Part shown: positions 1 to 64,000 of the stretch, piece by piece
Layout of the letters: each line of letters begins with the position of its first letter
How positions within the stretch are numbered: position 1 is the stretch's first letter
Origin: Euborellia annulipes
Lineage: Eukaryota > Arthropoda > Insecta > Dermaptera > Anisolabididae
Direction: 5' to 3'
Length of the DNA stretch: 64,000 nucleotides
Assembly (NCBI GenBank): GCA_023213315.1
Contig: JAKCPI010026167.1
Coordinates: forward strand, 62,001-126,000
The notes under the pieces: generated by a model
The model's input: only the letters and a program-made list of their open reading frames with translations
Told to the model about the DNA's origin: nothing
The model's database searches: none
Program-made: the position numbers and the translations under genes

Positions 1-177
1 CTCCCTGACTCTCGTTTACCCATAGAGCCACCTCAAACCCACCCTCAAAGATATCAGACTCATTTTGCGTCTTAAAAAGACTTCTTTTAGCAAACACAAG
101 AACACTTGAGAACCTGGGCCTCAATCTTTCAATCAGATCTGACCGAATCTCTTTAAGAATCGTTCATGGAAGAAACC

Positions 178-356
178 AATGAGAATATTTTCACTTTAGG
201 TCTCTGTTGGAACCTAAATTAAAAACAAAACAAGGGAACCTAACAAAGAACGAACTAGCTAAAGATTAAAAGGCGCCTGGAGCAAATAACAACAACAACA
301 AGAGAAACAACGAATCTCCAACAGAGGCCTAAAATGAAAGATATCCTCGTTGATTT
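178..356. repeat. small foldback element
   Basis: The segment at 178-217 is the imperfect reverse complement of 317-356 (core CTCTGTTGGA against TCCAACAGAG), separated by about 100 bp. It has no coding potential. It may belong to the many foldback repeats of this window; no target duplication was found. Confidence 0.5.
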
Positions 357-448
357 CTCCAATGAGAAACTGCTGAAAGAGAAAATTATAAAAAAGCTAA
401 TCTAATAAACTACCCTCATTAATATTCTTGCACCATGCAAAACCTTAC

Positions 449-476
449 CCTTTTTTGTTGACCCCTTCTCGGAGAT
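449..476 (-). other. candidate 28-nt exon (minus strand)
   Basis: Read on the minus strand, a long pyrimidine tract ending in TTTTGCAG precedes ATCTCCGAGAAGG, and the block ends GG followed by GTAAGG, a strong donor. It is in line with the blocks at 829-930 and 1708-1851, which have the same splice orientation. It is too short to judge coding capacity and could be a chance match in T-rich DNA. Confidence 0.25.
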
Positions 477-828
477 CTGCAAAAAAAAAGAAAAGAAAAC
501 CGATTAGAAACAGTTGATTTCGATTTATGCATTTGTATGTGTGTGTGTGTCTGTGTGTATACTAAGGAAATTAGCGACTTACAATTAAATAAAGTGAAAA
601 TATTAAAAAAAAGCAACTTATTTACTTGATATCTTTTTTTTTTAATTGTCAAATAAATATATTAACGATCTAGGTATTTGTTAATTGAAAAATTAAGTTA
701 AAATTTTCAAAGATGTTATTAATATAAATAAAAAGGTTTCAATGAAATAAAAAAATCAAATTTAATATGTGTGTCTCTGCGTGCATACTGTATAAATATT
801 ATTAGTTAATAGAGTAAAAAATATTTAC

Positions 829-930
829 CTTGCAGGGGGTTGAAGATCACTCGAAGCTCCTTGCACTCAGCTACTGCTGCTTCAGGTCAGCTCATCCCCA
901 TTCCACTGGATCACACACATGACACAAAAT
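829..930 (-). other. candidate non-coding exon (minus strand)
   Basis: A GC-richer 102-nt block stands out from AT-rich flanks. On the minus strand it follows CTATTTTGCAG and ends CTGCAAG before GTAAATAT. All three minus-strand frames hit a stop inside it, so if spliced it is UTR or long non-coding RNA. A weaker plus-strand reading (acceptor CCTTGCAG, donor CAG before GTCAGC) is also possible. Confidence 0.35.
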
Positions 931-1134
931 CTGCAAAATAGAACAGAACATCTATTAGGATCTCTTTTTTCTCTTATAAAATTCTTAAACTTATTTAGAA
1001 TGAATATCGTTTTAACTATCCTTTTTCAAAACAAATTATTATTCCATCTTAAAACATTTTCAAAGAAATCAATCTTATTTTGTTATTAATTTCCTCACGA
1101 TGCATTGCTTGATTTATTTAAAAACAAAGATTAT

Positions 1135-1381
1135 TAATATTATAAACTATTTGTTTCGGTTTAACTATATTTGTAAAAATTACAACATTTCGGTTACTGA
1201 TTCTGTAGTCTTCCTCAGGATCAACACAGCTTGAGGCCACAAAGAATGTTGCATCTGTGGATTGACACAGATTCCTACTGATTTTAAGCCGAGTTGAACC
1301 TGAGGAAGACTACAGAATGATTACCCGAAACATTGTAACGCTTTACAAATACAGTTAAACAAACAAGTCTTTTATTAACAA
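1135..1381. repeat. foldback element with hammerhead-like relics
   Basis: The arms share CTGTAGTCTTCCTCAGG (1203-1220) and its reverse complement (1300-1318), and outward AAACTATTTGTTT/AAACAAACAAGTC plus GTTTAACT/AGTTAAAC. Each arm, read toward the outside, carries CTGAGGA, then about 19 nt, then GAAA. The intervening sequence does not form a clean stem II, so these cores look degenerate. Confidence 0.5.
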
Positions 1382-1707
1382 CTGTGAAAAATAAAAACGA
1401 AAAAATAAGATTTTTATGCCTTGACAAAGGTTAAACATTAGTCACCGAAACGCCGCCATAGAGCATCTAAGAATTTAATTTTTGAATATAAAAATAATAA
1501 AAAAAAGTTTCACTTTAAAAAAAAAAATCACAAACTTTCCTAACCACAAAATGCAATTTATTATGTTAAAGATGTTATTTCTTTTAAAAATATTTTTTTA
1601 TTATTGAACATTTTATTAATTAAAGATTAATAAATAACCCTCAAAAAAATAAATTTATACTCACTACAAATGTTTTAAGACTGAATAATATTTAAATTTG
1701 TACTCAC

Positions 1708-1851
1708 AAACTCAAAAAAACTGGAGCTCCCCGCCGCAGCCCTGATGTCAATTGGACGGCTTCTCAGCCAAAACCAAATGCGACCCTTGCTTATGCACAG
1801 TCAAAGGAAGCAAAGATTGAACGAGTCAGGTCCTGCTTAAGTTTGCAAAGC
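1708..1851 (-). other. candidate non-coding exon (minus strand)
   Basis: This is a 144-nt block, GC-rich at one end. On the minus strand a T-rich tract ending CTCTTGCAG is followed by GCTTTGCAAAC, and the block ends at a textbook donor GTGAGTAC. Stops occur in all three minus frames (TAA, TAA and TGA), so it is not an internal coding exon. It is probably a UTR exon or part of a non-coding RNA that includes the blocks at 829-930 and 449-476. Confidence 0.35.
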
Positions 1852-1938
1852 CTGCAAGAGAAAAAAAAAATAGTATAAATTAAACCCATGGCCAAGTGGA
1901 GTGTAATTCTTTTCTAATTTATTTATAAATAATAATTT

Positions 1939-2612
1939 TTACTTTCTCTTACCTATGTATATATGTAATATATATATATAGAGAGAAAGTATTGGATTCA
2001 TGTCAAAAATTCGATGTCGAGATTTTGATGGATCTTCACGTTTTGAGGTCCCCTGAATCCAAAAAGTGGTTTTCGCGACATGGTCTGTCTGTCTGTGTGT
2101 GTGTGTGTCTGTGTGTGTGTGAACAAAATATCTCAAGAACGAAAAGAGCCAGGAGGTTGAAATTTTATATTTAAGTTAGGCACCCCCATGAGACGTGACT
2201 CGAAGCTTTTGAACAAAATCGACCAAAGAGTACTAGTACTTTACTGATGCACTTTTTCAGTTTTTTTCGATTTTCTCAAAATTTGCTCCAACGATTTTTT
2301 TTAAAATTCAAAAATCAATTATTTTTTAGATTCTCTATAAAATGTATATTCTCATTTTGTGATTGAAATCTTCTGAAGACCACTTTACTCTTGTACTCCA
2401 TAGAAAAGATAGGAGAAATGGTTGCCATGGTATCAAAATATAAATATTTTCCCATACTTATAAATTTTACATCTTGAATTCAATTGTACCCTACTGTCGG
2501 AAACTAAATACATGTTGACACAAAAAATCTGGTGTGACAAGCACAGTACACAACTTTCGATTACCGAAGGTAAGAGAAAGTTGTGTGCGTGCGCCAGTCA
2601 CACCAGATTTTA
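1939..2612 (+). mobile_element. family X element, full copy
   Basis: It begins with the hairpin ACTTTCTCTTACC...AGAGAGAAAGT and ends with an about 85-nt hairpin closed by AATCTGGTGTGAC/GTCACACCAGATT. The body holds a GTCTGT/GTGTGT microsatellite and the palindrome GTACTAGTAC. No long ORF exists. Similar copies occur at 45463-46124 and 56873-57554 (same direction) and at 29378-30735 (opposite). The coding-looking stretches here are shadows. Confidence 0.8.
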
Positions 2613-2617
2613 TTATG

Positions 2618-2733
2618 CCTGGACCCCTAATAGATAAATTATTTAAGTCAAAGTCTTAAATGGCCTGAGTTGCCTAAAAGACTGTGTGAGTGTGAGTGAG
2701 AAAAACGTGTGAATGTTTAAAAAAAAAAAAATT
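2618..2733 (+). mobile_element. SINE-A, 5'-truncated copy
   Basis: It starts at the internal GCCTGGACCCC motif and runs through TATGGCCTGAG-like, GTGAGTGTGAGTG and AAAAACGTGTGAATG to a poly-A tail. It abuts the end of the X element. The tRNA-like head is absent. Confidence 0.65.
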
Positions 2734-3126
2734 TATTATTATTGAAAATTTTCTCTAGTTTTATAATCTAAAGCCTTTAAGAAACAAATCATTTATTCTA
2801 TATTGGATTTATATATTTGTTGTGTGTTTGTGTGAGTATAAATCTTCTCTCTTATCAAAGATAAAAAAAAATAACTTTTAAAAAAATATTTTCTAACGTT
2901 TAAAAATATTAATGAATTCGAGAGAAGATCAACACAGGTTTATCTTATGGATAATAAGAAAAAAAATAATTTTTTTTTAATAACAGACCATTCCCCCTCT
3001 GTAAATCTAGGAACATATATAATAATAATAATTAATATTCGAAACGTTCGTTTTTTAGAAGAATAATTTAAAAAGAAAAAATATTCATTTTAAATCATTT
3101 GAAAAAAAAAAAAGAATATTATTTAC

Positions 3127-3283
3127 CTTTAATAAGATGTTCAAAGGGGTTGGCTGGGCTGTGACGGGGTGAGTTTAATAATTATTCACTTAAAATAGAG
3201 TGAGCATGTTGCCTAAAGGCCAGGCGCTGCGACTCCAGGCCCGTCTAGCACTCGACTGAAGGCCCTTTGGCTCTCTCTCGACT
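3127..3283 (-). other. candidate first exon or promoter of a minus-strand transcript
   Basis: This GC-rich island ends, on the minus strand, in TTAAAG before the donor GTAAATAA. Its other end contains TCAGTC, the arthropod initiator consensus, near 3283. No TATA box is visible. With the blocks at 1708-1851, 829-930 and 449-476 it suggests a transcript running leftward, divergent from Osiris gene 1. It has no sustained ORF. Confidence 0.3.
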
Positions 3284-3675
3284 GACTCTCTTTAGAAAAG
3301 AATCCTAATAACACTTCCCATTTGAGTAAAAGACAAAAAAATACTTTTTACTATTAATTTAACTTTATTTATACAACGAAAAATATATCGACAGATGTTT
3401 TAAAATATTCAGAGTAATTTCTAAAATATTTCCACTCTTAATCAAACCAACCCTTTAAATAAATAAAATAATTTCTATTTGAATTTTTTTTTTTACTTCA
3501 TTTGTGATTAGAATAAAATAATTAAATCAAGTGAAGAGTTTCAGATGCGTATGTATGTTGGGTAGCCCTTCACCAGAGGGTTGAAATAATTATGAGAGGA
3601 GGGGTTCACGGTTTATTTATTTTTTTTTAATATTAAATAACTCATTTGCTTCTGTCAATCGTAATTGGGAATTAA

Positions 3676-3812
3676 AAAATCTGGTGATGTTGGTCGCACA
3701 GCACACAACCATCTCTTACCTTTGGTAATTGAAAGTTGTGTTCTGTGCTTTTCACACCAGATTTTTTCTGTAGACATACATTATATTTAGTTTCCGCCGA
3801 TATATTAGAAAA
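3676..3812 (-). mobile_element. family X terminal hairpin fragment
   Basis: It contains AATCTGGTG...CACACCAGATTTTT with the inner CATCTCTTACCTTTGGTAATTG loop, followed by the X motif TTTAGTTTCCGCCGATAT. Only the hairpin end of a reversed copy remains. Confidence 0.7.
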
Positions 3813-4757
3813 AAATTATATTTTAATATACTATTATTATACTGTGAAAAATATGTATATTATGATTTTAATCATACAAAAATATTAATGTTAATTAATT
3901 TGAATTTTTTTTTTCTTATGTCTTACAATAGTGTCTAAATATAAACACAGAATAGTTGAATAGTTTGAATTCGGAATTAAATAATCTAAAATTATTTTTA
4001 TTAGTTTTTTGATGTACACAAGACCAGGAGGATTATTATTATTTTTTTTAAGTCGAAATTTTTACTTTATTTATTTATTAATTAATTATAAATAATTATA
4101 ATTTAAATGAGTTTTGTCGTTGCTCAGGTTTAGTCTAAAGACCCTTTGTCGGGGGGAGGGAGGAGAGTGAACCCCCTTCCAAAGTATCTTTACCTATGAG
4201 CCATGGGTCAAGGGCAATTATAATTAAAATGAGCATTAAATAAATTTAAACATTAATATATTAATAAAAAAAAAGAATATTACATCTCAAATAAATTTTA
4301 TAACTTGTTTAACTCATTATCTAAAAAAATGAGTTATTTATTTAGTTAAATAAATATGAATATTAAATAAGATAATTGATTTAGAAAAAAAAAACAATTT
4401 GCATATGATGAGTACGATTTCCTTTTTCCGTCAATCACTCAACGATTAATGATTTCTATTAAAAATAAGAAAAAATATGAAAATGAGTTTGTTACATCTG
4501 GCACATTAATTTTCTATTATGACTTAAGGCTTTGTTTCGAAAGTGATAGCCTGAAGAAAGTAGATATATGTGGAAGGGGGTTCTTATTTTGTCAGGGAAA
4601 GTTTGCTGATGTAGAGATGTACATAGTCTGCGGGGGCGGAGAGAGTGAAAAAGAAATACAAAGTAGGGGATCTGATCTCCACCTCTCCTTGCAGCATCCT
4701 AGGAAAAAAAAGTGCCGTCGTCGCCGCCGTTTTGACCGTCAAAATCCAGCGCTTGGG
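3813..4757. other. AT-rich upstream region of Osiris gene 1
   Basis: It is mostly AT-rich with a diverged SINE-B-like stretch near 4130-4215. From about 4560 the base composition rises in G+C toward the promoter. An open frame at 4449-4760 on the plus strand shows no recognisable domain and lies where a promoter is expected, so it is not called a gene. Confidence 0.4.
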
Positions 4758-4790
4758 TAAAAAGTGTATCGACCCGAGACGGATTCAGAT
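4758..4790 (+). promoter_or_regulatory. core promoter of Osiris gene 1
   Basis: TAAAAAG at 4758-4764 is a TATA-like box. TCAGAT at 4785-4790 fits the initiator, with the probable start at A4787, 29 bp downstream. GGTAC at +28 is a near match to a DPE. The 5' UTR would be only 22 nt. The same arrangement precedes gene 2, which strengthens the inference. Confidence 0.45.
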
Positions 4791-4812
4791 GTGCACTAGC
4801 AGTCCAAGATGA
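4789..4812 (+). other. upstream ORF overlapping the gene 1 start
   Basis: ATG at 4789 opens seven codons and ends at TGA 4810-4812, overlapping the main ATG as ATGA. If transcription starts at 4787 this ATG is almost at the cap and would be skipped. If it starts further upstream, the uORF could limit translation or allow re-initiation. Confidence 0.3.
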
Positions 4813-5193
4813 CGGTACCAAGAAGCTGGTCCATGCTGATTTGGATGATGGTGTCTTCAGGTGTTTGTTCGGCGCAATGGTTCCGGTGGACGGATACCGG
4901 TGGCGGAACCTTAGGCTATTATTACACAGCGGCGCCTGTGCCTCGTTTTTATCAGTATTATGCCAATATTAATGGTGAGTTATCAACAAGCACAATGCCA
5001 ACAACGACGACGATGACAACGACAACGACGGAGTCCGTTGTTGGCGAGAAGGAAAATAATTGGTCCCCGACAGCCGAAGCCAGGATGATTGAAGAAATGT
5101 TTGAAGACGAGGAAGAGGAAGAGGACAACCCTCCCGAAATAGACAAACAAAATCAAGAAGAGCAAATAGAGGAGAATGCATTACAAAAGCAAG
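4809..5193 (+). CDS. Osiris-family protein (gene 1), exon 1
   Basis: This exon encodes 128 residues plus one base of the next codon. It begins with a signal peptide (hydrophobic about residues 8-22, likely cleaved after VCSA). Next comes a Tyr-rich stretch (about 30-55: GYYYTAAPVPRFYQYY), a Thr run (about 62-75), and an acidic Glu/Asp/Gln-rich segment to the exon end. The donor is AAG before GTAAGC, phase 1, and joins exon 2 at 22671 in frame. The predicted protein has 195 residues, short for Osiris proteins. The usual N-terminal two-cysteine motif is absent from this exon, so an internal exon could be missing. Osiris proteins are secretory-pathway or membrane proteins linked to cuticle and trachea in insects; the role here is inferred from family only. 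Confidence 0.75.
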
Positions 5194-5543
5194 GTAAGCA
5201 TTAAATTTAATTATAAATTTGCCAATCTAACATTTGCATAGTTTGATTCAATAAAATTTTTTTTAATGAATGAATGAAATAAAATGAAAGTTTTTTTTTC
5301 GTAAAAATAAGAATTTATTTTTTAGGCAAGTATAATATTCCATTTTTCCAATCTAAGCATTTCGTAGCCCCGAAAGTTTTTTCACCTCTTGCACCCCTCC
5401 ACTCTCCAACCTTATTACTAAATATTACTATTACGATCATCCTGAGTTTTCAAAATAATAATAAAAAAAAAAAAAAAAAACTAAATTAATTAATGAATAA
5501 AATAAAATTTTTTATCTACAATACATGCTGTGTGTTTAATGTA

Positions 5544-5744
5544 CAGTGAGGGTCAATATTAAGTCCCACTTATGTGATTTCTACATGTGATTATTTCATT
5601 GTTTTTATAAAAGAAAATGAAAATCTTTATTGGAAATTTTCTAGGTTTGAACCATGAAAGTTTCCATTAAAAAATATATAATATTTTTTTAAAACCAGTG
5701 AAAGTAGAAAACGCATGGTTGGGACTTAATATTGTCCCTCACTG
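5544..5744. mobile_element. Tc1/mariner-type MITE
   Basis: The termini are CAGTGAGGGTCAATATTAAG and its near-perfect reverse complement (CTTAATATTGTCCCTCACTG), flanked by TA at 5542-5543 and 5745-5746. It is 201 bp and non-coding. The TA target and CAGT-type end fit the IS630/Tc1/mariner superfamily. Confidence 0.8.
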
Positions 5745-5890
5745 TACCATGAAATTAACTGCTTTACTCCATAGAAGCCCCCCCCCATTTTTATATTCAT
5801 TTATTTAATTTTAATCTATTTTATTTTTTTCTAATAAGGTCATTTTGATTTCAGGTTTAATGAATATAGACTTATGTTTTCGAATTCGCC

Positions 5891-6110
5891 CAGGGGCGGA
5901 TTAATGCAATTTTGTCGGGGGGGGGATTTATTTAAGGAGTTTGTCGGCATCTATGCCCATTTAGACCCCTTTCCTATTTAACAAATTCAATTGAAATTAA
6001 AGAGCGGAAATCATAATTTCTTTAGATTACTAGTTTTTATAACTTTTTGAATTTCTTCTCGGAGGGGGAGGGGGATTGACCCCATCGCCCCCCCCTTTAA
6101 TCCGCCCCTG
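5891..6110. mobile_element. MITE with 14-bp perfect TIRs
   Basis: CAGGGGCGGATTAA and TTAATCCGCCCCTG bound a 220-bp non-coding unit with G-run and C-run subterminal tracts. A SINE-B fragment lies inside (about 5935-6000). A possible CGCC direct repeat flanks it. The end sequence resembles hAT-type MITEs of family Y. Confidence 0.7.
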
Positions 6111-6278
6111 CGCCCATCCGATATTCAACACGGATTGACCATACTTGTCAATCACAATTTTGCGAATTTAATCTTCCAGCCCTTAGATCTCTTCTGATAA
6201 TATTTGATAGAATTTCTCTTATTATTTAAAATATATTCATATAATAATTGTTTTGATTGTTTGTTATATAAATTTATT

Positions 6279-6434
6279 TAGGTCTTTTTCGGTATCAGAA
6301 GCCATTTAGACCCTTTCTCTATTTATTTAGCCAATTCAATTGAAATAAATTTTTGTCGCTTTAGACGGGATGCGAACCCCTGACCTCAAACACAAGAGGA
6401 AGGATCAATACCAACTGTGCTATGGCCCTGGAGC
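6279..6434 (-). mobile_element. SINE-B, near full copy
   Basis: Read on the minus strand it has a tRNA-like head with a B-box-like motif (GGGGTTCGCATCCCGTC), then TTTATTTCAATTGAATTGG, and ends in the signature CCGAAAAAGACC. The same family is at 10132-10925 (split), 26812-26938 and 35405-35532. Confidence 0.65.
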
Positions 6435-6458
6435 CTGTTTGTTATATTTTAAAGTTAT

Positions 6459-7226
6459 TACTTTCTCTTACCTATATATATGTTAATATATAGAAAGAGA
6501 AAGTATTGGATTCATGCCGAAAATTCGATGTCGAGATTTTGATGGATATATATGTTTTGAGGTCCCCTGAATCCAAAAAAGTGGTTTCCGTGACTGATCT
6601 GTCTGTCTGTCTGTTTGTGTGTGTGAACAAAATATCTCTAGATCGAAAAGAGCTAGGAGGTTGAAATTTTATATTAAAATTCAAAAATGAATTATTTTTT
6701 AGTTGTTCTTTAAAATGTATATTCTTATTTTGCTCTCAAAATTCTTTGAAGCACACTTTACTCTTGTACTTCATAGGAAGATAGGATAAATGGTTGCCAT
6801 GATAACAAAATATAAATATTTTCCCATGTTTATAAATTTATGGCCCCCGAGTTTGGCGTGAGGTGAGGCCTCCCTCCTATACCAAACGTCGCGGGTGGAC
6901 CCAAGCAGTCGATGATTTTATTTAAGCATTTGGATCCAGATGGTAAATAGAAATGCCTCAACCCCAAATTGATTTATTAATAAACGGTTATTCAAAGTTT
7001 ATATGGCCTAAGATGAAAAGATGGGAAGTGTGTGTAGTGGAGTGGAATGAGAAAAAGTGAATTAAAAAAAAAAAAAAAAAATTTACATCTTGAATTCTAA
7101 AATATTGGCGGAAAATGAATATATGTCGACACAAAAAATCTGGTGAGACAAGCACAGAACACAACTTTCGATTGCCGAAGGTAAGAGAAAGTTGTGTACT
7201 GTGCGACCATCATACCAGATTTTTTT
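6459..7226 (+). mobile_element. family X element interrupted by SINE-A
   Basis: It starts with ACTTTCTCTTACC and ends with the CAGATTTTTTT hairpin. At 6840-7073 a diverged SINE-A (ATACCAAACGTCGCGGGT head, poly-A tail) is inserted, with AAATTTA repeated at both junctions. This nesting shows the SINE arrived after the X copy. Confidence 0.75.
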
Positions 7227-7283
7227 CAAACTAGAGCCTACGGTTACCGGTTTAAAATTAATTTAAAAAAAATTCCCTTTTTC

Positions 7284-7444
7284 TTGCTTTATTGTACTAC
7301 AATGTCGACGTTTCGGCCGATTCTTCCGGCTTTCATAAGAACATGTGTTTTGTTTACCTCGAGCTTAAAGGGACAAACAAAAGACCCTGTTAAAGGACGG
7401 AAGAATCGGCCGAAACGTCGACATTGTTATTCAATAAAGCAAGA
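7284..7444. repeat. foldback element with GAAACGTCGAC arms
   Basis: The arms TTGCTTTATTG...AATGTCGACGTTTCGGCCG and their reverse complement flank about 75 bp. Each arm carries GGCCGAAACGTCGAC, the GAAACGTC half of a hammerhead core, but the CTGANGA half reads CGGAAGA and stem II is missing. It is therefore classed as a degenerate relative of the ribozyme foldbacks. Confidence 0.6.
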
Positions 7445-7624
7445 AAATGTTTATCTTCGTTTTGCTTCGGATTTCTTGATCTCCTCATTATTTTAATTAT
7501 ACAATACATTCAGCCACTACTCCACACAATTAAAGTTTTTTGTTTGTTCGGGGTGTCCCTTTGCGACATTTCCCATGACTCAGAACCAAATCAATCATTT
7601 ATTTAAAAATGTTCACATTTGCAG

Positions 7625-7657
7625 TCAGCGAGGTTCGATTCATTGCAAGGCAGAAGG
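7625..7657 (+). other. possible 33-nt phase-1 microexon of gene 1
   Basis: CACATTTGCAG precedes the block and GTAAAC follows it. Its length is a multiple of three, and it reads through in frame (VSEVRFIARQK) when placed between exons 1 and 2 of gene 1. Chance occurrence is quite possible in a 17-kb intron. Only a transcript would settle it. Confidence 0.15.
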
Positions 7658-8499
7658 GTAAACAAGTATTTTTAAATAATGATTATTTAATCAGTGAGGT
7701 GAATCCAAATCCATTGAATCCGAGGCTTTTATGGGTATAATTAAAAAAAAAATTGTATCTGCGGGCAAAATGGCTGAGCGGATATTCAGGGATAAAGATT
7801 ACAATGTAATTTCATTTATAACCTCCATCTAGCATTTCGATTCTAGATTGATTCCATTCACAGGACCGAAACAGCGTATTTGTAATTCGCCAAGAAGGGG
7901 TTCTTGAATATACCCAAGTATAATTGTGGATAACTATTTTAAATATAGGGAGTAAGAGATTTTGTTAATTGAACGATGAAAACTTGTAAATTCTCGATTT
8001 GACTCAAAAATCGTCAAAGAAAATGACAAGTTTATCTTGAAGATAGCTCTAGGAAAGAAATCTGAATGACGAAAAAAAAACAAATAATTTAATAATCTCA
8101 ATATGTCTGTATGGCAAAAAAAAAATCGAGGTTAGAATTATAAAAAATATTTTTAATAAGGTAGATTATTATCTAGTCTAGTAATAAAAAAATATTTCTC
8201 AAGTTATTATTTTTTTTAGTAATTACAAAATTACTGCAGTGGAATCATTATTGAAAAAGTTTTAATTTTTTCTATTTGAAAATCTAATTATTTTGTGACG
8301 ATAAATATAAGTCAAGTATTTTCAAAAAAAATCTGGTGTGATGGTTGCACATCACACATCTTTCTCTTACCTTCGGTAATCGAAAGTTCTGTTCTGTGCT
8401 TGTCACACCAGATTTTTTGTGTCGACATATGATTAGTTTCCGACAGTACGGCACATTCGAATTTCAAGATATAAAATATATAAGTATATGGGTTCATAT

Positions 8500-8651
8500 C
8501 AGTGGGGGATCCAGAGGTGTTTCTCGGGGGGGGGGGGGGGGTAATCTAGTGTGACTGGTCCCACAGCACATAATTTTTTCTAAAAAAAGTATTTTTTTCA
8601 AATCTCGGAGAGGGTAATTACACCCTTTACCCCCCCCTGTATTCGCCCTTG
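8500..8651. mobile_element. hAT-type MITE (family Y)
   Basis: The left end is CAGTGGGGGATCCAGAGG, the right end is GTATTCGCCCTTG, and the perfect 8-bp target duplication GTTCATAT lies at 8492-8499 and 8652-8659. It is 152 bp, internally deleted relative to the copies at 38112-38396 and 63276-63546. Confidence 0.8.
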
Positions 8652-8683
8652 GTTCATATTTTCATATTCATATTTTGTTACGC

Positions 8684-8940
8684 CCACGGGGGGGGGGGGG
8701 GGGGGTGGGGGGCCACCCCCATACCCCAAACCCCGGGGGTTCTGCCCCCGGGCGCTCCGGTTATTTTTTTTTCACCCTCTGGGAAACAGATTGATAAAAT
8801 CAAAGCCCCCTATATATAAAATCATAAATAACGTTATCTAAATTCTATATGGCCTGGCTGCCGGGGGAGGGGGGGGGGGTGGGGGGGGGGGGGGGGGGGG
8901 GGAGGAAAAAAAAAAAAGGAAAAAAAAAAAAAAAAAAAAA
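8684..8940. repeat. G-run and C-run rich repeat with SINE-A tail
   Basis: It contains very long G runs (about 8691-8706, and 8863-8903 almost uninterrupted), a CCCCCGGG-type inverted segment, a SINE-A 3' piece around 8808-8860 (CCCCCTATATATAAAATC, ATATGGCCTGGCTGCCG) and an A run. The G runs are quadruplex-prone, and their lengths are probably unreliable in the assembly. Confidence 0.5.
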
Positions 8941-9454
8941 AATATTTTGTTACCATAGCAACCATTTCTCCTATCTTTCCTATGAAGTACAAGAGTAAAG
9001 TGGTCTTCAGAAGATTTCAATGGCAGATCAAATTAGATTCGAATTAGAATATACATTTTAAAGAGCATCTAAAACATAAGTGATTTTTTAATTTTATTCA
9101 AAATCGTGTTTGTAGCAAATTTTGAGAAAATCGAAAAAAACTGAAAAAGTACATCAGTAAAGTACTAATACTTTTTGGCCGATTTTGTTCAAAAGCTTCT
9201 CGTGACGTGCCAGGGGGGTGCCTTTCTTAAATCTAAAATTTAAACCTCATAGCTCTTTTGTTTTTTGAGATATTTTGTTTACAGACAGACCATGTTGCGA
9301 AAACAACTTTTTTGGACTCAGGGGATCCCAAAACGTGTATATCCATCAAAATCACGACATCGAATTTTTGACATGAATCCAATACTTTCTCTCTATATAC
9401 ATAAGTAAGAGAAAGTAAAAAAAAAAAAAAAACAGAAACAGTAATATATTTTTT

Positions 9455-9600
9455 GTTCAAAAGTGTCTGAGACCATATAAATATTAAACGATACTTATTT
9501 ATATTAATTAAGAAATAAAGTATCCAAATGATTTAAATATTCTTCGCATTGTCTGGGATCCGAACCAATTTCCCTTGGCTCTTAAGGTTACTTATTGACA
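9455..9600 (-). mobile_element. SINE-A, diverged head and body
   Basis: It is read in reverse: GACCATATAAATATTAAACG, ATCCAAATGATTTAAAT, and CTGGGATCCGAACCAATTTCCC (degenerate B box). It is an old copy without poly-A. Confidence 0.5.
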
Positions 9601-10204
9601 ATGTCTTCAGATTTTCGGTCACCAGGTGGGTGGAGGGGGGTAGTAATAATATGTGAAAAAAAAAAGGAAATTGCGTCTTTCATCATTGAAAGGCAAATAA
9701 ACATAAATTACAAATGTAAATATTGCCAATAACGGTTAACCAACGATATTTATTTAAATTACCGATAGTACCTTATAAATTTAGATCATTATTTTAGTAA
9801 ATATTATTGAAAGGAGGAATTGAATAATTGACTCTAGGCGACTTATCTCTGCTCCTAAGGGCATTATTTTTGTTTTTTCGGTAACTGAGATAGTTTATAC
9901 AATTAAGATAAATAGAACCATCTAAAGTTAGACAATTATCAATTCATACATTTCTTCAATTTTATAGTCAATATAGAACAAAAAAGTTCTGAGAATGCTT
10001 ATAGTATAGTAGTTAAGTAATTTTATAAATATGCTGTTAGTTAGCATCGGAAGCCAAAATAATAGGCCTACTATCCGCCGCAAATAAAATCATTTCTTCG
10101 AAACTTAATATATTTTTTTTTTTTTATTTGTCTAAGGTCTTTTTCGGCATCTGAGGACATTTAGACTCCAGTCCCTATTTATTTCAATTTTATAGAATTA
10201 AATT

Positions 10205-10868
10205 TTTTCTTTCTTGAGAGTGGAGAAGTGCCTGTGATTGACGGCGAACAATGGTAGGAGGTGTCAGCAAGGAAGATGTGTTTCTACATCAATGAAACGT
10301 TTCGGTCCAAATGTATTCGACTATCATCAGACATCCGGGAGCTGTCATGTGTGAATATACAATATAAATCATATATCATATCGCCTGCTGAGAATCATAG
10401 TGACGAATGTCTGAAAATTTAATTTTTGGGTTAAGCTCACCAAACTTTGTTAAAACATGTTCTCTTTTGAGTGCCAAAGTCGCGTTTCCATTCTTTGCTA
10501 TTGGTTCTGGCCTATTCATTTGTTGCCCGGATATTTAAATGTATACAAGTATGCTTACCCACATAGCACTGCAACCAAAAAGCGGACATTTAGACGTCGA
10601 AGGGACGATGCTGCAACTTTGGGACATCGCAGAACGTCCCTGCGGCGTCGAAATGTCCGATTTTTGGTTGCAGTGCTATGTGGGTATAAAACTTTCAAAC
10701 GCCTTTTCTGGAATTGTTTTATTTCGGACTTTCGCCACTCAACATTCTCAGCAGGCGATATGTGGATTTGTTAAAAATTTTAAAAATGTGCTATTCGGCC
10801 AATCACAGGGCGTAGAAACCTTTGAAGTAGAGACACCTCTTCCTGTCCGCAACTTCGTGTCATTATTC
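10205..10868. repeat. 660-bp nested foldback element
   Basis: Several inverted pairs are nested in order: CCTGTGATTG (10231) with CCAATCACAGG (10799), GAGGTGTC with GACACCTC, and TATCGCCTGCTGAGAAT (10379) with its perfect complement (10744). The central hairpin has about 56-nt arms at 10558-10684. AATTTTTT at both junctions may be the target duplication. Open frames on both strands of the hairpin are side effects of the palindrome. Confidence 0.65.
10291..10337 (-). ncRNA. degenerate hammerhead-like motif
   Basis: On the minus strand CTGATGA (10324-10330) is followed by 20 nt and GAAACGTT (10296-10303). Stem II is poor (GTC/GAC plus scattered pairs) and stem I is about 4 bp with a mismatch. 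The core residues are kept but folding is doubtful. Confidence 0.25.
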
Positions 10869-11273
10869 GGATCATAATTTTTTTTCGCCTGGGACGGGAC
10901 GCGAACCCTCGATCTTTGACACCAAAAGATATTCTTTTTTTTTTTAATAATTTATTTATTATAAATTACCTAGCTTAGCCTGACGGGGACCACCACTTTA
11001 GATAGGGAAAAGTGGAGAAGAGTGCGATCTACCCACCCTGCTTGGGTACGGGGGAAGAAAGAACAAGAAGAAAATAATTATAAAATACTATTACTAAAAT
11101 CTTATTATTTACGTTCACTCAGCCGAAGAGTCAAGCTTGATTGGTCATTATATTGTTTTAAACATCTTTATTCAGTCTTTGTTTTATTAATAGCTTTTTT
11201 TTGTTAACTATCTTTTGTTAGGTTAAATTAAATTAAATTATTTTTAAGAAAATAATTTAATAAATTAATTAGA

Positions 11274-11395
11274 GCCCCCAAGCCTTGGTGTAGTGGTTAG
11301 AGGGCTGGCCATTCGTACCAAGGGTTGCGGGTTCGCATCCCGTCCCATGCGACAAAAATGTATTTAAATGTATTAAAAAGTAATTTATATAAAAA
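11274..11395 (+). mobile_element. SINE-B head
   Basis: CTTGGTGTAGTGGTTAGAGG (A-box-like) and GGGTTCGCATCCCGT (B-box-like) are followed by GCGACAAAAATGTATTTAAA. This is a forward copy with diverged 3' part. It is not a functional tRNA: there is no acceptor-stem pairing. Confidence 0.6.
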
Positions 11396-12240
11396 TAGAA
11401 AATTTCGGCTAATCATATTTTTGAAAATGAAAACACATAATATACAGGCCGCTCCACAAGTGCCTCATAAGCTCAAGAGTGGAGCGTTGAGCCTAATCAA
11501 CCAAAAAAATATTTTAATAAATTAATCATCTTTGTTTAATACAACTTAAGGTGAAAAGCTAAGATAACACATCCGATGGCTAAGCATTTCGGTTGCCTAA
11601 GCTCAAGGCTACACATAAGGCGTCAACTATTCCAGTATCCAAGATAATAATATTATTTTTATCTTCTCGGCATGTTTGGTCATATAACCTTTAAACGATA
11701 CATATTTATATTAATTAGTAAACGTGATAGTGACAAAAAGGTCTAAATAACAAAACTAAGAAAAAAATATCAAGTAGAAAGAGGTTTCTATTATCTTGAT
11801 CTAATAAAAATTTTACCTAGAGCTGCAAGAAGTTTTGGGTTGTCTGGATTAGACTATCAATAGCTATGAACCGTAAATAATAAATGAATAAATAATAATA
11901 ATAAATAAATGATAAAGGTATGATCAAGAATATTTAAGCGGGGAGTAAACAAGTTGCACTGAAGATAAGCAACGCCCTCGGATACTGGATAAAACATAAC
12001 ATTAACAATGAAAAAAAAATTATTTTGTATTGTTACTAAAGGTTGTAACGTTTGCTTTAATTTGAATTCCTATTACAATTACCTCTGTAATGATTATTGT
12101 GGTATGAAACCAGGAACACGCTTGGAATGTCAGGAAACATTTGCAAATAGTTTCAAACTAATAATTGCTTGTTTATTGTTAAATGCTTGGTTATTAAGAC
12201 TGAAGGAAGAGAAAATTACAAGGAAAAATAAATGCTCTTA

Positions 12241-12871
12241 AGGCGGAATAGGACCGAAGATGTTACGCAGGTTTTTCTCGATAAGAGGGCGTTGTGTGTC
12301 ATAAAAAGTATGCCCAAAAAATCAAGTAATTAAAAAAATTGCCAAGAGATGTCAGAATGGTAGCTAATAATATTTAATGCATTTGGTTAATTTTCATTGA
12401 TCTTATAACAATAAATACTTTATAAATGTTATTTATAATATATTATGTATCTTTTATAAAAGCATAAAAATATATAAATATAGGCCAGATATAAGCTATT
12501 AGGGGGTCAGCTGTTAGACTAGCTTGCCATCTATTGCAAGAATGCTGAACTAATTTGACAGTTGAATTTTAAATAAATCATCTAAGCTTATTTTAAAAAT
12601 TTCTTAATTAATATGTGATTAATAATAACAATAAATTCATTTTTAAATTTAAAAAAAAATTAAAGATTATTGGGACAGAAGGTTTTCTATATTGGCTTGA
12701 TAACAAAAAAAATTAATTTCCTTAATCTTTTTATAAGTCATTAAAAAAATTATCGATGTCCCAATAATCTCTTATGAGTTTAATTCATTAAAAAAAAACC
12801 GCATTGAAAAATTTCTTATAATAGTCTAGTTTTTTTTTAAAGTACGTTTAGACGTCGCTCCTGAACCCCCT
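12241..12871 (+). mobile_element. family Z element (TA-flanked, about 630 bp)
   Basis: It ends in TCGCTCCTGAACCCCCTT, the complement of the left-end consensus AAGGGGG...GGAGCGA seen at 56201. The body shares GTATGCCCAAAAAATCAAG, CAGAATGGTAGCTAATA and AGATTATTGGGACAGA with copies at 18221, 41953 and 56201. It is non-coding; its left end is diverged. Confidence 0.75.
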
Positions 12872-13611
12872 TAAAAAATGGAAGCGAGAATAGCCAAAAT
12901 TGGAGGCGGCGAATATTTAAATTGACAAATGACATACTTTTTTATTTTAAATAATTATTTTAAATAACAATTCTAAAAAGAAACGATTTCTGGAATCTCC
13001 TTTCACTAGATAAGTATATTGAAATTTTTATTTATGATCTCTGATTAGAAATAACATTAATAATTCATCACAATATATTGAATATATAAAAACAGGTTAT
13101 GGCCCTAAAATTAACAGTTAAACAGCTTCTTAAAGAAAAAAAAAAGAAAATCTGTTTGATGATTTGAGTCAATAATCAATGATCCGGTTCAATTAACACA
13201 AAATTTAAAAATTAAAAGAGAACATAATTTTTTTTTTTGTTTGTCATTAATGTTTCCATTTTGTTCAAAGGATTTTATTCGCTATTAAAAATGATTTATG
13301 TCAGGCACATATTGGGAAAATTTTTCGGCTCACTGTATTCTTTAAGATAAAGAAACATTATCTTGTGAGCTTTTATTTTTCAAATACTTATTATTATTTT
13401 ATTAATTATTTTTTGTGAAACTTAAGCTTGTGCAAATTTTGTATGTTTAGAGAGAAAAAAAAATTAATTCCTTGCTAAAAATTCAATTATATTTTTATAA
13501 TAAAATTCATCTTTCTCTCCTGGAGGTATATGGACTAAAAGAAAAAAAAATCAATATAGAGAGATGAGAAATAAATTAAAATTAAAAATAAATAGCCTCT
13601 CAGAGAGGCAG

Positions 13612-13866
13612 AGCGAGGGGGTGCAAAGGGGGGTCTTCAGGCCTCGGGCGCTACTCACAAAGGGGCGCTAAATGGTCCGCAAAACAAAAAATTGCTGGAT
13701 AATTTTTATTTTTATTATAATTGATTTCCGGAAAATATATTTTAAATTTAGTGTAATATAATAATTTTGGATATTTTACATATAATATATGGTTTTCGAA
13801 TGTGGGGGGGGGGGGGGCGCTAAAAAGGTATTGTACCCCGAGCGCAAGTTAAGCTCGCTACGCCAC
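13612..13866. mobile_element. probable MITE with G-rich ends
   Basis: GAGCGAGGGGGTGCAAAGGG at the left and CTCGCTACGCCACTGG at the right enclose paired GGGCGCTA motifs. The CGCTACGCCACTG end resembles the MITEs at 43415 and 44544. The boundaries are approximate. Confidence 0.5.
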
Positions 13867-14782
13867 TGGCCTCTCTTACGATTTGAGATGAACTCTAAAG
13901 AGGATATGAGACGAGAAATTGGGAGAATTTTATAAAATCGTCAAATACAATTTTTATTTATTTGCTTTTAGGGTTAGCATCAGCTTCTAGGCTATCTTGC
14001 ACCATTTTTTTATAATAAACTAATATAAAACCTTTGTTACAAGAAAATAATATGAATATTATTAGTATAAGAAAGTCAAATGCAATCCCGAAAGAGATTA
14101 AATAAATTATAGATGCCTGCTTTTTACATTACCCAAATAAAAAATTTCCTATTATGATAATTTCATAAAGATAAATAGTTTATTTCTCTGGGAAAAGTTC
14201 GTGAGATACAATCCCTTTTTATAAGATCTACTATCTATCTCTTCATTAAACAAAATTACAAGATATAATCAGACAAGTGCCCAAAGGGTTATAAAGGGTT
14301 GAGAAAAAAATTTTAATTTGTCTCACAAGAAGCCTTCTTTTGAATAATTTATTACCTAGTATTTTTAAATTTGAATTTTGTTTCGAGAGAAAGTAAAATT
14401 AAATTCACCTCAAAACATAATAATATTACATTTAGTATTCGCAAAATCATCATACTAGCTATAATATGTTTAAAAGAAGTTTTTCGAGTTTGTTTTATCA
14501 TTCAAATATTTACCCAAATATTATCTTAGCCTTGTTTTTATCTTATTGAAAAATATTTTGTACTAAAAGGAGAAATATTTAAATAAACTTATTCTAAAAA
14601 AAAAAAAAAAAAAACTTAATATTTCAACCAAAAAGTATTTATTTACCCCAGAAATTAAATGCTTAGCCAATTTCACTTTGAGGAGGGTCTAAAAGTTTAT
14701 TTAGTTGATTTTTATATATTCCACTACCGTATCCTCTTTTAAATCTCGAATCTATGCCTGTTTAAATTTTGTTTTTTTCCTT

Positions 14783-15438
14783 TTACTTTCTCTTAGCTCT
14801 ATATATATGTTAATATATAGAGAGAGAGAAAGTATTGGATTCATGTCCAAAATTCGATGTCGAGATTTTGATGGATATACACGTTTAGAAGTCCCGTGAA
14901 TCTAAAAAAGTGGTTTGGTTTGTGTTGCACAGCACACAACTTTCTCTTACCAATGGTAATCGCAAGTGGTGTTCTGTGCTTGTAACACCAGATTTTTTTG
15001 TGTCGACATATATTTAGTTTCCGCCGATATTTTAGATAAAAATTAATTGAGTTTTGAATTTTGATCAAAATCGTTGAAGAGAATTTTGAGAAAATCGAAA
15101 AAAACTGAAATAGTACATCAGTAAAGTATTAATATTTTTTGACCGATTTTGTTTAAAAGCTTATTTTCACGTCCTAGGAGGGTGCTTAATTTAAATATAA
15201 AATTTCAACCTCCTAGCTCAATTTCTTCATGCTTTAAATTGAACCCAGACACACCCACAACAGACAGACAGACAGACCATGTCGTGAAAATCACTTTTTT
15301 GATTCAAGGGACCTCAAAACGTGTATATCCATAAAAAAAGAATTTTTGACATGAATTCAATACTTTCTCTCTATATACTGTATATGTATATTAACATACA
15401 GTATAGGCCTACATATAGGTAAGAGAAAGTAAAATGGG
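14783..15438. mobile_element. mosaic of two family X copies
   Basis: A forward start (14783-14920, ACTTTCTCTTAGC hairpin) is fused to a reversed copy (14921-15438) that begins with the CACACAACTTTCTCTTACC hairpin and ends AGAGAAAGTAAAA. The fusion could be recombination between opposite copies. The end hairpin is extended by an ACAGTATAGGCCTACA stretch. Confidence 0.65.
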
Positions 15439-15589
15439 GGAATGAGCAATTATCAGGGTGAGGGAAGGGCTAAATTATTATTATTTGAACTTTTGATTCA
15501 TAATAAGACCCTTGAGTACACTGTTAAAAATTTTCGAGCCAGTTCATACACGTATAGGAAGTCTGTTCACAAACTGTTTATGAATATTC

Positions 15590-15780
15590 ATTTTGGGTAT
15601 ATGAGAAAGGTCATATACCAAAAATGAATTTCCAAACCCAGATATGAAATTTTCATATTCGGGTATATGAAAAAATTCATTTTCGGGTATGTGAATAAAT
15701 TCATTTTTGGTATATGAAATTTAAATTACGGGTATATGAATAAATTCATTTTTGGTATATGAAATTTAAATTACGGGTTT
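15590..15780 (+). repeat. short tandem repeats, about 56-bp unit
   Basis: Repeats of GGTATATGAATAAATTCATT and TTTGGTATATGAAATTTAAA occur three to four times with decay. It lies inside a larger AT-rich repeat starting near TACACTGTTAAAAATTTTC (15518). Confidence 0.55.
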
Positions 15781-15830
15781 ATGAGAAATAATATACTTTT
15801 TTGTGAAAAATGAAAGTAGAACTTTTAATT

Positions 15831-15931
15831 ATAGACCACATATTTGTATTAAATATTTATTAAAAATATATAAATACTGTACAAATATATATATTTTTAA
15901 TAAATATTTAATACAAATATGTGGTCTATAA
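15831..15931. repeat. near-perfect AT hairpin
   Basis: Arms starting TATAGACCACATATTTGTA fold back around a centre near 15880. The same arm sequence borders the foldback at 31073-31272, and the following AATTCTCCTAATAATAATA is also shared, so this is a member lacking the ribozyme-like centre. Confidence 0.65.
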
Positions 15932-16906
15932 TAAAATTCTCCTAATAATAATATTTCAAACCAAAAGCTTAATAAACAAAAATTAAAGTCCTTACGAGTT
16001 TATACTTTTGAGGGAAAGTGAGTGGTCTAGGTGAAATAATAGTTTTTTTATTTATTTTATTTTTATTTATTAAAAAAAATTATATTATATTAAAATATAC
16101 AATTTTACTAAATAATAAAAAAATTAAAGTATTAAAATAATAAATTTGTATCAAAAAATAAATTTTTATACATTTCCAAGTAAATTAAAACAAATACAAT
16201 CATTTTAATAATTTAATACAAAAAATATGTCGATTTTCATCTTCTTTGAGAAGTAATAAAGAGTTACATTTCCATTGCAGTTGATTGGAGTTTATTCCCT
16301 GGTTGGAGCTAACCTCACCTGAAAAATGACAAACAATAATTGATTTGAAATTGAGAAAAAAAATTTCAATGAAAAAATTCAAATTCAATACTTACGATTT
16401 TGTTAGTAAAATGTTCCTATTTCAATATATTGATTAAATATTTATATTTCATTTTAAATAATAATACACGTTCAATTATCTATGCGTTAAATCAGCTACT
16501 TCAAAAACAGAATTTGGTCCACTGGTGCCAACCTAACCAATTTCTTGTATATTTTAAAATTAATTATTTTGGTGAAATTGTTAATTTTAATTTTAATTTC
16601 TATAGCTATTTAGTTGAATTACTTTATAAAAATTATTTAATTGGTATGACTTCATAAGTATTTAAATAGTTTAGAGCGCGAATTTCAAACCAGAATTTAA
16701 TAATATAGATTTTGGAAATGAATTTTAAAAGAATAATTTCAAGTTTCCTTAAAATAATTATAAAATAATATTAATAAAAATTCCTTGAGGTAGTCGAGTT
16801 ATTTGAGAACGTTTAGACCAGTGATTCTCAACTTGTCGCGGTACACTTTTAACGATTTCAAATTTGGCGGCTTACAAAGAAAAAGATAAGTTTAAAAGTT
16901 GGTAAT

Positions 16907-17120
16907 TTGTTCATAAACTTTTATATTAATTTTAATTCACATCCTGGGTGTATTAAAATTAAACTACGAAAGTATGTGAAAAAGAAGGAAAATTCATATT
17001 TTTTAAAGCGATACTTATTCATATACTTGTATATTAATTTTAACTCATATCCTAGGTCTATTAAAATTAAACCACCAAAGTTTATGAGATATGAATGAAA
17101 ATTCATATTTTTTTTACAGT
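16907..17120 (+). repeat. two direct copies of an about 115-bp AT-rich unit
   Basis: TATTAATTTTAATTCACATCC...AAAATTCATATTTTTTAAAG recurs as TATTAATTTTAACTCATATCC...AAAATTCATATTTTTTTTAC, ending at ACAGTGTAG. This may be a TA-type element. Open frames here are not genes. Confidence 0.45.
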
Positions 17121-17404
17121 GTAGAACACTTCTTTAATTAGCTGAAATCAAATAAATTAGACAATTTTGCTAATAGAATACCATAAGCATGGAAGAGAAA
17201 GTTCTAATCCTAAAATATAATTAAATAAAGAGATAGAATAATGCAACAAAAGCAATCAATCAATTACTTTTTATCTGTCTCCCTCGTAAAATTCTCTTTA
17301 TTCTTCTTTTTTTAGCGTTTCTTTTTAATTAAATTAATATTTGAGATAACTTTTTAGCGTTTGAGGTATGAAAGCACTTAAATGTTCTCTTATTATATTT
17401 ACAC

Positions 17405-17795
17405 CCCCGTAGCCTACAGGTTAAATGTTGACAAATGTCAATATTGATAATCTAAAAGCCAAGAGAAGTGAGTTGGACCCTAGGCAGTTCGATGAATTTA
17501 TTTTGGATATCAAATAGTATAAATACCTCACCAGGACGGTGGAAATAGGATGAAAAGGAGATGGGTCTTTTCAGCCCGATTAAAATATATAACTAATTTA
17601 TTTCATTCAAAGATCTCAGCAGGGTTTAATAAAATAAATATAATAATTATTTATATATTTTATTCGGACTGAAATAAATAAATATGCCTGAATCCCAATA
17701 TACTCTATATCGTAATTAATATAAGTATCGTTTAAAGTCTAAACAGCCTAAGATGCCGAAAAGACAAAAAAAAGTGGATTAGGATAGATTATTAA
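17405..17795 (+). mobile_element. decayed SINE-A copies
   Basis: TGGACCCTAGGCAGTTCGATG, TTGGATATCAAATAGTATAAA and a second 3' part (ATGCCTGAATCCCAATAT, GCCTAAGATGCCGAAAAGAC) match SINE-A at low identity. Confidence 0.45.
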
Positions 17796-18220
17796 AAGAA
17801 AGTAATCAAGCAACCAGAACGGGTTGAAACAACTTAAAAAAAAAATGCTTATCTGAGATTTAATTTTTTTCAACGTTTTGTTCTAATAATTATGCGTTAT
17901 TATTTATATTTCCAAATGAATTAGAGAAAATCTTATTTGATTTTGAATCTAGAGTAAATTCAAAGACCAATCACTATTATTAAAAAAAAAAAAAAAATAG
18001 GTTTTTATTAACTAACATTATTAAAGGAATTTTACAAGTAATTATTTACTGAAAAAATCATCCAATTTTAAATTAAATTTAAGACTTTAAATTCACAAAA
18101 AAATGTTTATTGTTGGCTAGCGTGAGAAAAAAAACCTTTAAAGAAGTGTTCCCAATAAATACAGTAGTAATAATGTAGTTGTATACAAAATATCAAGGTT
18201 GAAATTGGACATTTAAGATA

Positions 18221-18720
18221 AGGGGGTTCGGGAGGCAAAGCTGTTCGCATGTTTTTGCCGATAAGATGGCGTTAGGGGTCTTAAAAAGTTAGCCAAAAGT
18301 GGCAAATTTGCCAACCAATGGGCAGGATGGTAGGGCTATATTTAATCTCATGTATTTGTTTAATTTTCGTTGATCTTTTAATAATGAATAATTTATAAAT
18401 ATTATGATATATTATAAATCATTCATAACAGCATAAAAGGCCGTAAGATAACCAGTCCAGCCACCTATTGGCAGAATGTTCAACTATTTTTACGATTTTT
18501 TTTAATTACGAATCATCTAAGCTTTCTTTCAATTTTTCTTAAGTAATATGTGATTAATAATAATAATAAATTCATTTTTAAATTTAAAAAAAATTTAAAA
18601 TTATTGTAACAGTTTGTTTTTTTACTTTCTCTCACCCTATAAGCATTATATGAAATATATAGAGAGAAAGTATTGGATTCATGTCAAAAATTCGATGTCG
18701 AGATTTTGATGGATCTTCAG
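18221..18720 (+). mobile_element. truncated family Z joined to truncated family X
   Basis: Z starts AGGGGGTTCGGGAGG at 18221 and runs to about 18610. Then the X start (ACTTTCTCTCACC hairpin, GGATTCATGTCAAAAATTCG) runs to about 18720. Poly-A and a C run (18871-18891) follow, and further X debris lies at 18940-19040. Confidence 0.6.
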
Positions 18721-19164
18721 TTTTTTTTGAGGGGCCTCTTTGTTTTTTTTTAAAAAATTATTTTTCTAATTTTTTTTAAGTCATTAAAAAAATTTTACCT
18801 TTTTTAAATCATCCCTTTTTAAATTTATTTTATTAAAAAAAAAAAAAAAAAAAACCCTTAATTTTTAACGCCCCCCCCCCCCCCCCCCCCCTTATAACGG
18901 GTTATTTTCCAAAATCAGCTCTAATTTTCATAAAAATTCATAAATTATTTTTTAGGCGTTCTTTAAGTATTTCAAAGTTGTGTGATGCTCTGTAACACCA
19001 GATTTTTTGTGTTTTTTTTGTGATATATATTTAGGTACCTAGAGTCCCAAAATTTATTGAACTTCTCTTTACTCTATTTTTTAAACCTTTTTTTGGCTAC
19101 AGAGGCCATTTAAAAGTTATGAATTATTATTCATATAATTTTAAATACAGTAATATCGATGGCT

Positions 19165-19346
19165 ACTGGGGGACGTTCCACACGCTGATTGATTGGAGTC
19201 ATCAAACATCGCTTAACCGCAACGATTGTGGTGCTTTTCTCCGTTGCCAGGCTCCTAGGTCATTTTACTCTTGTGTTTTATAAGAGAATAGAAATGGTGG
19301 CAATGGCAACCCCGAGAATTCAGAGTGTGGAACGTCTCCTCGATAA
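19165..19346. mobile_element. MITE with GGACGTTCCACAC termini
   Basis: GGGACGTTCCACACGCTGA at the left pairs with TCAGAGTGTGGAACGTCTCC at the right. It contains a diverged X body piece (TTTTACTCTTGTG...GGTGGCAATGGCAAC). Confidence 0.5.
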
Positions 19347-20449
19347 TAAATAAATATAGATGCATACAATTAACCCTTAACGGCCTCAGCAGCCGAGGGG
19401 CCAAATTAAAAAATGCAATGACAATAATATAAATAAAAGGGGAAAACAAGTTTTTTTTAACGGTTTAAGACACCTATAAAGTCAAATATAATTAGCCCAC
19501 TATTGGTATTAACTGAAAATAATGTGAGTAGGCCTAAGCATTAAATACCGACAAGGGTTAGAGTATACGTATGTATAAGTTATATAGAAAGGGGAGAAGC
19601 TAATTTAATTTGATTGTCATTTGAATAATCCTGATTAATTTTACGTTCATAAATAATGAGATTGGTAGAAAAAAAAATTTCAATTCTTTGTGAAATAATT
19701 ATTTCCTAGTGGTTATTGACAGCTTTTATTTACGTGTCGTATAAGCCTATATATCAAGGTCTATGATAATTAATGCATGGAATTTATTATTGAAGTAATG
19801 GAAATATTGAATTGCCGCGTTCAAAAATAATTCAGATGACATTTTAATTGCTATTTGAGTTTATAATAATCAACTATTAGCGTTAATTGAAATTAGTTTC
19901 GCGATTTTCTCATATTATCAGCAGGCTATATAATTATTATAATTGATATGCTAATTTAGTAATGTTAACTTACAAATTATTATATTTTATATGTCAAATT
20001 AATATGTAAGATTAAATTATTTATATATTTATCCGCGTTCAAAATGTAAGCTACCTATGACCACCTATGAATGAAACAAGTGAATATTAGTGATAAGCCC
20101 AACTGTCTAAAATACATGTCTACTAAATTATAATATTATTTGAGAAAAAAATGAGAGAGAAAGAAGTCGATTGAAGGGAGGGAAGAGCAGAGAGAGTCAA
20201 ACTTCTACTGCATTATTTTCGTCATTTTAAAATCATTAAAATTTAATTGGCTTCTCGCTGCAATTCTTTTTGATTAGTGAGAATATTTAATATGCAATTT
20301 TTGATATTTATTGGACTATTATTTTATTAGTCCAGATTTAATAACAAAACTCTTAAGAAAAAGCAAAGTTAAGAGACAATTTCTTTTGAATTGAACATGG
20401 GCGTAGCTTGCTCTAGATGGATCCTGTGTCAAATTTTATTGGGGGGAGG

Positions 20450-20640
20450 GGAAGAGCGGATCCAGAGAAGTTTCTCGCCCCCCCCCCCCGGGTAATATGG
20501 TGTGACTGATCGCACAGCAAACAATTTTTTCTTTCTTTCGCTAATTCAAAAGTAATGCTGTACTTGTTTACCAGAATATATATACAAATCAAATTTTTAA
20601 GTATTAATTTTTAAACCAATGTCAAAAAAAACCATGAAAA
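20450..20640 (+). mobile_element. family Y MITE, truncated
   Basis: GAGCGGATCCAGAGAAGTTTC, a C run, TGGTGTGACTGATCGCACAGC and CTGTACTTGTTTACCAGAATA match the copies at 38112 and 63276. The right end is missing. Confidence 0.6.
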
Positions 20641-22007
20641 GCCTAGATTTTTTTTTTCATTAAGAGCAGATTTCAAATTAAAATCACCTCCTGGGTTCTA
20701 GTAGAGAGGTATAAATGACACCTCTCTAGTTAAGTTAAGAGTTCAAGCAATTCTAAATTAAATATATTGCCGCCAATTAATTTAGAAAAATAGGACCGAG
20801 GTCTAGAGGATCATACAGTATTAAAAAAATCTTTTCACTCTGCCTCTCCTTTTTAAAGTAGAAATTTTTGTTCATTATGGTAATAAAACAATAATGTCAA
20901 AAGTGCACATTAAATATTACACTTTTCACTAATACTAATTATTAGAATTTTGAAACTTTATATGGATGCTCAAATCAGATAAAAGTTTGAATATTTTCAA
21001 CCTCTTAAAGCGGAAGGCTTATTCTAAATAGAATTTTTTACATAAAATTTAATATAGTACTTACTATACATACACACAGTAGTTCTTTTTTCCCTTCTGA
21101 ACTTTCTTTCAAAACAGATTTTCAATTTTTTCAATTTTCCTTTTTATTTAATTTAGCTTTTCAAAGGCACAAACTTCAAAGAGACAGAAGAAAGCTTATC
21201 AATAATTTTTTTTTATTCTGATGAATATTTTCTTTTATTTTTATCGTAAGAGACAAACATAAGAACTAGACAATGAGTGAACGCTCGCGGCAAGGTACAG
21301 TAATAGAAAAAAAGTATAGAAATAAAAACAGAAATTTAGAGCAAAAGAAAGTGAATTTAATAATGGCCTTAGGTGTAGTGGATATTTCGAAAAAAAAAAA
21401 ACACTAAAGATGCTCACTTTCGCTCCACACAATGCCTTTCGGTAGAGTAAAGAATTGAACATATTCGAGTATTGTATGTTTTCAGGGAAAAAAAATACTG
21501 AAGCCCTCCCACAATATAGCTACGTAGCTCGTCACAAAATGTGAGCCCCGGAGTGATCCCTTTTTATTTAAAATAATTATTTTAAATAAATGTATTATTC
21601 AGAAGACGGTAAAAGCTGAAGATTGCTTTTTTTCCAAGTCTTTTTGGCATAGACGGCCATTTAGACTCCTTTCATTTTAATAAAATCAATTGATTGTAAA
21701 TAAACTCCCTAGAACAAAAATTGCTTTCGAACAAAAAAAAATAGATTTCAAATTCACATGATCCAGGTCTTTTTAAAGGTTATTTTAATCAGATAAAATA
21801 ACTTTTTTCTTTTTAACTTAAAAATATTCCTATTGAGGTTTTAGAGAAACAAGTATTCTAATAACCAAAGTCTACACAATTATTCCAAGATTTTCTATTT
21901 TAAACAGAGGTACGTGAATAGAGCCTCCTATCAATATAATATTTTCTATTTCTGGCTTTTAAGAGTGAAACCAATTTTAAAGAGGCATGATGAAAATTTG
22001 CGATCTA
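20641..22007. other. AT-rich intron stretch
   Basis: It has no supportable gene. A SINE-B remnant (TTTTTGGCATAGACGGCCATTTAGACTCC) is at about 21640-21675. The minus-strand open frame at 21241-21462 has no recognisable domain. Confidence 0.4.
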
Positions 22008-22410
22008 TTAAGGTACGGGTCTCGAAAAGCCGTTAGAACACGATTGACTACTGAGTTACTCGAGGCGGCAAGAGATAGCATTAGTTTTTCCCATAGGGAT
22101 ACAAGGGATTTATTCCATTTCATTTTAAAGTTACCGGCTAATTAATTAAGGGAAGAAAATTAATTATTTTTTAACACAACGATTACTAATTTAATTGTCT
22201 ATAAGATATAGAGCGGATTTTTTAAAAATATCTTTTATTTAATGCGATTAATCTAAAAAAAAAGTTATTTTTTCGAAAATCAAAAAAAGGGCTTCTATAA
22301 CTTGTAGATATTTTAAATAGCTTTAATTTTAAAAAAATTTGAGGTCGATAGCTTTAAAATTGTGGCCGCTGGAATCTCCCAAAATTAGCACCCCGAGACG
22401 CGCACCTTAA
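22008..22410 (+). mobile_element. family W element, TTAA-flanked
   Basis: TTAA flanks GGTACGGGTCTCG...CGAGACGCGCACC. The length is about 395 bp and it is non-coding. Two further copies at 27969 and 50759 are also flanked by TTAA. A TTAA target is typical of piggyBac-type elements, though the termini are not the usual CCC-type. Confidence 0.75.
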
Positions 22411-22444
22411 ATTCAAATAGCCAAGTGGATTTTTGTGGTCTAGG

Positions 22445-22606
22445 CCAGTGCTTCTTAAACTTTTTGAAGTCACGGGCCCCTTGAAATCCAAGTCAATATC
22501 TCAAGGCAAATTATATATAATCCAACCAAAACAAAAAACTTTAATGTTAATTTTCTCAAAACTCGGTAGATGGCGCTTGACACACTGATGCATAACAGGG
22601 TGCATT
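22445..22606. mobile_element. chimeric MITE remnant
   Basis: The left end CCAGTGCTTCTTAAACTTTTT resembles a hAT MITE end. The right part GGCGCTTGACACACTGATGC...AACAGGGT matches the terminus of the element at 40991-41220. Confidence 0.45.
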
Positions 22607-22670
22607 TATTCCTTAACAAAATTTATATATTTTTCTATTGGGATAATTTTTTTTATTTATTTATTTTCAG

Positions 22671-22873
22671 CTCAAGCTAAGAAAGGAGGCCTTAAACTCA
22701 AGAAGTACTACAAATACATGCTACCACTTCTACTCGCCTACAAATTGAAATTCTTCACACTAGTGCCTCTTCTCGTAAGCGCACTCCTCTTGATTGTGAA
22801 AAGCACCGGCCTGGCAGGATTCTTTTTTGCTTTATTTGCTGCCGTAATGGGCATTAAATCGGGCCACCATTGA
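22671..22873 (+). CDS. Osiris-family protein (gene 1), exon 2
   Basis: A T-rich tract and TTATTTTCAG precede the exon. Two bases complete the split codon (GCT, Ala), giving AQAKKGGLKLKKYYKYM then two hydrophobic runs, LPLLLAYKLKFFTLVPLLVS and TGLAGFFFALFAAVMGIKS, ending GHH and TGA at 22871-22873. The pattern KKYY..LPLLLA.KLK...LVPL and the following Ala/Gly/Phe-rich helix is the Osiris DUF1676 C-terminus, probably membrane-associated. The 66 residues plus split codon finish a 195-residue protein. The frame match over a 17.5-kb intron and the same phase-1 intron in gene 2 support the join. Confidence 0.8.
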
Positions 22874-22896
22874 AAACATCAATCAACAAAGTGATA

Positions 22897-22902
22897 AATA
22901 AA
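22897..22902 (+). terminator. poly(A) signal of Osiris gene 1
   Basis: This is the first canonical AATAAA, 24 nt after the stop codon. Further AATAA-type runs follow, so the cleavage point is uncertain. Confidence 0.45.
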
Positions 22903-23426
22903 ATAAGAGATAAGTCATTATATCGAGATGAAGACATTGAATTTATTTATTTGACAAATTTCATAAAGACAAGTCATTATTTATTAAAATAAGGAATAAG
23001 AAAATAATTTTTGAAAATCACCTTCTTGGAGTAGTTACAAGGTTTTTGTTTCATAACTTTATTCCGAATGATAAAAAGTAAAATTTATTTGAGAAATATA
23101 GTCCCAATTTGTTTATCTGGGGGCGGCAAAGGTCGAGTCGCGTGAGGATATTTTTCAAATTAAAAATAATCATTCAAAAGTTCATTATATTTACATGAAA
23201 CCTATCGGTAATATCAATAACTAAATTAACACACCCCACCCGATGCCAATAAACGCACATATTTTTAGAACATATATTAGTTTAAAGCAAAAATTATGGC
23301 TCTAAAATGTTTCGTGAAGGGTGAATTTGGTATTTAAAAAAATATGGTGATCTCGTTAAAATCCAATTTATGATTAATTACTCTCAGAATCGGAGTAGAA
23401 AAAAAAATTCCATAAGCTTGGGGAGA

Positions 23427-23718
23427 ATGTGGAAATGTTTTCCATTTTTCTTCTTCTTTCCTCGCCCCATTCCCGCGATGCGGGGTCGGCGGATCCCACT
23501 CTTTTCCCTCCAACCCTATCATGCGTTGTTGCGACCGGAAGAAATAGAACAGGCCGGCCCGTCGCACGGTCTGACGCCTGTTGAAAAGAGGAAGGAAGAG
23601 ACAGACATACAAAGAGCTGATAGACTGCCTGGGACATCCAGCTCGGGCAGCTCGTGGTCGTCATCCACATACCCACAATATGTGGGCCCCTGAGCGATGT
23701 GGAATTGTTTTCCATTGA
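23427..23718. other. GC-rich island between 21-bp direct repeats
   Basis: A 270-bp segment, clearly richer in G+C than its surroundings, lies between ATGTGGAAATGTTTTCCAT (23427) and ATGTGGAATTGTTTTCCAT (23698). Both strands are open for 80-110 codons, but neither translation is recognisable, and double openness is expected in GC-rich DNA. It could be an inserted fragment with a long target duplication, or a regulatory element. Confidence 0.35.
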
Positions 23719-23719
23719 T

Positions 23720-24285
23720 TTTCAAAATTATAATTATTTAATATTAAGAATATTTTTATTTGCCTAAAAATATAAAAGAGGGTTGGGTGAGTTGAAGTTT
23801 TAAGAACAGATCATAATTTAATAAATATCGGAGACGCGGAACAAAACATTTAATATTTTATGGATAGACCTCCCCTAAGGTTATGATTCAGAAGGTGCTT
23901 AAACGTCAGTAGGCCTAATCAAAAATTTATTCTTATTCCTTAAACCTTATTTATGTATTTAATAATTTAGTACTAAGGCCTTTGTAAAAGATTATTTATT
24001 TTGTAACATATAGCCTTATTTATAAGATTTAGAATTAATAAAAGAAGAGAAAGAAAAAAAATCAAATAAAAAATTTTTCTTTCATATGTAAATAATAATA
24101 CAGTATATTTATAAAGCATATAGCCATATTTATTATATACATGTATATATAGCCTATATATTGTCAGGATAGTGCAAATATCATTTTTTGTGCATATTGA
24201 AATGATGTTTTTAAATCAAAATTTGTTGTTAACTGAATCGCGATTAAAGCTTTTGCTGGTTACTAATCCATAAAATTAAATTAAT
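23720..24285. other. AT-rich stretch without supportable features
   Basis: I see AT-rich sequence with AATAAA-like runs but no coding, RNA or repeat signal that I can support. Confidence 0.4.
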
Positions 24286-24288
24286 ATT

Positions 24289-24533
24289 TTTTTAACACAC
24301 ACTCACACACATACACACGATCTTTTAGGCAACTCAGGCCATATAAGACTTTTTACGATACTCGTATTTTTAAATAATATATGTATTGGGGGTCCAGACA
24401 TATTTATTTAAATCATTTGGTATCCAAATGGCTTAAATAAAATCATCGAACTGTCTGGGATCTGAACCCGCGACCCTTGGTATAGAAAACAAGCAAGCAA
24501 GCAAGCAACTAAACCAAGGCCCGAGGGCAATTT
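24289..24533 (-). mobile_element. SINE-A, near full copy, reversed
   Basis: It is read in reverse: ACACACTCACACACA tail region, GGCAACTCAGGCCATATAAG, TGGTATCCAAATGGCTTAAA, CTGGGATCTGAACCCGCGACC (B box) and AACCAAGGCCCGAGGGC (head). A GCAAGCAAGCAAGCAA microsatellite replaces part of the head. Confidence 0.7.
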
Positions 24534-25374
24534 TTGATTTAAAAACGTGCATTTCCATAAAGAAAGCGATGTTGTCGATATAATTATACGTGAATTGAAT
24601 TTTTGGTTGAGAATAAGGAGATTGTTGGGCCGGGATTTTATAAGTGCAAATTTTTACTAGCTCTTTTTCTTTAAAAACCTGCATAATTATACGGAGGGAA
24701 TTTCGAGGCTCAAAATTCGCAACCAGTGAGCTCTCGGCGGCTTTACTTTTAAAATTCTTTTTAATGTTTCTTTAAACAAATAAAGGAGAAATTAAAAATA
24801 AATTATATTTTCTTAATAATATATAATTAATAAAAGGGTCATGCGAGAAACGTCGTTCGATTGTATCATAATAAAATATTAAGAGCGGATAAGTCGGCTG
24901 ATCCAGCTAATAACTAAAATTATCGGGTTAACCATGTATGAATAATGGAAGTATTAATTAAATTAAAAAATTTACAAACACATTACAAATTAAAAAAAAA
25001 ATATTTTCTTCAATAAATAGGCCATGTTTTTTTTTATTTGTCCTTCTTTTTGGGTGAAAAAAATGAATATAAACGAGAGTTCTTGTTTGAAAATTATAAT
25101 AATAAAATCATACTCACGTACTCTGAGAAAGAGAGAAAAAAAAATCTCCAATTAGACTTTTTGTTTTTAAATTTTAATAAACTTTTTATTATAAAAATAA
25201 ATATTTAATGAATTCCATTTCCTTTTAAATTTAATTAGAAAAAATATAAAAAATGCTAATTAATTTATTTCCTTAATCAAACTAAGTGCAAATTCTATCC
25301 TTATTAAAATGTTTCGGTCTCTGATTGCTTCATTATCAGGAGCAAATGATGAAAAAAATTTTCTTGTATTATCT

Positions 25375-26394
25375 GGACCGTTTATTTTGAAAGTGGTGTA
25401 AGTCCATTTTCTATTGTTTCGAGAAAATGAAAGGTTTGCATATCTGTTAATTTAAAAATCTAGGCAAATGATATGAAATCGGTGAATGTTTCTATTTCTT
25501 TATCAGTGTCTAATTTAGTTATATAAAATTGTTTTAGGCGAATTTGACTAAACTAATATATAATTACAAGCTGCCAATGGACTTACACCACTTTCAAAAT
25601 TAACCAACTGTAAACTTCGTTGAATTTCAATTTTGAAAAATCAAATATTACTCAAAATATACTTCATATTAATTCAATATTCTTTACAAATAATGACACG
25701 ATATAAAATAGAAGTAGTATTTTTAATTTTAGACGTTAATTACATTGTTAAAATTACAAGATATTCGTAGTATTTACTTATCCTCTGTATATGGATGGTA
25801 GAGTGTTGAAATATTTATGATGTACCGGAAGAATTAACTGCTTGATATCTTTATATTAATAAGTAACCTATTCTCGTAACCAGTGGCGTCATTTCAACTT
25901 TTTCTTAGAGGGGGAGGGGCAAACTTTTTTTTCAATTTCTCACTTCAATTTTCTTTACAAATAGCTATCTCAAATTTGGCCAAAAGGTATTTAATTAAAT
26001 TAATTTTTTAATTTTATACAGTTTCGTAGATATATTTTATTTACGTAGAATAATACCTAGGGAGGAGAGGGGGGGGGGGGGGCAAATACCCTTCCCCACC
26101 TACAAATGACGCCTCTGTTAGTAATTCTTAACAAGTTTATTAACAAATGCACAATAACGGACAACCATCTGCTAAGCTACCTACCTCAAATTGGACTTAC
26201 ACCACTTTCATAATCAACGATTATGCAACTTCTTTTACCGACCAATTTTCAATTGTACAAAACATGGGAATTTTTTAAGGGATTTGCCACTAGCTAGTTA
26301 TACATAGAAAATTTACATTAAATTAAGTATGAATTATGTGATATCTCAGATTTTTTAAAAATTGGACTTACACCACTTTCAAAATAAACGGTCC
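25375..26394. mobile_element. family V element with internal insertions
   Basis: The termini GGACCGTTTATTTTGAAAGT and ACTTTCAAAATAAACGGTCC bound 1.02 kb. Further V-type ends at about 25575-25610 and 26188-26215 show nested or duplicated parts. A separate MITE sits at 25881-26117. It is non-coding. Confidence 0.65.
25881..26117. mobile_element. MITE with CAGTGGCGTCATTT ends
   Basis: CAGTGGCGTCATTT and AAATGACGCCTCTG are complementary with one mismatch. G-rich subterminal runs are present and the flanking 8-mers are only partly alike. It is probably hAT-type. Confidence 0.65.
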
Positions 26395-26811
26395 ATATAT
26401 TTATTAAGAAAACAAGCAGCTTGTTTTTTTTTTTTTTTTTTTTAAGATAACAATTGAAAGAGAATATTTATATTGATGTGTAGACAAGTAAAGTCTTTAT
26501 TGAGGACAGGAAAAGTGTTTTATTTTGACGACCCAACTGTCTCTGTATTTTCATCTGAGGGCTTCAAAAAGACAGAACAAGGACAGCTAATTATTTAACC
26601 TAAAAAGAGTTTAATTAAATATTTGCATTTTTTTTAATTTTATACAATAAAAAGAAAAAAAAGTTAGAAAGAAAAAATTTTTTTTGGTGTTTAAATATTT
26701 AAAAAATAATATTTAATTAGATTTATTCGGAAGTACCTTTTAAATGATTATTGAGTTTGCACTTCACAATGGTATGTGATAAATAAACAGGTTTTTTTTT
26801 TAAATTCGTTT

Positions 26812-26938
26812 GAAGGTCTTTTTCGGCATCGGAGGCCGTTTAGACTCCGTCCCTAATTTTGTCGCCTGGGACAGGATGCGAACCCTTAACCTTTGGTGTC
26901 AGAAGCCAATGGTCTACCTCTGAGCCATAGGTCAAGGA
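26812..26938 (-). mobile_element. SINE-B copy, reversed
   Basis: GGTCTTTTTCGGCATCGGAG, GTCGCCTGGGACAGGATGCG, AACCCTTAACCTTTGGTGTC and TCTGAGCCATAGGTCAAGGAC match SINE-B on the minus strand, including its tRNA-like head. Confidence 0.65.
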
Positions 26939-27109
26939 CAAACACATGTTTTTAATGAAATAAAGTTTGTTGTAAACATATTCAGACATTTAATTTATTT
27001 AACAACTATTTAGTCGATGTTTCGGAAACCAAACGCTTTCTAGGACTTTCAAGATACATAAAGTTAAGAAAATATATAACAAATTTTGTATACAAATTAA
27101 AAATATTAT

Positions 27110-27650
27110 TGAATTCGTTATAAAGTGTGAGAAAATATCTCGAATAGTTTGTGTGGGAGTTACATAATTGATTTATGAATTTTAATCAACATCTTTAGAG
27201 CGAAATTTGAGAAAATTGGGGGAAAAAATTGGAATTTTGTTCAAAAGATTTGTGTTACTTCCCAGGGAGATATACCCTAACTTAAATAGGAAATTTCAAC
27301 CTTCTAATTCTTTTCTTTCTTGAGATATTTTGTTCACACTCAGAGATCCGTTCTACGAGGCTCACTTTTTTGAACCCAGGAGGCCTCAAAATGTATATTT
27401 CCTTTAAAATCAAATTTTTGAATAAATACAATAGTTTTTCTCAATATATTAATAGGATATATATTGACAAAAGAAAGTAAAATCAATATTAATGTATTTT
27501 ATGTCAAAAATTAGACGTCAAGATTTAGATGGAAATACAAGGTTTTAAGGCTCCTAGAGTTCAAAAAAGCGGGTTCCGTAAAATGGTTGTCTGTGTGTGT
27601 GTGAAAAAAAATATATCTTAACAACGAGAAAAGGTAGGATATCCGGAATA
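27110..27650. mobile_element. diverged family X copies, back to back
   Basis: A reversed piece (to about 27480, ending AAAAGAAAGTAAAATC) is followed by a forward piece (ATGTCAAAAATTAGACGTCAAG, GTCTGTGTGTGTG). Identity is lower than in other copies, so this is an old insertion. Confidence 0.5.
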
Positions 27651-27968
27651 TCTCAATGTTCGACTAGCGCTTGAGCTCGAACGGTTAGTCGAAGAAAAAA
27701 ACCTATTTAGTGAAATTTGTAGAAAATTGTATTTACTTTCATTTTGAATAGAGAGGTTAATAGTTGATAGTTTTCGAGTTATAAGCAAAACCCATCAAAA
27801 AATGAGATTTTTTTTACCTTTTTTTCAATGCCACGTCATGAAATTCTGTTAACTTTAAATGCAGATTCCTCACTCCAAAAACTTATAGAATGGAAGAAAT
27901 CTTAACTACCCCACAACATTCCATGAAAAATCACAATTTGACTGAACTAATATTAGAAAGAAATTAAT

Positions 27969-28439
27969 TTAAGATGCGCGTCTCGGGGTGCTAATTTTGG
28001 GAGATTCCAGGGGCCACAATTTTGAAGCTATATAGCGATATCGACCTCAAATTTTTTTAAAAATTAAAGCTAATATTTTATTATTTATCTTTAGGGCGCT
28101 CTCAGCTGCCATGGCTATTCGCGCAATTAAAGCTATTTAAAATGTCTACAACTTACAGAAGCCCTTTTCGAAAAAATAATTTTTTTTTTTTAGATTAATC
28201 GCATTAAAGAAAAGTTATTTTTAAAAAAATCCGCTCTATATCTTATAGTTAATTAAATTAGTAATCATTGTGTTAAAAAATAATTAATTTTTTACCCTTA
28301 ATTAATTAGCTGGAACCTTTCAAATGAAATGGAATAAATCCCTTGTATTCCTATGGGAAAAACTAACGCCATCTCTTGCCGCCTCGAGTAACTCGGTAGT
28401 CAACCGTCTTCTAACGGCTTTTCGAGACGCGCACCTTAA
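27969..28439 (-). mobile_element. family W element, reversed, with a small insertion
   Basis: It is TTAA-flanked, with GATGCGCGTCTCGGGGTGC at one end and TTTTCGAGACGCGCACC at the other. An extra segment of about 50 bp near 28075-28125 lies between two copies of AATTAAAGCT, which looks like a target duplication. Confidence 0.7.
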
Positions 28440-29040
28440 TATAGAAAATTAATTTTGCTTTAGATAACACATTGTATATACCCTATGTAAATACAAATAC
28501 CTCATTTAACGTTGATGACACCTTTTGTTAAACCACCTTCAAAGAGACAAGGTATTAATTGTGATAATTGTAAATAGCTGCTAAATGGAGTGGCTATCTT
28601 AGTCAATAGGGCGATGAAGCTGAACAAGAAGGGGAGGGGAGAGTGTCAAATAAATGAACGGGAATAGGGAATGTCGAATAAATGAACAAGACATCAAAAT
28701 TATTTTTTTACTTGGCTACTAATCAATCAAAATAAAGAGTTTGGATTATTTATTTTAAACGTGATTCAATTTTATTTTGTCGTTTTTATTTTCCATTTGA
28801 GAGTAAAGAAATTAATTTATCATCTTGGATAACTTTATTTTTTGGTGTTGATGTTTAATTTCAAGCTTAAAGCTATCAATCAAATAATTTTAGCTTTAGG
28901 TACATGACCTAGAAAAACTAGTTTTATCAATCATTAGTGTGAAATTTAGCTACCTGAACGCAGTGTACCATAACATTTCAATCAAATAAAACTGGACTCG
29001 TTGAGCCCTTCTTTAAGAGAAAAAATATACAGAGAGAATT
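28440..29040. other. stretch without supportable features
   Basis: It is AT-rich and apparently unique sequence. I found no ORF, repeat end or RNA gene that can be supported. Confidence 0.4.
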
Positions 29041-29050
29041 TTTAGAAAAA

Positions 29051-29370
29051 TCTATATATATAATAGCAGAGTTTCCGTCTGTCTGTCCGTGTCTCATGCT
29101 CTGTTTGACCAACTTACCGTTGGAAAAAAGTACGTGTTAAAAAAACCCTGATAATGGGAGTTCCCTACCCCTAATTTGATATAAAGATAGCCTTACCAAC
29201 CCCTACCACCACGGAAAATTTTCTACCCATTAAAAAAATTCCAAGAAAATCGGACCAGTAGTTTCAAAGTCTATGCAAAGAAACCTGGTGGGAGTCGTAC
29301 GTGACGTCACGGCTTGTAACGCGACATGCTGATAGATGGGCGATGATTGAGCCGATGTAATAAAAGTTTC
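29051..29370 (+). mobile_element. Helitron-like 5' end, truncated
   Basis: TCTATATATATAATAGCAGAG after an A, then CCGTCTGTCTGTCC, mirrors the 5' end of the Helitron at 51434-53820. It also shares GTTCCCTACCCCTAATTTG and AAAATCGGACCAGTAGTTTC with that element. No hairpin-CTAG 3' end is found. The tail (GTAACGCGACATGCTGATAG) is repeated in reverse at about 39925. Confidence 0.5.
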
Positions 29371-29377
29371 ACTTAAA

Positions 29378-30053
29378 AAAAAATCTGGTGTGACTGGCGA
29401 AGCACACAACTTTCTCTTACCTTCGGTAATCGAAAGTTGTGTTCTGTGCTTGTCACACCAGATTTTTGTGTCGACATGTATTTAGTTCCCGACAGTACGA
29501 AACATATGAATTCAGATGTAAAATTTATAAGTATGTGAAAATATTTATATTTTGTTACCATGGCAACCATTTCTCCTATCTTTTCTATGGGGTACAAGAG
29601 TAAAGTGGTCTTCTGAAGATTTCAATTGCAAAATAAGAATATACATTTTAAAGAGAATTTAAAAATTAATTGATTTTTGAATTAAAAAAAAAATCGTTGG
29701 AGCAAATTTTGAGAAAATCGAAAAAAACTGAAAAAGTACATCAGTAAAGTACTAGTACTCTTTGGCCGATTTTGATTAAAAGCTTATTTTTCCGGTCCCG
29801 GGGGTGTTTAACTTAAATATAAAATTTCAACCTCGTAGCTCAATTCCTTCATGCTTAAAATTGAACACACACACACACCCACCCACACACCCACACACAC
29901 ACAGACAGACCATGTCGCGAAAACCACTTTTTTGGATTCAGGGGACCTCAAAACGTGAAGATCCATCAAAATCTCGACATCGAATTTTTGACATGAATCC
30001 AATACTTTCTCTCTCTATATATATTAACATATATATAGAGGTAAGAAAAGTAA
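29378..30053 (-). mobile_element. family X element, reversed, full copy
   Basis: The AATCTGGTGTGACTGGCG hairpin comes first and AGAGGTAAGAAAAGTAAAA last. It is joined directly to the next copy in tandem. CA/CCA microsatellites fall at the usual GTCTGT position. Confidence 0.8.
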
Positions 30054-30579
30054 AAAAATCTGGTGTGACTGGCGCACAGCACACAACTTTCTCTTACCTT
30101 CGGTAATCGAAAGTTGTGTTCTGTGCTTGTCACACCAGATTTTTTGTGTCGACATATATTTAGTTCCCGACAGTACGGAACATATGAATTCAGATGTAAA
30201 ATATTTAAGTATGGCAAAATATTTATATTTTGTTACCATGCAACCATTTCTCCTATCCTTCCCTATGAAATACAAGAGTAAAGTGGTCTTCAGAAGATTT
30301 CAATCGCAAAATGAGAATATACATTTTAAAGAGCATCTAAAAAATAATTGATTTTTGAATTTTAAAAAAATCGTTGGAGCAAATTTGAGAAAATCGAAAA
30401 AAAACTGAAAAAGTACATCAGTAAAGTACTATACTCTTTGGCCAATTTTGATTAAAAGCTTATTTTTTCCGGTCCCGGGTGGTGTTTAACTTAAATATAA
30501 AATTTCAACCTCGTAGCTCAATTCCTTCATGCTTAAAATTGAACACACACCCACACACCCCACCCACACACCCACCCAC

Positions 30580-30624
<45 letters not shown>

Positions 30625-30735
30625 GACATGTCGGAAAATCATTTTTGGATTCAGGGGACTCAAAACTGAAGATCCATCAAAATCTCGAATCGAATTTTTG
30701 AATGAATCAATATTTCTCTCTATATATATATTATA
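30054..30735 (-). mobile_element. family X element, second tandem copy
   Basis: It is nearly identical to the preceding copy, with a long CACCCA/CACA tract (30543-30625) and a truncated far end (TTCTCTCTATATATATA). Several single-base losses cluster in 30630-30720, perhaps sequencing or assembly errors. Confidence 0.75.
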
Positions 30736-31072
30736 AAAAAATTATAATATGCATTTGCATTTATTAACTCAAAATGTCAAAAAAGTAGGTACTAGGTAGG
30801 GGGTGCTGGTGCTGAGTACTAAAAGAGACTCCATTTCACTTTGGGGCGAACTTTGTAAAATAAATAGGCCTAAATTTAAATAAATACGACAGTTCAAAGT
30901 GACAAAAATTTAATTCAAATTAATTTAAATAATTATCGAAGTATTCTAAAAAAAACTTAAAAATTCATTCAAAATTCAAAGAATTAACATAATCGGGGCA
31001 GGCAGAATCCACAAGGGATGATCGCCAAAATATGGAAACCTTTATAATTAATTAATAACTAAGATATCATTA

Positions 31073-31272
31073 TTAGTAGAATTTTTAATTATAAACCACA
31101 TTTTTGTATTAAATATTTATTAAAAATATATAAATATTGTACAACGTTTCGACTGCTTATTCTGCAGCCGTTATCAAGCACTGTGCACTTGCTCCGACTC
31201 AAGTGAATGTGGTCTATAATTAAAAATTCTCCTAATAATAATATTTCAAACCACAAAAGCTTTAATAAACAC
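31073..31272. mobile_element. 200-bp foldback with 16-bp target duplication
   Basis: The direct repeat AACTAAGATATCATTA lies at 31057-31072 and 31273-31288. The unit shares its arms with 15831-15931. On the minus strand the centre has TTGATAA, a 6-bp stem II (GGCTGC/GCAGTC) and GAAACGTT, a mutated hammerhead-like core. A long target duplication suggests retroposition. Confidence 0.65.
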
Positions 31273-31348
31273 AACTAAGATATCATTAGTTAAATTATGA
31301 TTGATCCATTTCTGCCTCTTAGCTATCGAAGAAAAATTAATATCAATA

Positions 31349-31794
31349 CAGTAAAATCCCGATAATTCGTATCGTCACCGGACAGACAGTTTGGTACGGT
31401 ATATCGGGTATACCAATTATCTCGAGAGTACAAAAATTAAAATATTAATTCCAAGACTGAATTGTAGAAAGGAAAGTAAAAATGGAGGGAAGCTCAATTT
31501 CCCTCTCTCATCTCTTATTTCCTTTCACTGAAAAGATTACGAATGTTCAAAAAAAAACTTGTCTCTCTCACTGGCTCTCCTTCCACCTCTTGAAAACAGA
31601 ACAAATTAACGAGCTTTTTAAGCTGAAAATATGAATTATAAGACGTTTTAAGTGTCCTCGAGCATAAAATTAATACGAATTATCGAAGAATCAGATTTTT
31701 ATACCAGTTATAATTATTTTTCTGGGGATCAGCAAGTTTGTACGAATTAACTACGGGAATTAAATACGGGGTATAAATTAACGGGATTCCACTG
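31349..31794. mobile_element. pogo/Tigger-type MITE
   Basis: CAGTAAAATCCCGATAATTC at the left and GTATAAATTAACGGGATTCC then ACTG at the right, flanked by TA (31347-31348, 31795-31796). Ends of this type and the TA target fit the pogo/Tigger branch of Tc1/mariner. It is 446 bp and non-coding. Confidence 0.7.
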
Positions 31795-31799
31795 TATCA

Positions 31800-32180
31800 A
31801 TATCACTATAACAAATTTCTTTATGAAAACAAATTTTTTTCCTTTTTCTTAATAAAATAAAAAAAATAGGTGTATATTGAAATAAAACGAAATATAATTT
31901 TCATTAAAAAATTATAATTAAAGTAATTTAATTAAGTTAAAACATTGTCCAAATGTTCAATTCCCTCACCCCTTGCCATTGGACTTCCTCTTGTTTAATA
32001 TCAAAGGTCGACTTGAAATGGACGTGTTTGTCTTCGAGAGTCCTTCGAGTAAGTAATCAAGCTTTCAGGCAGATGGATGGATCAGGATGAATGAATTCTC
32101 TCTCTGCTAATCAAATATTTATAGCCCCATCTTTCTAAGAACCAAAACGGTACAATCATCAATAGTTAATGGATAGTTTA
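31800..32180. other. stretch without supportable features
   Basis: It is AT-rich, with a moderately GC-richer part at 31965-32160 (unique, no ORF). Confidence 0.35.
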
Positions 32181-32193
32181 AATGGAACTAAAG

Positions 32194-32468
32194 CCCACGG
32201 GGCGTGGTGTAGAGGTTAGCGTGCTAACCTCATATACCAAACGTCGCGGGTTCGGACCCCAGGCAGTCCGATGATTTTATTTAAGCCATCTGGATACCAG
32301 ATGGCTTAAATAAAAAGCCTGGACCCCTATATATATAAATTCATAAATAACGGATATCGTAAATGTCTTATATGGCCTGAGCTGCCGAAAAGACAGTGTG
32401 AATGTGTGTGTGAGTGTGAGTGTGAATGAGAAAAAAGTGTGAATGTTTAAAAAAAAAAAAAAAAAAAA
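32194..32468 (+). mobile_element. SINE-A, full copy
   Basis: The perfect target duplication AATGGAACTAAAG is at 32181-32193, and its 12 bases ATGGAACTAAAG recur directly after the poly-A. The tRNA-like head has an A box (GTGTAGAGGTTAGCGTG) and B box (CGGGTTCGGACCCC). The body has ATTTAAGCCATCTGG and its inverted copy, TATGGCCTGAGCTGCCG, a TGTGAGTGTGAG tract and poly-A. It is Pol III-type and non-autonomous. Confidence 0.9.
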
Positions 32469-32589
32469 ATGGAACTAAAGGTGTCGATATTGTTATTTCA
32501 ACAAGATAAACTGAGGAAAGTGTGGACATTTTTTTGAGTTAAAAAAAAACTAAAAATACTGTATTTATTAAATATAAAAAGCTTCAGAG

Positions 32590-33025
32590 ATGGATCATGA
32601 TATATTGGTCTGTCTGTCTGCGTGTGTTTGAACAAAATATCTCAAGAACGAAAAGAGCTAGGAAGTTGAAATTTTATATTTAAGTTAGGCACCCCATGGG
32701 ACTTGACACGAAGCTTTTGAACAAAATCGACCAAAGAGTACTAGTACTTTACTGATGCACTTTTTTCAATTTTTTTCAATTTTCTCAAAATTCGCTCTTA
32801 AGATTTTGATTAAAATTCAAAAATCAATTATTTTTTAGATGCTCTTTAAAATGTATATTCTCATTTTGCTATTGAAATTTTCTCGAAACAAAAAATCTGG
32901 TGTTTTAAGCACAGTAGACAATTTTATTTTACTAAAGGTAAGAGCAAGTTGAATATACAATTTCAACCTCATAGCTCAATTCCTTCATGCTTAAAATTGA
33001 ACACGCACACACACACAGAGAATAA
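32590..33025 (+). mobile_element. family X fragments
   Basis: The body from GTCTGTCTGTCTG through GAACAAAATATCTCAAGAACG to a mutated end hairpin (AATCTGGTGTTTTAAGCAC) reaches about 32950. A reversed piece (CCTCATAGCTCAATTCC, ACACGCACACA) follows. Confidence 0.6.
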
Positions 33026-33740
33026 TGGCAAAGTAAAGAAGTTGTCCATCTATCGCACTATAAAATCCATTTCGAGTTGAACGAAGATCAAAGTAAAAGA
33101 TGCAAATTTCTCAGATTTGTTTGAGATGTAGATAGATGACACGCAGAGAGAAAAAAAACCCTCTGGGTATTCAATCTGAGATTTCAGGCCAGTAGAAAAA
33201 AAGCATTAAGATTCCTTTCCGCCTTTTGCATATGCAACCAAACAAACGACTCGGATATCCCGGTTGACTTGAAAAAGAATTCAGCGGCGTCTCAAGTAAT
33301 GAATTTATTTTATTTGTCTGAGAAAAAGAATATTCCTTGATTTTAGAGCAAGCCTTAAAGGAGAGTTTTTAAAAGCAAAAAGAGAATCTTAAATTATTAA
33401 CTTAACTAGCTGCGTAGGGCGGGTGCATAGATAGTGAGAGGAGTTTTGATTATTTTAGACCATTTGACCACAAGGGCGCATTGTCAATTTTACTAAATGT
33501 TAACGCTTTGGCGTTAAAGTTTTTCTTTACAGAATAGCTATTTGAGTCAAGGAAGTGATTTTGAATAGCATTTTTTAACGCTGATTGTTTTTACATTACT
33601 TTTTAACACCCATTTGTTTATTTTAAATTTTAACGTCTGTTTTTAGAAAATAGGATATTAGGTTAAAAACAAAAAAATGTTTAAATATTTAAAAATCGTA
33701 AAATAAAAATAATAAATACGTTGGTAGCTTTTTGTTTGTA
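33026..33740. other. mostly unique stretch with a Helitron 3'-end remnant
   Basis: CTAGCTGCGTAGGGCGGG at about 33407, preceded by A, resembles the reversed 3' end of the Helitron at 51434 (CTAGCTGCGGTAGGG). No full element is visible. The rest is AT-rich. Confidence 0.3.
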
Positions 33741-33751
33741 TTATTTTATAT

Positions 33752-33838
33752 AATGGGGGGGGGGGGGGGGAGGAGGCGCCAAATGATTAAATATTTTTAA
33801 GGGAGGCGTGGTAACATAAAGTTTGGAAACCACTGCTT
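33752..33838. mobile_element. hAT-type MITE, one end
   Basis: A G run, GGCGTGGTAACATAAAG and the end TTTGGAAACCACTG resemble the right TIR of the element at 58145 (GGGAACCGCTG). The left end was not found. Confidence 0.4.
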
Positions 33839-34051
33839 TATAGTTTAAACGTCCGAATTTCAACCTTTAGTTTGAAGACAGCTTTTACGAACCAATAACT
33901 TTTAAATACGTTCTTGCAACCCAAAATTATTTAGCGGAAGGTTTAAAGCACCAAAAGCGTTTAACGAACCGTTAAATACGTTCTTGCAACCCGGCATTAG
34001 TGAAAAACATTAATCGCTTAGAATATTAAATTATTTCAAATCAAAATGATT

Positions 34052-34330
34052 GCCCTCGGGGCTTGGTGTAGGGGTTAGCGTGCTAACCTTGCATACCGAA
34101 CATCGCGGGTTCGAACCCCAGGCAGTCCGATGATTTTATTTAAGCCATTTGGATACCAAATGGCTTAAATAGAAGTGCCTGGACCACCAAAAGATATTAT
34201 CACATATAACGGTTATAGTCAAAGTCTTAAATAGCCTAAGTTGCCGAAAAGACTGCGTGAATGTGTGTGTGAGTGTGAGTGTGAATGGGAAAAAAGTGTG
34301 AATGTTTTATATATATATATATAAAAAAAA
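34052..34330 (+). mobile_element. SINE-A, full copy
   Basis: The target duplication ATCAAAATGATT is at 34040-34051 and 34331-34342. A box GTGTAGGGGTTAGCGTG, B box CGGGTTCGAACCCC, then the standard body. The 3' tail is (AT)n plus A rather than pure poly-A. Confidence 0.9.
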
Positions 34331-34736
34331 ATCAAAATGATTTAGTTTAACTATCAAAAAAAGAGAAATAAGAAAGAAAATATTTAATTGAGTATTTCAA
34401 ATCGTTAATTAAAAAAAAAAAAAGCGAAATTAAGAAAGTAAATAAAATAAAGGTCTTGAGGCCAGATGAAGAAAAGAACTAAAGCCACCCACTCACCGCC
34501 AGGCCTACAAACCTAATCAGGTACAATTTTATTGCTTTATCGATGTCATCATTCTTTCAAACAGTTATAGGAACACAAAAGAAAAAAATATATTGAAAAA
34601 AGTGTTTGTCATAAGCGCAAAGGGAGAGTTTGGAATCTGGTTCCATAACTTATTTTTTAATTAATTAAATGAATATTTACTGATTTGATAAAGAAACTGT
34701 GCTTGCTAATGAAGTCAAAAGAAAAATAAGATTTGT

Positions 34737-35047
34737 AAATTAAATTAACGCCCCCACAGCTAACGTTTCGGTTCCAGGTCTAGGCAATATTCAGAGCAAT
34801 AATCCAAGTGTATAAAGTTTTTTAACAGCGATGAATGTTGTTAAAAAATTTAGTTTGAATTTGGTTGCTTCGTTCTCCTTGTCGCTGTTAAAAAAATCAT
34901 ATACACTAAATTTCTTAACAGCGACAAACCGGCCATTTGTCGCTGTTAAAAAAATTTATATCCACTTGGATTATTACCAGTCGGCTCAGAATATGGCCTA
35001 CACCTGGGGGGGGGGGGTCGTTAGCGGTTAGGGTGTTAATTTAAATG
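34737..35047. repeat. foldback element with TAACAGCGA hairpins
   Basis: The outer arms (AAATTAACGCCCCCACAGCTAACG against GTTAGCGGTTAGGGTGTTAATTT) and inner arms (AATAATCCAAGTGTATA...TTTTTTAACAGCGA) fold back. A degenerate hammerhead-like motif (CTGAATA...GGAACCGAAACGTT, minus) is in the left arm. The open frame at 34831-35031 is a by-product. Confidence 0.6.
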
Positions 35048-35404
35048 AAATAAAACCTGGCTGCATAAGTCTTGTTTTTTGACTCCATTACGATATTTAG
35101 AGATATATTTTGTTTCAAATGACAGGTATCCAATTCAAAATAATAATAATTAAAAATGAAGATCAATACCTCGAATATTACGCTGTCCAATTATATAATA
35201 TTCTAGAGAACTAACAAAAATATCATATAATGTTTATATTTATTATTAGAAAGCAGGGTCAAGGTAAAAAATTCAGATTCTAGAATCGCTAGTCTTAGAT
35301 TTATTTTCTCATTTACGTTATTAACTTTTGCTTTCATATCTTTTTTATTCGATATATAAAACAATCTAAAGTCATTTGTGCATCTTTATTTAAAGTTTTT
35401 TATC

Positions 35405-35532
35405 CCTGTAAAAGCAGCGGGTTCGCATCCCTCCTGCGACAAAAAATGTATTTAAATTGGATTGGCTACCAATCAATTGAAATAAATATGGCCATAAATG
35501 CCGAAAAAGTCTTTAAATAAAAAAAAAAAAAG
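35405..35532 (+). mobile_element. SINE-B, forward 3' half
   Basis: GCGGGTTCGCATCCCTCC, GCGACAAAAAATGTATTTAAA, AATCAATTGAAATAAATATGG, TGCCGAAAAAGTC and a poly-A tail. The 5' head is partial. Confidence 0.65.
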
Positions 35533-36067
35533 AATTTTATCTAAAGATGTCAAAAGTTAGATTCAAATTACAGTTAAGTTTTACCACTCCAATAATTGGT
35601 AGTTCTATTAGTGGTGTATTCAGTTCAATTTCAATAACAAGGTAAAAAAATTACTAATAAGAGAACTACTTTAAAAAAAATGAAAAATTACTATAAAACC
35701 AATAAAAGAAAAAAATTCTAAAACAGCTAAGGATAAATATACGCATAATTATATTGATATATTTCTTTAAAAAAAATAATCCCTCCTCCGTCCTGTAGTT
35801 TAGGTATTAGAATGGAGGAGAAAGATATTTTTTATACCTATAATAGACTGGTAAGGATATAAATTCCAATGATTATTAAAGCTTTTGTGATCTATTATTA
35901 TTATGGGAATTTTTAATGGTTTATTAATTGGACCGTTTATTTTGAAAGTGGCGTAAGTCCATTTTCTATTGTAAAAGGAGCAGGAGGTGTGTTTACTCGA
36001 TTGATTTTGCAGATGGAGGTGCAGAGATGAAATAATTTATGAAAAAATTATATCGAAGATTTTTATT

Positions 36068-36130
36068 GACAAGACAACTGTGATTGCAATTTTAACAGTT
36101 TCGGTCTGAAGAGACCATCATCAGGCCTGA
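36068..36130 (-). ncRNA. hammerhead-like ribozyme motif (left arm)
   Basis: It is the mirror copy of the motif at 36241-36301: CTGATGA at 36118-36124, stem II GGTCT/AGACC, then GAAAC and stem III ACTGT/ACAGT followed by T. As with its partner, one extra base sits between the CTGATGA core and stem II. Confidence 0.45.
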
Positions 36131-36240
36131 GAAAGATTACATAAAAAAGTGAGTCAGCACACAGCAATACCAAAAAAATTAATCACTTCATCATTTTTTG
36201 GTATTGCTGTGTGCTGACTCACTTTTTTATGTAATCTTTC

Positions 36241-36301
36241 TCAGGCCTGATGATGGTCTCTTCAGACCGAAACTGTTAAAATTGCAATCACAGTTGTCTT
36301 G
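36241..36301 (+). ncRNA. hammerhead-like ribozyme motif (right arm)
   Basis: The order is: stem I (AGGC/GTCT, 4 bp) before CTGATGA at 36247-36253; stem II GGTCT-CTTC-AGACC; GAAA at 36269-36272; stem III ACTGT/ACAGT (36272-36276 with 36290-36294) around a 13-nt loop; cleavage-site triplet GTT ending at 36295. This is type I topology with all invariant core bases. The extra T36254 between the core and stem II is a deviation that may lower or abolish activity. Confidence 0.45.
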
Positions 36302-37001
36302 TCAATAAAAATCCTCGATATAATTTTTTCATAAATTATTTCATCTCTGCACCTCCATCTGCAAAATCAATCGAGTAACACACCTCCTGCTCTTTTTACA
36401 ATATCGTTTCTACAGTCATTTTCTATTGTTTCGAGAAAATGAAAGGTTAACATTTCTGTTTATTAAAAAATCTATTTACAGACGATTCAATTTTACAAAA
36501 CATGAGAATTTTTTAAGAAATTTTCCACTAGCTAGTTATACATAGAAAATTTACATTAATTTAAGCATAAATTATGTTATATCTCATTAAAAAAAAATGA
36601 ACTTACACCACTTTCAAAATAAACGGTCCAATTATTTATTAAAAATATAAGCACTGTATAACGTTTGAACTGCTTTTTCGTTTCCAAGTAGTGTGCACTT
36701 AATTCCAGTGTTGTCCAGATTAAGAATTAGACTACTTTTATTTTAGCTTGAAAAAATCCCTTTGAAAGAGAGAATGTTTCCTATAGAATTTGTTTAATCT
36801 AATTTTTATCTGCAAGACTTTCACGTGTCTATTCATTTTTACCTGTCCAAAGGCGATCATAAAAGTAAGCCACGAATCCACTAACGCATATAAAATTAGA
36901 TGTGAGACTTAGGCACGTGTTGTCTAGATGTCCTCGTCTTGTCTGTCTGCTTGCTTGTTTTCCGAATAGAAATCGGGTCCATTTTGGTTCATGAAGATTA
37001 A

Positions 37002-37036
37002 TATAAAAAAAATATCTTTGTCGTCGGTGGATCAGT
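37002..37036 (+). promoter_or_regulatory. core promoter of Osiris gene 2
   Basis: TATAAAAA at 37002-37009 lies 32 bp upstream of the A in TCAGTC (37032-37037), a perfect arthropod initiator. The 5' UTR would be only 9 nt before ATG 37043. Confidence 0.6.
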
Positions 37037-37042
37037 CGCGTG

Positions 37043-37355
37043 ATGAGATTCGGTCGAAGAAGAATGCACTGGCAGATCCTCCTACTCCAGCTGGCATTTA
37101 TTAGAGGGGAGGAGGATCTTTGGACCCGGATGACGAAATCATGTCCAAATATTAATTGTTTTCAACAAAAAGTTGTTAATTATTTTCAAGAGAAACGGTA
37201 CGAGGATATTGAACTGATGAGTGGATTGACACTTACGTCAATAAAAAATAGTACACAAATTAAATGTAATAAAGAAGAGGAGGGGGATCTGATGAGTCAT
37301 CTTCTGGAGGAGAGACTACTCAATATTAAATTATCCGACAATTTTATGTTAAAAG
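37043..37355 (+). CDS. Osiris-family protein (gene 2), exon 1
   Basis: This exon encodes 104 residues plus one base. ATG 37043 was chosen; the codon before it is GTG and the initiator lies just upstream. A signal peptide (MRFGRRRMHWQILLLQLAFI) is followed by the Osiris two-cysteine motif (SCPNINCFQQKVVNYF, about residues 31-46), then EDIELMSGLTLT, the counterpart of the family's D/GV.L segment, and LMSHLLEERLLNIKLSDNF, matching the L..RL..F...H.L.VKL segment. The donor is AAAAG before GTATTA, phase 1. The protein enters the secretory pathway; a role in cuticle formation is a family-level inference. Confidence 0.85.
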
Positions 37356-37781
37356 GTATTAAAATCTTTTTTTTTTTTCATTGTTAAAATTTTTTTGGTT
37401 TTTTAATGATTTTCTCTAATAACTTAGAGGGAAGATACGTGTGGGTGGGGGGTGTATATGGAGCTTTTTAATTTGCTTCTTTCTCTGGTATCACTCATCT
37501 GATAAGAATGAATGAAACTGCAAATTCATTTTTTTTTAACACTCACATTTTTTTCCCATTCACACCATGGGGGGACAGCTCTATGGGAAGAATGTTTATA
37601 AGTTTCTTTTAGTTATATGACAAGTGGCTAGATGGCAATACTAGGCAGCTTTCCTTCAAAAGACATGTTACTCTGTCAGTGGCTTAAAAAAATGAATTAA
37701 TATTTATAAACTAATAAATTACTTTTAATTATAAATTTTTTACAATTTATAAATGACATTTTGTTAAAAAAAAAAAAATTA

Positions 37782-37860
37782 GGGTGTGCCGCCGGGAGTT
37801 GAACCACGGATCCACCGATTTGCACTCGGTGTCCCCTAACCAGTAGACCACAACACGTCA
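37782..37860 (-). mobile_element. tRNA-Cys-like SINE-C head or pseudo-tRNA
   Basis: On the minus strand GTGGTCTACTGGTTAGGGGA (A box), an anticodon arm ACCGA-GTGCAAA-TCGGT with GCA anticodon, GTGGTTCAACTCC (B box) and a T run as Pol III terminator. The acceptor ends do not pair, so it is not a working tRNA. A related copy is at 60777-60850. Confidence 0.5.
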
Positions 37861-38111
37861 TTCGGATATTTAAACTAGCTAAGAACATTTATTTAATTTT
37901 CGTCCCATTTATTCCCTCTCTTTTATTTAAATTTTCATAATCTTGATGGCTTAGATCAAATAAAATGGTGGGTACAAATTCAATTGATTAAATAATTAAT
38001 AAATTGTCCTCATTTTCATTGAACGTCGCCAATTTTTTTTTTTTTGCTATGAAAATGCTCCGCGGCAGCGACAGACCGAGAGCAAAAGAGGTGAGCAGTG
38101 TCGCTGCCAGC

Positions 38112-38396
38112 CAAGGGCGGATCCAGAGGTGTTTTTCAGGAGGCCCCCCCCCCCTGGGTGTAATCTGGTGTGAATGGTCACACAGAACACTATTTTTTCT
38201 TAATTTCGGTAATTTAAAGGCGCATTCTGTACTTGTTTGAAAGAATATAAATACAAATCAAATTTTTAAGTATTAATTTTTAAAATTTTACATTAAAAAT
38301 AAATTTTTTTTCGAAAAAAAAGTATTTTTTTTCAAATCTCGGGGGGGGGGGGTAATTACTCCCTTTACCCGCCCCCCCTCCTTGTATCCGCCCTTG
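38112..38396. mobile_element. hAT-type MITE (family Y), full copy
   Basis: CAAGGGCGGATCCAGAGG and CTTGTATCCGCCCTTG ends with a perfect 8-bp duplication CTGCCAGC (38104-38111, 38397-38404). The inner sequence has GTAATCTGGTGTGAATGGTC and G/C runs. It is 285 bp and non-coding. Confidence 0.85.
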
Positions 38397-38675
38397 CTGC
38401 CAGCGCGACAGTGACGTCACGGTAGTGTAGCGGTGTCTGTGTCGCTCGAATAGCCTTTCATTCATTTATACATGACATGTACTGTCGCTCTGTTGCCGCG
38501 TCAATACTGTCGCGTTACTGTCGGTCTGTTGCGTTGCTCGAAAGTCTAATTTAAATCAACATTGGCATTCCATTTTAAATATTTACAATGATAATATATT
38601 AAGTAGTTGTGAAATAGATTGGCTGTTATTTTATCTTAAGCACCTATTAATAATTTCGATTTGTATCTGTTTTAG

Positions 38676-38953
38676 AAAACACCTCAGAACAACCAAGAGG
38701 TCACATGTCGACGCTAAAATGGATGATAATCGGGTTGTTTTTCATCCAGAAGGCCTTGGCATCGGCTAAGACCGCAGCAATAGTACTTTTTACCGGAAAA
38801 GCCATTCTACTATCTATCATGGCAAAGTTTTTGCTCACTCTGGTGGCAATTAAATACTTGGGCTCAGGAAAATCCGACGGTCACTATAGGAGCTACTCGA
38901 CATCACTTGCTTTTTTAGAAAGCTTAAAAGAACCAAAGCTTATGAAAAAATAA
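38676..38953 (+). CDS. Osiris-family protein (gene 2), exon 2
   Basis: The acceptor TCTGTTTTAG is in phase 1: G plus AA gives Glu. After NTSEQPRGHMSTLK come two hydrophobic segments, WMIIGLFFIQKALAS and TAAIVLFTGKAILLSIMAKF, then LLTLVAIKYLGSG and a polar tail rich in Ser, Tyr and Lys, ending at TAA 38951-38953. The GKAILLSI.AK.LL.L.AIKYL pattern is the Osiris KALL...A..L...I..KKL signature. The joined protein has 196 residues, close in size to gene 1. Confidence 0.85.
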
Positions 38954-39340
38954 TTTTTTTGTTTTTTTGCTTAAAAATTGGCTGTGTATAAATTATCGCT
39001 AGACTTGAAGTCTCTGAATCTGCAGCCGCACCAAGCAACACTATGTGGTCCATTGATCCAAGAGAAAAGATGAGCAAAAGACTATTATCGGAAATATATG
39101 AGGACGTATGGGATGTATGAGAAATGAGAGATGCACGGTGATTTTGAAATTTCGGAAAATCGAAATTTAATGATGCAGTTTGGAGAAACCCACGAGGAAA
39201 AGGACAGAATAGTTGAGATGTGTTGATATGTTATTTAAACAAGATATAAATATAGTGATGAGAAGTGGCTGTAGACTTTGAATTGGGTATAGGAGACTTC
39301 GCAGCCAAGGAATTAAATAAAAAACTTTTATTTAATTATT

Positions 39341-39387
39341 AACAGTCGACGTTTCGGTCGCAAATCACGACCTTCCTCCGGACGATT
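39341..39387 (-). ncRNA. mutated hammerhead-like motif
   Basis: It mirrors the plus-strand motif at 39505, with stem II GGTCG/CGACC and GAAACGTC intact, but the core reads CGGAGGA instead of CTGAGGA. Loss of the conserved U should inactivate it. Confidence 0.35.
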
Positions 39388-39504
39388 AATTGTTAGAATA
39401 TAAGGTTAACAGTATTATATTCAATTATAATTGTAAATTATACAATATTTATTTGGGCTATATTTATTAAGAGTGACTTGCTCGCTTAGGGCTTCTTACA
39501 ATCA

Positions 39505-39551
39505 AATCGTACTGAGGAAGGTCGTGATTTGCGACCGAAACGTCGACGGTT
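39505..39551 (+). ncRNA. hammerhead-like ribozyme motif
   Basis: Stem I AATCGT/ACGGTT (6 bp, then an A-G mismatch); core CTGAGGA 39512-39518; stem II GGTCG-loop-CGACC; GAAA 39537-39540; then CGTC, where ACGT is a self-complementary minimal stem III and GTC the expected cleavage triplet. Palindromic stem III would need two molecules to pair. One extra A precedes stem II. Confidence 0.45.
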
Positions 39552-39892
39552 AATTAATTAAATAGAAGTTTTTTATTTAATTCCCTGGCTGCAAAGTCTC
39601 CTATACCCAATTCGATATAAATATATCTTATTGTTATTATTTATGCGATGGAGGCACAAATAGAGGATTTCTCGATTTCCTTTCAAATTCAATTGTAAGA
39701 TATAAGACGAGCTTAAGATCCAAGATGTGTTAGTGCAAATGGTAGAGCCAGAAAAAATAAACCCTATGTGCAATATGGTGTAGATGTAGATGATTCATTT
39801 TCCATCTAGTGTTTTCCTAATTGTTCTACCTTCTTTTGTATATAGACTTATTTTCAATATTTTTTAAATAAATTTTTTTTTAAGTGAAACTT

Positions 39893-39990
39893 TTATTTTA
39901 TCCCCCCCTTTGCTCTTCTATCAGCATGTCGCGTTACAAGTCGTGACGTCAAAGGCCGTGACACTACAAGCCATGACGACAAAAATAATA
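39893..39990 (-). mobile_element. repeat shared with 29290-29370
   Basis: AAGTGAAACTTTTATT, TATCAGCATGTCGCGTTACAAG and CGTGACGTCA match the complement of the tail of the element at 29051. It is a fragment only. Confidence 0.5.
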
Positions 39991-39997
39991 ATAATAC

Positions 39998-40556
39998 GAT
40001 TTTAATTAAAATTCATAAATCGCTTATTTTTTAGATGCTCTTTAAAATGTATATTCTCATTTTCCCTTCAAAATTGTATAAGCCCACTTTACTCTTGTAC
40101 AGGGAGCATCACAATTAAGTCCCCACCTGGGAGCTAGTCTTGAGTATATAATATAGTAGATGGTATATAGGGAAATAATTTTAATGACAGTTAAGGTAAA
40201 ATAAAATCATCTGTACCAGACTTTATTTTACCTTATCTGTCATTAAAATTATTTCCCTATATACCATCTACTATATTATATATTCAAGGCTCTATCTCCC
40301 AGGTGGAGATTAATTGTGGAGCTCACTGTACTGTACTATATAGGAAATATAAGAGAAATGATTGCCATGGTAAAAGAATATAAATACATGTATTTTCCCA
40401 TGTTTATAAATTTTACATTTTAAATTCTAATATATCGGCGGAAACTAAATCTAGGTCAACATAAAAAAGCTAGTGTGACAAGCACAGAGCATAACTTTCA
40501 ATTAACGAAGATTAGAGAAAGTTGAGAGCTGTACGACCTGTCACACCAGATTTTTT
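39998..40556 (+). mobile_element. family X 3' half interrupted by a mariner foldback
   Basis: The X body (TTAGATGCTCTTTAAAATG) breaks at CTCTTGTAC, resumes after 40330 and ends in a diverged AGCTAGTGTGACAAGC hairpin. Confidence 0.65.
40100..40328. mobile_element. TA-flanked foldback MITE
   Basis: TA on both sides; the ends read AGGGAGCATCACAATTAAG at the left and ATTAATTGTGGAGCTCACTG at the right. The long inner arms (GTAGATGGTATATAGGGAAA and complement) make it almost one hairpin. It is mariner-type by target. Confidence 0.7.
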
Positions 40557-40985
40557 TTTGAATAAATTTAATTTATTCAAAATTTTTTTAATTAAAAAAT
40601 TATGATAATTTTTTTTTAATCTAGAAATAAAAAAAAAAGGTTTTATGAAGAAAATTTAAAAATTTTTTAAAAGCTAAAAATGAAAGAAATATTATTTGTG
40701 AAATATCAATTAATTAATACAGGGAATAAAATGAATTGTTTTTAAAAATAATGGAATAATATTGTCTAATGACAGATATCTTCAGAGCATACTAAAGCAG
40801 GCTCTCTGATTGGCTAAAGGCGTGTTCCGTTCTTAACGCCATCTCTCATCAAATCAAACGAATGCCTTTGGATCCTTTTCCCTCTTTAATATATTTTGGA
40901 ATATATTAGAATTCAGGAGGGAAGGAATGTTTAAAACTCCGAGGACACTCTTCATTTATTGTCTTTTCATTTGTTTTAATATTAT
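40557..40985. other. stretch without supportable features
   Basis: It is AT-rich to 40770. The segment 40785-40880 is a slightly GC-richer unique stretch with no ORF. Confidence 0.35.
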
Positions 40986-40990
40986 TAATT

Positions 40991-41220
40991 GGACCCTGTT
41001 ACGCATTAGTGTGTCAAGCGCCAGCTACCGAGTTTTGAAAAAATTAACATTTTAAAGTTTTTTGTCAATTGTGCAAGTAACATTAAATATAAATTTTTTT
41101 AGGACATATTTCATAAAAAAATACTATTAATATTAATTATAGCATTTGAAACAATATTCCGTGCTTAACTCAATTTTTAATTTTTTTTCGCGCTTGACAC
41201 ACTAATGCATAACAGGGTCC
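40991..41220. mobile_element. MITE with GGACCCTGTTACGCAT ends
   Basis: The left end GGACCCTGTTACGCATTAGT and right end ACTAATGCATAACAGGGTCC are complementary, with AATT on both sides (40987-40990, 41221-41224). It shares GGACC termini and the AATT target with family V. Confidence 0.75.
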
Positions 41221-41224
41221 AATT

Positions 41225-41950
41225 ATAAAACCAATTAGGATCCTGCTTATCGCTAGAGATTCTTAAAAAATCATGATCATCCCCCAGATGCAAATTTTGG
41301 TTACGCCACTGTTATAAATATGTTTATGTGTTATTTTCAACCATAGAATGATCAGATATTCAGTAATCGTGTTTAAAAAGGAGGAATAATCAATGAAAAT
41401 ATTTAATGAATGATAAAATAATAACGATGAATATCCTTTTGGCAAGATTCTGATACTTTCGCCTTTTTAAAAACTCACCGGATCTGACCGAGAATTGAAC
41501 CGGGAGAGTTGACATATGGGTTTATCGAAACGCCTCTTTGACGTCAATGAAATAGAAAGCCCTTAAACTCAATGAGATATGTGTCTGAATGAAGCTTAAA
41601 GAGTGATGGCTGATTGTTCCTTGGGTGGACAGTGAAATACGCACAGGAAACGACAAACATGCTGACAGATAACACTCTCTGCTGCTGAATGGCTTAAAAA
41701 AAAAAGAATGACGAGGAATTTCATTTGTTTTATATATAAGATCTTATCTTTATTTTAATTTTTTTCTTATACTGTGCAAATGGAATAAAGGATTTTTTTT
41801 ATAGAAATATTTCTAACAAAAGAGAATTTTTTTTAAGGAAAATACTCTCTTCCCATCTGATTTGAAAACTCTTATTTTAATTTTTATATCATTATTAATT
41901 CGTGATAAGAAAGATGGAATTTCTTTAAAATTAAATTAAATTTGATTATT
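41225..41950. other. stretch without supportable features
   Basis: It is mixed-composition unique sequence; a degenerate B-box-like GAATTGAACCGGG lies near 41492. No gene was found. Confidence 0.35.
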
Positions 41951-41952
41951 TA

Positions 41953-42566
41953 ATGGACCTCGGGAGCAAAGTGGTTACTCAAGTTTTTCCCGATAAGATG
42001 GCGTAGTGTGTCATAAAAGTATGCCCAAAAAATCAAGTAATTCAAAAATTTGCCAAGAGATGTCAGAATGGTAGCTAATATTTAATGCATTTGGTTGATT
42101 TCCATTGATCTTTTAACAATAAATACTTTATAAATGTTATTATATATTATGTATCTTTTATAAAAGCATAAAAATATATAAATATAGGCTAATACTATAT
42201 CGTCTGTTAAACTAGCCTGCCATCTATTGCAAAAATGCTGAACTAATTTGACAGTTGGTTTTTAAATAAATCATCTAAGCTTATTTTAAAAATTTCTTAA
42301 TTAATATGTGATTAATAATAACAATAAATTCACTTTTAAATTAAAAAAAAATTAAAGATTATTGGGACAGATTGTTTTTTTGTATTTGCTTGATAACAAA
42401 AAAATTAATTACGATAATTTTTTAATAAGTCATTAAAAAAATTATAGCTCAATAATCTCTCATGAATTTAATTCATTTAAAAAAAAACCTCATTGAAAAA
42501 TTCCTTATAATAGTCTAGTTTTTTTTTTTTTTTAAGTACGTTTAGACGTCGCTCCTTAACCCCCTT
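41953..42566 (+). mobile_element. family Z element
   Basis: GGACCTCGGGAGCAAAGTGG start and GTCGCTCCTTAACCCCCTT end, with the standard Z body (GATAAGATGGCGTAGTGTG, CAGAATGGTAGCTAATA). Confidence 0.75.
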
Positions 42567-42569
42567 AAG

Positions 42570-42850
42570 CTCTGTGGGCCCTAGGGGCATGGCGTAGAGG
42601 TTAGCGTACTAACCTCATATACCAAACGTCGCGGGTTCGGACCCCAGGCAGTCCGATGATTTTATTTAAGCCAATTGGATACCAAATGGCTTAAATAAGA
42701 ATGCCTGGACCCCATATATGTATATTTATCAATAACGGATATCGTAAAAAGTCTTATATGGCCTGAGTTGCCAGACAGTGTGAATGTGTGTGTGAGTGTG
42801 AGTGTGAATGAGAAAAAAGTGTGAGTGTTTTTTCTAAAAAAAAAAAAAAA
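42570..42850 (+). mobile_element. SINE-A, full copy, inserted at the end of family Z
   Basis: The target duplication CCCTTAAGCT comes from the Z terminus and recurs after poly-A (about 42853). Head GCATGGCGTAGAGGTTAGCG, B box CGGGTTCGGACCCC, full body. Confidence 0.85.
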
Positions 42851-42899
42851 TCCCTTAAGCTTAAAAAATGTTTCCAAAAAAAATTTCTATCTTTGTTTA

Positions 42900-43410
42900 A
42901 TGATAAAATTCTTTTTAATCTAAAGCCCTTGCTTCTTCCTCTCCACTGATCATTCGTATTGGATAAGATTATTCTTAAAGAATATATATATGGACACATA
43001 TTCAGGTGGGACTTAGAAGCTATTAATTTTTTTTTTTTAGACGCATGTGCTCACCAGTACACCAAAATCCTAATTCCACCATAAATTCAATCGTAAATAT
43101 ATAGATTAAGTTTTTATTATTATCTAGCGTTGCTACTCTACATGCAGTAGGCCTACCGTAGAACTACATCTAAAGACATCAAATACGGAGAGAATATGAA
43201 ATTTATTTATTAAATTTATAAAAGTGATTAAAAACTTATTTGTCCCTTTTCCCTATTATTCTAATTTAATATGATAAACAACTTCATCAAGTATGAACCT
43301 ATTCTCTTAAATATGTAAGTGAGGGACTGATCTTTGCGTTTGCTCACAAATGAAGGGCATTAAATACATGTTAAATTATTTACTAAAAAATATAAGAACT
43401 TCCCCTCCCC
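42900..43410. other. stretch without supportable features
   Basis: It is AT-rich unique sequence; TAGGCCTACC-type strings occur but no element ends. Confidence 0.35.
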
Positions 43411-43413
43411 CCA

Positions 43414-43920
43414 GTGGCGTATTCAGGGGGGGGCCCGGGGCCGGGCCCCCCAAAGCCTTCTCCAAAACAAAAAAATACCTATTGTTTTCCCTAATGATTT
43501 TTTTTTTTAAATAATTATTTTATTAACTCTCATAAATTCTAAAATCTAACAAAAAACTTATAAATAATTGAAAAATTCTCTAATATTTACAAATTTTGTA
43601 TTAAAATTATTTTTTATTTCAAGAAAAAAAATTTTTTTTAATTTGTTTTTTTATTTATAAATATTATATATTATCTAAAAAAAATTTATCCATTTTAAGT
43701 TTCTTGGTGCCTGGACCCCATATATGTATATTAAAATCAATAACGGTTATCGTAAATGTCTTATATGGCCTGAGTCGCCGAAAAGACAGTGTGAATGTGA
43801 GAGTGAATGAGAAAAAGTGTGAATGTTTTATTATAAAAAAAAAAAAGTTTCTTGGAGAAGGGGGGGGGGTTCATAAAACTTTTGGGCCCCCCCAAGCAGA
43901 AATCCTGGCTACGCTACTGC
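43414..43920. mobile_element. MITE with CAGTGGCGTATTCAGGG ends, interrupted by a SINE-A tail
   Basis: The left end CAGTGGCGTATTCAGGG and right end GGCTACGCTACTG are matched by the reversed copy at 44544-44893. At 43704-43844 a 5'-truncated SINE-A (GTGCCTGGACCCC to poly-A) is inserted, with AAGTTTCTTGG duplicated at both junctions. Confidence 0.75.
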
Positions 43921-43977
43921 CTCCCCCCGTGACTGGATTATAGAAAGTCTTAATATTTATAAACTTAAAATTCAAGG

Positions 43978-44140
43978 GGGGGTTAGGATTCCCGGCTGTC
44001 CGGTGGATATTTATTATAATCATTTGGATACCAAATGGTATAAATAAAAGTGCAAGGACCCAGTATACCAGTATATCGTATTAGCATAATAATGATAGGT
44101 ATCGTCTAAAGCCTAAGGCATAAGATACAAAAAAATAAAA
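43978..44140 (+). mobile_element. decayed SINE-A
   Basis: GATTCCCGGCTGTCCGGTGG, CATTTGGATACCAAATGG and AAGTGCAAGGACCCAG match the family at low identity. Confidence 0.45.
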
Positions 44141-44543
44141 GAAAAATTTACTAAATTAATTTAATTGTTTGAAAAAATAAATGTGTAATTAAATTAAATT
44201 TAACCTAAATATTCGAGAGATTTTTTTTTTTGATGAATGAAATTACTAACGTGAGTAAATTCTTAGTTGTATGATTTTAATGGCAAAAAATTTTATAGTC
44301 TCTCATATTTTATATAAAAAATTTAATTATAAAACTATTAAATAAATAAATTTTTCAATCCTTTAATTTTTGTTGTTAATGGAATTGTAGCCTACATATT
44401 AATAAACTCAAAGAGAAATTTTCTAGAGATTTATTAGTCAAAAATTGTAAAAAAAATACTGTTTGAAATTAATGACCTAATTATAGTATAGCTAATATCA
44501 ATAATAAATTTATTTTTAATTCAATTTCATATAGGCTTCATAC

Positions 44544-44893
44544 AGTAGCGTAGCCAGGATTTCTGCTTGGGGGGCCCAAAAGTTTTATGAACACCCGGAG
44601 GGTGTCTCCAAGTAACTTAAAGTGGACAAATTTTAAAGAGAAATAAAAACAAATAAAATAAATTTCTTTTTCTTGAAATAAAAAATAATTTTAATACAAA
44701 ATTCGTAAATATTAGTGATTTTTTCAATTATTTTTAATTATTAATAAGTTTTTTTTTTAGATTTTAGAATTAATGAGAGTTAATAAAATAATTATTTAGA
44801 AAAAAAAAATCATTAGGGAAAACAATAGGTATTTTTTTGTTTTGGAGAAGGCTTTGGGGGGAGCCCTTGCCCCCCCCTGAATACGCCACTGGC
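44544..44893. mobile_element. MITE, reversed copy of the 43414 element
   Basis: ACAGTAGCGTAGCCAGGATT and CTGAATACGCCACTGGC ends, with CCCAAAAGTTTTATGAAC and GGAGAAGGCTTTGGGG subterminal. It lacks the SINE insertion and shows the uninterrupted structure. Confidence 0.7.
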
Positions 44894-45460
44894 TTCGTAT
44901 ATATATTTATCAATCGGCCCTTTACTTTGTTTGAAAAGCTGGATGATTGTGTATTAGACTATTCGCTCAATTTTTGAAGTGAAACTCCTCCAGTCCTAGT
45001 GAGATGCAGAGTCGCCCACATGTACAGAAGCCAAGTAAATTTGAATTTTCTTGATGTCACCCAGGTATAAAAAAAAAGAGATTGTAATGCAAGGGACTCA
45101 AATGATCCTAATCTTTTCCCTACATAATGAATGTGAATTCTTTTGCAGAAATTTCACTTTTCTAGTGGAGCCATTAAAGAATAATATTACGTAAGCATTC
45201 TAGGGTATCTAGGGGGTATCTCCTTTGGTTATTTTGCTGACGAGGGGGAGGTTAATAAGTTGCTTAAGTAAAGATATTTAAGCTAAAAAAAAACGGCTGT
45301 TGTACTCTAAATAAAAAGGTTAAACATAAAAAAAAATTGAAATAAATAAGGACGGACTCTAAATACCGAAAAATAGACGAGAAAAGAGGAGGTCCCCCCT
45401 GACCAAAAATTTCCTTACAAAATGAGTGGTTTCATTGAATAGTATGAAAACGTGTTTGCT
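44894..45460. other. stretch without supportable features
   Basis: It is moderately AT-rich unique sequence. No ORF or repeat ends were recognised. Confidence 0.35.
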
Positions 45461-45462
45461 TT

Positions 45463-46124
45463 TTTTACTTTCTCTTACCTCTATGTATATGTTAATATAT
45501 ATAGAGAGAGAAAGTATTGAATTCATGTCAAAAATTCGATGTCGAGTTTTGATGCATATACACGTTTTGAGGTCCCCTGAATCCAAAAAAGTGGGTTTTC
45601 GCAACATGGTCTGCCTGTGTGTGTCTGTCTGTCTGTCTGTGAACAAAATATCTCAAGAACGAAAAGAAGGAGGTTGAAATTTTATATTTAAGTTAGGCAC
45701 CTCCCTGGGACGTGACACGAAGCTTTTGAACAAAATCGACCAAAGAGTACTAGTACTTTACTGATGCACTTTTTCATTTTTTTTTAGATTTTCTCTAAAT
45801 TTGCTCCAACGATTTTTTTTTTTAATTCAAAAATCATTATTTTTTAGATTCTCTTTAAAATGAATATTCTCATTTTGCCAATGAAATCTTCTGAAGACCA
45901 CTTTACTCTTGTACTCCATAGAAAAGATAGGAGAAATGGTTGTGCAAAATATAAATATTTTGCCATACTTAGAAATTTTACATCTTGAAAATCGAATGTA
46001 CCGTTCTGTCGGAAACTAAATACATGTCGATACAAAAAATCTGGTGTGACAAGCACAGTACACAACTTTCGATTACCGAAGAGAAGAGAAAGTTGTGTGC
46101 TGTGCGTCAGTCACACCAGATTTT
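45463..46124 (+). mobile_element. family X element, full copy
   Basis: It has an ACTTTCTCTTACC hairpin start and a CAGTCACACCAGATTTTTA end. The GTCTGTCTGTCTGTC tract, GTACTAGTAC palindrome and end hairpin are intact. Confidence 0.8.
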
Positions 46125-46129
46125 TAAAT

Positions 46130-49100
46130 TTTTAGAATGTCTGTGTTTAAGATTAACATTTATGATTATTTCCGGATGATTATGAAATTTGGATCAAATT
46201 TGTCCGATCATCACTTAGGCATTCAATAATAACTTGTGCACACGTACCAATACATCCTTAAATAGAATTACACCTACATCATAAAACTTCCTACGCAGTC
46301 TTCCTTTTCCCAAATTGTTTTCAACTCAGAAATATAAATGCCTGTTGCTAATTGCCTACACACCTATACGCTTGCTTAAATATATTTAATGAAAGAACTT
46401 CCGGTTCAATTTAGATCCAAACAGTTACGCTCAAATTCTATTGATTTTAAAATTTATTATGATAAACCTTCATTCATTGTTTGGTTGAAAATATTAAATC
46501 TTTATTTAATATTTTTTTCATTAACACAAAAGAAAACTGTTAATTGATAATACAAATTTAATTTTAAATCTAATAACAGTACAAAGCATGTTTAAAAGTT
46601 ATGATTCTGTTATTTTTCTATTAAGTGTTAAGTTATTATTTATTAATTATTTTGAAATGAATTTTAATATGTTTCAAACCAATACTCGTATCACATCTCC
46701 ATTTCTGGGTTAATCGAAAATTAATGTCATTTCCAGAAATCCGGGGACAGTTGTTACGGTCCGGTTAAGCAGCTCTGATAAGACAGACTTAAGACCTTTT
46801 GAGCTCTCAAAGGACACGCATGCCTTAACTCACATACCCGTTTTCATCAACCGACAAATGACTTAAATGGAATAAGTGAATTAAAGATTAATTTATTTAT
46901 TTTTAACGAGAAAGAAGTAGAGATTTTAGATATTTTTCTTATCTATTTCCTTTACTTAACAACAATGAAAAAAAAAGAATTAATCATATCACTTTGAGTA
47001 ACAACTTCAAAACAAGTAACAAAGGTTTACATTATTTGTCTGATTTAGTGATGAAATTTGGATAAGATTAGAGTCAGTTCAACCAAGAGTGACTCTTGAT
47101 CTGTGAGCAATGCTCATTGAGCATTCATGAACATGGTTTCTCTAATATACACTGTTAAGGATTTTCAAGGATATTCATAAACTTGTTTATGGGTGATTCT
47201 TTTACAAACCGAACACTTTCTGACCGACATATATTTGAGATGGCTGAATTTTTTTTACGGATTCTATATCGAAAAAAAGAGACCCGTATTCGAGGATTTT
47301 CTTTTTTTCTTTAATATTTTGGACAATAGAAAGGGTCAAAAATATGAGAAATAGGTGGCTTAAAAGCTCACTTTTATAAATTCATAACTCGGGTTTTATT
47401 TGAGCTAAAAAAAAAAGGTAAAATGATTTGCACTTGAGGGAGAAAAAAATTTAGTCTCCCTAAAAAAAAGGTAAAATGATTTTCACGGGAGGGGAAAAAA
47501 ATTTCAAAAAAAAAAGTAAAATGATATAAATTTTTTATAGGAAATACAAGTTTCGGTTTCGGTTACTGTTTCGGCCGAAACTAAGGTTGAGGCCGAATAT
47601 TCGGTTTTGGCTGAAAATCTTGTTTCGGTCGGACCCTATTTATGATACAGCAATATCTCTAATACTATTATTGTATTTAGATGGATGTTCCTGATGGCAA
47701 GCGCCTGGAATGAAGGCACACAACGCAACACCCACGCTTAATTTATAATCTAACTACTCGGCACCAATCATTAAAAATCATTCTTCTCTTAATAATTAAT
47801 AAAATGTAATATACAAGAGTGACTAGAATTGATGGTGATAATTATTTTAACAAGATTATTTTCGACATAATAAAAAAATTTAAGACGAGGTATAAAAGTA
47901 ATATAGGCTTAATACTGAATTATTATCCTTTAAGTTTTTACGCGTATATTGAAAATTCGCTTAAATTAAATATTTCAGTTTTATGTTCAAATAAAAATTA
48001 AAATATATCATAATATTAATAATTTTAATATGAATAGGAATTTTTTACGATTTTATTTATTTTAATAACTTTTTAGATTAGATAGATATAAGGTTTTTTT
48101 ATTATTCTTTAAACATTTATTTGATAATTTCTCTTTCTATAAAATGAGGTTGAAAATGAAAAAAGAATGTATTATCAATAGAGGATTCGAGCCCACATCA
48201 GGATCGTTAAATATGAAATGTGACAATAAACAATTAATATTTATCATATTTTTATTATCTTCTCTTCATAACATGATTCATAATATTCAAATGTATTAAT
48301 TTATTACTAAACAACCTACGAAACTTATTAAAATTTAATTAGGCGACTTAGTTTTATTTTGTTAACTGTTTTTGAGAGAATTTTCAATAGATTGATGAAA
48401 TTGTTTTAGACACTCGTAGCTGGGTCCTTTATTCCACATGCTTGTTAGGTTTCCTACATAAATTATTTATTTAAAATAATTAGTGGCTAATGTATTTAAG
48501 GAATAATTATAATAATAAATAATAATATATGATTGGATAAATCGCGCCTCCTGGACTCGAACTCATCTTCTAAATTATTCCTGGTCTTTAACCCACCAAC
48601 TATTCTCAAACAAAGCTCTACCTAGTTAAGTTTTATTTATTCTGATCATTAAAGAAGAACTTTAAATAATTTTAAAGTGAGTGAGATATCTCATATAAAA
48701 GTCAACGATTAAAAATCGTTTATGAAATTAAAAAAAAATAGACTATATATTTATGTAACTAGACTATATATCAGTGAATAGACGACCTTCTCACCAAAGA
48801 ATGTCCCGGAGAAGAAACTCAACAATGAAAAGCATTCCGGTGAACAAAAACTGAAAAAAAAGAAGATTAAGATACGAATAAATAAATGAAAATGGAAAAC
48901 AAGTCAGATTTTAAAATATAAATTCATGTATATATACGGTATAAAAAATGATAAATCGAAGGTGAAATTAAAATAAAAAGAAAAATTGGAGCAATAGGCG
49001 AATAACGGCTTAGAGGTAAGTAAACACGCCCTTTGAGTCATCAGGTGGTTTGAGAATTTCTCTCCGGATGAAAATGTCATCGAAAACGAGGGGGAAACTG

Positions 49101-49245
49101 AATAGAAAAGAAATGTTTGAATTGTCAAGAACAGGTAATGCTCAAGTCGGAGGAAGGAGGGATTGTATTTTCCTCTACAAATTATATGCATGGAATTTTT
49201 TTTGCATCTACTCAAGCCCCCTATTTGTATTGAACAAGGCGATAT
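46130..49245. other. largest stretch with few recognised features
   Basis: It contains a GC-richer unique patch at 46735-46865, TTCGG-rich repeats at about 47555-47635, near-duplicate AAAAAGGTAAAATGATTT units at 47410-47525, a tRNA-like SINE relic (B box GAGTTCGAGTCCAGG, minus, about 48545-48620), and open frames at 47819-48001 (+) and 48904-49215 (-) without recognisable domains. Confidence 0.35.
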
Positions 49246-49583
49246 TCTAGACCATTGGTTCCCAAGTGGGCGATTTGGGATATCAGGGGGGCAATAAATA
49301 AGTAGGGGGCGATTGGGGGGGGGGGATGAGTATTCAAAGGGGGAAAAATTATTAGAGTTTACTAAAATTTAAAAGAATAAATCAAAGAGAAAAATTTCCC
49401 ATTTACAGAATAGTCAGAAAACAAAATATTGTCATAAAAATAAAATAGTCTGAAGATAATTCCAATCTAGAATTGGAAACGCCATTTTTGTTTTCATTAA
49501 ATAAAGATTGCCGAAAAAAGATCCATTTTTGTTATTTTCTTCTTAAAAATAAAATTATTATTAGATTTTTAAAAGGTTACTTT

Positions 49584-49752
49584 CGGAAAGAAATAAGACA
49601 AAAAATTAATCAATCTTTATCTAATTTTTAATTTCGATTGCCGACGTTTCGGACGCATATCGCATCCTTCCTCAGGACAATCGGTGTCGGCAATCAAAAT
49701 TAAAAATTAGATAAAGATTGATTAAATTTTTGTCTGATTTCTTTCTTGGCTT
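49584..49752. mobile_element. 169-bp foldback centred on a ribozyme-like motif
   Basis: Arms of about 60 nt (AAGAAATAAGACAAAAAATT, AATCAATCTTTATCTAATTT, GATTGCCGAC and complements) enclose a single core. It does not encode a protein. Confidence 0.7.
49636..49682 (-). ncRNA. hammerhead-like ribozyme motif, best preserved
   Basis: Minus strand, 5' to 3': stem I GATTGTC (49682-49676), core CTGAGGA (49675-49669), one unpaired A, stem II GGATGCG-ATA-TGCGTCC (7 bp with two wobbles), GAAA (49650-49647), CGTC, then stem I partner GGCAATC (49642-49636). Stem I pairs over 7 bp. ACGT forms a self-complementary minimal stem III and GTC is the cleavage triplet. Topology and invariant bases fit a type I hammerhead; the extra A before stem II is the only core deviation. 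Confidence 0.5.
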
Positions 49753-49970
49753 CCATTTGAAAATTTCAACGATTCAGTCACTATTTCTGCAGCTGTTGTA
49801 TTTTTTCACTTTGAAAAGAAAACGTTATCTGAGGAACTTGATTGATTCATTCACTTATAAATAAAGTACTTTTTTGTTAAAAATTTTAAATCATTGAATG
49901 AAAATGAAAAGGGGGCGATAGGTGAAAGACAACAACCTCCAGAAAGGGGCGATGGGCCAAAAAAATATTT

Positions 49971-50755
49971 AAAAAATCACTGTCAATATGGGTAGTGATA
50001 AAATAGAATAAACCAAATAATACTACATATTACAACAATAATACTTTTATTTTCTCTGCAGTTAATTTTTAATAAACCAGCTTGTTAATGAGTAGGCTAC
50101 ATTTTAAGCCTTCAAATAAAACAATAATTGAGGGCAGATTATGTAAGATTAGGTAAGGAGAAGTGTAAGATTAGGTAAGGAGAAGTGAGGGGGCCAAATT
50201 TCTTTTCCACGGGGCTCCAAAAGGGTTAGGAACGGCCCTGATGATTGGTCCAATGCTGGTATTACTTTCTAAATCTTCATCATATATAATAATAATAAAC
50301 GCCTTAAGATAAATTAATATTTTTACTTTTGTCTCAGGTGTATAATCTCCCTAATTTCATCATTTATTTTTATAAAACGATTAATTTAAAAAAAATACCC
50401 ACCACCCTCCTTTTTGAAATTGAAATACATTAGTGAAGAATGGGAATGCTTTTTAGAGATAATTAGTTTCTCGTTATGGTTTCAATGTAAAAATAATAGA
50501 GATAACAAATGTTTAACATCCATTTAAATTCTGCTCTCTAAAGAGGACAGGTTGGTTTAAAAAAAATTCATTAGTAAAGAAACAAAGCTCACACTATTAT
50601 AAGGCCATAAATAGAAAAAAAAAGACTATTTACAATGTCAGTTGAATGTTTGACAAAAGATTATTTCTAGGACAAGTATCCGGAGTTCTCGGGCGGATGA
50701 CGAAAATTTTGTTAGCCTAGAAGAAGTCTATAAAAAAAAACAAATATAAATTTTT
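49971..50755. other. stretch without supportable features
   Basis: It is AT-rich; a direct duplication GTAAGATTAGGTAAGGAGAA occurs at about 50145-50190. No gene seen. Confidence 0.35.
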
Positions 50756-50758
50756 TAG

Positions 50759-51147
50759 TTAAGGTGCGCGTCTCGAAAAACCGTTAGAACACGATTCACT
50801 ACGGAGTTATTCGAGGCGGCAAGAGATGGCGTTAGTTTTCCCCATAGAAATACAAGGGATTTATTCCATTTCATTTAAAAGATTCCAGCTAATTAATTAA
50901 GGGTAGAAAATTAATTATTTTTCAACACAATGATTACTAATTTAATTATCTAAAAGATATAGAGCGAATTTTTAAAAAATATCTTTTCTTTAATGCTATT
51001 AATCTAAAAAAAAATGTATTTTTTCGAAAATCAAAAAAAGGGCTTCTATAAGTTGTAGATATTTTAAATAGCTTTAATTTTTAAAAAATTTGAGGTCGAT
51101 AGCCGCTGGAATCTCCCAAAATTAGCACCCCGAAACGCGTTCCTTAA
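50759..51147 (+). mobile_element. family W element
   Basis: TTAA-flanked GGTGCGCGTCTCGAAAAACC and CCCGAAACGCGTTCC, in the same direction as 22008-22410. Confidence 0.75.
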
Positions 51148-51589
51148 TAAAAATATGAACTAAGGCTTCTAAGGACTATTAAATAATGTGAAAAATGAAA
51201 AAAAAAAAAAAAAAATTAGGTGTTGGCTGTGTCTTCTACACAGCCGGTGGCTTTTTAACGTGACAACGTCTTTTTGCTTGATTTCAAAAAAATTTTTTTC
51301 TCTTAGCTATATTGAAATATAAAGAGAGAAAAGTATTGTTTTTTTTACTAGTAGTTTGTTTTCATAAATAAACATGTGCAAACATTTTCATTGAAACAAT
51401 AGATGACAGGTGTGGCTTTTTTTTTATCCATTACTAGCTGCGGTAGGGTTGCCTTCGGCAACCCTACCCCGCTAGGCCCTGGCGGGCGGCGTCTCGGGAT
51501 ATGACTAAGAGTTGTCCAGATAAATGTATTTTAATTAATTATGAAAAAGAGTTTTTATTTTTTATTTTAAATATTTGATTAATATATTT

Positions 51590-53405
51590 TTCAATTATTT
51601 ACACCCTAAGAAAGCAACATTTTAAATTTTATTAAAAACGAATGAAAAATAAATTTCAGGGGGGGGTCAGGGGGGGTGATTGAACTTTCTGATGTCTAAA
51701 ATACCATTTTTCAATTATTTACACCCTAAGAAAGCGTCATTTTAAATTTTATTAAAATCGAATGAAAAATAAATTTTAGGGGGGGTCAGGGGGGTGATTG
51801 AACTTTCTGATGTCTAAAATACCATTTTTCAATTATTTACACCCTAAGAAAGCAACATTTTAAATTTTATTAAAATCGAATGAAAAATAAATTTAGGGGG
51901 GTCAGGGGGTGATTGAACTTTCTGATGTCTAAAATACCATTTTTCAATTATTTACACCCTAAGAAAGCGTCATTTTAAATTTTATTAAAATCGAATGAAA
52001 AATAAATTTCAGGGGGGTCAGGGGGGTGATTGAACTTTCTGATGTCTAAAATACCATTTTTCAATTATTTACACCCTAAGAAAGCATCATTTTAAATTTT
52101 ATTAAAATCGAATGAAAAATAAATTTCAGGGGGGTCAGGGGGTGATTGAACTTTCTGATGTCTAAAATACCATTTTTCAATTATTTACACCCTAAGAAAG
52201 CGTCATTTTAAATTTTATTAAAATCGAATGAAAAATAAATTTCAGGGGGGTCAGGGGGTGATTGAACTTTCTGATGTCTAAAATACCATTTTTCAATTAT
52301 TTACACCCTAAGAAAGCGTCATTTTAAATTTTATTAAAATCGAATGAAAAATAAATTTTAGGGGGGGTCAGGGGGGTGATTGAACTTTCTGATGTCTAAA
52401 ATACCATTTTTCAATTATTTACACCCTAAGAAAGCAACATTTTAAATTTTATTAAAATCGAATGAAAAATAAATTTCAGGGGGGGGTCAGGGGGGTGTTT
52501 GAACTTTCTGATGTCTAAAATACCATTTTTCAATTATTTACACCCTAAGAAAGCAACATTTTAAATTTTATTAAAATCGAATGAAAAATAAATTTCAGGG
52601 GGGTCAGGGGGGTGATTGAACTTTCTGATGTCTAAAATACCATTTTTCAATTATTTACACCCTAAGAAAGCGTCATTTTAAATTTTATTAAAATCGATTG
52701 AAAAATAAATTTCATGGGGGGTCAGGGGGGTGTTTGAACTTTCTGATGTCTAAAATACCATTTTTCAATTATTTACACCCTAAGAAAGCAACATTTTAAA
52801 TTTTATTAAAATCGATTGAAAAATAAATTTCATGGGGGGTCAGGGGGGTGTTTGAACTTTCTGATGTCTAAAATACCATTTTTCAATTATTTACACCCTA
52901 AGAAAGCAACATTTTAAATTTTATTAAAATCGAATGAAAAATAAATTTCAGGGGGGGTCAGGGGGGTGATTGAACTTTCTGATGTCTAAAATACCATTTT
53001 TCAATTATTTACACCCTAAGAAAGCGTCATTTTAAATTTTATTAAAATCGATTGAAAAATAAATTTCAGGGGGGGTCAGGGGGTGTTTGAACTTTCTGAT
53101 GTCTAAAATACCATTTTTCAATTATTTACACCCTAAGAAAGCAACATTTTAAATTTTATTAAAATCGAATGAAAAATAAATTTCAGGGGGGTCAGGGGGG
53201 TGATTGAACTTTCTGATGTCTAAAATACCATTTTTCAATTATTTACACCCTAAGAAAGCAACATTTTAAATTTTATTAAAATCGAATGAAAAATAAATTT
53301 CAGGGGGGTCAGGGGGGTGATTGAACTTTCTGATGTCTAAAATACCATTTTTCAATTATTTACACCCTAAGAAAGCGTCATTTTAAATTTTATTAAAATC
53401 GAATG
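51590..53405 (+). repeat. tandem array, about 118-bp unit, about 15 units
   Basis: The unit contains CAATTATTTACACCCTAAG, AAAGCRWCATTTTAAATTTT, AAAATCGAATGAAAAATAAA, GGGGGTCAGGGGG and GAACTTTCTGATGTC. Sixteen CAATTATTTACACCC landmarks are spaced 114-120 bp. Variation is mainly in G-run length and two alternative forms (GCAACA or GCGTCA), which alternate irregularly. Confidence 0.9.
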
Positions 53406-53721
53406 AAAAATAAAAAAAATAAAATTTTAGGGGGGGGGGTGGGGGCGCAGAGCGGAAAAATCTTTTCAAATGTCGAATTGTTAGGGGGAGGAAGAGTTTT
53501 TATTTTTCATTTTAAAGATTTGATAAATATATTTTTCATAAAGCGAGTTAGATCCTGTTTTCCAATGCTTTGCTATGGGGTAATAGATAACCCCCAAAAA
53601 GGGGGGGGTTCCCTACCCCTAATTCGATATAATGATAGCCTAAAACCACCCCCGGAAAATTCCCTACCCATTAAAAAAAACTCCATGAAAATCGGTCCAG
53701 TAGTTTCGGAGTCTATGCGTT

Positions 53722-53726
<5 letters not shown>

Positions 53727-53794
<68 letters not shown>
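53727..53794 (+). repeat. (CAGA)n microsatellite
   Basis: About 17 copies of ACAG near the Helitron 5' end. Such tracts are usual at this place; a short CTGT version is in the relative at 29051. Confidence 0.9.
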
Positions 53795-53847
53795 GATTGT
53801 CTTTTATATAATAGTATAGATATAGAAGAGCGACTTATGCTTAAAAA

Positions 53848-54690
53848 GTGAGGTTTTTCGAGAAAAAAACTAATTTCAGCGATAATTACTCGGGATTTTT
53901 TTTATTTATTCTATTAGAGGTTATCCTTCTGCACCAAATGACATCTCATTTAATCAGATCTGATTAGCCGTTCGGAATCTACAGGGGTTTAAAATTTCGA
54001 AAAACGAAATCCCGCCGAGTCCTCTCATGCGGTAAAATGACCTCAAATCAAAAAAAAGAAAAAAACACCCCGGGGTATTGAACCACTCTTTCTAAAACTA
54101 TATTTAGATTTAATGTAGCTTTTATGGTCAAGTAGCTATGCGTTGCACAAGTAGGGCTATTTTTCGATATTTTTTTGCCTAAAAAATGAGGTTTTTCGAG
54201 AAAAAAACCAATTTTGGAGTTAATTATTCGGGATTTTTTTATTTATTCTATTAGAGGTTATCCTTCTGCACCAAATGACATCTCATTTAATCAGATCTGA
54301 TTAGCTGTTCGGAATCTACAGGGGTTTAAATTTTCGAAAAACGAAATCCCGCCGAGTGCTCTCATGCGGTAAAATGACGTCATATCAAAAAAAAGAAAAA
54401 AACACCCCGGGGTATTGAACCACTCTTTCTAAAACTATATTTAGATTTAATATAGCTTTTATGGTCAAGTCGCTATGCGTTGCACAAGTAGGGCTATTTT
54501 TCGATATTTTTTTGCCTAAAAAATGAGGTTTTTCGAGAAAAAAAACAATTTTGGAGTTAATTATTCGGGATTTTTTTATTTATTCTATTAGAGGTTATCT
54601 TTCTGCACCAAATGACATCTAATTTAATCAGATCTGATTAGCCGTTCGGAATCTACAGGGGTTTAAAATTTCAAATTAGAATTTACCGCA
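53848..54690 (+). repeat. tandem repeat, about 337-bp unit, 2.5 copies
   Basis: GAGGTTTTTCGAGAAAAAAA, CACCAAATGACATCTCATTT, CGTTCGGAATCTACAGGGG and AACACCCCGGGGTATTGAAC recur at a 337-bp step (53848, about 54187, about 54524). The units are highly similar, so the duplication is recent. Confidence 0.8.
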
Positions 54691-54869
54691 GCGCGGTAAA
54701 ATAAAATGATAGGAAAAAAATAAATGGTGAAATCTTTAGCTGAAAACTCATTCTTTCTAACCGTATATTCCCCATAATTATACCACTTAAGACAGAGGAG
54801 TTATTTAAGCTGATAAACTTTTTCGTGCATGCCCCTCTAACATGATTTGTAAGACGTTGTCACGTCAAA

Positions 54870-55475
54870 AAAAAATTATTAAATTACATTAATAATTATT
54901 TCATATTTGTCCTCGTTCATTATCATTTGTTAAATTAAATATAGAGACATAGAGTTGTGAGGTTAAAATTCACAATTAAATCTTTCATTTGCATAAATAA
55001 ATGAATAGATATTTCACCTCAACTAAATTTATTATTATTTTCATATCTGAATCCGGGTTTTCACTTCGATTCAAACTATCCATATATTAAACTGTTTGCA
55101 AATTAATTCAATTAAAATCTAGAATTTATATCTATGACAAACATTTATATGAATCTATATATTCAATGTCTTCTTTTATAACTAAACATATTAACATAAT
55201 AATATCTTTCGGTTATTTGTAAAATTTAAGCACAATATGAATTCAATTTGTAATTTAACCATTAGATCAAAATTTGTTTTTACAAACAAGGAGTAATAAT
55301 AGATTGAATAAATTATAACTTTCTAAGTAGAGAGTGAGAACATGTGTATTGATTTTATGCTAAAAGAGAATCAAAATGTCCATCATTTCGGCAACGAAAT
55401 TTGAAATTATTAAATGAAAAAAAAGATCTTATTGAATAACTATTAAATTATTAAAATAAAAGTGAAATTAAATTT
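54870..55475. other. stretch without supportable features
   Basis: It is AT-rich unique sequence with no supportable ORF or element ends. Confidence 0.4.
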
Positions 55476-55479
55476 ATAT

Positions 55480-55597
55480 GGCCAGAAGAAAATATTGTCC
55501 AAATGGCTTAAATAAAATCAACGGACTGCCTGGGATCCGAACCCTCGGCCCTTGATATAAAAGGCAGGCTACCAACTACAACAAGCCCGAGTCCTTT
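55480..55597 (-). mobile_element. SINE-A head fragment, reversed
   Basis: TCCAAATGGCTTAAATAAAATC, CTGGGATCCGAACCCTCGGCC and ACAAGCCCGAG are the complement of the SINE-A head. Confidence 0.65.
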
Positions 55598-55626
55598 GTA
55601 AATTTTATTGCTGCATCTTGAGTTCT

Positions 55627-55900
55627 GCCCTCGTGCTTGGAGTAGATGGTAGCGCGCCTGCCTTGTATACCAAGGGTCGAAGGTTCGGATCCCAGGCAGT
55701 CCGATGATTTTATTTAAGCCATTTGAATACCAAATGGCTTAAATAAGAATGCTTGGACCCCACCATACTTTAGTATATATATTCATAATAACGGTTATCG
55801 TTTAAAGTCTTATATGGCTTAAGTTGCCGAAAAAACTGTGTGAATGTATGTGTGAGTGTGAGTGGGAATGAGAAAAAAGTGTGTTTAAAAAAAAAAAATC
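55627..55900 (+). mobile_element. SINE-A, full copy, inside family X debris
   Basis: The target duplication ATCTTGAGTTCT lies before the head and after poly-A. Head CTTGGAGTAGATGGTAGCG, B box AGGTTCGGATCCC. The site is the X motif ATCTTGAATTCTAA, and X continues after it to the end hairpin at 56022. Confidence 0.85.
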
Positions 55901-55904
55901 TTGA

Positions 55905-56022
55905 GTTCTAACATATCGGCGGAAACTAAATATATGTCGACACAAAAAAATCTGGTGTGACAAGCACAGTACCTTTGGTAAGAGAAAGTTGTGTCCTGTG
56001 CGACCAGTCACACCAGATTTTT
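55905..56022 (+). mobile_element. family X end fragment
   Basis: ATATCGGCGGAAACTAAATA then the end hairpin with an internal deletion (AGCACAGTACCTTTGGTAAG). Confidence 0.7.
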
Positions 56023-56200
56023 AAATCAACATCTCAAACGACAAGAGTCTAATGGAATTTATTTCGTTGAGCTAAATAGGTCATAAAAAATTTAAGTATA
56101 TCTTAAATCATAAATTAAAAATCATAATACATAATAGGTAACTCACCTGTACAGTGCATTTCAATAGATTGATGGTAAAATTTTAAAAGCCAAATATATA

Positions 56201-56831
56201 AGGGGGCATGGGAGCGAAGTGGTTACGCATGTTTTTCCCGATAAGATTGCGTAATGCGTATGCCCAAAAATCAAGTAATTGAAAAATTTGCCAAGATATG
56301 TCAGAATGGTAGCTAATAATAAGCTTATTTAATGCATTTGGTTGATTTTCATTGATCTTTTATCAATAAATACTTTATAAATGCTATTATTTATTATGTA
56401 TCTTTTATAAAAGCATAAAAATATATAAATATAGGCCAGATATAGGCCAAAAAGGGGATCAGCTGTTTAAATAGCCTGCCATCTATTGCAAGAATGCTGA
56501 ACTAATTTGACAGTTGAATTTTAAATAAATCATCTAATCTTATTTTAAAAATTTCTTAATTAATATGTGATTAATAATAACAATAAATTCATTTTTAAAT
56601 TTAAAAAAAATTAAAGATTATTGGGACAGATTGTTTTTGTTTTTTTGTATTTGCTTGATAACAAAAAAATTAATTACGATAATTTTTTAATAAGTCATTA
56701 AAAAAATTATAGCTCGATGTTCCAATAATCTCTTATGAATTTAAAAAAAAAACCGCATTGAAAAATTCCTTATAATAGTCTAGTTTTTTTTTTTAAGTAG
56801 ACTACGTTTAGACGTCGCTCCTGAACCCCCT
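56201..56831 (+). mobile_element. family Z element, full copy
   Basis: AGGGGGCATGGGAGCGAAGT start, GTCGCTCCTGAACCCCCT end, TA on both sides. Length 631 bp, non-coding. It is the best reference copy of the family. Confidence 0.8.
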
Positions 56832-56872
56832 TAAACGAAGCTAATAGGAACTGAAACAATTCTTTTTTACTT

Positions 56873-57554
56873 TTTACTTTCTCTTACCTATGTATATATG
56901 TAATATATATATAGAGAGAAAGTATTGGATTCATGTCAAAAATTCGATGTCGAGATTTTGATGGATCTTCACGTTTTGAGGTCTCCTGAATCCAAAAAAG
57001 TGGTTTTCGCGACATGGTCTGTCTGTGTGTGGGTGGGTGTGTGTGTGTGTGTGTGTGTTCAATTTTAAGCATGAAGGAATTGAGCTACGAGGTTGAAATT
57101 TTATATTTTAGTTAAACACCCCCCGGGACCGGAAAAATAAGCTTTTAATCAAAATTGGCCAAAGAGTACTAGTACTTTACTGATGTACTTTTTCAGTTTT
57201 TTTCGATTTCCTCAAAATTTGCTCCAACGATTTTTTTTAAAATTCAAAAATCAATTATTTTTTAGATGCTCTTTCAAATGTATATTCTCATTTTGCGATT
57301 GAAATCTTCTGAAGACCACTTTACTCTTGTATTTCATAGGGAAGATAGGAGAAATGGTTGCCATGGTAACAAAATATAAATATTTTCCCATACTTATAAA
57401 TTTTACATCTGAATTCATATGTTCCGTACTGTCATGTCGGGAACTAAATATATGTCGACACAAAAAATCTGGTGTGACAAGCACAGAACACAACTTTCGA
57501 TTACCGAAGGTAAGAGAAAGTTGTGTGCTGTGCGCCAGTCACACCAGATTTTTT
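56873..57554 (+). mobile_element. family X element, full copy
   Basis: It has both terminal hairpins intact. Large open frames on both strands at 57250-57850 come from this repeat plus flanks and are not genes. Confidence 0.8.
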
Positions 57555-57559
57555 TTTTT

Positions 57560-58136
57560 AAACAGTATTTAAATAAAGTTGATCTCGAATATGTGACTAA
57601 ATTTAGATTAGTTTGCACAAAAATTAAGAGATTTGTATTTGAATAAATTTGCATGTGTTCCATTTTGGTATGCGAGCCCAAAGTACATGTACTACATGGC
57701 ACATATGTTGCATATGTCGGGGATTGGCCATCGAGTCTATTGTTATTTGCACATGGCTCATGGCGATTCCCATTTCTAATGAGATACAGTACGCGAGAAA
57801 GCACCAATATTGAACGATGATTTCTAATCAAAGTATTCCAACGAAACAAAATTATATCAATTCAAGAGAATGTAGAACAAAAGAATAATAAATCAATATA
57901 GCCTATTGGTTTAGTGTAACAAAGTGAAATTGAAATTTTATTGCATTCGTCAATTTTAATGAACTAGAATAGGCCATATGAAGGGAAATTAAAATAAAAG
58001 AATATTTTTATTTAGTATTTTTTTATTCGTTTTTCAGTATTTCAGGCATCTTTAGACCCAGTCCCTAATTTTCGAAATTAATTGATAATTAATGCTCAGT
58101 TCAAGAGACGAGATCTTTGCCTATGCGCTATCTATC
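57560..58136. other. mostly unique stretch
   Basis: 57655-57810 is GC-richer and unique (CATGTGTTCC...CAGTACGCGAG) without a convincing ORF. A SINE-B remnant (TTTCAGGCATCTTTAGACCC) is at 58040-58075. Confidence 0.35.
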
Positions 58137-58144
58137 GCCTAGAG

Positions 58145-58395
58145 CAGTGGTTCCCAACCTTTTTTGATGTGCGGCCCACTTTTTCCGTAATTTTTTGATG
58201 TGCGGCCCACTTTTTCCGTAATTTTTTATGTGCGGCCCACTTTTTTCGTAAAAAAAAAACGATGAGGCCCAGTGTATATATATATAATTTTATATAAATA
58301 TATATAATTTTTATCTTTTCTTAGATGTCCGCGGCCCAGTTCCATCCAGCTCGCGGCCCACAACTGGGCCGCGGCCCACGGGTTGGGAACCGCTG
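58145..58395. mobile_element. hAT-type MITE, 251 bp
   Basis: CAGTGGTTCCCAACC and GGTTGGGAACCGCTG TIRs, perfect 8-bp duplication GCCTAGAG (58137-58144, 58396-58403). Inside, GATGTGCGGCCCACTTTTTC is repeated three times at an about 35-bp step. Confidence 0.9.
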
Positions 58396-58781
58396 GCCTA
58401 GAGGCTTATTTACAAAATTAAAAGAGAATCTCGATGAAATTTAAAAAAAATAAAAACATGGTAACTCTGTGAAGTGAAAAGGTGGCAAATTTGTTAATGT
58501 TTTAAGGGCGAACCACTCGCTAGGACGAGAGGAGAGGGTATGCAATTAATATAAGGGCTACATAAATTATTAATTATTTTATTATTTCTTAAATCATTAA
58601 AAAAATCCAAATGGGAAAAATATATATATATTTTTTTTAATAGACAAAATATTTTCATGACAAGACAGGGGAGGCATTGATCCCTGCCCCTCCTTGGCTA
58701 CACCCATGCCTTTTAAAAATTATCGTTTTATTCAAGAAAAAATGAAATATTCTACTTAGAATAGCGCATAAAATATTTTGA

Positions 58782-58920
58782 GCCCTCTGGGCTTGGTGTA
58801 GGAACCGTTATCGTAAAAAGTCTTATATGGTCTAAGTTACCAGAAGACTGTGTGTTTGTGTGTGTGAATGTGAGTGTGAATGGGAAAAAAGTGTGAATGT
58901 TAAAAAAAAATAAAAAAAAA
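58782..58920 (+). mobile_element. SINE-A with internal deletion
   Basis: The head GGGCTTGGTGTAGGA jumps directly to ACCGTTATCGTAAAAAGTC and the normal 3' part with an A-rich tail. B box and middle are lost. Confidence 0.7.
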
Positions 58921-58935
58921 ATTATTTTATTTTAG

Positions 58936-58970
58936 GTAGCAGCAGTTTACTCGTCGAACCGTGGATGGAG
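58936..58970 (+). other. candidate small exon
   Basis: ATTTTATTTTAG precedes and GTAGGT follows. Read with two leading bases it gives SSSLLVEPWME. The next strong acceptor (CTCTTCCTACAG, 59034) would continue in phase 0 with VKCFAKKKFFYQ to a TAA at 59105. The acceptor lies in a SINE-A tail, so it may be chance. Function not recognised. Confidence 0.2.
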
Positions 58971-59279
58971 GTAGGTTTTTAATTAATTAAAATCAATAAT
59001 AATTTTAATTTTATATTTATCTCTCTTCCTACAGGTCAAGTGTTTTGCAAAAAAGAAATTTTTCTATCAAAAAAAAAAAAAAAAAAACTAAAATTATTAA
59101 ATTCCAATAATCTCTTGTCATTAACGAAAAAAGTTTATTCTTTTATAAATGATAGAGTAGAAAATATTCAATTTAAATTCTATTTACCCCTTTTACTCCT
59201 TAACTGTCTGTCATCAGAGAGATTTTTTACTCTTTGCAACAATTTTATTAAAATGTGGAATTTTCCGTGTAAATTATAA

Positions 59280-59620
59280 ATAAGTTAATGAAATTTTTTA
59301 GAGAATTTCGAAAAAGGCACTTATCTGTTGGTTTAACAGTTTGTTTATTCTTTTTGTTCTTATTACATATAGCAAATTTAATTTTTTTTTTGTCGGAGGC
59401 TAATCTCTAATAAATTTCCAGCAAAGGTATTTTATTTTCGATTTAGTTTGGTTTAATAAATTAATTTGGCAGATGGGCTTGGGCGGGGGATTAAAAAAAA
59501 ATTAATTTATTGAAGTAGGAAATAGCGACCGGACGAAGTGAAATAATTTTATTATTATTTCATTCATCATTAAATTAAATTAAAATAAATTTATTTATAA
59601 ATAAAAATCTTAATCTTAAA
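59280..59620. other. stretch without supportable features
   Basis: It is AT-rich; no element ends or ORF recognised. Confidence 0.4.
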
Positions 59621-59624
59621 TCTT

Positions 59625-59836
59625 AAGCCCCCCTTACACGCCGTACTTTGGTAGGCGATCTTGGCTCGCCTACAAACGAGCCAAATTCGCAAGTGCGTGG
59701 GCACTCTCGAGCCGAGCTGATCCAAAAATAAAATAAAATTGGTAAAAATCTGAGGTACGAGCCCGATCCGTGAGAGCCCACACACTTGCGGATTTGGCTT
59801 CGTGTGCAAAGGTCCGGCGTGTATGGGGCGCTTTAG
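59625..59836. mobile_element. foldback MITE, GC-rich
   Basis: CCCCCCTTACACGCCG and CGGCGTGTATGGGGCG termini; inner GCCAAATTCGCAAGTGCGTG pairs with CACACACTTGCGGATTTGGC. The 86-codon minus-strand frame here is a palindrome artefact. Confidence 0.65.
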
Positions 59837-59839
59837 GTT

Positions 59840-60770
59840 TAAAATGTCCACACCGAAAAGACTTTTTCTATCGAAAAAAAGGAAAATATTTCTGAAATAA
59901 GAACATAATATATAGGGTAGATATATAATATATTACACCCTACAGCATCCCCTCCCCCAGAAAAAAATTTGTTGGTGTCCACACTACTCGTGTTTCTGTA
60001 TTTTTTTTTTGTGAATTACTATCAATCTACTCCGAGAATTATGATTAAAAAGGGATACAATAAGAATGAGATGAGAAAAGTCAATTCCCATCAAAATAGT
60101 GTGGAAATTTAAAAAATCTTTGTAGACTTATATCAAAAAGTGCACAAAGGGCAGAGAGGGGAAGGTAACTAACTCTTTGGAACCCCTCAAAGTACGGACG
60201 TAATAAAAAATATAATAAATCACTAGACTATTTTTGTCTGAGACAAAAGAAGTGATGGTGTAAAATATTAATATTTTCCATATGTGTTTGATGATTTCAT
60301 TTGAGATGGCACTACAATAGGAACGATTTCAATTGGAATCCCATTGGTATTCAGAGAGCAGCGGTTCAATATTGATCAGGTGTTCCGTTTTGCGTTGGGT
60401 CCCTTGCCAATAGCTCTCGGATTAAGAGTTGGAGTGAGTGCACCACGAGGGTACGGCGGCATACAAACGTCTGAGTTAGCCCGCTGACCCCCCTTGCAAA
60501 CGGAGCAACTACCTCTTGCTCTTCACTTTCGATTAGACTCCACTCTTAGTATCACTTTTCTAATTATATTTTAATAATGATTTTCATAAAGGCGGAGGAA
60601 ATTAGGCAGTCTCCAAGCTGATTTTTTCATTATTTCAGATGAGTGAAATTTGCAATCAATCAAATTACATATAATATTCAAGATATTATATACATCGCGT
60701 ATGTAAGACGCGAAGGAATTTTATTGAATTGAATGAATTAATAAATATTGAATTATATACAAATTCAAAT
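59840..60770. other. unique stretch with a GC-richer block
   Basis: 60300-60560 has a clearly higher G+C content (CAGAGAGCAGCGGTTCAATA, GAGGGTACGGCGGCATACAA) and no repeats or long ORF that I can see. It could be a regulatory element or a non-coding exon of a neighbouring gene. Confidence 0.3.
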
Positions 60771-60776
60771 AGGCGA

Positions 60777-60850
60777 GTTCGGTATTGTGGTTCAGTAGTG
60801 GTACAAATCGGCAGATCCATGGTGCGTGCGACTCCTACCATTTTGGCATA
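60777..60850 (+). mobile_element. SINE-C, tRNA-like fragment
   Basis: TTGTGGTTCAGTAGTGGTA, CAAATCGGCAGATCCATGG and GCGACTCC parallel the tRNA-Cys-like repeat at 37782-37860. An X fragment (GCCATGGTAACAAAATATAA) follows at 60940-61030. Confidence 0.45.
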
Positions 60851-61112
60851 TTTTAATTAATAAATATCATACTTATATATAAAAGGCTAAGAGGGTGTCC
60901 GATGTGTGAAACAACCAATCAGGCCTCAGGGATAGCGAGCGCCATGGTAACAAAATATAAATATTTACCCATGTTTACGATTTTTTTTATTTATTTACAT
61001 TTTGAATTCTAAAATATCGGCGTAAATTTTTTGTCTGTGTACCGAGAGAGTCCCGGAAAGGATATGATTCACAAAAAATCTTAAGTTCATGAATAATTAA
61101 CCGCTAAAATAA

Positions 61113-61243
61113 TCTCTACATATAAAAATGAAAAGGGAAAATGTATGTACCGGTATGTATATAAGTAGGCGAGCAAGGGGGTCCAGGGGGGCAGCCCCCT
61201 GGCTAGACAGAAAGCCCCGCCGAAGGCGGGGCTTTGCGTCTAG
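61113..61243 (+). mobile_element. mini-Helitron, 131 bp
   Basis: TCTCTACATATAAAAATG starts after an A. The 3' end has hairpin GCCCCGCC-GAA-GGCGGGGC (61214-61232), then TTTGCGTCTAG, followed by T. GGGGGTCCAGGGGGGCAGCC precedes it. It is fully terminal-intact but far too small to be autonomous. Confidence 0.8.
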
Positions 61244-61345
61244 TTCTATTATATTTATATTTCTATAATTCTTGTTTCTTAAAGAAGGGATTTATAAATT
61301 TTAGCATAAAGTTTTCAGATTTCTTTTTAAATAAAAAAGTTATAA

Positions 61346-61700
61346 GACTGCACTGAGGATGGCCAGGCGTTGGTTGACCGATATATTTGCAAAATATATT
61401 ATAGGTGTTCCTGAAAGATTTTGTAGTTTTATTTCCTCGGGAATCACATCATCTGCAACCAGGATGAATTAATTTATACATTAAAGTTAAAAGATATGGA
61501 TAATTGGTGAGTAATTGCCCGCCTTTAGCAGGCAAGTTTATTTACGGTTTAGTAATATTTGTTGTTGTATTGCAGGTTTTAAGATGTTAAGGAAGGACCT
61601 TGAGGTCAAGTAGGGTGGTAGGGGCAGCTGCAGGTTCCATTTATGCCTGCCTAACGGGTACGAGTATTCCTGGAGAGCTGGCCATAATTAATAGTGTTGC
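61346..61700. other. unassigned stretch with a degenerate ribozyme-like motif
   Basis: CTGAGGATGGCCA...TGGTTGACCGATA at 61353-61386 has the CTGANGA half but lost GAAAC. The rest is unique and slightly GC-richer near 61590-61690. Confidence 0.25.
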
Positions 61701-61886
61701 CAAAATAGATTTGTTTAAAAATATTGAAGATAATTAGTTTCCCAGAACCATTTAAAAGATTCAAATTATTACTACTTTACTCGCCGTTTAAAATACTATA
61801 TGTGTACTTAATTTCAAATAAAATCATTGAAAATTGTGGATTTGTATAGAACGTATACATATTCAATATATACTGTCGTATATACA

Positions 61887-63252
61887 TTAGGGGTATGACT
61901 TTTTTACAACCTCGTATCCCTGTATCATTACATGATGAACTTTTACTAAAGATTGATTAAAATCATACTTTCAAGGTGATTTGATAAAAAAACGTCACGC
62001 ACAAAATGATTTGAAAATTTTATATATCAGATTTTTTGCCAATTTTTTGAAGTCACTCTAAATAGATACAAAATTGAACAAAAGCTTTAGACTCACTTAT
62101 ACAGGGTCATTAGAGACACAAGGAAGTCAAATATTCTAGATAAGGTCATTGTTGAGGATGAATCTCAGTGGGGGGTTGTCATTGTTGAGGGAGGAGTCTT
62201 AGTAGATTTCTTCCATATCTTTGATTGCACCGCACGCTCGCAACATTGGTTGTTTAGGGCAATGTTGATTGGAAATTCATCTATTTTCCAGTGGGTTTTC
62301 AAGCAATTGAGCTCTGCTGATTCAGAGCTGCAGATAGTTCATCAAAATCTTGAACGTGAAAGCATTGGCTGCTGATTTAATGATTAGCCCATTAGTAAGA
62401 AATGAATGGACGAATTTTGCACAACCTTTTGCGGATTTCAGGCATCAGTATAAACGAAAGAAGGGCTAGAATGGCACGAGAGGTCCAGCATACATTGCTG
62501 ATATTTCGAATTTGTTGAAATTTCACGAAGGGGATTTCATTCCTCTCAGCGAAGTGACAGAAGTCACGAGGTGGTAAAGAAACTTCATGTCGTCTCTTCA
62601 GCCGCCTGTTTCCTTAATTTTAGCTGAAGGCTTCTTTCTATTTATTATAATTGCTAATAAAATCCTGAACAAAGAAGTAGTGGATGTTGGTGATTTAGTC
62701 AAACCATGGAGCTCATCGCCCATGACAACACGTAGAAGGCGATTCAGCACATGGAGCTGGCAACTAATAAACTTGGGTTTGGGGTACCTTTCTCTTCGAA
62801 CATTTGCTGCAGCCGATCAACGCCTGCTTTTATTTAGAATAATAAAAAAAAATACTAAAATTTGCTTTTATAAATAGAATTTATATAATTTATCATTAAA
62901 TCTTTATTAGAAAAATAAAATATATAGCTATGATTTTGGCTTACCCCTTCCCAGAGAGTACCTTACCCCTCCCCGGGATTTTCTAGAAGGTTCTGAAAGT
63001 TATAATTGACACATAATTAAGCAAATTAAGCTAATTAAAACTCAACTACTCGCTTTGAACACCTCCCTTATATACCAGCTTATACAAGACTGCGACTATT
63101 CAACCTAAAATTTCAAAGTGGTTTGTGCGTGACCTTTTTTAATAGTTTCATGGAATAAAAGTCATTTTAGTCATTAATAGGCAAAAGTTCATTGAGTCGT
63201 GATACAGGAAATCTTTAAAAAAAAAAAAAAAGTCGAAAAGTCATACCCCTAA
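61887..63252. mobile_element. 1.37-kb TIR DNA transposon, decayed
   Basis: TTAGGGGTATGACTTTT and AAAAGTCATACCCCTAA ends; similarity continues inward for about 200 bp (TGAACTTTT, GTCACGCACAAA in both arms). TATACA is repeated at both flanks (61881-61886, 63253-63258). The interior keeps pieces of one protein-coding sequence. The superfamily is not identified. Confidence 0.7.
62091..62877 (+). pseudogene. decayed ORF inside the TIR transposon
   Basis: A 94-codon open frame (62091-62375, containing DESQWGVVIVEGGVLVDFF) is followed, after a +1 shift, by a second frame (62371-62877) with stops at about 62467 and 62575. That frame includes LVRNEWTNFAQPFADFRHQY, DISNLLKFHEGDFIPLSEV and SSLQPPVSLILAEG. 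The composition looks like real protein, unlike nearby shadows. It may be a transposase remnant or a captured gene; I do not recognise the family. Confidence 0.45.
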
Positions 63253-63275
63253 TATACATACGTACATATTTCCAT

Positions 63276-63439
63276 CAAGGGCGGATCCAGAGGTGTTTCT
63301 CGGGGGGGGGGGGAATCTGGTGTGACTGGTCGCACAGCACACAATTTTTTCTTAATTTCGGTCATTTAAAGGCGCATTCTGTACTTTTTTGCCAGAATAT
63401 AAATACAAATCAAATTTTTAAAATTTTACATTCAAAATA

Positions 63440-63474
<35 letters not shown>

Positions 63475-63546
63475 CAAAAAAAAAGTATTTTTTCAAATCT
63501 CAGGGGGGTAATTACTCCCTTTACCCCCCCCTTGTATCCGCCCTTG
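63276..63546. mobile_element. hAT-type MITE (family Y), full copy
   Basis: CAAGGGCGGATCCAGAGG and CTTGTATCCGCCCTTG ends, perfect duplication ATTTCCAT (63268-63275, 63547-63554). It contains a T run of about 34. Confidence 0.85.
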
Positions 63547-63554
63547 ATTTCCAT

Positions 63555-64000
63555 TTCATTTTTATATCAGTAAATATAGATGGAAGATAGATTTAAAGAT
63601 TTTTAGATGTTATTTTATCAATTCTAGAAGAAATCCTCTTTTTAAATAACCACGATTGATCTCTACCTAAACATTTTGTGACGGTTTATGTAACTTATAA
63701 TTGAAAGAAAAAGTTGGGTTGCATATTTTTATCAATTTTAAAAATAATTCATTTGTTTAATAAAATTTGAGATGAGTTTTCGTTGTCTTTTTCAAACTTG
63801 ATTTATATCAAATAAAGGTGTTCAAGGCCAAGGCCGATAATATATTTCCTTGGAGTTGCTGGCAACTATCAAGTTTGAGGTCGACATTAATTTATATTCC
63901 CTATTCATGATTTTTCTAAAATAAACCATTACATGAAATTGTAAAAATTGCATTATAAATAAACGGATTATTCTGTACATAAGCAGAGGGGATTCTTGTT
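63555..64000. other. stretch without supportable features
   Basis: It is AT-rich unique sequence up to the window end; no gene or repeat end recognised. Confidence 0.4.

Follow-up and report, generated by a model that had tools for sequence, protein, structure and literature searches.

Head-to-head palindromes with hammerhead-like motifs in Euborellia annulipes are very probably ORF-less derivatives of Penelope-like elements

The palindrome at positions 35967-36403 of the window (the whole 64,000-nt stretch of Euborellia annulipes DNA that was analysed) reads as one terminal unit in two 3'-anchored copies, inverted relative to each other and joined at their inner ends; the unit is a pLTR that carries a minimal hammerhead motif of type I. 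Judged from its sequence, the family to which it belongs is very probably a high-copy, ORF-less derivative of Penelope-like elements (PLEs). Taken as a whole, we regard the palindrome as the probable outcome of a PLE-kind insertion in which two 3'-anchored arms arose by two-sided priming. The PLE-type reading follows from features shared with PLEs, namely inverted "pLTRs", a tail on one side only and short duplications, and from a PLE of the same genome with a hammerhead of the same layout. What is new here is the high-copy, ORF-less form of head-to-head PLE ends; our searches of open-access literature showed no report of such a family. The original prediction had gone further and suggested an undescribed class of element, a claim that fails because published PLE precedents exist both for head-to-head pLTRs and for hammerheads (PMC3846280, PMC7229834, PMC6431247).

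The window palindrome and its insertion site

The near-perfect palindrome is real. Its arms (35993-36177 and 36194-36378), separated by 16 nt, show 99% complementarity, its outer segments (35967-35993 and 36377-36403) show 96%, and the 437 nt folded as single-stranded DNA reached -247.8 kcal/mol compared with a shuffle mean of -41.6 (z -41), with 0/100 shuffles folding as well. That it is a mobile insertion in a MITE is borne out by a target duplication and by a MITE copy at 25367-25440 that holds the uninterrupted target. The original prediction was right about this insertion and wrong about its 12-bp duplication: the duplication is 13 bp, CATTTTCTATTGT, and 0/500 shuffles had one equally long. 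Because it lies at 35960-35972 and 36417-36429, the insert is bounded at 35973-36416. On the right side, the 13 nt beyond the palindrome end as first noted are a deleted tail; on the left, TATTGT, the outermost part of the arm as first noted, falls within the duplicated target. The features are as follows.

35925-36634, unstranded: host MITE receiving the insert, with inverted repeats of ~46 bp at its ends (35925-35970 and 36589-36634); sister copies found by BLAST
35960-35972, forward strand: left target-site duplication, CATTTTCTATTGT; empty site at 25367-25440
35973-36177, reverse strand: left arm, tailless, starting at site B; sense runs outward (leftward) to the family end ACAATA
36072-36128, reverse strand: hammerhead-like motif of the left arm; CTGATGA at 36118-36124, predicted cut after 36076
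36178-36193, unstranded: hinge joining both arms, 16 nt, non-palindromic
36194-36403, forward strand: right arm; sense runs outward (rightward)
36243-36299, forward strand: hammerhead-like motif of the right arm; CTGATGA at 36247-36253, predicted cut after 36295; parts: stem I AGGC/GTCT, CTGATGA, extra T, stem II, GAA, stem III, GTT
36404-36416, forward strand: the family's ~26-nt tail (site A end) in internally deleted form, on the right arm only
36417-36429, forward strand: right target-site duplication, CATTTTCTATTGT
25367-25440, forward strand: sister MITE copy with empty target

Snap-back copying straight through the left junction was considered, since TATTGT/ACAATA spans target and arm. 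We dropped it because ACAATA is the family's own arm end, which makes TATTGT a six-base overlap of target and element.

Elsewhere in the window, we observed tandem arrays at 51586-53414 (118/353-bp units, 96-97% match) and 53838-54672 (337-bp units, 2.5 copies). A protein search with the frame at 4803-5201 gave no match, nor did Pfam with two forward frames in 1-14998, and a scan of viral contigs for the MITE ends found none.

One-sided tails and target duplications across the family

We searched the 903 Mb assembly (25949 contigs) for further copies. The arm search returned 753 candidates, of which 40 were scored and yielded 60 matches. The arm end occurred at 271 sites with at most 1 mismatch and the tail at 143 sites with at most 2 mismatches, and the reversed control gave 0 in each case. 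The palindrome is accordingly multicopy, and single-copy occurrence, the outcome that the original prediction had named as speaking against it, is therefore removed. Pairs were counted among 100 listed of the 271 arm-end sites and 100 listed of the 143 tail sites. The listed arm-end sites formed 23 adjacent pairs at most 3 kb apart, 162-730 bp long and on many contigs, three of which (C12762-C12764) resemble copies of one locus; all 23 were head-to-head and 0/23 direct, so that the terminal pLTRs have a head-to-head form. Set against the listed tails, 13 of these pairs had one tail, 10 had none and 0 had two. The DNA between the arms was, in the copies examined, mostly an inward continuation of one or both arms, with an additional interruption in L014. 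Judged by frame length, the element holds no ORF with reverse transcriptase and GIY-YIG, as no stop-free frame exceeded 87 aa among 26 two-armed copies; we therefore describe the family as PLE-type and non-autonomous.

Read in sense, each arm extends outward from 5' to 3' and finishes at or close to ...CTCCTTTTACAATA, beyond which lies an optional tail of ~26 nt, TCATACTCGGGCTGTTTCTACCGTCG and variants. To compare the outer ends we used only loci with both arms reaching them, a sample that leaves out copies with a damaged outer end. With same-flank rows dropped, it held 29 rows, or 27 distinct copies after merging L029/L030 and L057/L060; loci such as L033, L034, L046-L051, L055, L056 and L059 fall outside this classification. 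Tail status was called by eye and then rescored by alignment score to the tail. One pLTR carried the short tail at its 3' end in 24 of the 27 copies, three copies (L014, L053 and L057/L060) had no tail, and none had two; in the one-tailed copies the tailed side scored 19-52 and the opposite side no more than 13. Among the 100 listed tail sites, C23269 (G000:C23269:44030-44458), with two outward-facing tails 0.4 kb apart, is the sole candidate for a two-tailed copy.

We scored as a duplication any match of 8 bp or more, without mismatch, between a stretch 0-4 nt away from the tailless end and one 18-34 nt away from the tail-side arm end. Such a repeat was present in 17/24 one-tailed copies compared with 21/552 (3.8%) cross-copy flank pairings. 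The window copy, with a duplication that overlaps its arm, brings the count to eighteen, and a clear duplication was not found in 6/24 (L007, L017, L022, L035, L043 and L044). Duplication length across copies was 8-13 bp, and some duplications (L003, L042 and L045) are simple AT runs. The family thus combines short AT-rich target duplications with 5' truncation, seen as variable inner ends.

Long inverted repeats are prone to assembly error, and we asked whether the palindrome could be such an artefact. The target duplication and empty site of the window copy, the single orientation of the 23 listed adjacent pairs (162-730 bp, on many contigs), the duplications in 17/24 copies against 3.8% in the cross-copy control and the 271 arm-end sites led us to reject this explanation, to which we attach next to no probability.

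A transposase-mobilised DNA element of the foldback/MITE kind, which ends in long inverted repeats, would share those repeats with the family, as well as target duplications and high copy number. However, such elements have symmetric termini and a fixed duplication length, whereas the family has asymmetric termini with one tail, duplications of 8-13 bp, unequal arms that shrink to 17 nt or are absent, and single-arm inserts. We rejected this highly improbable origin on account of the asymmetric ends.

Hammerhead-like motifs and Penelope-like elements of the same genome

Each arm carries, once and facing outward, CTGATGA, an extra T, a 5-bp stem II (GGTCT/AGACC), GAAA, a stem III of 5 bp closed by a 13-nt loop, and GTT; stem I of the window motif pairs over just 4 bp. 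The two motifs, one per arm with CTGATGA, GAAA, stem III and GTT, are thus present as predicted. We searched 77 Mb of first-order Markov sequence with a descriptor that demanded stems of 4/4/3 bp or longer and permitted one extra base after CTGATGA; it gave 4 matches, or 0.007 expected per window. We aligned 50 arms (53 were found, and 3 truncated rows were left out) and observed CTGATGA in 47/50, the extra T in 50/50, GAA in 49/50 and UH in 50/50. The cleavage triplet ended in UC in 47 arms and in UU in 3, including both window arms; the window copy has GUU, and 47/50 aligned arms have GUC. At the level of the sequence motif, the family arms hold the conserved hammerhead core CUGAUGA / GAA / NUH.

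Stem pairing was standard in 96.7% of cells over 14 pairs in the aligned arms, compared with 24-40% when the alignment was slid. The original prediction had suggested comparing arms for compensatory changes: there were none, with 0 pairs altered on both sides. Letter shuffles paired as well as the real arms in 500/500 cases, and covariation within the family is therefore absent. A search for the Rfam hammerhead gave no match in the window at the curated cut-off, none at E<=10 in 35800-36700 and none for one family copy bearing GUC, and the consensus hammerhead fold (-8.8 kcal/mol) lies above the optimum (-13.4 kcal/mol). The absent compensatory changes, the pairing of shuffles, the lack of an Rfam match and the fold energy all speak for a resemblance that is dead or due to chance, without a past as a ribozyme. 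We nevertheless consider that explanation improbable, given the 0.007 matches expected per window, a core and a GUC each kept in 47/50 arms, the description of PLE hammerheads (PMC11167929), and a motif with different stem letters that was seen by eye in the pLTR of a separate PLE, L066. The motif is probably, to go by its sequence, ancestral PLE machinery of a single-arm RNA.

We predicted an RNA fold of -354.7 kcal/mol for the whole insert and of -31.6 kcal/mol for a single arm. On either strand, a transcript crossing the insert has the complementary arm upstream of the motif. It is literally true, as had been predicted, that transcripts of either strand carry a ribozyme motif; but each also carries the complementary arm, and folding as a ribozyme is doubtful because the complement is transcribed first and should catch the motif in a hairpin. 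In PAc, a Poseidon element of Anolis, the hammerhead needs protein for cleavage and is dispensable for insertion in vitro (PMC11167929). For both reasons, the paired outward motifs may be a by-product of insertion rather than a two-strand ribozyme design. The PAc ORF begins at stem II, past C3 and G8 (PMC11167929); a PAc-like ORF start would put an ATG over A9, which would explain the extra base. The ATG frame at the hammerhead in the palindrome family stops after eight codons.

Elements with coding capacity are present in the same genome. GIY-YIG gave 118 matches (150 of 710 candidates scored) with frames of up to 852 aa, and neighbouring matches at most 6 kb apart on one contig were outward in 9 cases, direct in 2 and inward in 0. 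The Penelope-type element L066 (G000:C4744:140000-144000) has 559-bp direct pLTRs that are 99.8% identical and an open 849-aa frame, and is apparently young. Its frame matched RVT_1 with 27.7 bits (E 2.7e-6), just missing the Pfam curated cut-off of 29.6, and scored above the cut-off for GIY-YIG in the genome search; when the complete frame was run against Pfam at E<=0.01, GIY-YIG was not among the matches. Each L066 pLTR reads, by eye, GGTC-CTGATGA-T-GGTCC...GGATT-GAAACC...GGTT-GACC. This hammerhead-like motif has the layout of that in the palindrome family, including the extra T after A9, with different stem letters, but the L066 pLTR aligned with the family unit only over a 39-nt stretch at 79%, in the hammerhead region. 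PLE hammerheads were reportedly described in a 2014 paper.

A second element, L067 (G000:C4577:109800-117200), aligned with its own complement over 6473 bp (459-6921) at 99.3%. It forms a head-to-head PLE palindrome of ~6.5 kb, in which each strand has RVT_1 frames and one side is apparently extended by about 70 nt. Together with the outward GIY-YIG neighbours, L067 suggests that the head-to-head arrangement is common for PLEs here. We found no autonomous PLE with the family's own pLTR. When the 118 GIY-YIG matches were compared with the 100 listed tail sites, C16247 was the only contig holding both, with the sites ~20 kb apart, and the stretch examined on C3433, where two tails lie 3.6 kb apart, contained no element bearing a reverse transcriptase.

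Two further observations concern possible relatives. At L055/L061 (C23790) and L056/L062 (C11440), an internally deleted unit directly follows a frame of 95-103 aa, a possible remnant of a coding parent; Pfam matches to the L055/L061 frame were all sub-threshold. At 10262-10334 of the window (reverse strand) we noted a second motif, CTGATGATAGTC...GACCGAAAC, which shares the extra T. It sits in a retroposon-like unit with an A-rich tail resembling one at 35405-35530, forms by eye a three-way junction without a U16.1/H17 site and gave no Rfam hammerhead match; it is possibly a decayed PLE hammerhead.

Origin of the head-to-head arms

The closest published structures are Penelope inserts whose two ends are pLTRs in inverted, head-to-head orientation, one of them followed by a 31-bp tail, with duplications of 8-10 bp; pLTRs of Adineta vaga Pen2a and others are about 180-218 bp, with palindromes at the inverted junction (PMC3846280). 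Other accounts describe pLTRs as "either direct or inverted" (PMC5537684), inverted pLTRs with 3' extensions (PMC8969392), and hammerheads in PLEs or their terminal repeats (PMC7229834, PMC6431247). The family resembles the Penelope inserts in its head-to-head pLTRs, one-sided tail and short duplications. However, the examples given in PMC3846280 enclose an ORF or a host gene, whereas the family consists of two ends only and is high in copy number; it also has a hammerhead-like motif, a word with 0 occurrences in that paper. Metazoan retrozymes, as described in PMC7229834, are likewise small and non-autonomous with a type I hammerhead and low G+C, but have direct tandem repeats that give rise to circular RNAs. 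We rejected retrozyme identity on finding no direct tandems among the 23 listed adjacent pairs.

PAc offers a biochemical parallel. Both target strands were cut, at AT-rich sites, and extended in vitro; two internal start sites of reverse transcription define the tail, with no difference between strands, and the 2024 study called the steps after cutting and extension of both strands not yet validated (PMC11167929). PAc compares with the family in its hammerhead, which lies at the pLTR/ORF junction (start codon after G8), in its tail, which two reverse-transcription starts define, and in its AT-rich targets. Unlike the family, it has tandem direct pLTRs with an ORF, and the main text reports no palindromic product.

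We propose that a PLE-type reverse transcriptase/GIY-YIG endonuclease acting in trans would cut an AT-rich target on both strands, with 8-13 bp between the two cuts. Going by the termini, each target 3' end would then prime its own cDNA on element RNA, one cDNA starting at site A (the tail end) and the other at site B (after ACAATA). The two cDNAs would end at separate inner points and be joined there, in the middle of the insert. The result would be the structure that we observed: head-to-head arms, often unequal, with one tail and a target duplication.

Several small inserts bear on the two starting points. Read by eye, L018 is a single arm with the tail and a 10-bp duplication, ACATCAATCG, and L023 is a single arm without the tail and a 10-bp duplication, AAAACAGTTT; in both cases 0/500 shuffles had one as long. 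The existence of single-arm inserts with and without the tail suggests that both outer ends behave as independent starting points. L010 pairs, by eye, an arm of ~220 nt with one of 17 nt that carries the tail, flanked by TAAATCAAA, and L065 is by eye a 39-bp insert in which a 17-nt arm is joined to 22 nt of tail, flanked by TATATGTC; duplications as long as each of these arose in 15/500 shuffles.

The inner ends were measurable in 21 pairs, among which that of L010 is an estimate; the complex or interrupted loci L014, L038, L044, L045, L052, L053 and L057/L060 were left out. On the unit, the two inner ends differed by no more than 40 nt in 9 pairs and by more than 40 nt in 12, and in the latter the longer arm was tailed in 4 and tailless in 8. 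Shuffling the partners gave a mean of 3.7 near-equal pairs (permutation P 0.004), and the inner ends are therefore not fully independent. We also asked how closely partner arms are related. The partner was the nearest neighbour for 11/22 arms with a measured partner, which leans to palindromes being made anew at each insertion, as far as sequence kinship can indicate. Most remaining arms were about equally far from their partner and from others; L007 is the plain exception, its own arms differing by 6.8% and one of them by only 1.5% from L010.

The main alternative is self-priming, in which a cDNA or an antisense RNA folds back to be copied outward, one template giving rise to the palindrome before or during insertion. 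This is the route preferred in the Discussion of PMC3846280 (2013), which inferred self-priming on antisense RNA for rotifer Penelope and called for further experiments. The excess of near-equal arms (9/21) favours it for part of the copies, the 11/22 arms whose partner is their nearest neighbour also agree with it, and unequal arms are compatible if the fold-back primes internally. Yet a fold-back copy is expected to have the same outer end as its template, and the tail is on one arm only in 24/27 copies; the longer arm is tailed in 4 and tailless in 8; and single-arm inserts starting at site A only and at site B only both exist, one of each having been read. Because the tail is one-sided and neither kind of arm is consistently the longer, self-priming is disfavoured as the sole route, and we think it unlikely, though a serious contender. 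In preferring two-sided priming to self-priming we have modest confidence. Against this best explanation stand the strict limit of one tail per copy, which the PAc start-site data do not lead one to expect, the failure to find an autonomous PLE with the family's pLTR, the candidate two-tailed pair on C23269 and the 6/24 one-tailed copies in which a duplication is not clear.

A palindrome might also replicate as a palindrome, with a hairpin RNA that spans both arms being reverse transcribed from its tail end and inner deletions arising by skipping of the hairpin. This route accounts for exactly one tail per copy, for the 11/22 arms whose partner is not the nearest neighbour and for the kinship of L007 with L010. 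The intact tailless ends are no argument against it, because the sample was selected for such ends. Nonetheless, the partner is nearest in the other 11/22 arms, left arms do not sort with left arms (in a small sample, in which gene conversion may also have acted), and single-arm inserts of both kinds occur, including the tailless L023, all of which make replication of this sort quite improbable.

Whether the family amounts to a genome-wide record of two-sided PLE insertion, with a tail-site start at one end and an inner-site start at the other, seems to us evenly balanced. If it does, copies that have shrunk to a 17-nt arm and a 22-nt tail would be minimal products of two-sided insertion, and two-sided priming would explain the head-to-head pLTRs of PLEs generally, including those of L067, without self-priming on antisense RNA. 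An ORF-less family with hundreds of short copies, which displays both ends, the tail and the inner join together, makes the choice between two-sided priming and self-priming as origins of head-to-head PLE ends directly countable. It also carries a warning that outward pairs of "ribozymes" in palindromes may stem from insertion and not from a two-strand design.
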